This document shows, piece by piece, positions 1 to 64,000 of a stretch of DNA of 64,000 nucleotides (its first letter is position 1; each line of letters opens with the position of its first letter). This DNA is from Asparagopsis taxiformis (Eukaryota > Rhodophyta > Florideophyceae > Bonnemaisoniales > Bonnemaisoniaceae). Location: contig JALQPE010000104.1 of NCBI GenBank assembly GCA_030407315.1, positions 38,502 through 102,501 on the forward strand. Direction: 5' to 3'. The notes beneath the pieces are model-generated. The model ran no database searches. It was not told the origin of the DNA and saw only the letters and a program-made list of their open reading frames with translations. The position numbers and the translations under genes were made by a program.

Positions 1-1
1 A

Positions 2-886
2 CTGACGCGCTACCCTGTATCGCTGGGCACGGAACAAGTGGACACTATCCGCAGCACGCCGTTCCTTCGCATGGAGTTCCTCGCGCGACTATCGGAAGCG
101 TACGCGCGCGCGGCGAGTGCGTTGAAGAAGGCGCAAGCAAGATACAAGCGCGACTTCGACCGCAGTGTACGCACGGTGAACAAAGGTGTCAAGGTTGGCG
201 ACCAAGTGTATCTGGACACGCGCGCGGGAGCAACGACGCAGGCGCAGCGAGATGAGGGTACGCGCGCGTCGAAATTGGACTACCCTGTCTCCGGCCCCTT
301 TCCCGTAATAAGTTGCCGCGACCATACCTACGAAATCGTGATAGACGGTGTGCCCGAACTGGTCAGTTCCGACCGCATCCGCCTCGCCCCTCAACCCGCG
401 TCGCACGCACCCGTCGCGCCTGACAGCGCCGAAGGCTATAGCAATACGGAAGAAGCGAACGATGCGCCGCGAGCGGGCGAGCACGAATTCGACGACGCGC
501 GCAGGGTTAACCCGGAAGCCGGATACGGGACGCGCGAATTTATGATCGACAGGCTGATGGCCGAAGGCATCGACGACGCCGGAGAGGCCGTCTTTCGTGT
601 GCGATGGAAGGGCTATTCAGCGCGCGACGATACTTGGGAGCCCATGCGTTCACTACCCGCGCCAATCGTCGCACGCTTCCGCAAGGAGTTGAAGCGACTA
701 GCGTCTAATGTCGCTGGGCAGGTCACCGAAGCCAACCCCGAAGTGCCGCGCAGCCGCCGGAAGCCCCCAGTGAGAAACCTCGCCCCCGAAACGACACGCG
801 TCGCAGCGCCGCGACGAACGCCGCCCCGCCGAGCGAGCGCGAGGTTAGCGGACAAGAAGACGCAGCGTCACCCGCCACGTAACTAA
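2..886 (+). CDS. Ty3/gypsy retrotransposon polyprotein, 3' end (integrase C-terminus plus chromodomain), 5' partial
   Basis: The frame is open from the window edge to a TAA at 884-886, so this is the last ~294 residues of a longer polyprotein. Residues ~30-125 have the look of an integrase C-terminal region: a helical stretch, then a basic segment with GDQVYLDTR and the SH3-like end YPVSGPFPVISCRDHTYEI. Residues ~180-230 form a clear chromodomain (FMIDRLM..., FRVRWKGYSARDDTWEP). In chromoviruses (Ty3/gypsy with chromodomain) this tail directs integration to modified chromatin. The C-terminus is Arg/Pro-rich. The GC-rich composition matches the retroelement pieces further right. It lies on the opposite strand to the gag-like gene, so it is probably a separate copy. 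Confidence 0.85.
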   Translation: MTRYPVSLGTEQVDTIRSTPFLRMEFLARLSEAYARAASALKKAQARYKRDFDRSVRTVNKGVKVGDQVYLDTRAGATTQAQRDEGTRASKLDYPVSGPFPVISCRDHTYEIVIDGVPELVSSDRIRLAPQPASHAPVAPDSAEGYSNTEEANDAPRAGEHEFDDARRVNPEAGYGTREFMIDRLMAEGIDDAGEAVFRVRWKGYSARDDTWEPMRSLPAPIVARFRKELKRLASNVAGQVTEANPEVPRSRRKPPVRNLAPETTRVAAPRRTPPRRASARLADKKTQRHPPRN

Positions 887-2251
887 CTCCCGAAATGCCG
901 CCGGGCTCGGCGGACGCGCGAACTAAGGCAGCCATCTACGCCGACCGCCGACTAAGTGGGCCACGCCCCGCGGAAAGCCCTAATGCGTAGATAGCTACAC
1001 GCACCGACACGTCACCGATATGCTGCGGTCGACGCCGAGGACGTCCGCAGTTAACCTTATCGCGCAAGAATGCCGCTGCTATCACCGCCACCGATTGCGC
1101 GCGCAAGACGTCAGGGAGCGCAACCGTTAACGTGGCGCCGCGCAATTGCCCGTCACGCAACGCCAAGCGAACACGCCGCGTTCCGCTGGGGCGTCATGCT
1201 AATCATAGCAAGCCTGAGGCCGTCAAATCGCGGAATGAGCTGGCGCCGTTCGTCGAGTGAAAGTGCGGATAGCGCATACGCCACCGCCCACCAGGGGCAC
1301 ATGCGACTCCTATGCCACCCGCACCATTTACCCGCCTCTATGGACGCTCCTTCGCGTAAAGCCGCCCGAGCCTAGCGGCCGCGCCGCGCGAAGAAGAAGG
1401 GGAACGCACAAGAGACGTTGATGCACGCCGCGGGAGACACAGCAGTTGGCCCAGCGCGCCGCCCGTTCGCCATGCGAAAGCCGGTACTCGTCGACACGAG
1501 AGCATCAGCAACGGTCACCCTCACTAGAAGGATGGAGAGGGTCTCAGAACCCGCTCAGCCTGCCACGCGCTCGTTCGGAATTCGCAATGCTACGCGCGCC
1601 GTTAACGGCGAAGAATTCTTCGCCGCGCCACGCAAGAGTTCTACGCCTACGTTGTGTAATTTTCGTGACGATCCGCCGCGCGCCTACCGACTCACCGCAC
1701 TCGGGCTCTAGAACGCTTCATGAAACCTGTACGAGTCTGGTTACCAGCGGGCGTTCTTTTGACTCTGGATGGTGGAGCGAGCTGGAATCAGCGATGAGTT
1801 TTCGCGCGAAAACGGGGAACGACGTTGGAATCAAGCGTGGGGGCTGGCCCGGCTGGTCAACAGTGTAGCCGTCCCATGGAAATTGCCCCATTGGGAAATT
1901 ACCAGGAGTAGGGACAGCCGCATTGCGCCGCCGTCCAGCCTACTCCCGCGCCGTGACGAAACGTCCCCTGCTGCCGCCTTTTGATTGGGCGACGACACAC
2001 GCCGACTACCGCGAGGCGCGCGAGCTTGGTGGAAAGACGCAATCCCCTGGAAGGACGCGGGTCTCCACTGGGAATATAGCGGCACCCACGTGCACGCTTA
2101 CCCCTCTCCAGCGGAAGCGAAACGGACGAGAGAGGCTCCTAGAAGATGTAATCCCGCCTACGCCTCCTAATAACACCAGCCGCCCCGTTTTAGACACGAT
2201 AGTTGCGTGCGCCACGACCGACCCGCGTCCATCCGAAGCGAGCAAACGAGC
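887..2251. other. Gene-poor GC-rich DNA downstream of the gypsy polyprotein
   Basis: No convincing coding frame on either strand. Composition and CG-rich words match the polyprotein just upstream, so this is probably 3' untranslated/LTR or other retroelement debris. I could not find a second LTR copy to fix a boundary. It is split from 9091 onward by insertion of element A. Confidence 0.5.
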
Positions 2252-2700
2252 CACAGCATGAGCAATTTTTGAGAAAACCATTGATTTCACTGGTTTGAAC
2301 CAGTAGATTTGGATGGAATAGCCGGCCAGAGCAAAATTTATAAATTTTATTGGAAAAAAACCACGCGACGTGGCTGGATACAGTAGAGAAATGGGATGGA
2401 AAAAAACCAGAGGAAAGCATTGGTCAGGTCAGGCTGAAAGGCTGGTTCTGTACTGTAGTTGGGTATGATTTTTTTGATGGTTTTAGATTTGCGCCCGTCC
2501 ATTCGCTGATGGCCAGCGGGGGGTGGGATAAAACCATTGAAATTATTAATTTTGGCTATGGAATGACGGGAATGGCAAACCAGCGACGGATACAGTACGG
2601 AGGGTGGTTGAAACCAGTGCATGGACTAGTTCGGGAGGCTGGTTTCGCTGGTTCTGGTGGTTCCATTACAGTAGGTGTAGTGTGGGACATGGTGTAAATG
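2252..2700. repeat. Element A left subterminal repeats (CTGGTT/AACCAG)
   Basis: The motif recurs many times in both orientations, sometimes as the small palindrome ACTGGTTTGAACCAGT (2289-2304). Subterminal arrays of this kind are bound by the element's own protein in plant CACTA elements; here that role is inferred. Confidence 0.7.
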
Positions 2701-3264
2701 AACTTACGCATGAGCAATGTCTTGGGGTGAGCTGCTTGTAGGCTAGGTGCATCTATGAAATTGTTTCTTGGAATATATTCTGGGGCTGCCATGAAGGAGG
2801 GAAATTTCCTATGTTGAGGTAGGTTAGAAGGTAGAAAGCTAGGAAATAATTGATAGGTAGTATAGTATTGTAGTCCTGGAAGGGAGGTGAATTGGGCGGT
2901 GGGGTCGGAGTGAACACGGGAATTACAATGAAGAGTGGAGCGATTGACGTTGTACAGTAGGTCAGGAAATGGTTTTGTATCGCGGTCACAATCTGCATAT
3001 ATGCAGATTGACATTCCACTACTTCCACCGCGTATGCATACGGATCTATACAAACGCAATTCTTCCAGTTACCAAGATAGATTTTGAACGACCAATATGC
3101 CCGCTCGCATGCACCAGATCTCTTATAGGAGGATGTAGAAAGGTGCTAGTAGAAGGAAGGAGGTGAAAGCAGTAAAATGGGCACTTACTAAGTATGAAGG
3201 TGACAACAAACATAAAGTTTTACGGCAGGGTTTGAAGTAGCTAGCTCTAGGTATGGGGCAAGAC
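2701..3264. other. Element A left spacer, no gene seen
   Basis: AT-rich DNA without a supportable gene. It lies between the subterminal repeats and the 3' end of the minus-strand gene. The palindrome TGCATATATGCA occurs near 2995. Confidence 0.5.
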
Positions 3265-4908
3265 TCACTTTACGAGGGATATTACAAGCTGTTCATCTTC
3301 GTAGAGAGGTTGCAAATCTTCTGTGGCGTTGCAGGAAGGATTGGGGTCCTCAGACGCCGGAGAGTGAAGGTCAGATTCATCAAATTTGATGGTCTCATAT
3401 TCATGGGCAGATACGTTCCTCTTCTTCCGAATCAAACTGGAGAGTAGCTCGCCACCCGGGATGTAGTCGCGAATGTCGAGGCAGCCATGATGTCCAGCAC
3501 ATGGGAAGCCATCTTCTGCATAATCTTCTGCATTGAGCATTGTGCAGAAGAGGGACTTCAAACATAGAGCAACTTTGTAAGCGGCGAGAATACTTTGCGT
3601 GCTGTAACAGAGAATGTGACGTTGATTGCACTGAGTGAGACTGCTGAGAAGAATCATGGCGGTAGTGAGGAAGGAGAATTTTATCACCGCTTTTCTCTGC
3701 TTTGAGGTACTGGGGGATGAGGAGACAGCATCTGTGTCTGTGACGGAAACAGTATAGGTGAGCTGAACCATGAGCTCCTCACAGCCGAGTGTGAAAGCGT
3801 TGAAGATTTTGTCGTTTTCTTCATAAACTATGTGTGCTTTGGCACTGTTTCCGTACGCTCTCGTTGTGGTCGGAATGGAATCGGGAGGACGAATGGGGAG
3901 CTCATTGCTTCCAGTCATGAACGAGCCATGGTTTCTGCTCGCAGGATTTTCGAGGAGAGCGGCGCCGAAGTCTTGGTGGAGAAGAAAGAAGGACGATTTG
4001 AGGAGCTCCAGTTTCACAGTCTTTCTGGCGTTGTTGAAGAACTTTGTGAGTGCACGCAGCGCGGAAGTAGCGATTAGAACTGGTGCAGTGTCGGCGGGAG
4101 CGAGACCGGAATTTCTGAAAGTGGGGGACGAGAGTGAGGGAGCTGGAATGGATTCCATGTCGGAGTCGGTAGATAGTCTTTTCCGCTTTGAAGGGGGCAC
4201 GAAGAGGTTGTCTTCGTCGGCAGGCATCGCGAGAGCAAATGCTTCGCGAAGAGCTTGAGTTGGGAGGCGCACCCAGGCGGGCTTGTTCAGAGGCACAACA
4301 GTCGCGTTTCGAAGTGGATAGCTGCGGAGTTCTGTCGACATTTTAAGGTCATCTTCTTCTCCAGGGTCTGCTAGTCCTGCCTTGCGCATGGTTGAATCCT
4401 TCCACCTAACGATATGGTCATTGGCCATCGACAAGAAAGCAGAGCCGACGATGGACCGCTGAAGGTAGACGTGTTTCTTCCCGACAGGGCTGGTGATGAG
4501 GGACCGCTTGGACTGTGTGATGTCTGAAGGGGCGGAAGAGAATTGGGAGAAGGACAACGCGGCGAGGAGCAGAGCTGGACATGAATTGGAAGGTTGAGAA
4601 GGGTTTGCAGAGGAGTTTTCGAACGGAGTGCCAGTCCTCGCCAATTCCTTTATGGTGCAGTGAGCTACAAAGCGGGAGACGGTGGCTTTGTTGGTGAAAA
4701 TGCTGTTGACGACCTGGCAAGCAATGTGCATGTCGGGACCGCGGTCCCGGCATGAAACGCCACGCGTGTTGGTACCCTCTAGAATTGAAGCGAGATAGCG
4801 CAAAGCGGCCAATCCATCATGGATAGGAGCGAGAAACCGTTGAAGAAGTGCGGAGTACATCTCTTCTATTCCGCAGAGCAGGTCGTTGTTTTCGTTGGGA
4901 GGAGGCAT
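3265..4908 (-). CDS. Orphan 547-aa protein of element A
   Basis: I do not recognise this protein. It is the only long frame in element A and runs without interruption. I chose the Met at 4908 (MPPPNENNDLLCGIEEMYSALL); an in-frame ATG at 4956 is also possible. The N-terminal third is helical. The middle has a basic patch (PPSKRKRL) that could be a nuclear localisation signal, followed by Ser/Pro-rich sequence. The C-terminal ~170 residues are Cys/Leu-rich (FPCAGHHGCLDIRDYIPGG) and end in an acidic tail. A nuclear localisation patch plus its position inside the element suggest an accessory protein, perhaps one that binds the CTGGTT repeats. That is inference. No DDE transposase motif is visible. 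Confidence 0.6.
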   Translation of the reverse strand: MPPPNENNDLLCGIEEMYSALLQRFLAPIHDGLAALRYLASILEGTNTRGVSCRDRGPDMHIACQVVNSIFTNKATVSRFVAHCTIKELARTGTPFENSSANPSQPSNSCPALLLAALSFSQFSSAPSDITQSKRSLITSPVGKKHVYLQRSIVGSAFLSMANDHIVRWKDSTMRKAGLADPGEEDDLKMSTELRSYPLRNATVVPLNKPAWVRLPTQALREAFALAMPADEDNLFVPPSKRKRLSTDSDMESIPAPSLSSPTFRNSGLAPADTAPVLIATSALRALTKFFNNARKTVKLELLKSSFFLLHQDFGAALLENPASRNHGSFMTGSNELPIRPPDSIPTTTRAYGNSAKAHIVYEENDKIFNAFTLGCEELMVQLTYTVSVTDTDAVSSSPSTSKQRKAVIKFSFLTTAMILLSSLTQCNQRHILCYSTQSILAAYKVALCLKSLFCTMLNAEDYAEDGFPCAGHHGCLDIRDYIPGGELLSSLIRKKRNVSAHEYETIKFDESDLHSPASEDPNPSCNATEDLQPLYEDEQLVISLVK

Positions 4909-4956
4909 GAGGGAATTGTATGGTGTGGAGAGGGGCAAAGAGCATAGCCGTCGCAT

Positions 4957-5065
4957 CCAAAGCGGGTGAGGCTGGAGGACTAGTAGACATGTTGTGGGTG
5001 ACTATGGATGGACGTTACAGCCCAAAGACTAGTTTGGCAATACTCAATCCGGCGTTGCTTGCTTT
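4957..5065. promoter_or_regulatory. Upstream region of the element A gene
   Basis: A short interval between the start of the minus-strand gene and the palindrome array. Any promoter for that gene must lie here or within the array. No specific motif is supportable. Confidence 0.3.
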
Positions 5066-6075
5066 CCAGATTGAGTTTTGCTCGACTAATTCCAATATGA
5101 CAAATTTTTGACGCCCCTGCAGATTTCACTCTAGTTTACGAATATGCTGGTAATTACAATGTACTTGAAGTAATTGTAATTACATTTTTTGCAGCATACT
5201 TGATTCTCGAGACCGACTCGCTGGCGAGATAATTACTTTCCGTAATTAGTAGTTGAAATTGACACTCAATTCCAATTACTTCAATTACAATGTAATTACC
5301 AGCATATTTAGAAACTAGAGTGAATTCCATGGGGGGCTCAAAAAATTTGTCATACCGGATTTGGTCGAGCAAAACTCAATCCGGCCTAGTCCGTTTCCCG
5401 GATTAAGTTTTACTCGACCAATTCCGGTATGACAAATTTTTTGAGCCCCCCATGGAATTCACTCTAGTTTCTAAATATGCTGGTAATTACATTGTAATTG
5501 AAGTAATTGGAATTGAGTGTCAATTTCAACTACCAATTACCGAAAGTAATTATCTCGCCAGCGAGTCAGTCTCGAGAATCTAGTGTGCTCCAAAAAATGT
5601 AATTGCAATTACTTCAATTATATTGTAATTACCACCATATTCGGAAACTAGAGTGAAATCTACAGGGGGGTCAAAAAATTTGTCATACCGGATTTGGTCG
5701 AGTAAAACTCAATCCGGGAAACGGACTAGGCCGGATTGAGTTTTGCTCGACCAATTCCGGTATGACAAATTTTTTGAGCCCCCCATGGAATTCACTCTAG
5801 TTTCTAAATATGCTGGTAATTACATTGTAATTGAAGTAATTGGAATTGAGTGGCAATTTCAACTGCTAATTACGGAAAGTAATTATCTCGCCAGCGAGTC
5901 GGTTTCGAGAATCTAGTATGCTGCAAAAAATGTAATTACAATTACTTCAATTACATTGTAATTACCGGCGTATTCGTAGACTAGAGCGAAATTTGCGGAG
6001 GGACCAAATATTTGACATACTGGAACTGGTCGAGCAAAACTCAATCCGGACTAGTTTGCTACCCAGATTGAGTTT
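5066..6075. repeat. Three consecutive ~335-bp palindromes
   Basis: A ~165-bp unit occurs six times in alternating orientation. It begins near GGATTGAGTTTTGCTCGACC, passes through CACTCTAGTTT and GGTAATTACATTGTAATT, and ends near TCTCGCCAGCGAGTC. The outer edges pair near 5395 and 5730. Every copy contains AATTAC-rich stretches. The array could fold into three large cruciforms, and looks like foldback elements inserted end to end or amplified in place. Confidence 0.7.
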
Positions 6076-6220
6076 TGCTCGACTAAGTCGAGTATGGAAA
6101 AACGGCGTCAGGAGGTTCCGAACGGTGTATTGCCCCTCTCTTCGTCTTCCTGGACAAGCGTGTGTCTCAAGTAAACCAGTATCTAATATGGTATCTTGGT
6201 TTTCTAGTGAAGTGGGTCAA

Positions 6221-7446
6221 CGATAGTGCACCATGGTGCACTATCGTTGACCCATTTCTCAATCATCTTTGCACATCCTTCCACCCGTGCTTCTTCTCCC
6301 TATACAACCACTACTCGTCGGTGACGGTGAAGCTCTCCAGTTCTACAGCTGTTTACGAATGTGCAAGCAAAACTACTAGTAGTAAGTAGCTTCTCATCCA
6401 TATGGATGAGAAGTAGATTTGCCTGAGAATATTCTCGGGTATCTCGCCAAAGGCGTCCGGTGGACCTCTTCTGACCAATTGGTACTGGAGGTACCGGATG
6501 GTTAAACATCCGGCACCTCCCGTACTTCTGCTTTCCGTGATTGCTCTAAACCTGAGGAGGTGACAAAGGGTTCTGCCCTTCAGGCGTGCTGCCGGTTTCT
6601 GTCTTCGAAGACATGGAAAGAACAGGAGTTGATCGACTCGTGTTCTTTCCATGTCATCTTATCCTACACTCTGGATAGTCCTGGAAGTATTTCTTCGGGA
6701 ACAGAGAACCGATCAGACTACTGCTTCCGATACTGTTTCATATCCTCTACATCCATGTGCGCTAGTCTATCCTGTCTCAAAGTATGAATCTGGAGAATGC
6801 GAGGTACAGAAGCTCATGGGAAGCTGGTTTCGGCCTCTTACCGCTGGTGTTTGAAAGGTCTGTCTCATCCACAACTGTACTCCTGAACTATAGTTCAGGA
6901 GTACAGTTGTGGGTGAGAGCATATATCCTCCATCAACTTTTCTACTCGTTCTATTACACATGGTGGTCCATCTTTCCTCGATGGCGGACCTTTTTCTATC
7001 ACCACTAGAGGAAATAGACACCCTCCGAGGGCAGGCTAGCTTTCTATTACTACTCGGTACAATATTGTTCATATAAATTTATAAATTGCTAACAATATAT
7101 GTGCCCTTCTCTACTTTCCCACCTCACACAACATCAAAACATTAAATCTTTACGTGAAAGTCTTTTCTGCTCTGCTCCCTGATAATAACTCGTTCCATCT
7201 ATACGTACTTACACTCTAATATCTTTTTGTGCTTTTTAACCACTAGTGCCACAAGTAGCTACTTGTACATCCCTCTTTACACATGTGTAAAGAGGGATGT
7301 ACAAGTATGGAATATGCATATTCCATACCGCGTTCTTTCGACTTCATCCTTCTGATTTCGTTCTCATTCTCTGAACATCTTGGACGTCTTCATTTGCTGT
7401 GCGGCCGCACATGGCGGACAATTGTGCCGGCACAATTGTCCGCCAT
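6221..7446. repeat. Cluster of unrelated perfect palindromes
   Basis: Within ~1.2 kb lie several perfect or near-perfect spacerless palindromes of different sequence. These are 6221-6250 (centre CCATGG), 6392-6415 (centre ATAT), a hairpin at 6613-6656, 6871-6908 (38 bp, centre CTATAG), 7260-7307 (about 48 bp, centre ACATGT), 7308-7328 (centre TGCA) and 7409-7446 (36 bp, centre CCGG). No coding frame of note spans them. Confidence 0.75.
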
Positions 7447-8339
7447 TTTTTGAAATAGAAAAAAGTGCGCGCTTTAGTTTCGCCAAGCGTCGTTTCTGAC
7501 CGCCACGGGCACCTTCTGTCGACATTTAAGCGCCTACCGTCACTCTTTTCCACTCTTCTCGTCACTCTCTCTCGTTATCACCCAGGTTTTTCCCCTATTG
7601 AGGATCTCCTTCTGCTTTCTCAATTCCCTCCCCCTTCCCATGTAACCATGTAAGTTCTCCATCTCTACTCTGACCAAGACGCTGCAACAAATACTAACAG
7701 ACTTTCTCTCTCCCATAATTCGGTTCTTTCTTCTCATTCTCCCCTCCCGCTCCCCTTTCGGTACGTATTTTCACCTTCTCTTCAACCGCTATGGGTTCAT
7801 TTCAATTTCTAACTTTTTCCTCTATTCATCATATCCATACTTTATTTCGTCTCTACTCCGAAATAGGAAATAGGCTTTAGTTTTCTACAGCTCACAGTAC
7901 ATAGATAGCAGTTTTGTAGAGTAGAAATGGTAGTACTATCAATACTTTAATTCAGCGCTCTTCAGAATAAACTTGCAGTCCCCTTCCCTACCAGGAAGAA
8001 GATGTAATTCTGGTCGACATGACCAATCTGTCATATGTTCAGTTCTTATCTGTCGTACACTTCCCATCCTAGATCCTATGATTAGAATAGTGGCGTCTCC
8101 CACCCGCCGAAAGCCAGCGTCCCACCCTATCCATTCCATCCCGTCCGGTGGTAAATTTCCCGTCCTTCCAGCCCTTCAACCACCTTCTTTGATGGTACTT
8201 TACCAGTCAAATCAGTACTACAATCCACCTATACTGCTGGTTTGCAACCATTACACTGCAACAAAAATCCATACAATATGATGGAAAAAAACCTACATTT
8301 ACATTGGTAGAATCTACTTCAGACTATGGAATTATTCCA
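7447..8339. other. Element A right spacer, no gene seen
   Basis: Pyrimidine-rich, AT-rich DNA with no supportable gene or RNA. It separates the palindrome cluster from the right subterminal repeats. Confidence 0.5.
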
Positions 8340-9088
8340 GTCTTTCGACTGCTTCAAACCAGTGTCGGGTCTGGTTGTAAACCAGTGAGTAGGTTGGTTT
8401 CAACCAGCTGATGTGCTGGTTTTCAACCAGCACTCACTGTGCCTGGAACCAGCCTGCCCACTGGTTTACAACCAGCCCCGACACTCTCTGTACTACCGCA
8501 CTCGCTGGAATGACCCATCGCTAGGACTAGACGATACCTCTGGTTTTAAACCATCCCATACTGGCCCAGACACACTGGTTCCAAACCAGCCCTGCTACTG
8601 TACTCTACCACTACAAATTCTAGTTTATTTCTACTCGCTAGCAAACATATATCCACTGGGCCCACTGGTTGCACACCAGCGTCACGCTGCACTGCACCCT
8701 CTGGAACTTATCCATCATCTCTCAGCTGGCACCCTCTGGTAATATTCCATCATCACCACTGGTATATTCCACTCCATTGGCTGGTTTACGTCCATATCAC
8801 CTCCTAAATTTAACCAGCACAGTACGCTGGATCATAACCACTGTCAGACCCACCGCCGTGGCCTGGTGCAAACCAGTACCCCCTGGCCAAACCATCCAAT
8901 CCACTGGTTTTCAACCAGGCCACCCGTACTGTACAAGCACTGGAATTTCACCAGCAAATTTACTAAAATATTAGATGGCGCTTATCCAGAGGTTGGGGAT
9001 CGATTTAACCAGCGACGTGGCCTGGTTTTTCACCACTGTACGAACTAAAATCTGGGCTGGAAAAATAGCCATTTTTGCTCATGCTGTG
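8340..9088. repeat. Element A right subterminal repeats and terminus
   Basis: More than fifteen CTGGTT/AACCAG motifs in both orientations, ending in the inverted terminus TTGCTCATGCTGTG. It mirrors the left end in motif content but not base for base. Confidence 0.7.
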
Positions 9089-9090
9089 GC

Positions 9091-9584
9091 GACCACGTAA
9101 GCGAGGAACCAATACGCGACGCAAACGAACGCCTGCCATAGCATCAGACGAATGCGCTGCGAACTAACCGCCGACAAAAGACGCTGCGTACGACGAACCG
9201 ACGAAGCGCATACGCCCCGACAAAGTCCCCCCCGGACGCGCTGTCCTATCCCTAACCCTTCTTTCGCCACCGTACCCCCATCCGCACTTTGCAGCATACG
9301 CGCCACACCTTCGCACGCGCCCGTAGGACGTCGTCGTCCGCGTGTCCCCCGAGCGCCGACGTGATCACCCAGCAAACACGGCCTCAAACGTGGACGCGCA
9401 CGCCGCGGCGGCCGAAGCCCATTATGACGCGGCAACCGCCCCATACGTTCGACCGTGCGCCGAGGCAAACGCGGAGCTACAAGGCGTATACCCAGAAGGA
9501 AAGGCGACTTAGAACAGGAAAGGCAAGGATACGTTTATTTGAGGTAGCCTGGAACGTCAGCGAGGGATGTATGGATGATAACGA
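9091..9584. other. GC-rich retroelement DNA downstream of the gag-like ORF
   Basis: GC-rich sequence continuing from the stop codon of the minus-strand gag-like frame. If pol exists it should follow here on the minus strand, but no reverse transcriptase, protease or integrase motif is readable. Element A interrupts this DNA. Confidence 0.4.
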
Positions 9585-9849
9585 CTACGGATTCGCATGC
9601 GCGTCGTCGTCGCGGCGCGTACGACGACTGGAAGTGCTTCCCACCGCATTGCGCGCGCGAGCACGGCTTGAGGCTGTGTCTGCTTGGTGACCGCGTCGAC
9701 GCTCGGGATTCAACACCCGGACGACGCGCCCGCCTTGCACCCCGAGGCGCAAAGGCGGGATACTAGGAGGCGCCGACGTTGCCCCCGCAGCGCGAGAACG
9801 AGTCATTGGACGCGCGCCGCCGCGATCTACTCCAACACCCCGCGCCGTC
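9585..9849 (-). pseudogene. Gag-like ORF, third (C-terminal) piece
   Basis: Read on the minus strand from the E1 junction, this piece continues the gag-like frame (TARGVGVDRGGARPMTRSR...) to a TAG stop at 9585. It is Arg/Ala-rich and basic, as expected for a nucleic-acid-binding Gag tail, though no CCHC knuckle is visible. It is separated from the second piece by element E1. The dinucleotide TC at 9848-9849 is one copy of the 2-bp duplication. Joining after removing one copy keeps the frame. Confidence 0.65.
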
Positions 9850-10560
9850 CACTACGGTGTTGAAAAGGGGGCCTCAGACAGTACTGCGAGACAGTGATTT
9901 TTACTGTCTGAGACAGTAAAAATCACTATGCGGCAAATGAAAATTAATGCCACACTTGGAGACAGTGATTTGCACTGTCTGGCAGACAGTACGGAACACT
10001 GTCTGCAGACAGTAAAAAACACTGTCTCACAGTACTGTCTGAGGCAGTGAATGGAGACAGTAAAAATTAATGATTTATTCAATAGTTGGATATGATGTAA
10101 TTTACTGTACTGGGCAGTGTTGGCGGATAGTGTTTTGTATTGGCCAAGGCAACATGGCCGGATAGTGAAATACGCTGCCTGGGACAATAGATGGAACCAA
10201 CACGGTGCACTGTCCTGGGCAGTACCTGGAGACAGTGATTTTCACTGTCCTGGGCAGTACCTGTAGACAGTACTTTGTGCTGTCCTGGGCAGTACCTGTA
10301 GACAGTATTTCGTGCTGCCCTGGGCAGCACCTGTAGACAGTATTTCGTGCTGCCCTGGGCAGTACCTGTAGACAGTATTTCGTGCTGCCCTGGGCAGCAC
10401 CTGTAGACAGTATTTTGTGCTGCCCTGGGCAGCACCTGTAGACAGTATTTCGTGCTGCCCTGGGCAGCACCTGGAGACAGTATTTCGTGCTGCCCTGGGC
10501 AGCACCTGGAGACAGTAAAAGTAGTGTCCTGATATAATAAAATTCGGTGTCTGGGAATGG
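9850..10560. repeat. E1 left terminus, GACAGT subterminal repeats and 35-bp minisatellite
   Basis: ACTGTC/GACAGT motifs occur about thirty times in both orientations. From about 10206 to 10520 they are organised as roughly nine tandem 35-bp units, each holding a GTGCTGCCC/GGGCAGCAC hairpin followed by CTGTAGACAGT. The same block is found in E2, E3 and E4. The frames that run through it are repeat artefacts, not genes. Confidence 0.8.
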
Positions 10561-12184
10561 TGGATGAGATGGAGCGTCACGCTGTCGTGGGCATCTTTCT
10601 GGGGTAGAGGAAGGCAGTTCTAGCGCTATGAGGATGGGGCATGGACGGTATTCATATGGGAATGGACAGAATAGTACGGCTAGGAATTTTTATTTCGTAG
10701 TGACTATGAGCTAGCGAGAGGTATACGCGGTAGGATAGGTAGCAATCTAAGAGGGTGCGATATGGGAAGCTTCACTCTGGATTTGTTTATTTGCGCAGGC
10801 TACATTGAGAATAAACAATCCCTATGTTAAAAATGCTACTACAACTAACACTATTCCGACGAGTAAAACTAAAACTACTAGAAAAGTCTAGAAATCTATC
10901 AACTGATTGAGCTGCATGAATAAGCTAGGAAATGAAGAGAAGAAGAAAAAATGATGTAGAGAAAGGAAACAAGTTAGTGACGTTGAATTGGAGAGGGAAA
11001 TTGATGGTGATTAGGAGACTAACGTACCTTAACAAATACCATTGCATCCCAAATTGAGATATGTACTCACAGGCAGAAAAGAAAAGTAGTGGAGAAGTGG
11101 TAAGAGAGAAAGATAAATGAAAGTAGAAGTGGAACACTCACCGACTGGAAACCTGAGAAAGAGAAAACGAATAGAAAACTGGGTTAGTGGCGTGAGTTGT
11201 GGAAACGTACCATCATGGTTCATATCCGTCGGAGACAAAGCAACAACTTTGGCTTTGGAAGCAGTATTGATGATCTACAACTTACGCTTTGGAAGCAGTA
11301 TAGATGATCTATACTGCTTCCACAGCCAGAGTTGTTGTTTTGTTTCCGACGGATATGAAGATGGAAACAGGGATTTCCAGAATCTGTTGTTTAAGTAGCA
11401 CTCTGCGGGTGGAAATGACGTGTAGGAGAACAATAGAGGGATGAGTTTGAAACGGAGCGGTGCGATGGGAGGCCCAGAAAAACGATACCTAGGGTGCGAA
11501 TTACGCTTTGAAGCACATGACCTGGCAGAACAGGCGCAAAATTATTGTATCTTCTACCGCCTTCTCTAGTCTATAATGACGTCATCACTACAGAAATATA
11601 GGAAAAACACTAGCATATGGGGCCTACTGGAAAGGGGGAGGCGAGGAGTAGGAAAAATGGCGCACTTTCCTGGACGAGGAGTCCGCGCTTCCAGTGATGA
11701 TTTGGACGGTATATATCGATGACGTCATTGCATGCTCTGAGCACACTTGGCAGGCAGTCAAAGCGGGCCACGTGGATGTGGGCGGCTAGGAAATAGCAGT
11801 GTGGAAGAAATTTTATAATTTTCATGTTGCAAGCGAGCAGTGAATCTGCATTGCAATATATAAATTTATGCTAATTTAAGATATCACACCGAGTACGATT
11901 AAACGAGAGATCATGTTTTCACCTCGTGAATAGGGCCTAGAATATGGTAGAGTATACAACTAGGAAGTACGTGTATGAGAAAATCAGATTCGGTATTAGT
12001 GCTTAGAGCATCACCGCGTAATAAACGTAAATGGATACGTCTTTGACAGGTCTGTCTTGAGAGAATGCGATACAAGATAGCAAAACCATTTTGAGTAGGT
12101 CCAGCCCGGATATAATAGCAATAATTCAGCAGAAAGTAATAAGCATAGGACAAATCATTGTGGTAAACCAGTTCATCTGATCGA
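10561..12184. promoter_or_regulatory. E1 conserved non-coding leader with paired CRE-like palindromes
   Basis: This stretch is nearly identical in E1 and E3 and recognisable in E2 and E4, yet has no convincing gene. It contains TGACGTCA at 11577-11584 and again at 11720-11727; the pair with similar spacing is kept in E2 (36499, 36642) and E3 (53925, 54068), and one in E4 (58216). TGACGTCA is the classical bZIP/CREB palindrome. A promoter for the element's genes is a reasonable inference. Confidence 0.5.
11221..11357. repeat. E1 long imperfect hairpin
   Basis: Arms 11221-11267 and 11311-11357 are complementary (CATATCCGTCGGAGAC... against ...CCGACGGATATG). The loop contains a second copy of the GGAAGCAGTAT word. 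The hairpin is conserved in E3 and E4. In E2 the site near 36975-37017 carries an additional near-perfect palindrome. Confidence 0.6.
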
Positions 12185-12863
12185 ATGAAACCCTCGAAAG
12201 GTTTCGTAACGGTTGAATGTAGTGGCAGAGAAGTAGCGGAGAAGATTAATTCTCCCTCAGCTAGCGAGACAATCATCACTACTGCCCAGTCCAGTTCGCC
12301 TGAAATGCAAGTTGACCCTCACAAAATGAATGTCAGAGGTTGTTCACAAGTGGTTGAAGAAGTCTGCAACGATGGAGCAATTCTTGCGAACAGATTTGGT
12401 AGCAGAAAACTCGAAAGGGGTCGGGGATATTGATCATCGCATTGAAGAGCGCATTTTATTCGTACTTGTTGACTTTCATGACGACTTGATAGACAGAAGC
12501 AGTCTGAGAACCAAGAATGGGATGTTTACAAACAGTTTTGATGACAAACTGGAATATGCTACGGGGACAAAGGCAATGCATCTTACCAAGGCCGAAGAGG
12601 AAAGAGAACGGAGAGGAATGAAAACAAGTCCAGGTTGGATAAGAAGCGAAGAAGATAACCCAAGATTCTCTGAACCCGGTATGCCTGATAAAAACAATGA
12701 GACTGAGCCTCCCCTGGAAAAGAATAGGAGATTCACTGCAGGGAAACGAACGACTGGAGAAGAAGCACTAGTTTTCACTGATGAGCAAGAAAACTCCCTT
12801 TCAGACGGCACATTTCCTGAAAAACTATTTGAGATGTTGCCTTTATGCATTCCTTCCAGCTAG
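12185..12863 (+). pseudogene. E1 copy of a small conserved element-encoded protein, frame-shifted
   Basis: Two frames overlap here. The first (from 12185, MKPSKGFVTVECSGREVAEK) covers the N-terminal part; the second (to a stop at 12863) contains RTDLVAEN, DHRIEERILF and a Lys/Glu-rich acidic tail. The E4 copy (58853-59164) reads the equivalent N-terminal part and TDLTAEN in one frame, so E1 has a 1-bp shift near 12384. The minus-strand copy in E2 has the same shift plus a TAA. I do not recognise the family. Conservation across three elements suggests an element gene rather than captured host DNA. Confidence 0.45.
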
Positions 12864-13099
12864 AGAGTGAAGTATTGTATCGCAGGAGATATAAAATACT
12901 GAGCTCCTTATGAGCAAGAGAGGAAACGATGGCGGGTGGCACTGGAATAGAACGAGAAGGCGATGAGCGTAATGACGCAGTCGTCTTCGTCTGCAACATT
13001 GAGAGGATCAGGAAGGCTTACGGAGGAGACAGTTTCGGCAGAGCGCCGACAGAAAAGTCATGGTAACGATCGTAGCGATGACTTTGTTCTGAGGCAACA

Positions 13100-16000
13100 A
13101 ATTATTACAGCAGCCACGATTTTTACCCGGGAAAAAACTTTTCAGTAACTTTTTACCCGGTAAAAATTCTCCAGTCACTGTAATGGCAACGTTTCCTTAC
13201 AGCAAAGCCATCGTTACAATGACTTTGCTGTAAGGAAACGTTTCATTACAGCAGCCACAATTTTTTACCCGGTAAAAAATTCTCCTTTCACTGTAATGGA
13301 GACCTTTCCTTACAGCAAAGTCATCGTAACGATGACTTTGCTGTAAGCATCCCTTGTAAACGGCTTCTAGTGTAAGCGTCTGGGAGTTTAGTCACTCTCC
13401 CACCTTGGCAAGGATAGGAAGGGAAGTGTGAAGTCGGGAACATCGCGAGCGGTTTGTTTGGACGGGTGTTGATGGCTCTGGGGAGCACTCTGCGCTACGC
13501 TCAACCGGGTCTGGGCTGGATGTAATACATGGTATGGCAGCAAGAGTGCACAAAATTTGTGCCACCATTTTCTCAAGGCAGAGACTCGGACGGGCGAAAT
13601 CCGACCTCGCTGAAAAGAGCTAGAACAGGTCTGGAGTACATCCAAGACCGCTGGAAAGGTACTATCAGAAATTTTCCTGAGCATGCGAGGGGCTTTCCTC
13701 ACCGAAATCGAGCATAGCGGTTCTGCGACCAAAGCTTACTCATGAAGGAGGTAGGGTGCTGGGTACCACACCAACCATAGCTACTTACATTTGCAGTGTA
13801 CTCTAGCGATCTAGTTAGTATTCTACTTCCTCACTGTACAATGATTTTCAGGAAGTAGGATATGCTCTGGGCCTAGCACGGGAGAGGAAGAAGGAAGGGT
13901 AGGCATGCAGAAGTATACAGGCAGTAGTATGTGAAGACTATGGAAGTGGTAGAGAAGTATTGCATGCACCACAGGGGCGGGCAGAGTGACACTAGAGACG
14001 TGGTGCGCAGGGCAAAGGGAGGTGGAGATGATGGAGGACAACAGACATGAGAGCGAGGGTTGAGACCAACGGCTTACAGATGGAGCAGTTTACTAGGGAT
14101 GCTTACAGAAAAGTCATCGTTACGATGACTTTGCTGTAAGGAAAGGTTTCATTACAGTAGCCATGATTTCTTTACCCGGTAAAAAATTCTTGGGCCACTG
14201 TAATGAAAACATTTTCTTACAGCAAAGTCATCGTAACGATGACTTTGCTGTAAGCATCCCTGGTAAACTGCCTCAGCTGTAAGCGGCTGGGAGCTTGGTC
14301 CCTCCCTCACCTTGGGAAGGGTGAGCAAGGAATTCTGAAGCCGGAAAACATGGCAAAGGGATGGTTTCGACGGCTGTTGGCGGCGTTGGGGAGCACTCTG
14401 CGTCGTGCTCACCCGGTCTGGGCTGGGTACCCTATCTGGTACGGCGGCAGGAGTGCACAAAATATGAAACACAATTTTCGCAAGAGTGAAATTCTGACTG
14501 TCGAAACTCAACCTCCCTAAAATGAACTAGAGCTGGCGTGAGCACCTCCACGACGTCTGGAAAGGTACTGACAGCATGTTTTCGGAGCATGGGCGTAGCT
14601 GTCCTCTCTGAGATCAAGCATAGAGTATCCGTGGCCAGATTCTATTCCTAGTGCCATGTGGCACAGTGACCACACCGAATTACCCTTTTTAGCACACCAT
14701 AGATTTGTGCTACTAGGAATCTAGCTGTCTTCTATACTAATATAGTTGGTAAGTAGGCAAGCCTAGGATTGTAGGACTATCAGGAAGGATGTGAGGTTAG
14801 GTATGCAGCAACATGAAGGGGATAGTATGAGTAGACTATGGCGGTGGTAGGCAAGGGTTGCACTCACCGAAGGGTCGGCTGGAGTGACACCGGAGTCGAC
14901 ATAGAAGGGAGGTTGGGATAGGCTGGGATGAAGGAAGACAAGAGACATGAGAGAGAGGGTGAAGCCAGACCGCTTACAGCTGAGGCAGTTTACCGAGGGT
15001 GCTGACAGCAAAGTCATCGTTACGATGACTTTGCTGTAAGAAAAGAAAACATTACAGCAGGCATGATTTTTTACCCGGTAAAAAAATTCTTGGTGATTTT
15101 TTACCCGGTAAAAATTCTTCGCCCACTGTAATGTTTTCTTTTCTTACAGAAAAGTCATCGTAACGATGACTTTGCTGTAAGCATCCCTGGTAAACTGCCT
15201 CAGCTGTAAGTGGCAGGGGAGCTTGGTCCCTCTCTTACCTTGGGAAGGGTGAGACAGGAATTGTGAAGTCGAGAACATTGTGGAAGGATGGTTTCGACGG
15301 CTTCGGGCGGCTTTGAAGAGCAATCTGTGTCTTGTCCATCCAGCCTGAACTACCTAAAAATTTCAGTTTTGCGAGAGGAGTACGCAAAATTACAACCACC
15401 ATGGTGATGGGAAAATGCATTTTCTCACGACAGAGATTCTGGCGGTCGAAATTCACACTCGTTAAAATGGACTACAGTTGGTGTGAACACCTCCAGGACC
15501 TTTAGAAAGGTACTACCTGCACATTTTCCGAGGCTACAAGAAGCTGGTCTCTCCAATATCAAGCATAGATTATCGGTGCGCAAAATCTACTCCTGGTGCT
15601 GTGTAGCACATTGACTATACAAAACCGTCCGTTTCCCGTTATAATAAACTATACTCTCAAGAAGGAATGAATCTAGATATTCACTTTACATCGATGGTTA
15701 TGAAGTAGGTTAGCCTAGGATTGAAGGACAGAAGGTAAAGGATAGGATGGTAGGCGTGGGGTAAAATGAAGGTGGTGGTATGAGTAGAATATGGAAGTGG
15801 TAGACAGGAATGTAATGCACAGGAGGGGCGTGTGAAGTGACACCAGAGGCGCGGTGCGTCACAGGAAGGGAGACTGGAATGATGAAGGAGGATTAGAGAC
15901 ATGAGAGATAGGTTGTTGAGGCATGCTTCCAGCTCTATTATATAATTACATTGCTCCTCTATAGGCTACGCAATCCATTCCAGCAGTTTTAGTAAAAATG
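13100..16000. repeat. E1 tandem ~0.9-kb repeats with two palindrome classes
   Basis: About three diverged copies of a ~0.9-kb unit. Each contains a cluster of P1 palindromes (CAAAGTCATCGTTACGATG core within CTTACAG...CTGTAAG), P2 palindromes (TTTTTACCCGGTAAAAA), and a ~700-bp spacer that includes GGGGAGCACTCTGCG and AGACATGAGAG. P1 sites lie for example at 14103-14142, 14218-14254, 15003-15041 and 15142-15180. The units recur mirrored in E2 and again in E4 and E5. Short frames inside are not conserved as proteins. Confidence 0.75.
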
Positions 16001-16269
16001 GACTATATGAATGTTTCATTTCAATATTAGCATTGTACAGTTGAGCCTCTTCAAGGTCCGAAAACTTGTCCAGAGTACGCTTCCAGGCCACTTGAAGGCA
16101 TCCAGAACACTTGCACTTCGTTCTTACAAAGTTCAATTTTGGCTATCACATCTCCAGTTGTGGGAGTCTGGTGACCAAAAATCGATGCATTCTGGAATCC
16201 CTACAACGCAAGTCAGCAGCTTTACGGACGCATAAAACACTTTTCCGTACTCCCTAGAGCCACTCCAGC

Positions 16270-16565
16270 CGGTTTCTTACAGCAAAGTCATCGTTAAGAT
16301 GACTTTGCTGTAATGTTTCGTTTTCTTACAGCAAAGTCATCGTAACGATGACTTTGCTGTAAGCAACCGCGGTAAACTGCCTTTGCTGTAAGGAAACTGA
16401 ATAGCAGTTCCGACAGCTTGTCCTGAGAAAGCAAATCCGCCTTAACGATGACTTTGCTGTAAGAAAACAGAGTACTTGCAGTTCTGACAGCTTGTCCTGA
16501 AGAAGAAAATCCGCCTTAACGATGACTTTGCTGTAAGAAAACAGAGTAATTACAGTTCCGACAGC
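16270..16565. repeat. E1 P1 palindromes and ~75-bp repeats
   Basis: P1 copies at 16276-16315 and 16326-16363 are followed by about three repeats of a ~75-bp unit carrying GACAGCTTGTCC and the half palindrome AACGATGACTTTGCTGTAAG. The same arrangement appears in E2 between about 30620 and 30830. It marks the inner edge of the shared E1/E2 module, whose homology ends near 16886. Confidence 0.65.
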
Positions 16566-16885
16566 TTGTCCCGAAGACCCATTCTCCCGCACAAGTTTAT
16601 GGTCTGTTGCCTTCTTCAGAGTTCTATTGACGTTCCCAGTCTGAAGTGTCGTACCACTTGATCCTCACTCTTGTACTATATTTGTATGGATAAATACATT
16701 AGAATCATCGTTGCTGGACAGCATCTTTTCTGTTTATTGTTGGTGATAAATCGGTACCGAGGGTTCAAATGCTGCTGTTCCATAGTTGACAATAAAGTCG
16801 TTGCGAACAGATGCATACAAGTACCTCTTCCTACATGTGCGCAGCGCGGACATGAAACTCAATCCCAATATGATATTATCACTCA

Positions 16886-17455
16886 ATATGGCGACTAGCA
16901 ATACATCCTCATCTCTCGGTAACAACTCCTTCGCCGTTTCGCCGAAAACCTTTTCCCTCATCCCCATTAAGCCGTCCAGAATGGACTGATAAACCCCAAA
17001 CTTGTGCACCCCACGATGCAGACTTGCAAACGCGATAAATCGGCGTCCAATCAAGCCCGAAATGAGACCTGTTCCCTCATTGTAGAGCTTTGCAGCTGAG
17101 TACCACACATGCAAACCACCCAACGAAACCTTACTAGACTGGTTGCCTCCAACCTGTCATTCTCTCCAACAATTCTTTTCACATCTTCGAAGATGTTGGC
17201 CTATCGGCCAATGTGAAGCCTCCGAGTACGATAACATCATGCGTGTTGTCCGTATTCATCATAGTTGCAGGCACTAATAATTCGCCACTCGAAGCTGCTG
17301 CCGTTGCTTGCAGTTCATCTAAAACATATGTAAAGTCTTCTTCTGAACCCTGAAGCCCATGAGCGATCGCTCGAGGATGAGTAGTTCTGTGGGAGGTGGG
17401 CGTAGGAGCGCGTCAGGTGGCGGAACGAAGGGTGGAGACGCTGCAGCATCCATTG
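16886..17455 (-). pseudogene. E1 cargo: unidentified gene fragment
   Basis: Read on the minus strand this looks like real but broken coding sequence. A start near 17455 (MDAAASPPFVPPPDALL) leads to NTDNTHDVIVLGGFTLADRP, then after a frameshift to GGLHVWYSAAKLYNEGTGLI and REKVFGETAKELLPRDEDVL. I do not recognise the family. It ends where the E1/E2 homology begins, so its 3' end is cut by the element module. Confidence 0.4.
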
Positions 17456-17610
17456 ATGGTGTAGTGAAATTGCGGGAGGCAGACGCACGGCAACATTCAT
17501 CAGTTTCCTCTGATCGCCCTACCTCAGTAGTAATTGAGACGACTATTCCCCGACATGATCATCAATCATTCCGTTACCGCACGCTTCACTGCTCTGTAAA
17601 AATTGGATAT

Positions 17611-18224
17611 TCAACGCCCGTTGCATTGCAAAATTATTGCCAGCATGTATGAGAATGGTCGTAGAGTGGAGAGAGCTATCCTACAGATTGCATAATGCGT
17701 GTAAATGGGGGAGTCTTGATATTTGTCGAGGGTATCTAAAATTGTAGACGACTTCGAAAAGATCGGCGCACATGAGCGCTCAGAACACGACGAAAAATCG
17801 CCCGCTTCACTCGGGACTGAAAACGAAACCAACGCCGCAAGAAGAGCGTTATGCGAATCTTCAACGGAATTCGTCGTCATATACGGTGCAATAATATTCA
17901 CATAAGTCCCCCCCGGCACCTAGGAACAACAACACCAGTAGAGCCAGATCCAGAATAAAACTTCAATCATTTTCACAATGGCACAAACCATCCAGACGAT
18001 CCTCAATGGCGGGTAGCGAGGATATTTTCTTACGCTCCATCAACAAAAAGGCGTCGTTGTGGTTGTTTATCCGCTGCTACTTGATAGGAAGACTTTTTGT
18101 GATGACTTCCATTAGGCGTATTCGAAGCCGCAATCCAATACGCCCAACTATCAGCCGCCGCGAGGAACGCCCTTTCATCACTAGCTCTCAAATACGCCGC
18201 CAATAACTGAAAACAGGCGTCCAA
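17611..18224 (-). pseudogene. E1 cargo: unidentified gene fragment(s)
   Basis: Two minus-strand frames, 18224-18030 (DACFQLLAAYLRASDERAF) and 17919-17611 (GGTYVNIIAPYMTTNSVEDS), have amino-acid composition like folded helical protein and are separated by a shift or stops. They may be one broken gene. Family unknown. Confidence 0.3.
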
Positions 18225-20394
18225 AAAACAGATGCTTCTTGCATCAATTTGTCGACATTCGCATCTGGAAGGTCACGCACATCTTCTGCAATTGCATGAC
18301 GGCCGACATCGGGATCTGGCGTTTCCTTCGGGGCATGGGAAGCCAAGATGAGTTGGGGTGCAAATCATGTGCAGCAGCTGATGGGAAGTTTTCGAATAAG
18401 CGACAACTTCGTACGGACAGTTTCGACTGGACAGAAACATACATTAAAATGGGAGGCAAATTATGTCATGATTCGTTGGTGCTTGCGACACCCCGAGTAC
18501 GAGTCCCGTGAATATTGGTGTGCCCGCTACGAAAATGCTGAAATGAATACGTTGCTTCTCGATGTCATGTTTAAGTGCATGGAAGGGTCGAAAGACTTGT
18601 TGGTCACGTATAAATCTCTTCGGTAGTCTATCCCGATAGCAAATCATGTTCTGCGAGCGAGATGAAATGATCCGCGATGAAGCTAGAAGCGCCACTTGTC
18701 TGTAGACGTACATTTTGCCCTGTCCTTCCCAATATCTTCACAGTTTTGAGTGTAATCGCCGTTCTCGCAGACACTACTCGACGTCTATCCGCCACCCAAC
18801 TGCAACGACTTGATCACCAAAATTCATGTGCACCCGCGGCAGTAATCAAGACTGCGAAGCAATCCGTTCTTTGGATGCGGATTCCGCGTCGTTGCAAGTT
18901 TTAAACTGCCTTCTTACAGATATGGGCGCTCCATTACCCACGCATTGTCTCTCGCGCGCAACGGTGCAGAGATGTCTGCAGAACGCCTCCAGTAACATCA
19001 TTGCATCATATACCATGGTGCGTTAACGATCGTGATCCATCGATGGATGATCATTTGTCACACCACCTCCGCCTATGTGAATCTGGCAGAGTGTCATACT
19101 GCCCTTGAGAGAATTGACTACTCGATGCGGGTTACGACGAGCATTATCAATGATATGCGTGAATGCTCGCAGGAAACTTGGAAACAAATACTGTACATGA
19201 GCAATGCGATCGGCGGTTTGGATGGTAGATTGTTGAAGAAGTGAAGATTGTGAGAAGATCGTGTCTCTTGCGAGTACCTTCTTCAGTTTATTCATTTGGT
19301 TAAGTGGTTAAGTATAATCTTCTGTCCTGTGACCGGCGGCGGTCTCTGGGACAGGCTGTCTGTTATTAGCATCCTGACAGTTGACTGAGGTGCCGCTTGG
19401 CGACGTTTGTTTAGTATTAGCATCCTGACAAAGATGTTCTCTGTCTTGAGAGGTTTTATTGCGTCGCGGCGGTCCGCGACGGGGATTAAATACTGTGTGA
19501 TTACTCTAAGGAGTTCCTGTAAGTAATAGTTATTCGTCATAGATTGCAAGCATCTACCAAGCTTGCTCTCACAGTCATTCACGACGCTTCCGAGAAGAGC
19601 ATACCGCATCTTACGGATTTCATTATCCATAGTCACAGAAATATCATGTCCAAAGCGACTCCGATCGCTTCAACACATGCTAATAATGGCAAAGGTACGG
19701 AGAGGAATGAGATGTTTAGAAGTAATTTAACGCTCGTGAGTGGAAACTGGACGCTGCTTTGGGCAAACGTAATCGCGATGGGCAGATATCAAAAACAGAG
19801 ATGTATGTGGAAAGTTGCGTTCATTTCATGCTTGGCTAAAACTTTCTGTCTGTGTGTAGAGATTGTACTCTGCTATTTTCAGATATGGAATTTGCATCGA
19901 TACAAATTATACAATGGACGATTCGCTGCAGTTCTAGTCTTGTCTGTTTCAATTCCACCGTTCGTCATGTATTGCGAAAAGAATTGCATAAAGCAATGCA
20001 GTGATTCATCACCGGTACATTCGAGGGGAAGCAATCGGGCTGTCGGATGAAGAAACTAAATGCAAATTGATCCATTTCCAAGGCCAATTTTCTGCAATCT
20101 CCATGCATTAACGACTAATTCCGCCGCTTCTCCGCCGTCATCCCGTTCATGCCATGCGGGCAATTGTGCTGTCAACACTATGAACAACTTTTCCAACAGC
20201 GTTGTAATGGATGAAATGATCTCAAATCCCATTTGTGTTTCTGCAAACTTCTCAAACTCCAGACTACCCATCGATAAATCATCGTTTCATGTATCTTTGT
20301 AGTGGATCCTTCCGTATCCGTTCAACACCCTCCTACTACACCTCCCAGATTATGAAGTGTTTTATCACCACTGAACCCTACACCCTGTATAGTC
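18225..20394. other. E1 cargo: heavily decayed coding-like DNA
   Basis: Short frames on both strands have coding-like composition, for example minus-strand 19636-19292 (EIRKMRYALLGSVVNDCESK). None is long enough or recognisable enough to name. The stretch is probably remnants of one or more captured host genes. Confidence 0.3.
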
Positions 20395-21780
20395 ATGCAA
20401 CCAGCGAACATTTTTGCGGCACAATCAGCTGGACTAGTTGGCTTCTATCTCCTCCTTCGGTTTCACTTCGCCATTGGTAATGAGTCTCAAAGTCTTCAGA
20501 TACAGGCATGGTTTAATTCAAAAGCTGCGAACGTGGTATCGAAAGCCAATATCTCATCCATGTTCGCGAGACAAGCCTAAATTTTTGACTCTTTCGAATC
20601 GACGATAGGGCCACAACTCGCTCCATACCACAGCTCTTATTCCTTTAAACAAGGAAGCAACCTCGAAACATCCACTAAATGTGTACTATCGTATTCCAGA
20701 CCTGCTATTCGAAAAATTATGCAGTCGAATGGCATAGCAGATGATGTTGCATACATTAATTTCTGCTCGGGTGATGCTGCACAGTTGTCGAGTCTTCAGC
20801 TTGTACAATTTTCATCTGATGAAGAGGTGCTATCCGTGTCCAGGGGTGATAATCAAGATGCTCTCATCGTCCGTGTGTCCTCCGGATATTCCTGTCTAAA
20901 CCTTACCATTTCATTTTCGTTTGACCGCTTTGTTGCCAATGTCCAGTATACACTCGTGGCGCAAAACGCTGCGAATGAGCAAGTATGCAATGTGTCCATA
21001 TCGTTTATAGTTGCAGGCTTGAAAATTTATAGAGAGAGCACAGTACAATCCTCTGCGAGGGTCTCGGTGAGAAAAGACGTACCGAGCAATGAGAATCCGG
21101 CCATTACAAAAACTATTGTTTCTGGAACTGAGAATGACATTACCTCAAACTATGAGGCAGTTATTTCGTCACCCGTAGAAATCCTCCTGGTGAAGGTCCA
21201 TTACCCTGATGGCACGGATTCAAATGAAAAACCAGTGGCAGATGTAGTGTCTTCTTTGAGAACCCTGGCTATGGAGACCCAAACGGAAGCCACCCCTCCG
21301 ATTTTCTCAGATAATTCTCAATGTCTTATCTTTGGTTTCTCCGCAGAGACTTCTGATGACCATTCGAATTGCGGAGCGTTATTTCTTGTAGAAGAACCCT
21401 CGGCATGTCGATCCGAAATTTCTCTGGCTCCTCGTTTCAGACCATATAGGGATGGATCTATAGAATTAACATTCACGTGGCCGTCTCTGACAGAAGAGGA
21501 TGAAGATTTTGCCGAAGAAGAGTACACTAATATGTTGCCAGTCAATATTGTGGGCTCATCCTGGAGAGTTCTTCGCGTGGGCAACGACATTTTCCGTGAA
21601 GTGGATGGTTTATACCAACAGCGTGAAGATGGTTTATATTCTACGACGTTTTTATCTCAACTGGGCAGTGGCACAAACTTGAACTGGCATATCAACGTAG
21701 CATTTCCGGATGGAACATCATCGACTGCAAAAATAGTGAGCAATCAAGTCTTCGACCTTCTTTCATACAATGACGAATAG
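20395..21780 (+). pseudogene. E1 cargo: beta-rich protein gene with one in-frame stop
   Basis: One frame runs from MQPANIFAAQSAGLVGFYLL at 20395 to a TAG at 21780 with a single TAA at 20578-20580. Downstream of it, 353 residues from Met 20719 are uninterrupted. The first ~25 residues are hydrophobic, like a signal or anchor segment. The rest is Ser/Thr/Val-rich with alternating beta-strand character, and several HYPDGT/AFPDGTSS-type loops. I do not recognise the family. It is the best preserved cargo gene in E1 and could be translated in part from 20719. Confidence 0.45.
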
Positions 21781-21911
21781 GCCTGCCAGGCTTGCAGACA
21801 AGAGACAGAAGCAAGGGAATTAGGCAAGCCCGCCTGGTCTAGATGGGCGAGGAGATTGGCCTGGAAATTGGCTAGCATGGAGAGGGGCGTCTGCAGAGCA
21901 ACGCGAGCATT

Positions 21912-22199
21912 CTAGGCACAAAAGCGGTGCGAAATCTGCGTCTCGGCGCGTTGTAACTCCAGAGAGTGCTGCAACACGAAGACGGACATGACGTGATATA
22001 TGCGCTCGTGCTCGTCGGCGAGGACGCGGCGAAGTTCGAGCAACATGGAGTTGCGCAGCGACGATTGCACATGGGCCATCGCAATGGCGCCTGCGCGCCC
22101 GAAGAAATAGAAGGCGGAGGGGTGGTGGAGCGAAAGGGCCAGGGTACGAAGCAGGATTCGAAAGGCATCTATGCGTTGTGTGTCATCGGTGAACATCAA
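21912..22199 (-). pseudogene. E1 cargo: small helical gene fragment
   Basis: The minus-strand frame MMFTDDTQRIDAFRILLRTL... LRRVLADEHERIYHVMSVF is helical and Arg/Leu-rich and ends in a stop at 21912. No family recognised. It may be an exon-sized piece of a captured gene. Confidence 0.3.
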
Positions 22200-22824
22200 C
22201 CAGTCAGTTGGGAAGCGTTACGCTGCATGTGAATACATAATTCGGTAGTGGCGGCGAACAGGAGCGCATTTGGCGTCTCATCGGTGTCGATCAATTGTTC
22301 ACCTGAATTGATGTGCGTTTGTCATGGATTGTGATTGGCGACATGATCCATGAAAGTGTTTGTTGCAAAATAGTCAAGAACGTGTTGTGGGCTAGGGAGT
22401 TTGGTTAATTCTTGCATTTGACCTTTCAGTGCACCTGTCGACACAATTTCCGGACACCTGTCTCTACGAACGTTCTGCTCGCCCATTGGCTGTCTCACTA
22501 GCTGGCGATGTTTACAATATCACCCAGCTATAGTTGATCAACGGATTTAGAAGCTCCTTTCCACGCCCGCCACCATGGTTTAGCACGGTATTAACAACTA
22601 TATACTTCTCAGTCTTCGATAGATTGCACCAATCATACTATTCTTTCTTGTCCTTGTCTTTTTCAGTTCCATTTGTACCTGTCGATAACCGGCATGAGTC
22701 AACCAGCCTAGCACTCCAGTGCCACACTTCAATTCTACTTTCAGCCATCTTAGTACTCAGGTCTAGCACCAAATCATTTACCTTCATACTAAAAATACGC
22801 AGCTTATTTCCTCTCCAGTCCACT

Positions 22825-23199
22825 CCATCAGACAGTGTTGTAAACCAATGCACGGTGCTACCCGCAGACAATACAATTTGCTATCTACACTACTGTCTAC
22901 AGATTTCCCCAGACAGTGCAGGAATCCAATACAATGCATTGCCTCAGACAGTAAAATGTACTGTCTGCACATACTGTCTGGCGGCAACACTTCCGGACAG
23001 TAAAATTTACTGTTCTGGACATTAAATTTTACTGTTTTTGGTACTGTCCAGATTTCGTGCCAGTTTACTGCTGCAGCAGTATTCTGAAATTTCCAGACAG
23101 TAAATTTTACTGTCTCCGCGCACTGTCTTGGCCAGACAGTAATTTTTACTGTCTCATACAGTAAATTTACTATCTTTTTCCATTCCCAACACCGTAGTG
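22825..23199. repeat. E1 right subterminal repeats and terminus
   Basis: Dense ACTGTC/GACAGT motifs and AATTTACTGT words lead to the terminus CCAACACCGTAGTG. It matches the E2 left end (23852-24225) in inverted orientation. Beyond the terminus the GC-rich gag-like ORF resumes. Confidence 0.8.
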
Positions 23200-23851
23200 T
23201 CGATGTCGCCCCGGACGCCGTTTCATCCTGCATCGCCTCCTCTTGTAAACCGCTAACCGACTGCGTCTCGCCGTTAGACGCGACCACCCCATCCGACACA
23301 GCGGGCGACCGCTGAACCGAGTCGATGATATCGCTCAGCGTAGCGCCAAGTCGATTCGTGCGCTCGATAGTGTTTTGAATCTGGTGGACCGTCTCCTTCT
23401 CGCGCGTTTGATATTCGCGACGGACAGCCGCAACGCGCCCCTCGTCCCGCTTACGCTCGTCAGCAAGGCTAGCGTTGGCAGCTGCAAGCGCACGCTCCGC
23501 CGTTTCTTGAGCCGCATTCGCAGCTTCGCACTTAGTTTGCAGCGCCGTAATCATCGCCCGATTGCCGTCGACCTCGCCTTGATGCGCAGCCGTGCGTTCT
23601 TGAAGAACCCGGACTTCGTGACGAAGATGATCCAGCCGCGCCGCGTCTTCGCCGGCCTTCCTCACCAACGCCTCGTCATGTACGCGCGCATCTTGAAGAG
23701 CCCTTTCGGCTTTACGCTGCGACGCTAACGCCTCAGCGCGGATCTTGGTTGCCTCTGCGACGCGCGCTAGAGCGTCATCACGAGCCTGAGCTACTACGGC
23801 CACTCGCGACAGGGCCTCGTCGCGGCTCCTTTCGATCGATTCCAGACGCGA
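23200..23851 (-). pseudogene. Gag-like ORF, second (coiled-coil) piece
   Basis: This GC-rich island of 652 bp lies between the facing ends of E1 and E2. On the minus strand it encodes ~216 residues of heptad-rich coiled coil (RLESIERSRDEALSRVAVVA... AERALAAANASLADERKRD) that continue the coiled coil at the end of the first piece. Removing E2 and one GA/TC duplication joins EEVAS to RLESIE in frame. Removing E1 joins GATS to TARGVG in frame. It is a retroelement gene interrupted twice, not a host gene. Confidence 0.75.
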
Positions 23852-24225
23852 CACTACGGTGTTGAGAATGAAAAAAGACAGTAAATTTACTGTCTGAGAC
23901 AGTAAAAATTACTGTCTGGCCAAGACAGTGCGCGGAGACAGTAAAATTTACTGTCTGGAAATTTCAGAATACTGCTGCAGCAGTAAACTGGCACGAAATC
24001 TGGACAGTACCAAAAACAGTAAAATTTACTGTCCAGAACAGTAAATTTTACTGTCCGGAAGTGTTGCCGCCAGACAGTATGCGCGGACAGTACATTTTAC
24101 TGTCTGAGGCAATGCATTGTATTGGAATACTGCACTGTCTGGGGAAATCTGTAGACAGTAGTGTAGATAGCAAATTGTATTGTCTGCGGGTAGTAATGTG
24201 CATTGGTTGACAACACTGTCTGGTG
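23852..24225. repeat. E2 left terminus and subterminal repeats
   Basis: Inverted counterpart of 22825-23199, with GACAGT/ACTGTC motifs in both orientations. Homology with E1 fades just after GGTGGAGTGGACTTGAGAG, near 24240. Confidence 0.8.
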
Positions 24226-24629
24226 GAGTGGACTTGAGAGAAAATATGGAGCATAGTGTTGATTTGAAGGTAAATATTGGAATGGTTTGTGGTTCACGAC
24301 TATATTGATTTTGATGGAGCTTTTCAGATATTTGTAGGTAGCAAAGTTAGTAAGAGGGAAGATAAGTTCTACAGGAGAGCGGATCGACCGCCTTCGGATG
24401 GGTATGATGGTTTATGTCATACATAAGCACAATAGGATCATCTTTGTAAGACATGGAATGAATCACTTCTGAGTCACGTTGGTAGTACTGCCACGTAACA
24501 GCGACAGTGACAGTTCGAGTTTGAGATTTAGTTAAGTCGATTTAGTAGTTCTGTTAATAGTAAAGTTTTCAATGATAATAAAGACAATAACTGCTATGAG
24601 GAAGTACTACACTGCGCCGCTTTAGCCGC
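24226..24629. other. E2 junction between terminus and cargo, no gene seen
   Basis: AT-rich spacer between the right-end repeats and the 3' end of the first cargo gene. No gene or repeat is recognised. Confidence 0.4.
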
Positions 24630-25578
24630 TCAACCCCACACAGATGCGGCATGAACAGCCGGTTCTCCAGATCTAGCAGGATAATCAAGTTCAGCCACTT
24701 GCGGCTTTGTAGACTCTTCGGCTTCAGCGGCAGCCAAGGCCGCTGCTTCCTCATCACGTTTGCGCTGTCTCGAGAGGATGATACCATCGAACAATACCTT
24801 TGCATCTGATGCATCCATTCGTAAATTGGCAGCAGCTGTCATCGGCGCCTCTTGGATTTCATTTTCCTCGATCTGTTGATTCACGTATTCGCGATAGCAT
24901 CGCTCGAGCATGTTGCGCTGCAGATCTCGCACTGTACTCTCGCTGTACGGAAAGAGCGGGACGAGCGACAGGCGCTGCACTTGCTCTGGGGGCAGCACGC
25001 GCTCTGCAAGGAAAGAGTAGTTTTCCGAGCAAACTTGGCGCGTCTTGCATCGTCGGGGCAAGATTTTTGAAAACATTCACAGCCTTATCGTTGCCAATTT
25101 TAAGCAGGGCTTTGATAACAGCCACATCTTGAATTGCCGATGGTACAATTGTCTTCTCAGTGACGAGATTGCTCAAGTAGCTGGAAAACAAGGCACCGCG
25201 CAAGATACCTGGACCAAGTTTGCGTTTGTACTCAGAGGTGACCTCACGCATATAATCAGGCGTGGTACCATAAAGCACAACAAGCTGACCATATTCAGCC
25301 ACGAGCTGCTGCTGACGGGCAACAAAGCGTTTCTTGGCTACCTACATCGAAGCCATGACAACTGCTGTGGCTGCCATGTAAGGAATGAGCGCCCAGAAGC
25401 CAACTTGCTTTGGTGCCATTAGATCGGAGCGGCGCTGAGAAGGCAATGGCTGCTCCTCAGAGAAGCGATTTTGCTCGGGAGCAGCACCGCGACGGCGCAT
25501 CGGAGTTACTGCACGCGCTGTTGCAACATGCTGCTCGTTGTCTGAGTTGGGACGCGGAGTGAGCCGAAAGGCAGACAT
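24630..25578 (-). pseudogene. E2 cargo: membrane-anchored protein, possibly Tic110-like, broken
   Basis: The minus-strand frame starts at 25578 (MSAFRLTPRPNSDNEQ). It has a Ser/Arg-rich leader and one membrane segment (VGFWALIPYMAATAVVMASM), then a TAG stop, then continues in frame with VAKKRFVARQQQLVAEYGQL. After a 1-base shift near 25015 it reads FLAERVLPPEQVQRLSL..., DLQRNMLERCYREYVNQQI and AANLRMDASDAKVLF to a stop at 24630. An N-terminal anchor followed by helical repeats with REYV..I and A..L..D...A..LF spacing reminded me of plastid Tic110, but this is weak. The nonsense codon and shift make it a pseudogene, and it is much shorter than Tic110. Confidence 0.4.
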
Positions 25579-26007
25579 GGTCGTCGGCGTGAAATGACAT
25601 GGTACTGCACGGGGTGAGAGTGGACGATGGGACGGCAGAAGTTGGAGGTGAGCGGCTGGGAACCGATTCGACGAATCGATGGCAGTGAGGACAGTGAGGA
25701 GGACTGGAAGGCAAACGGGACCGTTCGTCGTTGCATGGTTTGGAAAGTTAAGGAAAAGCGAATTGGGCGTTGGGAGGATGGCGGCATGACCGCGACGTGG
25801 TCGGTTGTTCACGATCGGAAAGACGTTCAACACGACCGAGGTTGTCCACGGTGCATCATCTGCACGATTTGCAGATCAGCAAAGTACAATGAGATCAGCG
25901 CACAGAAGACGAAGGGCAGTCTGTCCCTTCCATCATCAAATTTATAAAATTTCCGAGCACGTTGCAGTCGCCTCAGTCCAAACGCACTATCGTTCACTCG
26001 GCTTCAC

Positions 26008-27304
26008 ATGCAAGGGGTATCGTCTCCGCCAATCGTGGTAAAACCACCTCCCTATCCCTCATCTCCCTTGCAATCATGTCCTGTTCGATACGCAGTCACT
26101 GGTGATACTATCCTGTCCTTTGCAACTACTTCGCTGCTCACGGTAATCACTCCGCAATCCCCAACAACTCCACCAGCTCAGGTCAAATTCATTTCGCAAT
26201 GGCCCGCACCAGAAGACTTTGATATTGCTGCTATAGCCGTAACACCAGACGATTCAGCTCTCGCCATCATAATTTAGGACTTACCATCGTTGTACCATCA
26301 ATCCTCTCTCGTTCTGCCCAATCCTCGCACGGCAGCGCTTCTCATGTGAATTGTACTACTGTCGACGCTTTCATTTCCGCGCAACTGTCCAGGAAGAACT
26401 CTCGCTTTCATCTCGCCTCCCACTTCTCTACAATCCAAAGCGGCTCCAGAATACGATCCATCCACAATTCCGGTCGCCTCAAACTTACCGCCACATCTCC
26501 GCCATGCTTATCACACTCTGGCATTAACCATCCCACAGAAAGCCTCTTCCCAACCATTTCTGACATATAACCATGCCCAATATTCTCTCGCAGTTCACGC
26601 CGGCGCTGATACCTTAACAATCTATACCTTTCAATCAGGTTACAATGCAATCCTTCAAACTAAATCTCTAGATATCACCATCACAAATAGATCCTCATCG
26701 CTCTCGATGCACGTCATTCTAATTACTCCTTCCGGTACTCTTGTCCTTGCACTACTGGCCGACAGCGAGGTATTCTTTATTGAAGACACAAGGATTGCAT
26801 TTCATGTTCCATTATCCAAATTCAAACCTCTGGCCGTCACGTTTCTCGAGAGCTCCGCACAGCAGTCCTATTCGTGCAAACTGTTGGAGACCCATCACCG
26901 ACCGTGAGTGCCTATTCCTAATCGCGCTCCTCTCGCAAATAGTCTGCATGTTGTATATATTCGCTACACATCGGGTAGAGTTGTTGAAACCAAGCCACTG
27001 TTCAACCCTACGACATCAAATGTATACAGTTGAAGAAGATATATCTTCTTTGACTGTACTTTCGCACCGAGAACCGCCATGCTGTGTATTTCTTGCTGAG
27101 AATGGGGATGTGATGTTTCTGTGCGATGATGACCTATCTATCTCGAGCATTAACCTGCAACAACTCGTTGAGCCGTATGTAGATATGCACGCTTCCACAG
27201 AGACTCTTGTTAATTTCTTTGCCTGTGGGCCACAAATCTTGTTTGCAATAGGAGACGGCCCTAACTTGCTGGTCGCTCAGTTACCCCATTTAACCATATG
27301 GTAA
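26008..27304 (+). pseudogene. E2 cargo: beta-propeller-like protein gene, broken
   Basis: A single frame reads from 26008 (MQGVSSPPIVVKPPPYPSSP) to about 26907 with only two stops (TAG at 26275, TGA near 26347). A different frame then continues to 27304 (FLAENGDVMFLCDDDLSISS). Motifs such as DIAAIAVTPDDSALAIII, SLAVHAGADTLTIYTF and LITPSGTLVLALLADSEVFF have the spacing of WD40-like beta-propeller blades. The precise family is unknown. It is divergent from the previous gene, ~430 bp apart, as in a compact genome. Confidence 0.45.
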
Positions 27305-27628
27305 CTAAAACACATCGACCGGCATTTGCTCGCTACCAACTTGCTTCGCTCTAAAATGCGATTTTTTCTCCTTGTGCACTATTATAAACATTTCTTATTG
27401 CAGGTAAAGAAACAATTTACAAGCCTTCTAAGTGGGTCTAGTTGACAACTTATGGTCTCCGGTACAGTGCTTGAGGAAGCAGCAACCGCGAAAAGTTGAT
27501 TTTATGCATTGACAGATTAACACACACCCAGTTCGTTCACTGCAACCCAAGAAACCCCTATCGTCCGAAACAGAGGCTCCGTTGCAGTTGTCCAGCGCAG
27601 TTGGCAACACTTGAAAATTTCAATAACC

Positions 27629-28320
27629 TCACTCTGCTGCATCCTTCTGTTCTCCCTCACCACTTAGCCTGCTTGCTATCAGTGTTGCCACAACAATCAA
27701 CGCACCGCCAGCGAATCCTTTCGGTCCAAAACTCTCCCCCAACAGCAGTGCAGCTAGAGTACTTGCCCAAAGCGGCTGTGTTGGGAAAATGACAACAGCC
27801 TCACTTGCCGGAACGACCTGTTGCCCTTTCGTTTGCGCCCAACCAGATACGGCTGAAGAGAATAGCCCCGTCCAGCTAACAACGGCCACATTCACTGCAA
27901 TTCCAGCCAATGTCCATGGCATCGATGCCATGGACATTGATGCCAAGTGATCACTTCCTCCGTTCCGGATGACACGTCTGTCGGAGCATAATGATTGAGC
28001 ACTGCCCCGATTTTCGCAAACGCCGTTCATGCAAATGATAACAATGTCTGTACAAAAATCTTCGTAGCAACAAGCGGTGTGGCAGCTACTGTGTTAAAAT
28101 AGTTACTCAAGCGAATGATGTATGTGGAGAAAAAGAATGCAGACAACATCACCGGTTACACTAGAATCTGCGCCATGGCCTTTGTCCGAGCTCAAAAGTG
28201 CAACACCTGCAACAGCCACAACAGACAATATCCATGTTTTGCCCGAAACTTTACCCAGCCCAAAAAGCCCGATAGCGGCGGAGGAACACCAATCAATGGT
28301 TAATAGTCAAGATAATTCGT
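27629..28320 (-). pseudogene. E2 cargo: EamA/DMT-family transporter, C-terminal part, broken
   Basis: On the minus strand the pieces read, in order, LGKVSGKTWILSVVAVAGVA, a helix ending in SSDKGHG, then FFFSTYIIRLSNYFNTVAAT. After shifts they continue with SWTGLFSSAVSGWAQTKGQQ, VVPASEAVVIFPTQPLWAST and GPKGFAGGALIVVATLIASR. The last three are the hallmark of the second EamA repeat in drug/metabolite transporters of plants and algae. Frameshifts and stops separate the pieces, and the N-terminal half is missing. The 5' edge abuts the next gene, which fits capture of a fragment. Confidence 0.65.
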
Positions 28321-28956
28321 TTTTGCTAGACAAGTCGACATTTTTCAGAGAAGTGACGTGTAGTACGTTTGTGAAGACACTGTTGATTTGTTCAGCTGCA
28401 TTGTATATAGCGCATGAGATTACAAATGTTGTGTTGAGCTTGTTGAATTTTTATCGAATGGTTGTCGAATCGGGAGGAGGTGTCCGTTTTCGTTGATGAT
28501 TATCTAGGCGTACAATGCGGAATCCTGGGCGCTGACATGGGGATAATCATTCCGGTTCTGTTTCTGCAATTATTGTACATGCTGTTGAAACAGCTGTCAC
28601 TGATCCCGATTTTAATCCTTGGTGTGTTTTACCCCAACGCGAACGGTCAACGCAATTTGTTACACAATCCACGCAAATACCGGTGGACTGCGTTTGGTGT
28701 GCTGACTTTATGAGTGTCTTCGTTAGCTGTGCTGACCGTGTTCATCTCGAAGCTGGAACCGTTGTTGATCGTCGGCAATCTGAGTTTGTTCTGGTATGTG
28801 GTCGTTGCACCATCAACTTACGACTCAGTGACGTACATCGTGTCGATTGTGTACGCTGTGTTGGCAGCTGGTGCGGGCATTGTGATCATCATCCGAGTGT
28901 TACGATCAGAGGCAAACAATGTATTCAAAGTGCCGGATGGCTCGCAGGCTGGGTAG
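28296..28956 (+). pseudogene. E2 cargo: multi-spanning membrane protein, broken
   Basis: Probable start at 28296 (MVNSQDNSFLLDKSTFF). Membrane segments are VKTLLICSAALYIAHEITNV, then after a shift near 28480 GADMGIIIPVLFLQLLYMLL and LSLIPILILGVFY, then after an in-frame TGA at 28711 two more (LEPLLIVGNLSLFWYVVVA; VSIVYAVLAAGAGIVIIIRV), ending at 28956. At least five membrane helices. Family unknown. Confidence 0.4.
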
Positions 28957-29539
28957 AGATGAAGTGCGTAGAAACGATGAAATAAAATATTTATTGCAGG
29001 CGCCGATATTTGACGCACGTGTATCGCTGGGTAGCCCGTAATGACGTTTGAGAAATGTCTACCTGTTGCAACTTGGAAGTTCGCCAATGACAACAATGCA
29101 ATTTCTTTCACTAGGCTCCGACACATTACAGCCCAAATTTCCTGCTCATAACTAAGCTGTGCAACCGTCTAGCTTCTTGCTTTCGCCAAAAGCTGCCATT
29201 TCACATTCCACCCTCGCATTACCCAGTCTCCTCAAACTGATGGCTGCGGAGTACCGTAAGAATGAGGATCGATTTTACCGCACCGCACCGCCAAACCACC
29301 CCAGCTCGCTGTAGAGGTTATTCGCCGCGTAAGTCTACAGCTCGACAAGGATGGCGACCTTGCATTTGCGTTCGCAAACGCCGAGCGCGCTTATGCTCTT
29401 GTCGTTTGTCTTCAGGACCTCAACAAGATGGGTTGGAAGGAATGTGCGCACCATCTACAACCATCGCATTTCGCGCCGACAGCATCAGCCGCCAACAAAC
29501 ACCAACAATGTACGCGCTCTGCAACAAAAAAGCAGCGTG
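28957..29539. other. E2 cargo spacer, no clear gene
   Basis: Between the membrane-protein and UPF0126 remnants I see only short frames without recognisable motifs. Confidence 0.35.
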
Positions 29540-30140
29540 TTACATCTGTTTCGCATCTTCCGTAGCGTTATCCCAAACCGGCAATCGAATGCCGCGCGTA
29601 TATGCGACGCCCCTTGTAAGCACTGCGACGCCTACACCAGCCGCAACGCAGGCGGCGGAACGCGGTGACAGGTTGCGCACGAATACATACATGGCGGCGC
29701 CCGCAGCCGCTGTGGATTCACAAATCTCCGAATGACTATGCAGAACACCCACATCGCGTTTACAATGCACATCGCGAACGGCGCCGCCAAATGTAGCGGT
29801 CGCCATGCCGGCATGTGACCGCATAGCACGCAGATCAGCGGGATGAAGTGGGCGTGGAGTCCGTTCTGCGCGCCGATGACGCAGAAGGCGCCGAAGCCCA
29901 GCGCGTCGGTGGCGAAAAACGGCGACACCTTGGCGTCTTATTGGCGTGGCCAGAGCGAGAATGTCGCCAATGATACCAGGATGGATAGAGTGAGATAACC
30001 CGGTTCAGTGGTCCGGAACGGACGTGTCCAGATGATAAGACCATCGCAAATCGTGCCGCCGCCCGACGCGGTCGTCGTTCCCACCACCACCGCGCCCAGC
30101 ATGTCCTGTTGTTCCTTAGCTTCCTGATCGGCAAGCTCAT
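29540..30140 (-). pseudogene. E2 cargo: UPF0126 (YicG-like) membrane protein, broken
   Basis: The minus strand reads LGAVVVGTTTASGGGTICDG, then after a stop FFATDALGFGAFCVIGAQNG, then after a shift FGGAVRDVHCKRDVGVLHSH and CESTAAAGAAMYVFVRNLSP, ending at 29540. This is the duplicated UPF0126 (glycine transporter domain) signature: G(G/A)GxxRD in each repeat and DAxGxxAFxVxGA opening the second. In the first repeat the usual GGGTxRD is GGGTICD. The N-terminus is cut at the boundary with the E1/E2 shared module. Confidence 0.65.
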
Positions 30141-30560
30141 ATTGAACAGTGGCTTAAGCCACTGTGCAATATAAATTCATCGCGTTGCGCAGCCTCCAGC
30201 GACGAATACTCTTGTTGGTGAACCATTTCGCTACCATCATCCATTGCATTTTCTAGCACACGAAACTCCTCTTCATGGTCATGTACATGAACTCCGTACC
30301 CCTGAGCGTGACCGTCAAGTGATAGTACCATGTTAGGATTGGAATCTATGTCCGCACTACGCACATTCGAGAAGAGATATTTGTATGCAACTGTTCGCCA
30401 CGACTTTATGGACAACTACGGTAAAGCGTCGTTTGAACCCTCGGTAGAGAATTATCCGCAACAATAAAAGGAACCGATGCTTTCCATCAATGATGATTCT
30501 AATGTGTATAGCCATACAAATATACTACATGAGTGTTCAAGTGGTACGACAGCTGGGACT
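30141..30560 (-). pseudogene. Coding-like segment shared by E1 and E2 at the module/cargo boundary
   Basis: The minus-strand frame (MSIKSWRTVAYKYLFSNVRS... SSLEAAQRDEFIL) is homologous to E1 16680-16886 in inverted orientation. It reads AYKYLF(S/L)(N/H)VRSAD in both copies, and the homology stops at 16886 in E1. It may be the 3' end of an element gene interrupted by cargo. No family recognised. Confidence 0.3.
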
Positions 30561-30649
30561 GGGAACGTTAAGAGAGCTCTAGGGTAGGTAACAGACAATG
30601 AACTTGTGCGGGAGGACGGGTATTCAGGACAAGCTGTCAGAACTGTAAT

Positions 30650-31075
30650 TACTCTGTTTTCTTACAGCAAAGTCATCGTTAAGGCGGATTTTTTTCTTCA
30701 GGACAAGCTGTCAAAACTGTAAGTTCTCTATTTTCTTACAGCAAAGTCATCGTTAAGGCGGATTTGCCTCTTCAGGACAAGCTGTCGGAACTGCTATTCA
30801 GTTTTCTTACAGCAAAGGCAGTTTACCCAGGTTGCTTACAGCAAAGTCATCGTTACGATGACTTTGCTGTAAGAAAACAAAACATTACAGCAAAGTCATC
30901 GTTACGATGACTTTGCTGTAAGAAAACAAAACATTACAGCAAAGTCATCGTTACGATGACTTTGCTGTAAGAAAACAAAACATTACAGCAAAGTCATCGT
31001 TACGATGACTTTGCTGTAAGAAAACAAAACATTACAGCAAAGTCATCTTAACGATGACTTTGCTGTAAGAAACCA
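30650..31075. repeat. E2 P1 palindrome array (49-bp period)
   Basis: Five P1 palindromes in tandem start at 30836, 30885, 30934, 30983 and 31032, with linkers GAAAACAAAACA. They are preceded by ~75-bp repeats with GACAGCTTGTCC. E1 has only two P1 copies at the equivalent place, so the array expanded in E2 or contracted in E1. Confidence 0.8.
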
Positions 31076-31249
31076 TGGTAAACCAACCTCTCTGTAAGCT
31101 TTCGAGAGGGACTGATGTTTCTCACTCGGGAAGAAGAAGGAGACGATTTCGGACCCCGCGAAAAAGGCTGCAAAGTGGTCTGGATGGGTTGGGGTGGTTC
31201 TAGGAAGCACTAAAACGTGTTTTAATTGCACTCAAAGCTTCTGGCTTGC

Positions 31250-31990
31250 GTAGTAGGGCTGGTAGAATTCATCGATTTTCGGTCACCAGATTGTTACAAC
31301 TGGAGATGTGATGGTCAAAATTGAACTTTGTCCGAATGATGTGTAAGTGGTCTGTAAGGGTTGGAGTGGCTCTAGGGAGTACGGAAAAGTGTTCTATGAG
31401 TTCGTAAAGCTGCTGGCTTGCGCATTAGGGCTGACAGAATGCATCGATTTTTGGTCACCAGATTCCCACAACTGGAGATGTGATGGCCAAAAGTGAACTT
31501 TGTCGGGACGAAGTGCAAGTGGTCTGGGAGGGTTGGAGTGAGTCTGGGGAGTACTGTAACCGGTTTTATTCGCCCTGAAAGCTGGTGGCTTGCGAGGTAG
31601 AGCTTCCGGAGTTCACTAATTTTTGCTCGCCAGATTCTCACAACTGGAGATGTGATGGCCAAAATTGAACTTTGTCGGAACGAAGTGCAAGTGATCCGTA
31701 AGGGCTGGAGTGGCTCTAGGGAGTACGGAAAAGTGTTTTATGCTTCCGTAAAGCTGCGGACTTGCGTGGTAGGGATTCCAGAATGCATCGATTTTTGGTC
31801 ACCAGACTCCCACAACTGGAGATGTGATAGCCAAAATTGAACTTTGTAAGAACGAAGTGCAAGTGTTCTGGATTCCTTCGAGTGGCCTGGAAGCGTACTC
31901 TGGACAAGTTTTCGGACCTTGAAGAGGCTCAACTGCACAATGCTGACATTGAAATGAAACATTCATATAGTCCATTTTTAACTAGAACTG
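31250..31990. repeat. E2 ~171-bp tandem repeat (about four copies)
   Basis: The word CACAACTGGAGATGTGAT(G/A)G recurs near 31298, 31467, 31638 and 31810 (first copy with TACAACTGG). Each is followed by TGAACTTTGT and a GGAGTGGCTC-type segment. E1 has a single copy near 16140. It ends with GCGTACTCTGGACAAG, also present in E1 and E4. Confidence 0.7.
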
Positions 31991-32059
31991 CTGGAATGGA
32001 TTGCGTAGCCTATAGAGGAGCAATGTAGTTATATAATAGAGCTAGAAGCATGCCTCCAC

Positions 32060-35000
32060 AACCTATCTCTCATTTCTCTAGTTCTCCTTCATCATTCCAG
32101 TCTCCCTTCCTGTGACGCAATGCGCCTCTGGTGTCACTTCACACGCCCCTCCTGTGCATTAAATACCTGTCTACCACTTCCGTATTCTACTCATACCACC
32201 GCCTTCATTTTACCCCATGCCTACCATCCTATCCTTTACATTCTGTCCTTCAATCCTAGGCTAACCTACTTCATAACCATCGATGTAAAGTGAATATCTA
32301 GATTCCTACCTACTTGAGAGTATAGTTTATTAGAACGGGAAACGGACGGTTTTGTATAGTCAATGTGCTACACAGCACCAGGAGTAGATTTTGCGCACCG
32401 ATAATCTATGCTTGATATTGGAGAGACCAGCTTCTTGTAGCCTCGGGAAATGTGCAGGTAGTACCTTTCCAGAGGTCCTGGAGGTGTTCACACCAACTCT
32501 AGTCCATTTTAACGAGTTTGAGTTTCGACCGCCAGAATCTCTGTCGTGAGAAAATGCATTTTCCCACCACCATGGTGGTTGTAATTTTGCGTGCTCCTCT
32601 CGCAATACTGAAATTTTTAGGTAGTTCAGGCCGGGTGAACAAGACACAGATCGCTCTTCAAAGCCGCCCAAAGCCGTCGAAACCATCCTTCCACAATGTT
32701 CTCGACTTCACAATTCCTATCTCACCCTTCCCAAGGTAAGAGAGGGACCAAGCTCCCCTGCCACTTACAGCTGAGGCAATTTACCAGGGATGCTTACAGC
32801 AAAGTCATCGTTACGATGACTTTGCTGTAAGAAAAGAAGACATTACAGTGGGCGAAGGATTTTACCGGGTAAAAAAATCACAAGGAATTTTTTACCGGGT
32901 AAAAAATCGTGGCTACTGTAATGAAACGTTTACTTACAGCAAAGTCATCGTTACGATGACTTTGCTGTAAGAAAAGGAAACATTACAGTGGGCGAAGAAT
33001 TTTTACCGGGTAAAAAATCACCAAGAATTTTTTTACCGGGTAAAAAATCGTGCCTGCTGTAATGTTATCTTTTCTTACAGCAAAGTCATCGTAACGATGA
33101 CTTTGCTGTCAGCACCCTCGGTAAACTGCCTCAGCTGTAAGCGGTCTGGCTTCACCCTCTCTCTCATGTCTCTTGTCTTCCTTCATCCCAGCCTCCCTGC
33201 TATGTCGACTCCGGTGTCACTCCAGCCGACCCTTCGGTGAGTGTAATCCTTGTGTTTACCACCGCCATAGTCTACTCATACTATCCCTTCATGTTGCTGC
33301 ATACCTAACCCCCCATCCTTCCTGATTGTCCTACAATCCTAGGCTAGCTTACTTACCAACTATATTGGTATAGAAGACAGCTAGATTCCGAGTAACAAAA
33401 ATCTATATTGTACTAAAAAGGGCAATTTGGTGTGGTCACTGTGCCACATGGCACCAGGAATAGAATCTGGCGACGGATACCCTATGCTTGATCTCAGAGA
33501 GGACAGCTACGCCCATGCTCCGAAAACGTGCTGTCAGTACCTTCCAGACGTCGTGGAGGTGCTCACGCCAGCTCTAGTTCATTTTAGGGAGGTTGAGTTT
33601 CGACAGTCAGAATTTCACTCTTGCGAAAATTGTGTTTCATATTTTGTGCACTCCTGCCGCCGTACCAGATAGGGTACCCAGCCCAGACCGGGTGAGCACG
33701 ACGCAGAGTGCTCCCCAACGCCGCCAACAGCCGTCCAAACCATCCCTTTGCCATGTTTTCTGGCTTCACAATTCCTTGCTCACCCTTCCCAAGGTGAGGG
33801 AGGGACCAAGCCCCCAGCCGCTTACAGCTGAGGCAGTTTACCAGGGATGCTTACAGCAAAGTCATCGTTACGATGACTTTGCTGTAAGAAAATGTTTTCA
33901 TTACAGTGGCCGAAGAATTTTTTACCGGGTAAAGAAATCATGGCTACTGTAATGAAACCTTTCCTTACAGCAAAGTCATCGTAACGATGACTTTGCTGTA
34001 AGCATCCCTAGTAAACTGCTCCATCTGTAAGCCGTTGGTCTCAACCCTCGCTCTCATGTCTGTTGTCCTCCATCATCTCCACCTCCCTTCGCCCTGCGCA
34101 CCACGTCTCTAGTGCCACTCTGCCCGCCCCTTTGGTGCATGAAATACTTCTCTACCACTGCCATAGTCTTCACATACTACTGCCTCTATACTTCTGCATG
34201 CCCACCCTTCCTTCTTCCTCTCCTGTGCTAGGCCCAGAGCATATCCAACTTCCTGAACATCATTGTACAGTGAGGAAGTAGAATACTAACTAGATGGCTA
34301 GAGTACACTGCAAATGTAAGTAGCTATGGTTGGGGTGGTACCCAGCACCCTACCTCCTCCATGAGTAAGCTTTGGTCGCAGAACTGCTATGCTCGATTTC
34401 GGTGAGGAAAGCCCCTCGCATGCTCAGGAAAATTTCTGATAGCACCTTTCCAGCAGTCTTGGATGTACTCCAGACCTGTTCTAGCTCTTTTCAGCGAGGT
34501 CGGATTTCGGCCGCCCGAGTCTCTGCCGTGAGAAAATGGTGGCACAAATTTTGTGCACTCTTGCTGCCATACTATGTGTTGCATCCAGCTCAGACCCGGT
34601 TGAGCGTAACACAGAGTGCTCGCCAGAGCCATGAACACTAGTCGAAACAAACCGCTCGCGATGTTCCCGACTTCACACTTCCCCTCCTATCCTTCCCAAG
34701 GTGGGAGAGTGACTAAACTCCCAAACGCTTACAGCAGAAGCCGTTTACAAGGGATGCTTACAGCAAAGTCATCGTTACGATGACTTTGCTGTAAGGAAAG
34801 GTCTCCATTACAGTGGCCGAAGAATTTTTTACCGGGTAAAAAATTGCAGCTGCTGTAATGAAACGTTTCCTTACAGCAAAGTCATCGTAACGATGGCTTT
34901 CCTGTAAGGAAACGTTGCCATTACAGTGACTGGAGAATTTTTACCGGGTAAAAAATCACCAAGAATTTTTACCAGGTACAAAATCACCAAGAAATTTTTA

Positions 35001-35200
35001 CCAGGTAAAAAAATCCTGGCTGCTGTGAGGAAACATTGCTATCGCAGTGACCGAATAGTTTTTACCGGGTAAAAAAATTACCAAAAAGTTTTTTCCAGGG
35101 TAAAAATCGTGGCTGCTGTAATATTTTGTTGCCTCACAGCAAAGTCATCGCTGCGATCGTTACCATGACTTTTCTGTCGGCGCTCCGCCGAAACTGCCCC
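32060..35200. repeat. E2 tandem ~0.9-kb repeats with P1/P2 palindromes
   Basis: Mirror image of 13100-16000. P1 palindromes occur at about 32797-32833, 32936-32973, 33075-33112, 33851-33888, 33965-34002 and 34756-34794. P2 palindromes (TTTTTACCGGGTAAAAA) lie between them. Spacers contain AGAGTGCTCCCCA-type sequence. Confidence 0.75.
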
Positions 35201-35339
35201 CTCCGTAAGCCTTCCTGATCCTCTCAATTTTGCAGACGAAGACGACTGCGTCATTACGCTCATCGCCTTCTTGTTCTATTCCAGTGCCACCCGCCATCGT
35301 TTCCTCTCTTGCTCATAAGGAGCTCAGTATTTTATATCT

Positions 35340-36041
35340 CCTGCGATACAATACTTCACTCTCGAGCTGGAAGGAATGCATAAAGGCAACTTCTCAAATA
35401 GTTTTTCAGCAAATGTGCCGTCTGAAAGGGAGTTTTCTTGCTCATCAGTGAAAAGTAGTGCTTCTTCTCCAGTCGTTCGTTTCCCTGCAGTGAATCTCCT
35501 ATTCTTTTACCGGGGAGGCTCAGTCTCATTGTTTTTATCAGGCATACCGGGTTCAGAGAATCTTGGGTTATCTTCTTCGCTTCTTATCCAACCTGGACTT
35601 GTTTTCATTCGACTCCGTTCTCTGTCCTCTTCGGCCTTGGTAAGATGAATTGCCTTTGTCCCCGCAGCATATTCCAGTTTGTCATCGAAACTGTTTGTAA
35701 ACATCCCGTTCTTGGTTCTCAGACTGCTTCTGTCTATCAAGTCGTCATGAAAGTCAACAAGGATGAATAAAATGCGCTCTTCAATGCGATGATGAGTATC
35801 CCCGACCCCTTTCAAGTTTTCTGCTACCAAATCTGTTCGCACGAATTGCTCCATCGTTGCAGACTTCTTCAACCACTTGTGAAAAACCTCTGACATTCAC
35901 TTTGCGAGGGTCAACTTGCATTTCAGGCGAACTGTACTGCGCAGTAGTGATGATTGTCTCGCTAGCTGAGGGAGAATTAATCTTCTCTGCTACTTCTCTG
36001 CCACTACATTCAACCGTTACGAAACCTTTCGAGGGTTTCAT
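35340..36041 (-). pseudogene. E2 copy of the small element-encoded protein
   Basis: Minus-strand counterpart of 12185-12863: MKPSKGFVTVECSGREVAEK from 36041, and in the second frame RTDLVAEN and DHHRIEERILF-like sequence. It is broken by a TAA after ETEPPR (35507-35509) where E1 reads on. The shared +1 shift relative to E4 indicates E1 and E2 descend from one already shifted copy. Confidence 0.4.
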
Positions 36042-36319
36042 TCGATCAGATGAACTGGTTCACCACAATGATTTGTCCTATGCTTATTACTTTCTGCTGA
36101 ATTATTGCTATTATATCCGGGCTGGACCTACTCAAAATGGTTTTGCTATCTTGTATCGCATTCCCTCAAGACAAACCTGTCAAAGACGTATCCATTTACG
36201 TTTATTACACGGTGATGCTCTAAGCACTAATACCGAATCTGATTTTCTCATACACGTAGTTCCTAGTTGTATACTCTACCATATTCTAGGCCCTATTCAC
36301 AAGGTGAAAACATGATCTC

Positions 36320-37690
36320 TCGTTTAATCGTACTCGGTGTGATATCTTAAATTAGCATATATTTATTTATTAAAATGCAGATTCACTGCTCGCTTGCAAC
36401 ATGAAAATTATAAAATTTCTTCCACACTGCTATTTCCTAACCGCCACCATCTACGTGGCCCGCTTTGACTGCCTGCCAAGTGTGCTCAGAGTATGTAATG
36501 ACGTCATCTATATATACCAGCCACATCATCACTGGAAGCGCGGACTCCTCGTCCAGGAAAGTGCGCCATTTTTCTTACTCCTCACCTCCCCCTTTTCTGT
36601 AGGCCCCATATGCTAGTGTTTTTCCTATATTTCTGTAGTGATGACGTCATTCTAGACCATAAAAGGCGGTCGAAGATGCGATCATGTGGGACTGTTCTGC
36701 CAGATCATGTGCTTCTAAGCGTAATTCACACCCTAGGCTTCGTTTTTCTGGGCCTCACATCGCACCGCTCTGTTTTAAATTTATCCCTCTATTGTTCTCC
36801 TACACGTCCTTTCCGCCCGCAGAGTACTACTTAAACGACAGATTCTGGAAATCCCTGTTTCCATCTCTGTATCCTCCGGCAACAAAGCAACAATAACTAC
36901 ACTTTGGAAGCGGTATAGATATCAATACTGCTTCCAAAGCGTGATTATTGTTTCTTTTTTCCGACGGATATGGAGATGGAAATGTGGAAACGTATCATAT
37001 GGTACGTTTCCACATTTCACGCCACTAACCCAGTATCCTATTTGTTTTCACTTCCTCAGGTTTTCAGTCGGTGAATTTTCCACTTCTTCTTTCATTCATC
37101 TTTCTCTCTTACTCGTTCTCCATTTCTTTTCTGCTCTTCCTGTGAGTACATATTTCGATTTGGGATACAATGGTATTCGTTATGGTATGTTAGTCTCCTA
37201 ATCACCATTAATTTACAACTCCAATTCAACGTCACTAACTTGTTTCCTTTCCCTACATCATTTTTCTCTTCTTCTCTTTCTTTCTTAGTTCATTCATGCA
37301 GCTCAATCAATTGATGGATTTGTAGGCTTTTCTAGTAGTTTTAGTTTTACTCGTCAGAATAGTGTTAGTTGTAGTAGAAGCAGTTTTAACATAGGGATAG
37401 TTTACTCTCAATGTAGCCTGCGCAAATAAACAAATACAGAGTGAAGCTTCCCATATCGCACCCTCTTAGATTGCTACCTATCCTACCGCGTATACCTCTC
37501 GCTAGATCATAGTCACTACGAAATAAAAATTCCTAGCCGTACTATTCTGTCCATTCCCATATGAATACCGTCCATGCCCCATCCTCATAGCGCTAGAACT
37601 GCCTTCCTCTACCCCAGAAAGATGCCCACGACAGCGTGACGCTCCATCTCATCCACCACTCCCAGACACCGAATTTTACTATATCAGGAC
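36320..37690. promoter_or_regulatory. E2 leader with CRE-like pair
   Basis: Counterpart of the E1 leader: TGACGTCA at 36499-36506 and 36642-36649. A near-perfect palindrome at 36977-37017 (GAAATGTGGAAACGTA arms) is not present in that form in E1. No gene seen. Confidence 0.45.
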
Positions 37691-37699
37691 ACTACTTTT

Positions 37700-38296
37700 A
37701 CTGTCTCCAGGTGCTGCCCAGGGCAGCACGAAATACTGTCTCCAGGTGCTGCCCAGGGCAGCACAAAGTATTGTCTACAGGTGCTGCCCAGGGCAGCACG
37801 AAATACTGTCTACAGGTACTGCCCAGGGCAGCACAAAGTACTGTCTACAGGTACTGCCCAGGACAATGAAAATCACTGTCTCCAGGTACTGCCCAGGACA
37901 GTGAAAATCACTGTCTCCAGGTACTGCCCAGGACAGTGCACCGTGTTGGTTCCATCTATTGTCCCAGGCAGCGTATTTCACTATCCGGCCATGTTGCCTT
38001 GGCCAATACAAAACACTATCCGCCAACACTGCCCAGTACAGTAAATTACATCATATCCAACTATTGAATAAATCATTAATTTTTACTGTCTCCATTCACT
38101 GCCTCAGACAGTACTGTGAGACAGTGTTTTTTACTGTCTGCAGACAGTGTTCCGTACTGTCTGCCAGACAGTACAAATCACTGTCTCCAAGTGTGGCATT
38201 AATTTTCATTTGCCGCATAGTGATTTTTACTGTCTCAGACAGTAAAAATCACTGTCTCGCAGTACTGTCTGAGGCCCCCTTTTCAACACCGTAGTG
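37700..38296. repeat. E2 right terminus, minisatellite and subterminal repeats
   Basis: About seven 35-bp units (37700-37945), then GACAGT motifs in both orientations to the terminus at 38296. One or two units fewer than E1 and E3. Confidence 0.8.
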
Positions 38297-40227
38297 GACG
38301 CCACTTCTTCACGAGCCCGTTCGGACGCCGCGACACGCGACAAGGCATCATCACGCTCTCGTTCGGCGGCGCACAGCTGTCGTCGTAACGCGCGAACGCC
38401 CGCTTCGTCCGTCGATACGCCTGCCTCTGCGACGACTATTGCCGTGCTCGGACCGGCTCCCCCGGACGCCACAACCTCGCCCGCCGCTGTAGCATCGTCT
38501 GAAGCCCGGTTCGCGCCTTTCAGCGCTTGTAATTCGTTATAGACCTTGACGTACTCCGCGCGCAGCGCCGCGTCGAGCTGAGTGACGTCAATCGGCGCGC
38601 GAGGAGCCTCGGAGAATAGTGAATAGCGACCATCGCGGAAGCGTCGGCGCTCGATAGCTAACAACGCCGCCATGCCAAGGTACTGTGCGTACTCCCGCGA
38701 GTCAGTCGCACGCATGACGTGTAATTCGTTGGAAGATAACGCCGATAACACGGAATCGATAGTCACGACGTCGCCCGCCTCTAAGTTCGCGAACGCATCG
38801 CGCGACGGGTTGCGTGGGGACTTCAGAAGGATGTGTGGAATTTCGGTATGGCGATGTACGCCCAGCGAGCCATGCGACCAATCGACAGCGCCACGTTCCG
38901 CGTTCCAAGGCAGCCATTGACCGCCCTCCCTGAGGTCGACGCCCGGCGCTATTTCGAAGACGGGAGTCTCGTCCCACGCGCAAGAGCGGTGCTCCCGTAG
39001 AAGGCTTTCTAGGTGCGCCGTTGAATACGTGCCGCCGCGTACAACCGCCGATGCGCCGATACGTTCGATGCCCGCGATAAGTTGGTTGCTCAGTCGCAAG
39101 ATGCGCCGCTCGACGTATGCAACGTGCAGCCAAGCGGCAGCGACCATCACGACCCATTCGCTGAGGGCTATCGCCCAGAAATACGAGCGCGTTTCGACGG
39201 AGACGTTCAAACCGAGCAAGACCGACGGCGCGTAGTGGAAAACACAAGGGAGTGGCACTGACAACGACTCGGGAGCCTCGGGCCAGTCACGCGCGTCGTA
39301 GCGCGAGAAGAACGCGCCGACGCGGTCTTCGGGGAATTCGCGAAACTCGACGTCGCGATATGTAACAAAGTAGCCGCGCGATTGACGCAAACGCAATTCA
39401 CGGCGCGATTCAGACCGCATGGCCGATTCCAGGAACCACGGCACGCTGGTCTCGCCTTCGTTATCGACGTCGTTCCACGGCACGCCGCCGTCTAACAGGA
39501 AGCCAGCACTGGGCGCTGCCGCCCAAGGGTCAATGTGGACAAACTCGTCGCGGCGCATGGTACGAAGTTTGGCCAAGTGGCGCACGAGTCGCTCGTCAGC
39601 CGCATCCTCCAATAAATACGCGTCGCAGGGCAAGTTCGCTGGCACAGCCAGGTCGCAAAGCGCGGCGTCGCGTCGCGCATCCCACACCGACTGCGCGTTT
39701 CGATGGCCGGGCAACACGGCGTACCGGTTAACGTCGGCAATGCGGTCCCAGAGGAAGCGGCGCGGATAGAACTGAAGGCGACTGAGCTCCGACCAGGTCG
39801 GGAGCGTGCGAGGAAGGAAGCGGAACGCCACGGGATCGTTGTACCGCACGCGAGGCGCCGGAGCGGGAGCGTTCTGCGCGGCCGAAGGAAGTGAGACCGA
39901 CGCAGGCGGGGGAACAGAACGAAGAAGGATTCCAGTGCCCGAGCGAGTCCCGGTAGCGGAAGTTGGCGTCATGGTAGCGTCCACGGTCGCGACGACGTCG
40001 GATAGCGTAGCGCCGTCACCCCCGCGTGCGCTCGACGATGCCGGCGCACCCGCGTTCGAGGAGGAGGCCTGCGCCATGGACATGTAATAAGGGCTCTCGG
40101 GGCTCGACGGAAAAGGAATCGAAACGCGCGCAGTGGACGGAGAAGCATGGGGCGTAGGCACGGTTTCGTTGCCAGGAGGTGCGCCGGCTCGGAGCCAGCC
40201 GGGAAGCGAATCGTTGTCTTGCGCCAT
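38297..40227 (-). pseudogene. Gag-like ORF of the GC-rich LTR element, first piece
   Basis: Start chosen at 40227 (MAQDNDSLPGWLRAGAPPGN); an ATG 54 bases upstream is less likely. Residues ~1-130 are Ser/Pro/Ala-rich and disordered. Residues ~130-520 look folded (YNDPVAFRFLPRTLPTWSEL; GGVPWNDVDNEG; WLHVAYVERRILRLSNQLIA). From ~600 a coiled coil starts (LRRQLCAAERERDDALSRVA) and is cut after EEVAS by the E2 terminus. Position just downstream of an LTR-like region, high GC and the coiled coil suggest a structural Gag. No zinc knuckle, protease or reverse transcriptase is visible. With the pieces at 23851-23200 and 9849-9585, minus duplications, it totals 948 codons including the stop. Confidence 0.6.
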
Positions 40228-41209
40228 CGGTAAACGAGCACGCGCACGACGGAGACGAGGAAGCGAGCGCGAATGGCACAATGGAACAGAGAGAGAGAAA
40301 GATGGAACAGAGAGAAGACGGAGGAAGAGAGCAGAGGAAGAACAGGATGATGATGCGCACGAGAGATGAAGCGCGAGGACGCGCTTCGAAGTTAGTCGGG
40401 GGGAGTGTGACGCAATTTATTTCGTCGACGCGCGCGCGTTCGCTGCGATTGCGTCGGGATGAATTCGCGTGCATCTATCTTAGTTAGTTAGTAAGCGAGC
40501 GTACGCGTGGCGTTTTGATTACGTGTCACGGGGCGTGGATGCGAGCGCGTGCGCGCGTACGTTGCCACGAAACCGCGAGCCCGGCGCCACGTGTAGCGCT
40601 TTTTACGAATTTCCCTTTTATTTCCCTTTTTGGGTTTTTTATGACGAAAGTCTTTTTCCCAAATATTTCCCTTTTTGCGTGCGAGTGAGCGGCCGCCGGC
40701 CGGCCACGCAAGGACAGCCTGTCCTGAGTAGTTAGCTACTAATGGTCGTTCAGCTTCGCACCTTACCAATAAACAGCCAGCATCTTCGCAGCTACGAGTT
40801 AAGGGTTTAGCGAATCGCGAGGACCGATTGCGTTGAAACGTTGCGTGCGGGTTGCTCACGATCGCCGACGTTCGCGTGCGCGCTGCGCATAAACCGATCG
40901 TCGAACCGCGTCGCACCGCGATAGCGCGCGTTGCGTCGCACGCCACTAGGCCAGGGATTTACGACCCCTGTGTGGATCGCGTTGTGCTCGAGTTTATTCG
41001 GTGATCTCACCCTGAGATCACGGCTTGCGCCGGCCCGCGAATCCCGTGTTGCGATCGTTCCCTACGCGTTCTGCCGTTGTACCACCCGTTCGCCAGCGCG
41101 ACCGAGCGACGCGCGAACGCAAGTTCAACCAGCGCGTTACGGTTCACCTCGCCCTGACACGGCTGCAATTCTAGAACTCCCTTAGCGATCGCCACCCCGG
41201 CTGGTCCTA
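40228..41209 (-). repeat. Probable 5' LTR and leader of the GC-rich retroelement
   Basis: In the minus direction this begins TGTAGGACCAGCCGG at 41209, at a sharp switch from AT-richer element C to GC-rich DNA, and leads to the gag-like start. TG is the usual LTR first dinucleotide. I cannot place the LTR/leader boundary or primer-binding site, and no second LTR is in the window to confirm it. The short frames inside are not supported. Confidence 0.45.
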
Positions 41210-42058
41210 CACTCTAGACTTGTTCAGGAAACCGAGCACCTTTGTCAGCGCAACTTTCGTAACAGCCAAAGATATTTCACGCTTGCTCAACTCTCTACCA
41301 TTTCCATCTGTTTTCCTCCGCTTCCTAGCCCCTCCGTCAATGCTTCCTGCAGGCTGGTTTCGGCCATCGCCAGTGGCACCATAAACAACTTCTTCGATTA
41401 TTTTGTCCGGAATGTACTTGTTCTCCTTCCAGACGTTGAACGCATTCGAATCGCGTCCAGAGCTCGAGCCTTCCACTGTACGGCCTGTACCCGACTTTTC
41501 CTTCTGAATGTTCCGCAGGAGAGACATCACCACTTGGAATCGAAGCTCGATGTTGTTCTTCCCGGTGTTGGATTGGAACACATCCCTCTTGTCATTTCTC
41601 TGCTTCGCAAACATCATTGCAGAGAGCAACCTACAACCACGGAGGTCGTAGATTCCTTGGTTGGTGTAAATTGTCGCCCCAGCATCAATCTTGTTGACCA
41701 GCAAAGGTACAACAGTTCCAAATACTGCACACAGAAAATTGTAAGAAAACGATAGTTCTGCTGACTGCGAGATGCGCAACCGGTCCCTGTCCTTGTCAGT
41801 CATCCCCTTCTTCGAAGTGCCCTGACTCTGCTGTAATAAACCATCACAGATGTCTTTCACACCCTGTAGTTCCGTTACAATAAACTCGACGCGACTCATC
41901 AGCTTTTCGATTTGCTGGCGTTGGGACGTTCAATCATCGTCGATTTCATCCATCCTCTCCCCAATACGACGAACTTCCCCAGTCACTGTCCTGAATCCCT
42001 CTCGAATAATCCCTGCTAGGCAGTCATTTGGATTTTCCTCACGACGCTGAGATTCCAT
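41210..42058 (-). pseudogene. Element C accessory protein, truncated, one in-frame TGA
   Basis: The frame starts at 42058 (MESQRREENPNDCLAGIIRE), meets a TGA at 41930-41932 and continues in frame to the LTR junction. The N-terminal half is heptad-like (REGFRTVTGEVRRIGERMDE... MSRVEFIVTELQGVKDICDG), so a coiled coil is likely. The rest has NQGIYDLRGCRLLSAMMFAK and a basic ARKRRKTDGN patch (possible nuclear localisation). Translation might restart at Met 41899. No known family. A DNA-binding accessory role is inference. Confidence 0.45.
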
Positions 42059-42339
42059 CTTCCCTCAAACTTCGCCTCTCGTTCCAATCGCAAAGTGTCA
42101 CTCCAGACGATTTTCCTGCAACGAGAATGCTAGCAATAGTAACAAATAATGCCAACTACTCTACTCATATCCTCGGAAAACGACCGATTTTCTCCTACCT
42201 TTTTTGTAACGGTCATTTCCATGTGACCATGCATCCTCTACACTTCTCACTACTAGTAGCTTCAGAATAGTTTCCTCTCTTCTCTACTTGAACTCACATG
42301 CGAACACATTGTACAACCCTATCCTGGACAACTATTGCA

Positions 42340-42750
42340 ACATTGAATCTCAGAAAATACCAATCACCAATTACTATCAAGGCAGTACTTGCAGGCAGTA
42401 CAATTCACTGCCGGAGCCAGTATATTTTACTGCCTGATTCTAATGCCAGGTCATTTGCCAGGGCAGTACTGTACGGCAGTACATTCCATTGCAGAAATCA
42501 TCAAAAATCACTGCATTGCACTACTGCCCTGTGGTACCAGCAAAAATTACTAGAATTTGCTATCGTACAGTACTGCATTCTGCGACATACCGTACTGCCA
42601 GGAAATTTTGTATTTTACTGCCTGCGGCACTAGAACTGAAAAAATTAAAATAGTAATTTTACTGCCTCAGGCACTACATTGCTCAGGCAGTGATTTTTAC
42701 TGCCTCAGGCAGTAAATTTACTACATTTTTTGATCTCAAACTCAGTAGTG
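42340..42750. repeat. Element C subterminal repeats (ACTGCC/GGCAGT)
   Basis: About fifteen ACTGCC/GGCAGT motifs in both orientations, including the palindrome ACTGCCTCAGGCAGT (42700-42714). The architecture matches E elements, but the core differs by one base (ACTGCC against ACTGTC), consistent with a separate binding specificity. Confidence 0.7.
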
Positions 42751-44904
42751 TCGCTCGGATGTGCGAAAGTGTGTATCAGAGCTCGAATGTAAACGGGTGT
42801 CGTAGCCAAACTGCGAGTTCTTCCCATATTTCCCCCCTCTTACAAAGAAACACAAATGGCATGGGCAGTCTGCGTTGTGCCTCATGACATCCAGCACATG
42901 AGAACAGGCAGGATAATCCGATACGAAACCAATAAAGTCCAGGAAAATTAGACATTCATTGCCGTCTGGATCGACATCACGAAACCCCGACGTACATCCT
43001 TGAATAATGTCTCTAGAGATATGTCGAAGGATATGGTTTGTACTAACACCAGGACCTGTGACACCGATAACGCGCACAGCAGAACTGTTCCGGCGACAGT
43101 CCAGCGGAAGACCCATTGGGAGCAAATAGCATCCTCCAGCACTCCCTTTCTTACCAGAGGCTTCATTGAAGTCATCGCAGTATAAAAGAAATGGATAGAC
43201 GTAGTATGTGGTACCGCAGCTGAGAACCCCACGGAGATGTGTAGGATGAAAGGGGCTAGGGCTCGTGCCTGGTTTCAATAACTTCACATTGTTGATTGCA
43301 CGAGTTCCGCCGACAACTTTGTAATGCCCTCCAGAGTTGACGAGAAAGAGCAGTTTTTGTGATGGGCCTGGCGGTCCGGGAGAGCTGACGACAAGCCCAA
43401 TGAAGAACTGTATACCACAATTTTGAGTAGGGTTACACTCAGGACTGGGTGATAAAACTGTCAGGTGATCACCCGGCCGAGCATATTCCCGGAACGACTC
43501 TTTCTGAAGGATGAAGGCGGACCCATATGAATGCGGGGAGACCGAAAGCCTACTATGAAATGTGGCACCGGAGTTTATCCATGAAGAAGATGTGATAGCT
43601 TTGAACGACTCATGGCTGGAAGATAGTGATTCATGTTGGAAAAGGGAACTGAGAGTAGGATCTAGAGAAGAGGCATGCTTCCCTGATGTGACATGCAGTT
43701 CCACAATACTACCACCGAAAGCAGAAACGGGAAAGCCGTCTTTTACCGCCTCCGCCCTCATCGTGTAGTTTTGTCCTTTTAAGGAGTACTCTCTGAATTT
43801 TCCTAGCTTCGACTTGCACACGTTACCATGTAAACTTAGTATGTCATCCGAGTCGGAAGCATCCAATTGTGTGTTATCACGCCACGCAAGGTCGAATATA
43901 TGTGGTGCAGTAATGTCTGCTCGTGCATATTCGCTTGGTGGAACGATAAGTACAGGTGCTGATTGACTAGCTTTGTTTTGTTCGACCTTGCTTCTTCGTA
44001 GAATTGCAGAAGAGGCAACACGAGCTGCACTACGCTCTGCGTTTACAGGGAAGAATACGGTTTCCGAACGTAACCATGCGTTGAAGAACAGCCACGGTCT
44101 TACCTTCCGCATAATTGTCGAATAATGGGGTAGACTTCGCTGAACGTGTTTGTTCGTGGAACCTTGTCTAGCGAAATCGAACAACACGCGATCTTCCTGA
44201 AGGTTTGCTGCGGTGCATCTCGTCGACCCTGTCAGTTTGGCGACAGCGTACAACGTTGTCCATTCTGTCATGTAATTGCGAGCTTTGTCTGGATTGGACG
44301 TGTTCATGATAAAGGGAGAAGAGATTAGGAGCTTCGCTTCTGCCTCCTCCTGTAGAAACAGGTCGTTGTCATCCGAATCGGAGTCGTTTGTTGCGGTGAC
44401 GTTCTCATGATGGTCGGAAGCAGCGGGATGGCACAGTTTAGGAACTGTCGCAGCAGAAGTGACGGGGTCTCTGCCGGAGGATAGTACAATATCATCGTCG
44501 CTAGGAGTAATACAAGCTTTTTGAACTTCTGGAACAATTGTTCCAGAAGTATACTTGAGTATATTGTTCTGCTGCCCACTATTGGCGTACGTCAAAGGGA
44601 GGGTGGTATCCACAGAATTGCTCCCAGGTCTGAAGATATCCTGTGAAGACGAGGAAGGGAGGACTGGATCTGGATCTGGGGTCTGCGAATTGGTAGCTAT
44701 AGGAGCATGGGGAGGGTTCGAAGTGCTACCATACTCTGTTGCCGGGCGAGGATGATGGGTTTCTGGTGTATTGCAGTCCATTTCCTGAACGGCAAAAGGA
44801 TTTGAGACTGTTCTGGATGTCGAGCGTCTAGTCCGATTGCGGACAGGGGCTACATAGTTGAAACGGAGCCTCGGGCCATTCCTAGACTTTCTCGGTCTAG
44901 CCAT
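42751..44904 (-). CDS. CACTA-type transposase of element G, C-terminally cut by element C
   Basis: 718 codons from Met 44904 (MARPRKSRNGPRLRFN, basic) to the element C junction. A Ser/Pro-rich acidic linker is followed by conserved blocks shared with the E3 protein: W..LYAVAKLTGSTRCT, HYSTIMRKVRPWL, RPGDHLTVLSPSPE and YYVYPFLLYCDDF. Near the end come YLLPMGLPLDCRR, VTGPGVSTNHILRHI and DYPACSHVLDVMRHNADCPC. The D-rich strand, regulatory middle and DYP...CPCHLC block are arranged like the pre-catalytic half of fungal Plavaka/KDZ and EnSpm transposases. The catalytic C-terminal part is missing, so the protein should be inactive. No frameshift in the retained part. Confidence 0.65.
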
Positions 44905-45230
44905 ATCTCGATAACCTGGATTGAGGTAGCACCTAGGTGCAAACAGCTGTTTGGAAGGGAGGGAAACGCTGTACGCCTCTATATTATGAGGATACAAATC
45001 TCTATAGTCTATCAATCTGTAGAAGAACGAAATTGGAAGGGGAGATCTCAGAGCTGACCGTTACAGTCGTTGCAGAGAACATGTTCTCTATTTCCATGGA
45101 AGCCAGGAAATAGTGCAAAGTACTGATGAGTATACATGAAGACTGAAAACTTCAAAGAATGACATAGTTTTTACCAGAATCGTAATTCATCCTATAGTGT
45201 TTACTTAGCAAGAAACACTGTCAAGTAGTG
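44905..45230 (-). mobile_element. Element G 5' end and leader
   Basis: In the minus direction the sequence starts CACTACTTGACAGTGTTTCT at 45230 and reaches the transposase start after ~325 bp. ACAGTGTTT/AAACACT words recur (for example near 45194). This is presumably the promoter of the transposase. Confidence 0.5.
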
Positions 45231-45248
45231 AAGGAGATGCCTCTCCTT
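45231..45248. repeat. 18-bp palindromic spacer between two facing CACTA ends
   Basis: AAGGAGA-tgcc-TCTCCTT lies between ...CAAGTAGTG (ending 45230) and CACTACTCGACAGTG (starting 45249). The flanking ends are themselves near-identical in inverse, giving a hairpin from about 45207 to 45272. Confidence 0.7.
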
Positions 45249-45340
45249 CACTACTCGACAGTGTTTCTTGCAGCTTCGCAACTGCAGACAGAGCACTCAG
45301 TGCAAACACTATACTCCATGGAGTGGCACGGAGAAGTTCC
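45249..45340 (+). mobile_element. Element G': second, outward-pointing CACTA end
   Basis: CACTACTCGACAGTGTTTCT at 45249 repeats the element G terminus in the other direction. The element would continue right, be interrupted by module F at 45341 and resume at 50583, so the ORF at 51008 may belong to it. Confidence 0.4.
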
Positions 45341-45350
45341 AGACTAGTCT

Positions 45351-45475
45351 AAAATTTGGTAATTTTTTGGGCTCAAAAATTACTGCAGTAAAAACTGATC
45401 TAGCCAAGTGCACTTTGCTAGATCAGTTTTTACTGCAGTAATTTTTGAGCCCAAAAAATTACCAAATTTTGTGCC
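45351..45475. repeat. Module F outer left ~120-bp hairpin
   Basis: Near-perfect palindrome: AAAATTTGGTAATTTTTTGG... then TACTGCAGTAAAAACTGATC on one arm and their complements on the other, around a CAAGTGCACTTT loop. Related shorter hairpins lie at 45763-45803, 50072-50114 and 50532-50573. Confidence 0.75.
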
Positions 45476-45803
45476 CCACTCGTAGTGACCGTATGGCTCG
45501 TACACCGCCCTGCTTTGTGCTCCCGTCCATATTCCATGAAACACTCACCACCATCGGTCAGCACCACATGGGCAGCACCTTCTATAGTTCCTTTCAAATA
45601 CGTTTCTGGACTGCTGGTGTACAACAGTCTCAATGTACTACGACGAACACCGTCGGAATATTCAGAAACATACATCATTAAAGCATCGAATGCGACGACT
45701 AGACGAAATGTGGAGCAGGAGCGGTTGTCCAAATCTGGTGCAGACGGTCGCCAGACTAGTCTAAAATTTGGTAATTGTTGAGCCCAAAAAATTACCAAAT
45801 TTC

Positions 45804-46254
45804 ACGCCCCTTCTTGTACTCTCTTCACGACTGTTCATTGGGTACTGATTGATTTGAACGCAACCGGTGAGTCTTTTGGCGCGTGGGCGCGAATTTATTC
45901 GCACCCCTTCAGTTAACCTTCCAAACGTTACGTCTACACGATTTCCTGTCACTCTCCTCTGCTACTCATCTACTACTCCTTGTAGTACTCCAGCACCTCA
46001 AAGGCAATTCAGATCGTGCATCTCCCTGCTTCAGCCCAACTCCCCCTGCTTTCCAAGCTTCGCTCTTCGCATCTCTCTCTGCTTCTCCCGCTTTGCATCC
46101 ATCTGTCTCCCCACAGTGACAGTGTCCCATCCCTCTCTCTCTCTTCAATCCTTGCTCTCCCGTGCCCTCTCTTTCTCTTCACTCCCTGCCCTTTTCGTGC
46201 CCACTTCACCTCTATACACCGTTCAGAGTTCAAGAGCTTGTTTATCCCACAAAC
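45804..46254 (+). promoter_or_regulatory. Module F leader upstream of the ParB-like gene
   Basis: Pyrimidine-rich (CTCTCTCTC-type) DNA between the left inverted repeat and the first start codon, as expected for a 5' untranslated region and promoter. No other gene is supported; the open frame through it is a low-complexity artefact. Confidence 0.4.
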
Positions 46255-47313
46255 ATGTTTAATCGTCAACGCTCTCGTCTCGCAGCTGCATCTTCCCGCG
46301 CTCCAGCTCGGGAGCTGACAGTCCCCGCGATGCCCCGGGCTGGTAGCACGCTTGCGAACTACGAGTTCCGGCAGATGACACTTCCGATTGCGGACATTCA
46401 TGTCACGGAAGAAACATCGCGCGAGGTTGATGAGTCGCATGTAGATGTGTTGTTTCAGAAGATGGTTCTTGAAGGCTTTCAGACCTCTTCCGTGGGCTCC
46501 GTGACTGTCGTTGGTCTAGCCCACGAGTCCGACGAAACACGCTTCTACATCGCGGATGGTCTCCATCGTCGTGGCGCTCTTGTCCGAGCCAAAGCGGAAG
46601 GAGTTGAACGTCTGGCTTCTATTGTGGACAGCGTTCCTGTTCAGGAAGCGTTCAGGCCAGATGGACAAGCCATGACGATGGAAGACGTGCTCTACCTGAG
46701 TCAGAGGCTGAACGAACTGGTGCACACGGTTTTACCGACCACCATCCGCGACCGTATTCATGCTATCATCAGCATATACAACTGCAACTTGAAGTACGCG
46801 AAGGAAGGGGAAAGGAAACTCTCCAGTATGACAGCTTCGCAGCTGTGCAACTGGTTCTTCCAGCGTCACTTCAGTGGCATACTCAGGAAGAGCACGGTGA
46901 CGTCTATCGTCAATGTGGCTCTGAACATGAGACGTTCACCACGCACGTACGAGGCGTACAAGATGGCCTCTGGTAGGAAGGAAAATGAGGTTGTAATCAG
47001 CCTTCTAGTGCTGAAGGACACCGCGTTCACAAAGGCTGAGGACCGTGCCAGTGAGCTGATGGTTAGGTGCATTCACTACCGCTCTGTGAAATTGCTCCAG
47101 TCCTTTGGTCGCATCCCAGGTCTCCAGCTCAGGGTGTATCTCAATTACATCAGAGATCTCTACCTGGTAATCCGTGAAGTCGCACCCAAGGTTGGGATGA
47201 CTACGGACGAGCTGGCAGACCTGGAGGACCTCGAACCGCCGGTTCCATCCGGCGGATGGAACGGACATGATCCCGACCTGGAAATCCGTGTTCAAGCGCA
47301 TGGTTCAATATGA
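46255..47313 (+). CDS. ParB/Srx-like domain protein of module F
   Basis: 352 residues from ATG 46255 (context AAACATGTT); the open frame extends upstream to 46162 but in low-complexity DNA. Residues ~40-115 look like a ParB/sulfiredoxin-like domain: LPIADIHVTEETSREVDESH, then VDVLFQKMVLEGF, a strand pair and the signature YIADGLHRRGAL at ~98-109 (compare DGHHR/GERRY boxes of ParB relatives). The remaining ~230 residues are helical (MTASQLCNWFFQRHFSGILR) with no family recognised, perhaps DNA-binding. ParB-like domains bind DNA or nucleotides and some cleave DNA. Finding one as a eukaryotic transposon gene is unusual. It overlaps the next gene by 47 bases. Confidence 0.6.
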   Translation: MFNRQRSRLAAASSRAPARELTVPAMPRAGSTLANYEFRQMTLPIADIHVTEETSREVDESHVDVLFQKMVLEGFQTSSVGSVTVVGLAHESDETRFYIADGLHRRGALVRAKAEGVERLASIVDSVPVQEAFRPDGQAMTMEDVLYLSQRLNELVHTVLPTTIRDRIHAIISIYNCNLKYAKEGERKLSSMTASQLCNWFFQRHFSGILRKSTVTSIVNVALNMRRSPRTYEAYKMASGRKENEVVISLLVLKDTAFTKAEDRASELMVRCIHYRSVKLLQSFGRIPGLQLRVYLNYIRDLYLVIREVAPKVGMTTDELADLEDLEPPVPSGGWNGHDPDLEIRVQAHGSI

Positions 47314-49810
47314 AGAAGAACCTGTACCGAAACAGGAGAAGAACCACGAGCGTCGCCGAGAAGATTTCCGAACCGTCATCCTGCAACGTTTCAACATTGC
47401 ACCGGATCGTGAGACTCCGCCCCCTCCTCCCGGAGCATCTGGCGATGCAGTTCTTGCCACTGCGGCCAGTCAAGGCGCAAAAGATGTGGGGAAGGAGAGC
47501 GAGAAAGCGGCAGAGAGCGTTCCTGCTCCTGCCCCTGTGGCATCAGCCACTCCTCCGAAGTCACCATCACAGGTGACTCGGCAGGCTCGCTCTCCGACCC
47601 TATTCGGGGAGAATATCATGGAACCTCTCCCCGTTCCCCTTCCCTCACAACCCCTTCCTGAGGACGAAATCAATCCGATGGACATTTCTCCTCCTGACTC
47701 CCAAGCCAAGCCGGACTCAACAGCCCGCGCCCCTTCCCCTCGAAGCCCAACTCTCCTCCCCCTTCCCCCTCCAAACCCAACTCTCCTCCCCCTCCCCTTC
47801 CCCCTCACAACCCGACTCACCCCCCCCCGCTCCCCCATGGCCGTCTCCCCACCCACGTCTGCTCCTGTTCCTGACTCTGCTATCGCCACGGAACAGCAGA
47901 ACCCCGAAACCTCGGTTGAAGCTTCTGAACCGCAGGGGGGTGGTGGGGGGACAGTAGTTTCACGCTCTGTGCGCATTCTGCCCGATGAAACTACGCCACG
48001 CCCCTTCCCCTGCTCGCTTGGATCACACTGTCGCTTCCCCGGCTATGCCGCTGTGCACAAATGCACAGCGTGCAACATTCAGCCAGTACACAACCTGTGC
48101 GACTATCCTCGAGTATATCACCTCATCCCCATCAAGTACCTCAACAACGGTGAGCGAGACATGGTGTTCGTCTGCTCCCGTGAGTGCTACGATGGCCTTC
48201 AACCGGATGACCCCCCTTCTTGGACCCCTCCTGCAGGGGTCACGTTACAAGAAGCGTGGGAAGGTGATGCGTACAATCCTTTCGAAAAGGACGCGTCCTC
48301 TACCGAGTCTGCTGAAGAAAAGGATAAGCAGACCGGTGAGGCTCCGCGGAGTACGATGGGAGGGAAGGCGCCCATATCCCGGGAACCAGCCAAGAAAACT
48401 GCCTCTGGAACACCGCGGCGGGGAGAAAAGAGGAGGAGAGAGCCGACCACTCCTCCTCCGACTCGGATGACTCGGTCCAAGACCAGAAGTGCCGCTATCG
48501 CAGAGCAACTCATCGCTCTCGGTAGCCCGTCTTCTCCCCCTGTCTCCCTTCCGCTTCCTGCACAGCCACCCTCATCTGGCAAAAAGGAGCGTGAAGGTGA
48601 GATAGAAGACGGCGAAACCCCTACAAAGACGAAGGTGACTTCCAAGGGGTTTCGGGTACACAGGTATGAGGACGAGCAGCCACCGCCACCTTCCTTTCTC
48701 ACGGAGCAGACCACGCTTGCCCAAGCTGCTACGTTAGTGCGTTCAATTTCGGGTCTGCTCCATCCTGAACACCGCTCTGGGTTCATAATGACGAGTGGGG
48801 AGGTGGAGGAGATCAGGGAGGATATCAACTCCGCGGCTGGTGGTACATCCGAGGAGAGGATTGTTTATTGGGAGCGGGCAAGGGCTAGTATTGATTTCGA
48901 TGGATACATCGTCCTCGAAGACATACTAGGAGCTTCCGATGTACGGTCTGCAATCCACGAACTGCTCTCTGGGTTTGCCCAAAAGTTCGATGACAATGTG
49001 GAAGGGGCGTGGGGCACGATTCTGAACTCCGGTTCAGCTGCCCAGGATGCCCGGGGTGGCGCGTCTCGCCAGCGGTACATGACCCCCCGCTCGGCTGTCA
49101 TTGAAGACCTCGACGGGGAGGAATCCATGTCGCTGGCTCATGACAAGGTTTCCGTGGATGTCATCCTCGCAATTATAGCGGAAATGTTGCACTTGGAGGA
49201 TTCCGTTTCATCTTTGAACGGATTCAAGAAAGGCTCCAAGCTGCGCTTTGGGAGGACAGGACTTCGGATGCTCCTGACGGGTTCCAACTGTACTCGTCAG
49301 ATCCCGCATCTCGACTTCACGTACCCAGGACCGCCACGCGAGGAACCGAACCGCTATTGTGGGACCCCTGCACCAGACCCAGACTATTCTTTCATAGCTA
49401 CTGGTGCAGTTGGGTCCCCAATTCTGGTACGACCGCGGAGTCATGCCTTCCTCAACGCCCCTCGTGATGCCTTCCTGGCCGTCTGGCCCCATCTCCATCC
49501 AAAATTGGTTTGGATTCCACCCTTCCCTGTTCTCGTGACTCGTGGTGACGTAGAGCACGCTGGTGCGGGATGTCAGGATTACGACTTCGTGAAGGACAAA
49601 ATTTCTAAGACTGGAGTACAATACAGTCATCACATTCGAGTCCATAGCATGGCTGTACGTGATTCTTCCGAGCTAGTCAATGATCTCGTCTACGCACCGG
49701 TGCAGAGTGACGACCCCAATCGTCTGCCGAAACCTTACGAGTTCGCGCACGACTCTGAGTCGGACGATGAGGTACCGGATAGTAGTGAAGATTACATAAC
49801 AGTTGAGTAG
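47267..49810 (+). CDS. Zinc-ligand plus 2-oxoglutarate/Fe(II) oxygenase protein of module F
   Basis: 847 residues, ATG 47267 to TAG 49810. Residues ~45-245 are a Pro/Ser-rich linker. Residues ~246-312 have a Cys/His cluster (PCSLGSHCRF, CTACNIQPVHNLC, FVCSRECY) likely to bind zinc. Residues ~315-510 are basic and disordered. Residues ~550-800 form an oxygenase: FDGYIVLEDIL opens it, H681-L-D683 is the HxD motif, H764 (RGDVEHAG) the distal iron ligand, and R791 (HHIRVHS) the probable 2-oxoglutarate-binding Arg. The order and spacing fit PhyH-like double-stranded beta-helix oxygenases. It should hydroxylate a substrate using 2-oxoglutarate, Fe(II) and O2; nucleic acid or chromatin is a plausible but unproven substrate. 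Acidic C-terminus. The start is uncertain because the frame may be joined to the ParB-like gene by an intron or frameshift. Confidence 0.7.
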   Translation: MIPTWKSVFKRMVQYEEEPVPKQEKNHERRREDFRTVILQRFNIAPDRETPPPPPGASGDAVLATAASQGAKDVGKESEKAAESVPAPAPVASATPPKSPSQVTRQARSPTLFGENIMEPLPVPLPSQPLPEDEINPMDISPPDSQAKPDSTARAPSPRSPTLLPLPPPNPTLLPLPFPLTTRLTPPRSPMAVSPPTSAPVPDSAIATEQQNPETSVEASEPQGGGGGTVVSRSVRILPDETTPRPFPCSLGSHCRFPGYAAVHKCTACNIQPVHNLCDYPRVYHLIPIKYLNNGERDMVFVCSRECYDGLQPDDPPSWTPPAGVTLQEAWEGDAYNPFEKDASSTESAEEKDKQTGEAPRSTMGGKAPISREPAKKTASGTPRRGEKRRREPTTPPPTRMTRSKTRSAAIAEQLIALGSPSSPPVSLPLPAQPPSSGKKEREGEIEDGETPTKTKVTSKGFRVHRYEDEQPPPPSFLTEQTTLAQAATLVRSISGLLHPEHRSGFIMTSGEVEEIREDINSAAGGTSEERIVYWERARASIDFDGYIVLEDILGASDVRSAIHELLSGFAQKFDDNVEGAWGTILNSGSAAQDARGGASRQRYMTPRSAVIEDLDGEESMSLAHDKVSVDVILAIIAEMLHLEDSVSSLNGFKKGSKLRFGRTGLRMLLTGSNCTRQIPHLDFTYPGPPREEPNRYCGTPAPDPDYSFIATGAVGSPILVRPRSHAFLNAPRDAFLAVWPHLHPKLVWIPPFPVLVTRGDVEHAGAGCQDYDFVKDKISKTGVQYSHHIRVHSMAVRDSSELVNDLVYAPVQSDDPNRLPKPYEFAHDSESDDEVPDSSEDYITVE

Positions 49811-50582
49811 GTAGGATTTCACCTATAGGTTGCTCTCAACTAAAGTTTCTATTGTTTTCTTAATGTTCCTCCATTGCTTCACCTGTAGCATAGTATACTA
49901 TATACTAACAGTATACTCTTCCCCATTGCTTACTGACAACTTGTGACATTCTGTGATCTACGATATTGTTTTCCTCTCAACCCAGACTAACGAGTGCGTA
50001 TCCATGAGCTAAGAGCGCTCCCGACCTCAGCAGTACCTCTACTTTGTCTTTTCCAGCTGCTATTCAGGTCCTAAAATTTGGTAATTTTTTGGGCTCAAAA
50101 ATTACCAAATTTTAGACCCATCCGGCGCCCACCTGTTCCAGATTTGGACAACCGCTCCTGCCCCAGGCTACGTCAGGTTCATACATTCCATGCTTTGCTG
50201 ATGTTTCTAAACATTCCAAATGCTACGCTTCTTCGCTGGATGGTCGTTGACGAACATTGACGGCGCATTGCAGCTCTGTTCAAAACCGAACCGGTATTAC
50301 CATGACGTGCATCTATGTCCGTCTACTTCTCTCCGCATACAATCTTGAACATCTAGTCATCGTGATGCATCCAGACAGTTGTGCACCAATAGTCGATAAA
50401 CATAAATGCACCGAACTATAGAAGGTGCTGCCCACGTGGTGCTTACTCGTGGTGGTGAGTGTTCCATGGCATAAGGTCGCTGGTACAAAGTAGGACGGAG
50501 TACGAGCCATACGGTCACTACGAGTGGGGCATAAAATTTGGTAATTTTTGTGCCCAAAAATTGCCAAGTTTTAGACTAGTCT
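49811..50582. other. Module F 3' flank and right inverted repeat
   Basis: 49811-50070 is AT-rich with no gene and would hold the 3' end of the transcript. 50072-50582 is the right inverted repeat with hairpins at 50072-50114 and 50532-50573. Confidence 0.6.
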
Positions 50583-51007
50583 GGCGACCGTCTGTAGCTA
50601 ATGGGGCTTGAATTTAGGTGCAGTGTCTCTGTATTATTAGTGAAGCTAGCTCAAGGTTGTGGAGATTTTGTTTAATGCACTGTCATGATACAGAATGCGC
50701 CCAAGCTGCATACCCGTTCAAAACATTGCACCCCTTCACCAATCTTCAACAACAAAACTCCAAACTCTTTCATCATCCCGCGACCCCTCGTCAGAAATCG
50801 GGGCTTCCATAAATTCCAATTTCAAATTTTGCGGGCGCGCGGAAAAATCTCCTTGCCGTCCTGTCAGGCACATGTGCCGGATTGCATTGCAATCTTCTCT
50901 ACCAATCTATCGCATTCTCTCTTCTCCCTCGTTCCCGAGCATCCCCTGAAATGGCGCAGCCATAACCCCGGCACGGGCTTGTCGAAACGTACAGCGAAGA
51001 TGGGCCG
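50583..51007. other. Upstream region of the 51008 ORF, no gene seen
   Basis: No repeat or supportable gene. It probably holds the promoter of the next gene and may be the continuation of element G'. Confidence 0.35.
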
Positions 51008-52197
51008 ATGCATCCATCTGACAAGTACGGAAACGGAACCATTCTATGGGTTGATCCCGCTCGCGTTGTTTCAATTCCTGCTATCGCAGGGGCTAGCACC
51101 CCAGCCTCCGATGTCACATCCGTAGTGCATCTGGATTTCGAACGTCTCTATCTGTACGGTAGCATTGCGGACAATGGTGACGTAACCTTGGTGGGAGGCA
51201 TGGACGTGTGCGAGGAGGTGTGGTCGCGCCCCCGACGGAACACATCGAGATATTTACTTCGCATGAGCTACGAATCTATTACTACCAAACCACATACGCT
51301 TGCCTCTATTCTCTTTCATCTCCTGGAGAGGGAAAGGATTATTCCGTTCTACGAAAGTGTAGCAATAGTCGCTCACATGCGAGACTGTTGGCATGAAGCT
51401 GAGAAGAAAGAGGATCATGTGCCCCTTGCAAAACGTTCGCTCACAGCGTTTCGAAGGGCTGTGAGCAGTATGTACAAGTTTGACCTGCCAGCGAATGCTT
51501 CAATCGTTCTGGATAAATGGTTCTCGTATGCCTACCATCGTCACACCTTTAACATTGTGCAAGCAGTCCGAAACTTCACCATTTCTGCTGGTGAACATGG
51601 TAGTGAAGATATAGACACACGGGTATGGGATCTATTCCTCACGAGCTGTGGTTTGCTGGATTTATCCGTATCCTTCTTTATTCCCGTGTTTGTCCATGAG
51701 CGTGATGAGCAATCAGCAGAGGATCCACTCAAAAACTCTCAGAGTCCTGGACCACCACTTCCAGTTCAGAAAGAGTTCTACACCGAGCATAACTTCTCCC
51801 AGTCCGCGATTGGTCGAGATGCCTTCTCGAGACAATCACTAGCATGCCAATTCTTCGTTTCACAGACCCAGGAGCGCGCTTCGAATCAAGATAGCTGGAC
51901 AACTCCGAGACTTACCACAACTTTCGAGAGGGTTGTATTTCTCATGGCATTGATACAAATGGACCGAGACTGGAAGTTGCAGGCAGAATCCCGGCCACGC
52001 TCACGTACAAGAACGAGGTCTTCGAATAGACCCACGCCGCTTCTCAAGAAGGATAGTCCGTGGACTGCCCAGCGTATTGGATATGGTATTCATGTGATTC
52101 TGAAGTCATGGGATGTATTGGCAAAGTCGCTAGGGGCTACCAATACCGAGGAGCTCTTGCAACCGTACCTTCTGTACGACCAGAGAGTATTCACGTA
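51008..52197 (+). CDS. Orphan protein, C-terminally cut by element E3
   Basis: 396 complete codons from ATG 51008 (MHPSDKYGNGTILWVDPARV) to the E3 terminus. After ...RVFTY the frame runs into transposon DNA and is not native. The N-terminal ~100 residues are beta-rich and the middle is helical (FHLLERERIIPFYESVAIVA; SLTAFRRAVSSMYKFDLPAN). Near residue 340 there is an Arg/Ser-rich basic stretch (RPRSRTRTRSSNRP). No family recognised. It lies between module F and E3, possibly as a gene of element G'. It is uninterrupted up to the insertion, so the disruption is recent. Confidence 0.5.
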
Positions 52198-52908
52198 CAC
52201 TACGGTGTTGAAAAGGGGGCCTCAGACAGTACTGCGAGACAGTGATTTTTACTGTCTGAGACAGTAAAAATCACTATGCGGCAAATGAAAATTAATGCCA
52301 CACTTGGAGACAGTGATTTGCACTGTCTGGCAGACAGTACGGAACACTGTCTGCAGACAGTAAAAAACATTGTCTCACAGTACTGTCTGAGGCAGTGAAT
52401 GGAGACAGTAAAAATTAATGATTTATTCAATAGTTGGATATGATGTAATTTACTGTACTGGGAAGTGTTGGCGGATAGTGTTTTGTATTGGCCAAGGCAA
52501 CATGGCCGGATAGTGAAATACGCTGCCTGGGACAATAGATGGAACCAACACGGTGCACTGTCCTGGGCAGTACCTGGAGACAGTGATTTTCACTGTCCTG
52601 GGCAGTACCTGTAGACAGTACTTTGTGCTGTCCTGGGCAGTACCTGTAGACAGTATTTCGTGCTGCCCTGGGCAGCACCTGTAGACAGTATTTCGTGCTG
52701 CCCTGGGCAGTACCTGTAGACAGTATTTCGTGCTGCCCTGGGCAGCACCTGTAGACAGTATTTTGTGCTGCCCTGGGCAGCACCTGTAGACAGTATTTCG
52801 TGCTGCCCTGGGCAGCACCTGGAGACAGTATTTCGTGCTGCCCTGGGCAGCACCTGGAGACAGTAAAAGTAGTGTCCTGATATAATAAAATTCGGTGTCT
52901 GGGAATGG
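52198..52908. repeat. E3 terminus, GACAGT repeats and 35-bp minisatellite
   Basis: Same organisation as E1, with about nine 35-bp units at 52554-52866. Confidence 0.8.
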
Positions 52909-54666
52909 TGGATGAGATGGAGCGTCACGCTGTCGTGGGCATCTTTCTGGGGTAGAGGAAGGCAGTTCTAGCGCTATGAGGATGGGGCATGGACGGTATT
53001 CATATGGGAATGGACAGAATAGTACGGCTAGGAATTTTTATTTCGTAGTGACTATGAGCTAGCGAGAGGTATACGCGGTAGGATAGGTAGCAATCTAAGA
53101 GGGTGCGATATGGGAAGCTTCACTCTGGATTTGTTTATTTGCGCAGGCTACATTGAGAATAAACAATCCCTATGTTAAAAATGCTACTACAACTAACACT
53201 ATTCCGACGAGTAAAACTAAAACTACTAGAAAAGTCTAGAAATCTATCAACTGATTGAGCTGCATGAATAAGCTAGGAAATGAAGAGAAGAAGAAAAAAT
53301 GATGTAGAGAAAGGAAACAAGTTAGTGACGTTGAATTGGAGAGGGAAATTGATGGTGATTAGGAGACTAACGTACCTTAACAAATACCATTGCATCCCAA
53401 ATTGAGATATGTACTCACAGGCAGAAAAGAAAAGTAGTGGAGAAGTGGTAAGAGAGAAAGATAAATGAAAGTAGAAGTGGAACACTCACCGACTGGAAAC
53501 CTGAGAAAGAGAAAACGAATAGAAAACTGGGTTAGTGGCGTGAGTTGTGGAAACGTACCATCATGGTTCATATCCGTCGGAGACAAAGCAACAACTTTGG
53601 CTTTGGAAGCAGTATTGATGATCTACAACTTACGCTTTGGAAGCAGTATAGATGATCTATACTGCTTCCACAGCCAGAGTTGTTGTTTTGTTTCCGACGG
53701 ATATGAAGATGGAAACAGGGATTTCCAGAATCTGTTGTTTAAGTAGCACTCTGCGGGTGGAAATGACGTGTAGGAGAACAATAGAGGGATGAGTTTGAAA
53801 CGGAGCGGTGCGATGGGAGGCCCAGAAAAACGATACCTAGGGTGCGAATTACGCTTTGAAGCACATGACCTGGCAGAACAGGCGCAAAATTATTGTATCT
53901 TCTACCGCCTTCTCTAGTCTATAATGACGTCATCACTACAGAAATATAGGAAAAACACTAGCATATGGGGCCTACTGGAAAGGGGGAGGCGAGGAGTAGG
54001 AAAAATGGCGCACTTTCCTGGACGAGGAGTCCGCGCTTCCAGTGATGATTTGGACGGTATATATCGATGACGTCATTGCATGCTCTGAGCACACTTGGCA
54101 GGCAGTCAAAGCGGGCCACGTGGATGTGGGCGGCTAGGAAACAGCAGTGTGGGAGAAATTTTATAATTTTCATGTTGCAAGCGAGCAGTGAATCTGCATT
54201 GCAATATATAAATTTATGCTAATTTAAGATATCACACCGAGTACGATTCAACGAGAGATTGTGCTTTCAACTTGTAAATAGGGCCGAAAATGGTAGAGCA
54301 TACGAGTAGGAAGTACGTGTATGAGAAAATCAGATTCAGTATTAGTGCCTAGAGCATCACTGCGAAATAAACGGCCGTTTTCCGGAAATGGATACATCTT
54401 GGCTGGGTTTGTGGTTAGGGGATGCGATACAAGATAGCAAAACGATGTTGAGTCCGGATGAAATAGCAATCAATGTGCATAAAGCAATGAGCATAGGGCA
54501 AAGCATTGTGGTGAACCAGTTCATTGGATCGAATGAAAGCCTGGAAAGGTTTCGTAACGGTTAAAAGTAGTAGTACTGTATTGAGATAGTAGTCATGTCG
54601 TAGAAGTTTAGAGTTGTATTCTATGCAACAAAACTGAGCGAAGAAGAAAAGAACAAAAACATCAAG
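52909..54666. promoter_or_regulatory. E3 leader with CRE-like pair, upstream of the transposase
   Basis: It carries TGACGTCA at 53925-53932 and 54068-54075. Being directly upstream of a transposase gene, it supports a promoter role for this conserved leader. No other gene is supported here. Confidence 0.5.
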
Positions 54667-56501
54667 ATGGCTCCGAGACGGACTCCTATTCGAAAGAAAA
54701 CCACAAGTCGTAGGACAAAGGCGAGATTCGATTCACTCAATGTGGCCAGTCCCAGTAAACAGCTTCCTGGGAAACTGCAGGGAGAAATCCGCAGCAGTGA
54801 TGCAGCCTGCATGAACAAAGAAATCCCGAGAGGTAATGAGCTACGACGTGAGTGTACCACAGATGACCTATTGGAGTCCCCAATCCCTATGGGTGACACA
54901 ATAGAAGGTTGTATTGATGTGTACAGCAACAACGATGAAGCTGGAAGTGACATCTACGTAGCATCGAGCACGCTAATGGAATCGGAAGAAGCAACCGGAC
55001 GAGGTTCTGATTCCATTTCAACTGGAGGCCCGATAGACCGAAATGCTGGGGATGAAGCATGTGGTGATTTCAAGGCATTACTACAATGGCCTGCGATGTA
55101 TGGGGCTCTTCAGCTGAGTGGAACTCAAAGAATGACAAGAGCCCACTATGAAGGTACCCTGTTCGGAATGAATTTCCGCAGAGATCCAAGTGAGCACGTC
55201 CCGTCGGACTCTGTGATGCGACAGAAGATACTACCATTCTTGAGGAAACACTGCTATGCAAAGAGCTGTGACATGGAGTTTCCGATAGACCGAAAGAGCG
55301 GAGCAAGAGCTGCACAGCATCGAGGTGCAGTAGGAACCCGTGGAACAACAGATGACAGAGACAATTGTGGAGGAATGGCGAAAGTTCGTATTGTACTCCC
55401 AAGCACATGGGCTCTGAAAGATGTCCAGACTCGACCAATCTTTAAAGCATTCCGCAGTGATGCGAACAATCGAAGCTCGGAAGGAGAAAAACCAACCGCA
55501 GAGTGCAGCATTGAAGATTCGTTCATTGCAAAGTGCAGGAGGGGTGTTTTGAGCGACCCATTCGTTCGCACAGCAGTTGTTCCCATTGACAGCGATGGGA
55601 AAAAGGGTTTGAAGCACATTTATGTACCTGATGGAACAGCAATTCGAATCCGATGTCATCCAGGAGCTCGTCAGGTTGCCGTCATCGAAAGAGCAAAAGG
55701 GTTCAGGAAGAATGACAGAGATGGTGGGAAACCGAAGAGGAGAAGAGTGGCGGTTACGTCGTTGTGGGAACTTCATGCTAGGACCATAGTTACCTATGAG
55801 GCTCGACACGACGGTGAGCATGATGTGCATGTCGAAAAATATCTGCAGCCGCGAATGTCACATCTATTGGAATGGGAGAGGCAGCATGCTCTGCGAGCGA
55901 TATCGCAATGTGTAATCGGAGCAGGAGCCAAGGGAAAAGGAACACGAGCTGGGGACGTGATAACCGTTCTATTACCAATTGGAATGGAAGAGGGTGATAT
56001 TGTTCCACACGTCGTATTGGTGAACAGGTATTTGAAAGAGCAGGTCGGAGAAGCATCCACCATGTTACTTTGCTTTTCACCGGGCGCGAGCTTTGCTGAA
56101 GGCAGAAACCCGCCCGATAGACTAGGAAGCCCCAACTATGAAGAAATTCGTGTTTCAGGGTGTTCTCGGATGGTTTCGGAGACCACAGGTCGCAATGGCA
56201 CCCAGCGTCTCCGCGAGAAGATGCACCATGTTGGGGAAAGCTGGAGGATGGTCGAAACTACTTTGTTTACCGATTTCTCCTTTACACGGATGACTTTGAA
56301 CCATTCACAAGCAGGAAGGGAAGTTTTGGTGCATGCTATATGTTACCTCTCAATCTACCGCCTCAGAAAAGGGGAAGCTACCAAGCGGTTCGAGTGATTG
56401 GTTTGCCACCTCCGGGAGTGTCCACAAATTGTGTATTGCGATATATCGTTCAAGATATAGTGCGAGGAAGCACAGAGGGTTTCCCAACGAAAAATGCAGA
56501 G
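54667..56501 (+). pseudogene. E-family CACTA-type transposase, one frameshift, cut by E4
   Basis: Start ATG 54667 (MAPRRTPIRKKTTSRRTKAR, basic like the G protein). The first frame carries LQWPAMYGALQLSGTQRMTR, DSVMRQKILPFLRKHCYAKS and RAGDVITVLLPIGMEEGDIV, matching G block by block. Near 56150 the homologous frame shifts to one reading YFVYRFLLYTDDFEPFTSRK, CYMLPLNLPPQKRGSYQAVR and LPPPGVSTNCVLRYIVQDIV. It stops in KNAE at the E4 terminus. G has the same blocks in one frame, so the shift is a mutation, a tiny intron or an assembly error. The catalytic part is missing here. Confidence 0.65.
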
Positions 56502-57180
56502 CACTACGGTGTTGAAAAGGGGGCCTCAGACAGTACTGCGAGACAGTGATTTTTACTGTCTGAGACAGTAAAAATCACTATGCGGCAAATGAAAATTAAT
56601 GCCACACTTGGAGACAGTGATTTGCACTGTCTGGCAGACAGTACGGAACACTGTCTGCAGACAGTAAAAAACACTGTCCCACAGTACTGTCTGAGGCAGT
56701 GAATGGAGACAGTAAAAATTAATGATTTATTCAATAGCTGGATATGATGTAATTTACTGTACTGGGCAGTGTTGGCGGATAGTGTTTTGTATTGGCCAAG
56801 GCAACATGGCCGGATAGTGAAATACGCTGCCTGGGACAATAGATGGAACCAACACGGTGCACTGTCCTGGGCAGTACCTGGAGACAGTACTTTGTGCTGC
56901 CCTGGGCAGTACCTGTAGACAGTACTTTGTGCTGCCCTGGGCAGTACCTGTAGACAGTATTTCGTGCTGCCCTTGGCAGCACCTGTAGACAGTATTTTCG
57001 TGCTGCCCTGGGCAGCACCTGTAGACAGTATTTCGTGCTGCCCTGGGCAGCACCTGTAGACAGTATTCGTGCTGCCCTGGGCAGCATCTGTAGACAGTAT
57101 TTCGTGCTGCCTGGGCAGCATCTGTAGACAGTATTTCGTGCTGCCCTGGGCAGCACCTGGAGACAGTAAAAGTAGTGTCC
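56502..57180. repeat. E4 terminus, GACAGT repeats and minisatellite
   Basis: As in E1/E3, but the 35-bp units (56866-57170) show several one-base indels. Confidence 0.75.
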
Positions 57181-58850
57181 TGATATAGTAAAATTCGGTG
57201 GTCTGAGGAGTGGTGGATGAGATGGAGCGTCACGCTGTCGTGGGCATCTTTCTGGGGTAGAGGAAGGCAGTTCTAGCGCTATGAGGATGGGGCATGGACG
57301 GTATTCATATGGGAATGGACAGAATAGTACGGCTAGGAATTTTTATTTCGTAGTGACTATGAGCTAGCGAGAGGTATACGCGGTAGGATAGGTAGCAATC
57401 TAAGAGGGTGCGATATGGGAAGCTTCACTCTGGATTTGTTTATTTGCGCAGGCTACATTGAGAATAAACAATCCCTATGTTAAAAAGCTACTACAACTAA
57501 CACTATTCCGACGAGTAAAACTAAAACTACTAGAAAAGTCTAGAAATCTATCAACTGATTGAGCTGCATGAATAAGCTAGGAAATGAAGAGAAGAAGAAA
57601 AATGATGTATAGAAAGGAAACAAGTTAGTGACGTTGAATTGGAGAGGGAAATTGATGGTGATTAGGAGACTAACGTACCTTAACAAATACCATTGCATCC
57701 CAAATTGAGAATGTACTCACAGGCAGAAAGAAAATAGTGGGAGAAGTGGTAGAGAGAAAGATAATATGAAAGTAGAAGTGGAACACTCACCGACTGGAAC
57801 CTGAGAAAGAGAAAACGAATAGAAAACTGGGTTAGTGGGTGAGTTGTGGAAACGTACCATCATGGTTCATATCCGTCGGAGACAAGCAACAACTTTGGCC
57901 TGGAAGCCGTATTGATGATCTAAAACTTCGCTTTGGAAGCAGTTAGATGATCTATACGGCTTCCACGGCCAGGGTTGTTGCTTTGTTCCGACGGATATGA
58001 AGATGGAAACAGGGATTTCCAGAATCTTTCGTTTAAGTAGTACTCTACGGGCGGAAAGACGTGTAGGAGAAAAATAGAGGGATGAGTTTGAAACGGAGCG
58101 GTGCGATGGGAGGCCCAGAAAAACGATACTAGGCTGCGAATTACGCTTGGAAGCACATGATCTGGCAGAGGAGGCGCACATTATCGTATCTTCTACCGCC
58201 TTTTATTGTCTAGAATGACGTCATCACTACAGAAATATAGGAAAAACACTAGCATATGGGGCCTACAGGACAGGCGGAGGTGAAGAGTAAGAAAATGGCG
58301 CACTTTCCTGGACGAGGAGTCCGCGCTTCCAGTGATGATTTGGATGGTATATATCGATAACGTCATTGTATGCTCCGAGTACACTTGGCAGGCAGTCAAA
58401 GCGGGCCACGTGGATGGGGCGGCTAGGAAACAGCAGTGTGGGAGAAATTTTATAATTTTCATGTTTAAGCGAGCAGTGAGTTGAGTCTGCATTGCAATAT
58501 ATAAATGTATCCTAATTTAAGATATCACACCGAGTACGATTCAACGAGACATCGTGTTTTCACCTTGTGAATAGGGCCGAGAATATGGTAGAGTATACGA
58601 GTAGGAACTACGTGCATGAGAAAATCAGATTCAGTATTAGTGCTTAGAGCATCACTGCGTAACAAACGGAAGTGGATACGTCTTGGCCAGGATGTGTTTA
58701 GGGAATGCGATACAAGATAGCAAAACGATATTGAGTAGGTCGAGCCCCGGATGAAATAGCAATCATTGTGCATAAAGTAATGAGCATAGAAAAAATCATT
58801 GTGGTGAAACAGTTCATTGGATCGAATGAAGCCAGGAAAGGTTTCTTAAT
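57181..58850. promoter_or_regulatory. E4 leader with one CRE-like site
   Basis: TGACGTCA at 58216-58223; the second site is degenerate (GATAACGTCA near 58356). No gene supported. Confidence 0.4.
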
Positions 58851-58852
58851 GG

Positions 58853-59164
58853 TTGAATTTAGTGGCGGAGAAAATAATTCTGCGCTATAGCGGAGAAGTA
58901 GCGGAGAAGAGTAAATCTCCTTCAGCAAGCGAGACATGCATCAATATTGCCCAGTATAGTTCGTCTGAAGTGCAAGTTGAACCTCGCAAAGTGAATATCA
59001 GAGGTCGTTGGCTAGTGGTTGAAGAAGTCTGCAACGATGGAGCAATTCTGAAAACGGATTTGACTGCAGAAAACTATTCCGAACAGGCCAGAGTTCGTGC
59101 AGTTCTCTTCGACGGAGAATCTGGCTGGGTGTATGGTGAAATTGTTGTTCAACGGATCGTTTAG
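58853..59164 (+). CDS. E4 copy of the small element-encoded protein (one frame)
   Basis: 103 codons from 58853 containing VAEKSKSPSASETCINIAQY, VNIRGRWLVVEEVCNDGAIL and TDLTAENYSEQARVRAVLFD, ending in a TAG at 59164. E1 and E2 have the same protein split by a 1-bp shift. It sits just upstream of the oxygenase remnant, so it may be its N-terminal exon or a separate gene. Family unknown. Confidence 0.4.
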   Translation: MNLVAEKIILRYSGEVAEKSKSPSASETCINIAQYSSSEVQVEPRKVNIRGRWLVVEEVCNDGAILKTDLTAENYSEQARVRAVLFDGESGWVYGEIVVQRIV

Positions 59165-60629
59165 GGGTGCTCCGGACGTCCAAAATTGTGTCAACCTCGA
59201 GATGACGGCGTACTACACTTGTAGCCGTTGGTGGGCCGGGCTGAACCGAACTCGGTTGGTACCATTGGGCAGGAATGGATTGCTGGTTTGTTGGAAATCT
59301 TCGGGTACGTGAAGGAGTGGCGAGTATTGGAACGTTTCGGATGTGTTGAGGATGCTGGATGGCTCCATTCCAGCGTGGGTGACCCGAGCAAGAGCTTCGA
59401 CATTCACTCACGCGTTGTCCGAAGTTTTTGCGCCGATGGTGCCCAAGAAGGGGTTCTGAGCGGACTTACATCCCAAGGAAGGCCCTCCAGATGGCTCCAA
59501 GTTTGAGAACATCTTCCCCAAACGGAAGTCTGTGTTTTGAAAGGGGACGCCAGGAAAATGCTCCTGCGCGTAACTGGCTACCGCGACATGTAATGCGGAA
59601 ACAATTTACGTGGTGGACCACCACACATCCCACATGCGCTCCCAGTCACATGTGGTCATGATTCCGCCAACCCTTCCCCTTCCATTTCCCTGACCATCCC
59701 TTCATCCTCCATTCCTTTGCCTTGAAGAATCCAATTTAGGTAGTACCACCTCAATTAGATTCTTCCAGCTATCCGAGGTGGCTGCCTCTGTTTCTGCCAC
59801 TACCCCTGTCGTGTCTGCATCGTCCGGAGTGGAAACTTCTGGGAAGTGATGCCCAAAAGGAGTACCTGCCTGAAAGAGAGTCGTTCCGGTCGTGGTGGAA
59901 ACAGCGACGGCGGGTGGTGCGAGCCCTGTTCAGGTCGTCGAGCTGGAGAGCGCACCCAAGGATGCGGGGTAAAAGCTCCATCCTTGGGAAGCGCAATGGG
60001 GAAACCGCTTCTGCGACCCCGAGCCCTCTACCAAATTTGGTATTTTAAAAGAGGAAGCTCAGTGAGACTTCATCAAAGTCGTCGTCAAAGAAATCCAAGT
60101 CGGCTTCCAGAGGACGTTCTCGGGAGCCGATTCTCCAGTTCGACGACGCCCATGAAAATCCTATTCCCGACAGTATCGTCGATGAGAATGTGGCCGCCGT
60201 TCTCCCCAGCGCAATTGCGTCTGGTAGCCCGACCCGATGAAGTACTACATGGAAATTACGACGGTAGAGACGGTGCGGGCGGAAATAAAGGCGGCAGCAT
60301 TCCTGGCAGCTGCATCGCCAGGTGCTGAGGACTCGGGTGGAATAGTACTTTGCGGTGAAGCGGCGTTGCTGGACAACATGGGGGGTGGTGTTGTGGAAGG
60401 CCTCTTGCAGTCGTCCACGGCTGGTAGCGCGACGCAATGACCTCTTCAGTCACTTTTCTCGACAGTTCCAGCTGGTTGAGGAGGTTGAAAAGCAACAGAA
60501 GCCCCCCAGCAGTCTGATTCTGATTATGAAAGACAGGAAACACAGGACGAGCCCCCAGATTTCGCCAAGCCGGTTTTGATTCCTTCGCCGTGCATTTCAT
60601 CCACAACGTGGGTGCTGCGAAGGAACGCA
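59165..60629 (+). pseudogene. E4 frame-broken coding region upstream of the oxygenase remnant
   Basis: Plus-strand pieces with coding-like composition in shifting frames: 59228 on (IGQEWIAGLLEIFGYVKEWR), a Ser/Pro-rich stretch near 59690, and a Ser/Lys-rich segment near 60065-60235 that reads KKSKSASRGRSREPILQFDD and VDENVAAVLPSAIASGSPTR. The disordered, basic, Pro/Ser-rich character matches the linker of the module F oxygenase protein. Any single assignment is uncertain. Confidence 0.35.
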
Positions 60630-61215
60630 TAGATGGTTGGTCGTGGGCGACTCCCCCTGCCGCGGTGTGAATTGTGCGACAAGCTGGAGGAGGGGAATTT
60701 GGATATGTACAGGAACAAGTTGGTGGCAGAGCTTGCTCTTGGTGTTTGTGCGGATTTCTTGAAGTTGGGAATGGAGGGGAGGACCTGTCTTTTTCCCGAA
60801 GACAGGATTACGGCTGCTTCTTAAAACAGAGGGGCTGCGGACCAGGATGGGCACACGGACTTCTGAGTATCCCAATTTTGAGGGAGTCGGACCTACCCAA
60901 TCCCCATCCTATTTCATGATGTCGAGCGGATCCGAGGTTTCTTTTATAGTAGCTGCAACCTTATAGTCATGTATGCTGGTCCTACGGACGCCCGACATGT
61001 GGAAGGTTCCCGTTAACCACTTTATGTGCCACCTATTCCGTCTTAGTTGATCGCGGTGACCTTTACCATTACGGGGTCGGCTCCAGGTGAGGAGATCTTC
61101 CTGGGGGAGCAGAATTTAGTCTATGGTCTGCCCACGCGCGGGCCACAATCTACTTGAAGACTGAGAAGGACGTCCTCACGGGACCACACTCCACACCGTC
61201 GAATATTAAAAGTAT
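60630..61215 (+). pseudogene. E4 oxygenase remnant related to the module F oxygenase
   Basis: In shifting plus-strand frames: LEEGNLDMYRNKLVAELALG, then KTGLRLLL (module F: RTGLRMLL), then HTDF at 60852-60863 (module F: HLDF) with EYPNFEG just after, and VLVDRGDLYHYGVG with His at 61067-61069 (module F: VLVTRGDVEHAGAG). The order and approximate spacing match. So both halves of the iron-binding HxD...H triad are recognisable, though no continuous frame exists. Loss of frame could be decay or sequence error. Confidence 0.6.
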
Positions 61216-61429
61216 GACAGGAGCAACATAGATAGCATACGAGAAGTATTAAAAACCTATGCATTGTTCCCTGCTATGAAGTTCTGTCCTCTCTCATCTC
61301 AACATTATTCGCTTAGCCCACCTTTCTATTTTCATCTATACATCTGACCTTCATGTCATAGTTTAGTGCTACTAAGCCTATTGATTGCTACATTTGTATT
61401 AGTCTACAACTTTACATGATTTTCACTAG
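61216..61429. other. E4 spacer, no gene seen
   Basis: AT-rich DNA between the oxygenase remnant and the hairpin repeats; nothing recognised. Confidence 0.4.
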
Positions 61430-62903
61430 ACTAGACCGTAGGGGGGACTAGTTTTGACCTTGACAACCCGTGAGGTTCGACTATAAGAGACGTTGCTGAG
61501 ATACACACATGACACAGAATGCTCCTGGAAGCCACTCACAGCCGTACAAACTTCTGCTGAGCCATGTTCCTGACTTCCCAATTCCTTGCTCACCCTCCCT
61601 AGGTGGGGGGGGACGGAACTCTCAGCCCTTACAGCGGAAGCCGTTACCGGGATTCTTACAGCAAAGTCATCGTTACGATGACTTTGCTGTAAGAAAGCGT
61701 TTCCATTACAGTGGCCAAGAATTTTTTCCACCGGGTAAAAAAATCATGGCAGCTGTAATGATTTATTTTCTTACAGCAAAGTCATCGTAACGATGACTTT
61801 GCTGTAAGGAAACGTTTCCATTGCAGTGGCCAAAGAAATTTTACCGGGAAAAAATCAGCAAGAATTTTTACCGGGTGAAAAATCGTGGCTGCTGTAATGA
61901 TTATTTTCTTACAGCAAAGTCATCGTTACGATGACTTTGCTGTAAGAAAGCGTTCAATTACAGTGGCCAAGAATTTTTTTACGGGTAAAAAATCATGGCT
62001 GCTGTAATGATTTATTTTCTTACAGCAAAGTCATCGTAACGATGACTTGATGTAAGCATCCCTGGTAAATTGCTTCGCTGTAAGGGCAGGGACTTCCGTC
62101 CTTTTCCGACCTAGGGAAGGGTGAGGAAGGAATTATGAAGTCAGGAAAACAGGGTATAGGAATGGTATGGACGGCTGTAGGAGGCATAGGTAACACATTT
62201 GTTGTTTACACCGGTTTGAGCTGGGTGTTGTGTCTAGTATGGTTGGAGGAGTGTACGAAATTCTACCACGTGGTCGGAAATGGTTCAATTTTCTCACGAC
62301 AGAGATTCTGACTTTTCGAATTCAAAACTCGTTAAAGTGGGCTGGAGTTGGTGTGAACACCTCCAGGACCTCTGGGAAGGATCTGGTAACACATGTCCTG
62401 TGACTGCACGCGGTTATCCTCTCTGAAATCAACCATAGATTATCGGAGGGCAAAATCTACTCTGGTGCCTTGTGGCACATTGACAATACAAAACCGTCTG
62501 TTTCCAGTTTATATACTTTACTCTCGAGTAGATAGGATTTCAGCTGTCCAAGTAAAGAATGGGCCATACAAATGGTCATTTCAACACAAGCATTGTGCAA
62601 TTCAACCTCTTCCAGGTCCAAAACTTGTCCAGAGTACACTTCCAGGCCATCGCCTGGGAGCGTACTCTGGACAATTTTTTGGACTAAGTGCACTTTCAAG
62701 TGCATGCACTTGGAGGCATCCAGTCCAAATAATACGTCGTTCCGACAAAGTTGAATTTGGCCATGGCCGAAAATTCATCATATCTGCAGTTGTGAGAATC
62801 TGATGACCAAAAATCGATCATTCTGCCGCCCTAATGCGCAAGCCAGAAGCTTTACGGACAGATAAAACACTTTCTGTAATCCAGAGCCACTCCAGCCCTT
62901 ATA
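61430..62903. repeat. E4 P1/P2 palindrome repeats
   Basis: P1 palindromes near 61650-61690, 61771-61810, 61908-61947 and 62017-62056, alternating with P2-like TTTACCGGGTAAAAA motifs, then the GCGTACTCTGGAC segment seen in E1 (16075) and E2 (31890). The last P1 has lost bases (GATGACTTGATGTAAG). Confidence 0.7.
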
Positions 62904-64000
62904 CACTACGGTGTTGAAAAGAGGGCCTCAGACAGTACGGTGAGACAGTGATTTTTACTGCCTCACTGTACAATGATATTCAGAAGTAGGATATTCTCTA
63001 AGCCTAGCACGGGAGAGAAAGATGGAAGCGTAGGCATGCAGAAGATAGAGGCAATAGTATGTGTAGACCTATGGGCAGTGGAGAAAAGTATCATGCACGA
63101 AAAGGACTGGTAGAGTGACACTAGAGAAGTGATGCTTAGCGGAAGGCATGGATGTGGAGATGAGAAGGAGGACAACAGACATGAGATCGAGGGTTGAGAC
63201 CAACGGCTTACAGACGGAGCAGTTTACCAGGGATGTTTACAGCAAAGTCATCGTTACGATGACTTTGCTGTAAGAAAACAATTCATTACAGTAGCCATGA
63301 TTTTTTACCGGGTAAAAAATTCCTGGCCACTGTAATGAAAACGTTTTCTTACAGCAAAGTCATCGTAACCGACTTTGCTGTAAGCATCCCTGGTAAACTG
63401 GCCTCAGCTGTAAGCGGCTGGGAGCTTGGTCCCTCCCTCACCTTGGGAAGGGTGAGCAAGGAATTGTGAAGCCGAAAACATGGCAGAGGATGGTTTGGAC
63501 GGCTGTTAGCGGTGTTGGGGAGCACTCTGCGTCGTGCTAACCCAGTCTGGGCGGGTGCCCTGCCTGGTACGGCGGAGGAGTGCACAAAATTTCAAACACA
63601 CTTCCTCAAGAGTGAAATTCATGATTGTCGAAACTCAACCTCCCTAAAATGAACTAGAGCTGCATGAGCACCTCCAGGACGTCTGGAAAGGTACTGACAG
63701 CACATTTTCGGAGCATTGGCGCAGCTGTTCTCTCTGAGATCAAGCATAGAGTATCCGTGGCAGATTCTATTCCTGGTGCCGTGTGGCACAGGACCACACC
63801 AAATCGCCCCTTTTAGCAGACTATAGATTTGAGTTACTAGGAATCTAGCTGCCTTCAATACCAACATAGTTGGTAAGTAGGCAGCCTAGGATTGTAGAAA
63901 ATCAGGAAGGATGGGGAGGGTAGGTATGAAGCAACATGAAGGGGATAGTATGAGTAGATTATGGCGGTCGGAGAGAAGGATTGCACTCACTGAAGGGTCG
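62904..64000 (+). mobile_element. Element E5: internally deleted E-family copy, runs off the window
   Basis: It starts CACTACGGTGTTGAAAAGAG at 62904 after the dinucleotide TA. After ~55 bp it jumps from the subterminal repeats to sequence homologous to E1 ~13830 (CCTCACTGTACAATGAT), so ~3.9 kb is missing. The rest follows the 0.9-kb P1/P2 repeats (P1 near 63237-63274) to the window end. Confidence 0.65.

Follow-up and report, generated by a model that had tools for sequence, protein, structure and literature searches.

A 22-kb DNA transposon of the red alga Asparagopsis taxiformis with genes for a ParB-like predicted oxygenase and a DNA methyltransferase-SET protein

Two adjacent open reading frames in a 64,000-nucleotide stretch of the Asparagopsis taxiformis genome (contig JALQPE010000104.1; hereafter the window) raise the question of what a ParB-like domain and a predicted 2OG/Fe(II) oxygenase do together in a eukaryote. 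The original prediction was that they are two paired proteins in a mobile module bounded by hairpins, which may modify or demodify DNA or chromatin to help an element escape silencing. The sequence features on which it was based are all present. ORF1 (46255..47313, 352 residues) contains YIADGLHRRGAL and has a ParB-like domain at residues 41-134 (about 46375-46656, from profile matches), followed by a further region; ORF2 (47267..49810, 847 residues) comprises a Pro-rich linker, a Cys/His cluster (47990..48214) and a predicted 2OG oxygenase core (48863..49702, from the alignment) with invariant H681xD683, H764 and R791, all on the plus strand. The Cys/His cluster is conserved in three subfamilies of the gene and may bind zinc; a Pfam search returned nothing over the cut-off for it.

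The two frames represent one protein, rather than the pair that had been proposed. In 19 of 20 relatives, fetched from among the 37 genomic copies whose frame is at least 1,200 codons long, the ParB and oxygenase motifs lie in a single ORF, and the possibility of two separate genes was rejected on this basis. In the window the gene is split because a 16-bp insertion relative to copy C2263 (47239..47254, plus strand; its place in the alignment may slide by a few bases) shifts the frame, ORF1 being the 5' part and ORF2 the remainder of a ParB-oxygenase gene.

That the gene is mobile is supported both by its copy number and by the presence of a transposase gene in the same element. Searching the alga's own genome with ORF1 gave at least 115 matches (115 scored of 1,247 first-look candidates), by which a single-copy host gene was rejected; such counts are minima, although some of the copies may sit on allelic contigs, given neighbouring contig numbers. 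Of the 115 scored copies, 37 keep a frame of at least 1,200 codons and 78 have a shorter one; nine of the 115 have a stop inside the ParB part. The full element is 22,061 bp long with 14-bp terminal repeats, CACAGGATAAGCAA...TTGCTTATCCTGTG, and contains a CACTA-like transposase gene, the ParB-oxygenase gene and a DNA methyltransferase-SET gene; on six contigs both ends are found 21.5-22.2 kb apart, in one orientation. When the flanks of C2263 were joined with one GT, they matched an empty site over all 158 bases (20 matches at 100% and 20 at 99%, from 40 scored places of 494 candidates), giving a target duplication of 2 bp (GT) from one insertion.

Only part of this 22,061-bp DNA transposon lies in the window, in truncated and frameshifted form. 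The CACTA-like transposase frame (42751..45060, minus strand, located by tblastn) is a 5' part of 770 of 1,401 codons and is 99.2% identical to the full transposase frame of C2263 (tblastn). The DNA methyltransferase-SET gene (50951..52198, plus strand, likewise by tblastn) is a 5' part of 416 codons with a putatively ParB-derived N-terminus; its catalytic parts are missing from the window copy, and its domains were read in the full copy. The element is cut at 52198..52210 by CACTACGGTGTTG (plus strand), which sequence comparison identifies as the repeated end of another transposon family, and CTCAGTAGTG abuts its other side at 42741, homology to the window starting at 42743 in five of the six copies compared. 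The ends CACAGGATAAGCAA...TTGCTTATCCTGTG were looked for in the window and were not found.

The hairpins that had been taken for the bounds of the module are, by comparison with this 22-kb unit, the wrong boundaries. A sequence scan placed AGACTAGTCT at 45341..45350, and further at 45753 and 50573, inside inverted repeats (arms 45339-45370/50553-50584, 91% complementary; arms 45443-45646/50357-50560 are 80% complementary). Among 20 long loci, all six that belong to subfamily 1 have it and the 14 from subfamilies 2 and 3 all lack it, which rules it out as an element end. A near-perfect 120-bp palindrome identified by fold and repeat analysis, an intergenic hairpin at 45351..45470, folds 19.7 SD better than its shuffles and has partial copies at 45771-45802, 50073-50105 and 50533-50572. 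Each of the three subfamilies has related palindromes of roughly 120 bp between its genes, and no palindrome detected there lies inside an ORF of 300 or more codons. The three subfamilies have the same genes in differing order (read from 20 chosen loci), with the methylase-SET gene adjoining the ParB-oxygenase gene directly in 19 of 20 fetched loci and, by ORF position, in the twentieth. Palindrome-flanked gene cassettes appear to have been shuffled between subfamilies.

DNA transposons carrying TET/JBP oxygenases (of the PU, AG and PE types) are known from fungi, in KDZ, Plavaka, EnSpm and other groups (Kojima 2025, PMC12730594), a precedent for transposon-borne oxygenases with a proposed role against silencing. 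By the definition of CACTA/EnSpm-related (CMCT) elements given there, i.e. 5'-CA..TG-3' ends with a target duplication of 2-5 bp, the algal element, with its 2-bp GT in one insertion, belongs with them, and its CAC..GTG ends are as in the EnSpm families described. By contrast, EnSpm proper has a 3-bp target duplication and KDZ (Kyakuja, Zisupton) one of 7-8 bp, compared with 2 bp in the one insertion tested here, and the CATCA..TGATG ends of Plavaka TET+ (PlavakaB) are replaced by CACAGGATAAGC..GCTTATCCTGTG. The transposase frame has DD..D..CPCHLC, seen by eye, with its sole H(3-4)H standing before C(2)C; it has no Pfam transposase match.

The assignment of ORF1 as ParB-like, within the ParB/sulfiredoxin superfamily, is supported by its match to the PHROG 'ParB-like partition protein' (phrog_1033, E 4.1e-5) and by profile-profile comparison (hhalign) with the ParB N-termini of methylase homologues (E 1.8e-6, probability 90). 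No ParB domain is seen in ORF1 by Pfam or NCBIfam, its ParB alignment gave no match to PDB profiles at E<=10, and a whole-genome Pfam ParB_N search did not find the element. The window piece of the methyltransferase-SET gene matches P0002 at 98.8% and the ParB-bearing N-terminus of P0004 at 24% (E 6e-16; both by tblastn); the methylase protein of the element itself no longer has the ParB motif DGxHR, and its N-terminus, taken alone, does not match the ParB profile of the oxygenase (hhalign probability 0.7). The ParB-oxygenase and methylase-SET genes both appear to descend in part from ParB modules.

The C-terminal domain of ORF2 is predicted to be a 2OG/Fe(II) oxygenase because the HxD/H/R residues are invariant, i.e. 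H224, D226, H307 and R334 of alignment A1 across the three subfamilies (four sequences), with HLD in all four. The domain matches no Pfam family above chance, including Tet_JBP and PhyH, and no PHROG or NCBIfam model. AlphaFold modelled neither fold (pLDDT 30.8 for the oxygenase domain, from an alignment of four near relatives, and 32.8 for the ParB part, from two sequences); of the two domains expected from profile and structure searches, the ParB-like one was recovered through PHROG and the oxygenase was matched by no family model.

A resemblance to PhyH rather than to TET/JBP had also been proposed. The HxD/E...H...R residues are common to 2OG oxygenases at large and so are not specific to TET/JBP; the PE type of TET was rejected, HxD being present here and not HxE. 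In the whole genome, the Tet_JBP model gave no match at E<=1 (the control genomes are no good positive control for this model), and PhyH gave seven, on contigs outside those listed for the ParB-oxygenase gene. The only match of the longer alignment to PDB profiles was ectoine hydroxylase, a PhyH-type enzyme, at a non-significant E of 0.81 over 25 residues; with a shorter profile it ranked second (E 0.96), below an unrelated protein and above nitric-oxide synthases. The two apparently share an N-terminal DGYxVLEDIxxAxEV stretch followed by HxD, H and R in that order, but differ in that 27 residues separate the last H from R in the algal protein, a longer spacing than in classical PhyH enzymes.

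The element resembles the TET-bearing fungal transposons, but its oxygenase does not pass as TET. As there, a multicopy oxygenase gene stands beside a transposase, with escape from silencing the proposed role; by contrast with those elements (PMC12730594), it has no Tet_JBP match, has HxD in place of the HxE of the PE type (Agaricales), is 22 kb long, and has a ParB head and a methylase-SET gene. The term 'ParB' does not occur in the main text of PMC12730594.

The methylase-SET gene bears directly on what the element may do. The full copy encodes a DNA methylase domain of the DPPY kind (PF01555, cut-off 26.7 bits; score 53.6 bits, E 3.7e-14), joined in one protein with a SET domain that scores 26.7 bits (E 8e-6; Pfam cut-off 22.4). 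Among aligned methylase homologues, the DPP and DxFxGT motifs are invariant in 11 of 11, all of which match PF01555, and SET is matched by eight of the 11 at E<=1. The nearest solved relative of the methylase is DpnA, an adenine methylase (E 1.1e-6), with CcrM a weak second (0.09). Adenine is the predicted base, and it is on adenine that the closest solved and named relatives act. The order of motifs, DPPY first, the AdoMet-binding motif and the score over the Pfam cut-off are as in these beta-class N6-adenine methyltransferases, from which the protein differs in its SET fusion and eukaryotic transposon context, its methylation being predicted. For the SET domain the closest relative is SETD7 (E 0.0011), which methylates lysines of proteins. 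The proposal that DNA or chromatin is modified gains support from this neighbouring gene, the chemistry of the oxygenase, and DNA or histones as substrates, remaining predictions. A genome-wide first look listed 2,605 PF01555 candidates, of which 150 were scored; on account of this number, methylation of an unusual kind, on adenine or on N4 of cytosine, may exist in the host.

Transposons with their own DNA methyltransferase have a parallel in eukaryotic retrotransposons that carry a cytosine methyltransferase; the algal element differs in enzyme class and base, in being a DNA transposon, and in its predicted oxygenase and SET domain. A ParB domain fused to an adenine-type DNA methylase is likewise found in bacteria and phages (for example Bce_0392; PMC5512222); what distinguishes the present case from those proteins is the eukaryotic transposon, the additional SET fusion and a second ParB protein with a predicted oxygenase.

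Relatives elsewhere are few among the collections searched. In a protein database, the ParB-oxygenase matched only P0001, P0020 and P0021, which by identity correspond to the genome's own subfamilies 3, 1 and 2, respectively. Viral contigs yielded no relatives of the oxygenase among 76 pattern matches and none of the methylase among five; a phage collection searched with P0004 gave one weak methylase match, and bacterial and archaeal genomes gave two distant methylase relatives among 31 pattern matches, one of them lying, by eye, near a MuB-like gene. The gene set is not reported in the titles or abstracts of the best-ranked CC0, CC BY and CC BY-SA papers; other print may have it.

Comparison between subfamilies indicates that the element's proteins are under purifying selection wherever dS is measurable. 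Ratios of dN/dS were 0.07-0.09 for the ParB part, 0.20-0.24 for the linker, 0.12-0.17 for the oxygenase and 0.07-0.12 for the methylase-SET protein; two of 12 comparisons had saturated dS and gave no ratio, and those against subfamily 3 are rough because dS is 1.7-4.0.

The reading that we favour, with modest confidence, is that the ParB-headed predicted oxygenase and the methyltransferase-SET protein act on the transposon's own DNA and chromatin against silencing. Both enzymes would be recruited to the element through their ParB modules, with the intergenic palindromes as a possible place of binding; the methylase-SET protein would add a DNA mark of the adenine type and a permissive histone mark; and the oxygenase would oxidise a silencing mark, which may be 5mC or a methyl group on adenine or histone, such that the transposase gene stays expressed. 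The CpG observed/expected ratio is 0.84 in the element, 1.01 to its left and 0.76 to its right in the window, and in comparisons between copies, transitions at CpG occur, per site, 2.0, 0.4 and 0.4 times as often as at non-CpG sites (subfamilies 1, 2 and 3); no contrast shows protection from 5mC, since CpG depletion is slight also elsewhere and the transition rates are mixed. A mark that silences rival copies, or that serves transposition itself, would fit as well.

Clearly less probable, though the strongest of the alternatives, is that the oxygenase removes or further oxidises the methyl group placed by the element's own methylase, giving a switchable or hypermodified base rather than the undoing of a host mark. 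The two genes are neighbours in the fetched loci of all three subfamilies and appear both to come in part from ParB modules, and a mushroom oxygenase, CcTET, takes 6mA as a substrate in addition to 5mC (PMC12730594); on the other hand, Pfam does not recognise the oxygenase as TET, AlkB or any other family.

Somewhat less likely again is a division of labour in which the oxygenase and SET domain act on proteins, i.e. histones or transposition factors, and the methylase marks the element's DNA as a target for the transposase, e.g. to time transposition after replication. Dam times the transposition of bacterial transposons in this manner, and the substrates of PhyH-like oxygenases are small molecules and others that are not DNA, in line with which are the weak ectoine hydroxylase match and the proximity of the SET domain to SETD7; ParB modules, however, lead both proteins, which points to DNA.

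The ParB domain of the Bacillus cereus ParB-methylase is reported to nick DNA (PMC5512222), so that the ParB part here might be a nickase and the genes might help to copy or excise the element instead of acting on its chromatin. We regard this as improbable, as it leaves the SET domain and the oxygenase unexplained and the DGxHR core is lost in the N-terminus of the element's own methylase. An ordinary host gene, or a captured passenger gene that is drifting, is very improbable: the shortened copies and those with stops in the ParB part would suit it, but the gene is multicopy between defined transposon ends, is under purifying selection where dS is measurable, and has 37 copies with long frames.

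By analogy with bacterial ParB at parS palindromes, a transposon that marks itself can be sketched, speculatively and with a low expectation that the picture holds. The two ParB-led enzymes would load at the long palindromes and spread over the element, depositing methyl marks on DNA and histones, and oxidising bases, on the element alone, which would thereby have its own heritable chromatin identity, and the palindromes would let whole enzyme cassettes invert and be exchanged between elements. Transposons bearing TET-type oxygenases are known in fungi, of which the Dikarya are reported to have lost the AMT1 6mA pathway (PMC12695648). If a high-copy element does combine a bacterial-type DNA methylase fused to a SET domain with a ParB-led oxygenase as predicted here, it would follow that the full set of tools for writing and altering chromatin marks can travel on a transposon, and one could test directly whether mobile elements are able to put a DNA modification of their own onto the genome of a eukaryote.

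The open frames ORF1 (46255-47313) and ORF2 (47267-49810) of the original prediction are present in the window with the residues named for them, and no Pfam model matches either over cut-off. A search of the 141-Mb source genome gave at least 115 ORF1 matches among 1,247 first-look candidates; the 115 listed comprise subfamily 1 (51 copies, including that of the window, 96-100% identical to ORF1), subfamily 2 (45 copies, 79-81%) and subfamily 3 (19 copies, 71%). The frame is at least 1,200 codons long in 37 of the 115, and by hand count 9 of the 115 have a stop within the matched part. Twenty loci of 9.9 kb, all chosen from the 37 long-framed copies, were fetched. By contrast with the prediction of two separate proteins, a single ORF of 1,209-1,352 codons carries both the ParB and the oxygenase motifs in 19 of them; at the exception, L020, the strict motif pattern is unmatched, yet its ParB frame spans 1,335 codons. 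Aligned with the full reference copy on contig C2263, the window copy shows 16 inserted bp (47239-47254), which shift its frame.

The gene belongs to a transposon family that is real, unusual and present in many copies. Homology to the window starts at 42743 in five of six other copies compared (at 44100 in C1754) and stops at 52198 in five of the six, the C2066 match reaching the end of the fetched piece, and two copies align with each other far past these limits. Within the window the element is cut at 52198 by CACTACGGTGTTG, a terminus of another transposon family that recurs there (9850, 23852, 52198, 56502 and 62904; in reverse at 23187 and 38284), and a CTCAGTAGTG end abuts it at 42741. 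The full element in C2263 is 22,061 bp long, with CACAGGATAAGCAA at one end and TTGCTTATCCTGTG at the other, and has flanks ...ACGT|GTGC.... Joined via a single GT, these flanks give a 158-base sequence that is matched over its full length at all 40 places listed, of 494 candidates (100% identity at 20, 99% at 20), and the C2263 element has therefore inserted into a different repeat and duplicated 2 bp of the target. At least 40 uninterrupted copies of this host repeat exist. The left and right ends each match at least 40 places in the genome (of 210 and 183 candidates, respectively); among the matches listed, both ends occur in one orientation 21,512-22,229 bp apart on C134, C1726, C2078, C2079, C2263 and C2494, with wider spacings on C644 (29.7 kb) and C2066 (32.2 kb). 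Four contigs start within 3 bases of the left terminus (C2078:1, C2079:2, C1726:3, C134:2), either as assembly breaks at repeats or, perhaps, as free copies.

Five genes were assigned in the C2263 copy. Gene (i) (2452-6654, minus strand, 1,401 codons) is transposase-like, with a DD..D..CPCHLC pattern that we take to be that of CACTA/Plavaka transposases. Of the two marks given for CMCT-clade transposases in the portion of Kojima 2025 consulted, C(2)C and H(3-4)H (PMC12730594), only C(2)C is in place. Gene (ii) (8173-11850, plus strand, 1,226 codons) encodes the ParB region, Cys/His cluster and predicted oxygenase. Gene (iii) (12857-16465, plus strand, 1,203 codons), when its last 738 codons were searched against Pfam, gave PF01555 N6_N4_Mtase (E 3.7e-14) and SET (E 8e-6), both over curated cut-offs; genes (iv) (17557-19148, plus strand) and (v) (19381-21105, minus strand) have no family match over cut-off. 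Of these, the window copy retains the opening 770 codons of (i) and 416 of (iii), with (ii) split into two frames. The pieces fetched from a second copy, on C635, match (iii), (iv) and (v) at 91-100% along their main stretches. Elsewhere in the window, diverged stretches 35-64% identical to the element's ORF4 and transposase (3418-4902, minus strand; 6633-7036 and 56178-56483, plus strand) are remnants of other, related elements. An open frame at 2-886 (plus strand) has, by eye, a chromodomain-like stretch, FRVRWKGYSARDDTWEP, of the kind that closes Ty3/gypsy-type polyproteins.

Genes (i)-(iii) are common to all three subfamilies in differing order: transposase(-) oxygenase(+) methylase(+) in subfamily 1, methylase(+) oxygenase(+) transposase(+) in subfamily 2 and methylase(-) oxygenase(+) transposase(+) in subfamily 3. 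Of the 20 loci, 19 show by BLAST or DPPY a methylase gene adjacent to the oxygenase gene; for L019 this placement is judged from an ORF equal in length to that of L018. BLAST shows a transposase neighbour at all six fetched loci of subfamily 1, at all six of subfamily 2 and at the three of subfamily 3, out of eight, that were inspected for it. A 100-bp transposase stretch is 100% identical at 40 or more places, of 141 candidates; for 20 of those 40 a listed ParB gene is found within 8 kb (of subfamily 1 for 9, of subfamily 2 for 11), and the other 20 are near none. The subfamily-1 and subfamily-2 ParB-oxygenase genes have a dS near 1, despite the identical transposase stretch nearby. The termini behave similarly: the left one recurs at 98-99% identity 10-11 kb away from genes of subfamily 2 (C98, C792, C384, C24 and C56), and the right one at 99% some 11 kb away from genes of subfamily 3 (C91 and C95). 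The ends and transposase thus look young and common to the subfamilies, and the cargo cassettes old and swapped.

Palindromes accompany the gene. As single-stranded DNA, that at 45351-45470 (120 nt) has a folding energy of -61.8 kcal/mol, versus -11.9 +/- 2.5 for shuffles. Its copies or pieces flank the oxygenase gene on both sides, in the full element as in the 19 further loci scanned; none of those found lies inside an ORF of at least 300 codons. In the window these copies are confined to the element. Of 40 distinct genomic places listed, out of 868 candidates, 31 are within 10 kb of a listed ParB gene, two of the others being beside a listed transposase match and seven near neither. Beside the 120-bp palindrome is a second, near-perfect one (45208-45271; 30-nt arms, 97%, 4-nt loop), and the subfamily-3 locus L028 has 120-bp palindromes every ~410 bp between genes, at 6535-8303 and 1057-1911. 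Cassette exchange, regulation or docking of ParB modules are guesses at their role.

In the oxygenase region H681xD683, H764 and R791 are invariant across subfamilies, and dN/dS is 0.12-0.17, i.e. purifying selection. No Pfam, PHROG or NCBIfam model matches it, apart from a stray DUF3403 match (E 0.24) from one member searched alone. In PDB profile searches the longer alignment matched ectoine hydroxylase only (E 0.81); the shorter placed ectoine hydroxylase (E 0.96) behind an unrelated protein and ahead of nitric-oxide synthases. The AlphaFold model has a pLDDT of 30.8. The ORF2 domain is therefore likely, but not established, to be a 2OG oxygenase, and its proposed PhyH-like character is a lean rather than an assignment.

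The PHROG 'ParB-like partition protein' family matches ORF1 residues 41-134 (E 4.1e-5) and the homologue P0001 (E 7.8e-5); Pfam, NCBIfam and PDB profile searches did not find ParB in ORF1. Methylase-SET homologues P0004, P0007, P0014 and P0019 have DGAHR or DGTHR in their N-termini; the same PHROG family matches P0014 (E 2.1e-5) and, at 0.09 only, P0004, and the PHROG search gave no ParB family for P0007 or P0019. Profile-profile comparison aligns the oxygenase's ParB region with these four N-termini (E 1.8e-6, probability 90, 161 columns). The N-terminus of the element's own methylase aligns with them (E 1.2e-10), but has lost DGxHR, and alone does not match the oxygenase's ParB profile. The only Pfam ParB_N match in the genome search (C1526:7582-7839, E 8.8e-8) is on a contig absent among the 115 ORF1 matches listed and possibly bacterial. 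ParB-methylase fusions are known from bacteria, according to the part of PMC5512222 consulted.

The nearest solved chains are DpnA for the methylase (E 1.1e-6; CcrM is far weaker, 0.09) and SETD7 for SET (E 0.0011). Eighteen methylase-SET homologues were found: P0002 at 100% identity, P0003 at 74%, P0006 as a partial match, and 15 others at 29-39%; PF01555 matches 11 of the 11 aligned and SET 8 of 11, and the nearest prokaryotic methylase relatives found are distant. Searched with PF01555, the genome gave at least 153 matches from 150 scored, of 2,605 first-look candidates; one many-copy group there scores an identical 65.6 bits, above the 53.6 bits of the element family. Tet_JBP has no match across the genome.

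The element is mobile, with a defined gene set and proteins under selection; base methylation, histone methylation and oxidation are the predicted activities of its enzymes. In outline it would work like the TET-bearing fungal transposons, whose TET genes are argued, in the portion of PMC12730594 consulted, to counter methylation; by contrast, it falls outside TET on the tests of membership, and has in addition a head of ParB type and a partner protein with methylase and SET domains. In several eukaryotes 6mA is described, in the part of PMC12695648 consulted, as a mark of permissive chromatin. In the parts examined of a 2026 review on DNA methylation in fungi (PMC13297926), the 6mA writers named are MTA1c and MetB; TET/JBP carried by transposons is mentioned there, an adenine methylase carried by transposons is not. 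A CpG-decay comparison for protection of the element did not discriminate. By analogy with transposon-borne TET and with 6mA in permissive chromatin, the ParB modules would guide the methylase-SET protein and the oxygenase to DNA, most usefully the element's own, so that the element may escape silencing.
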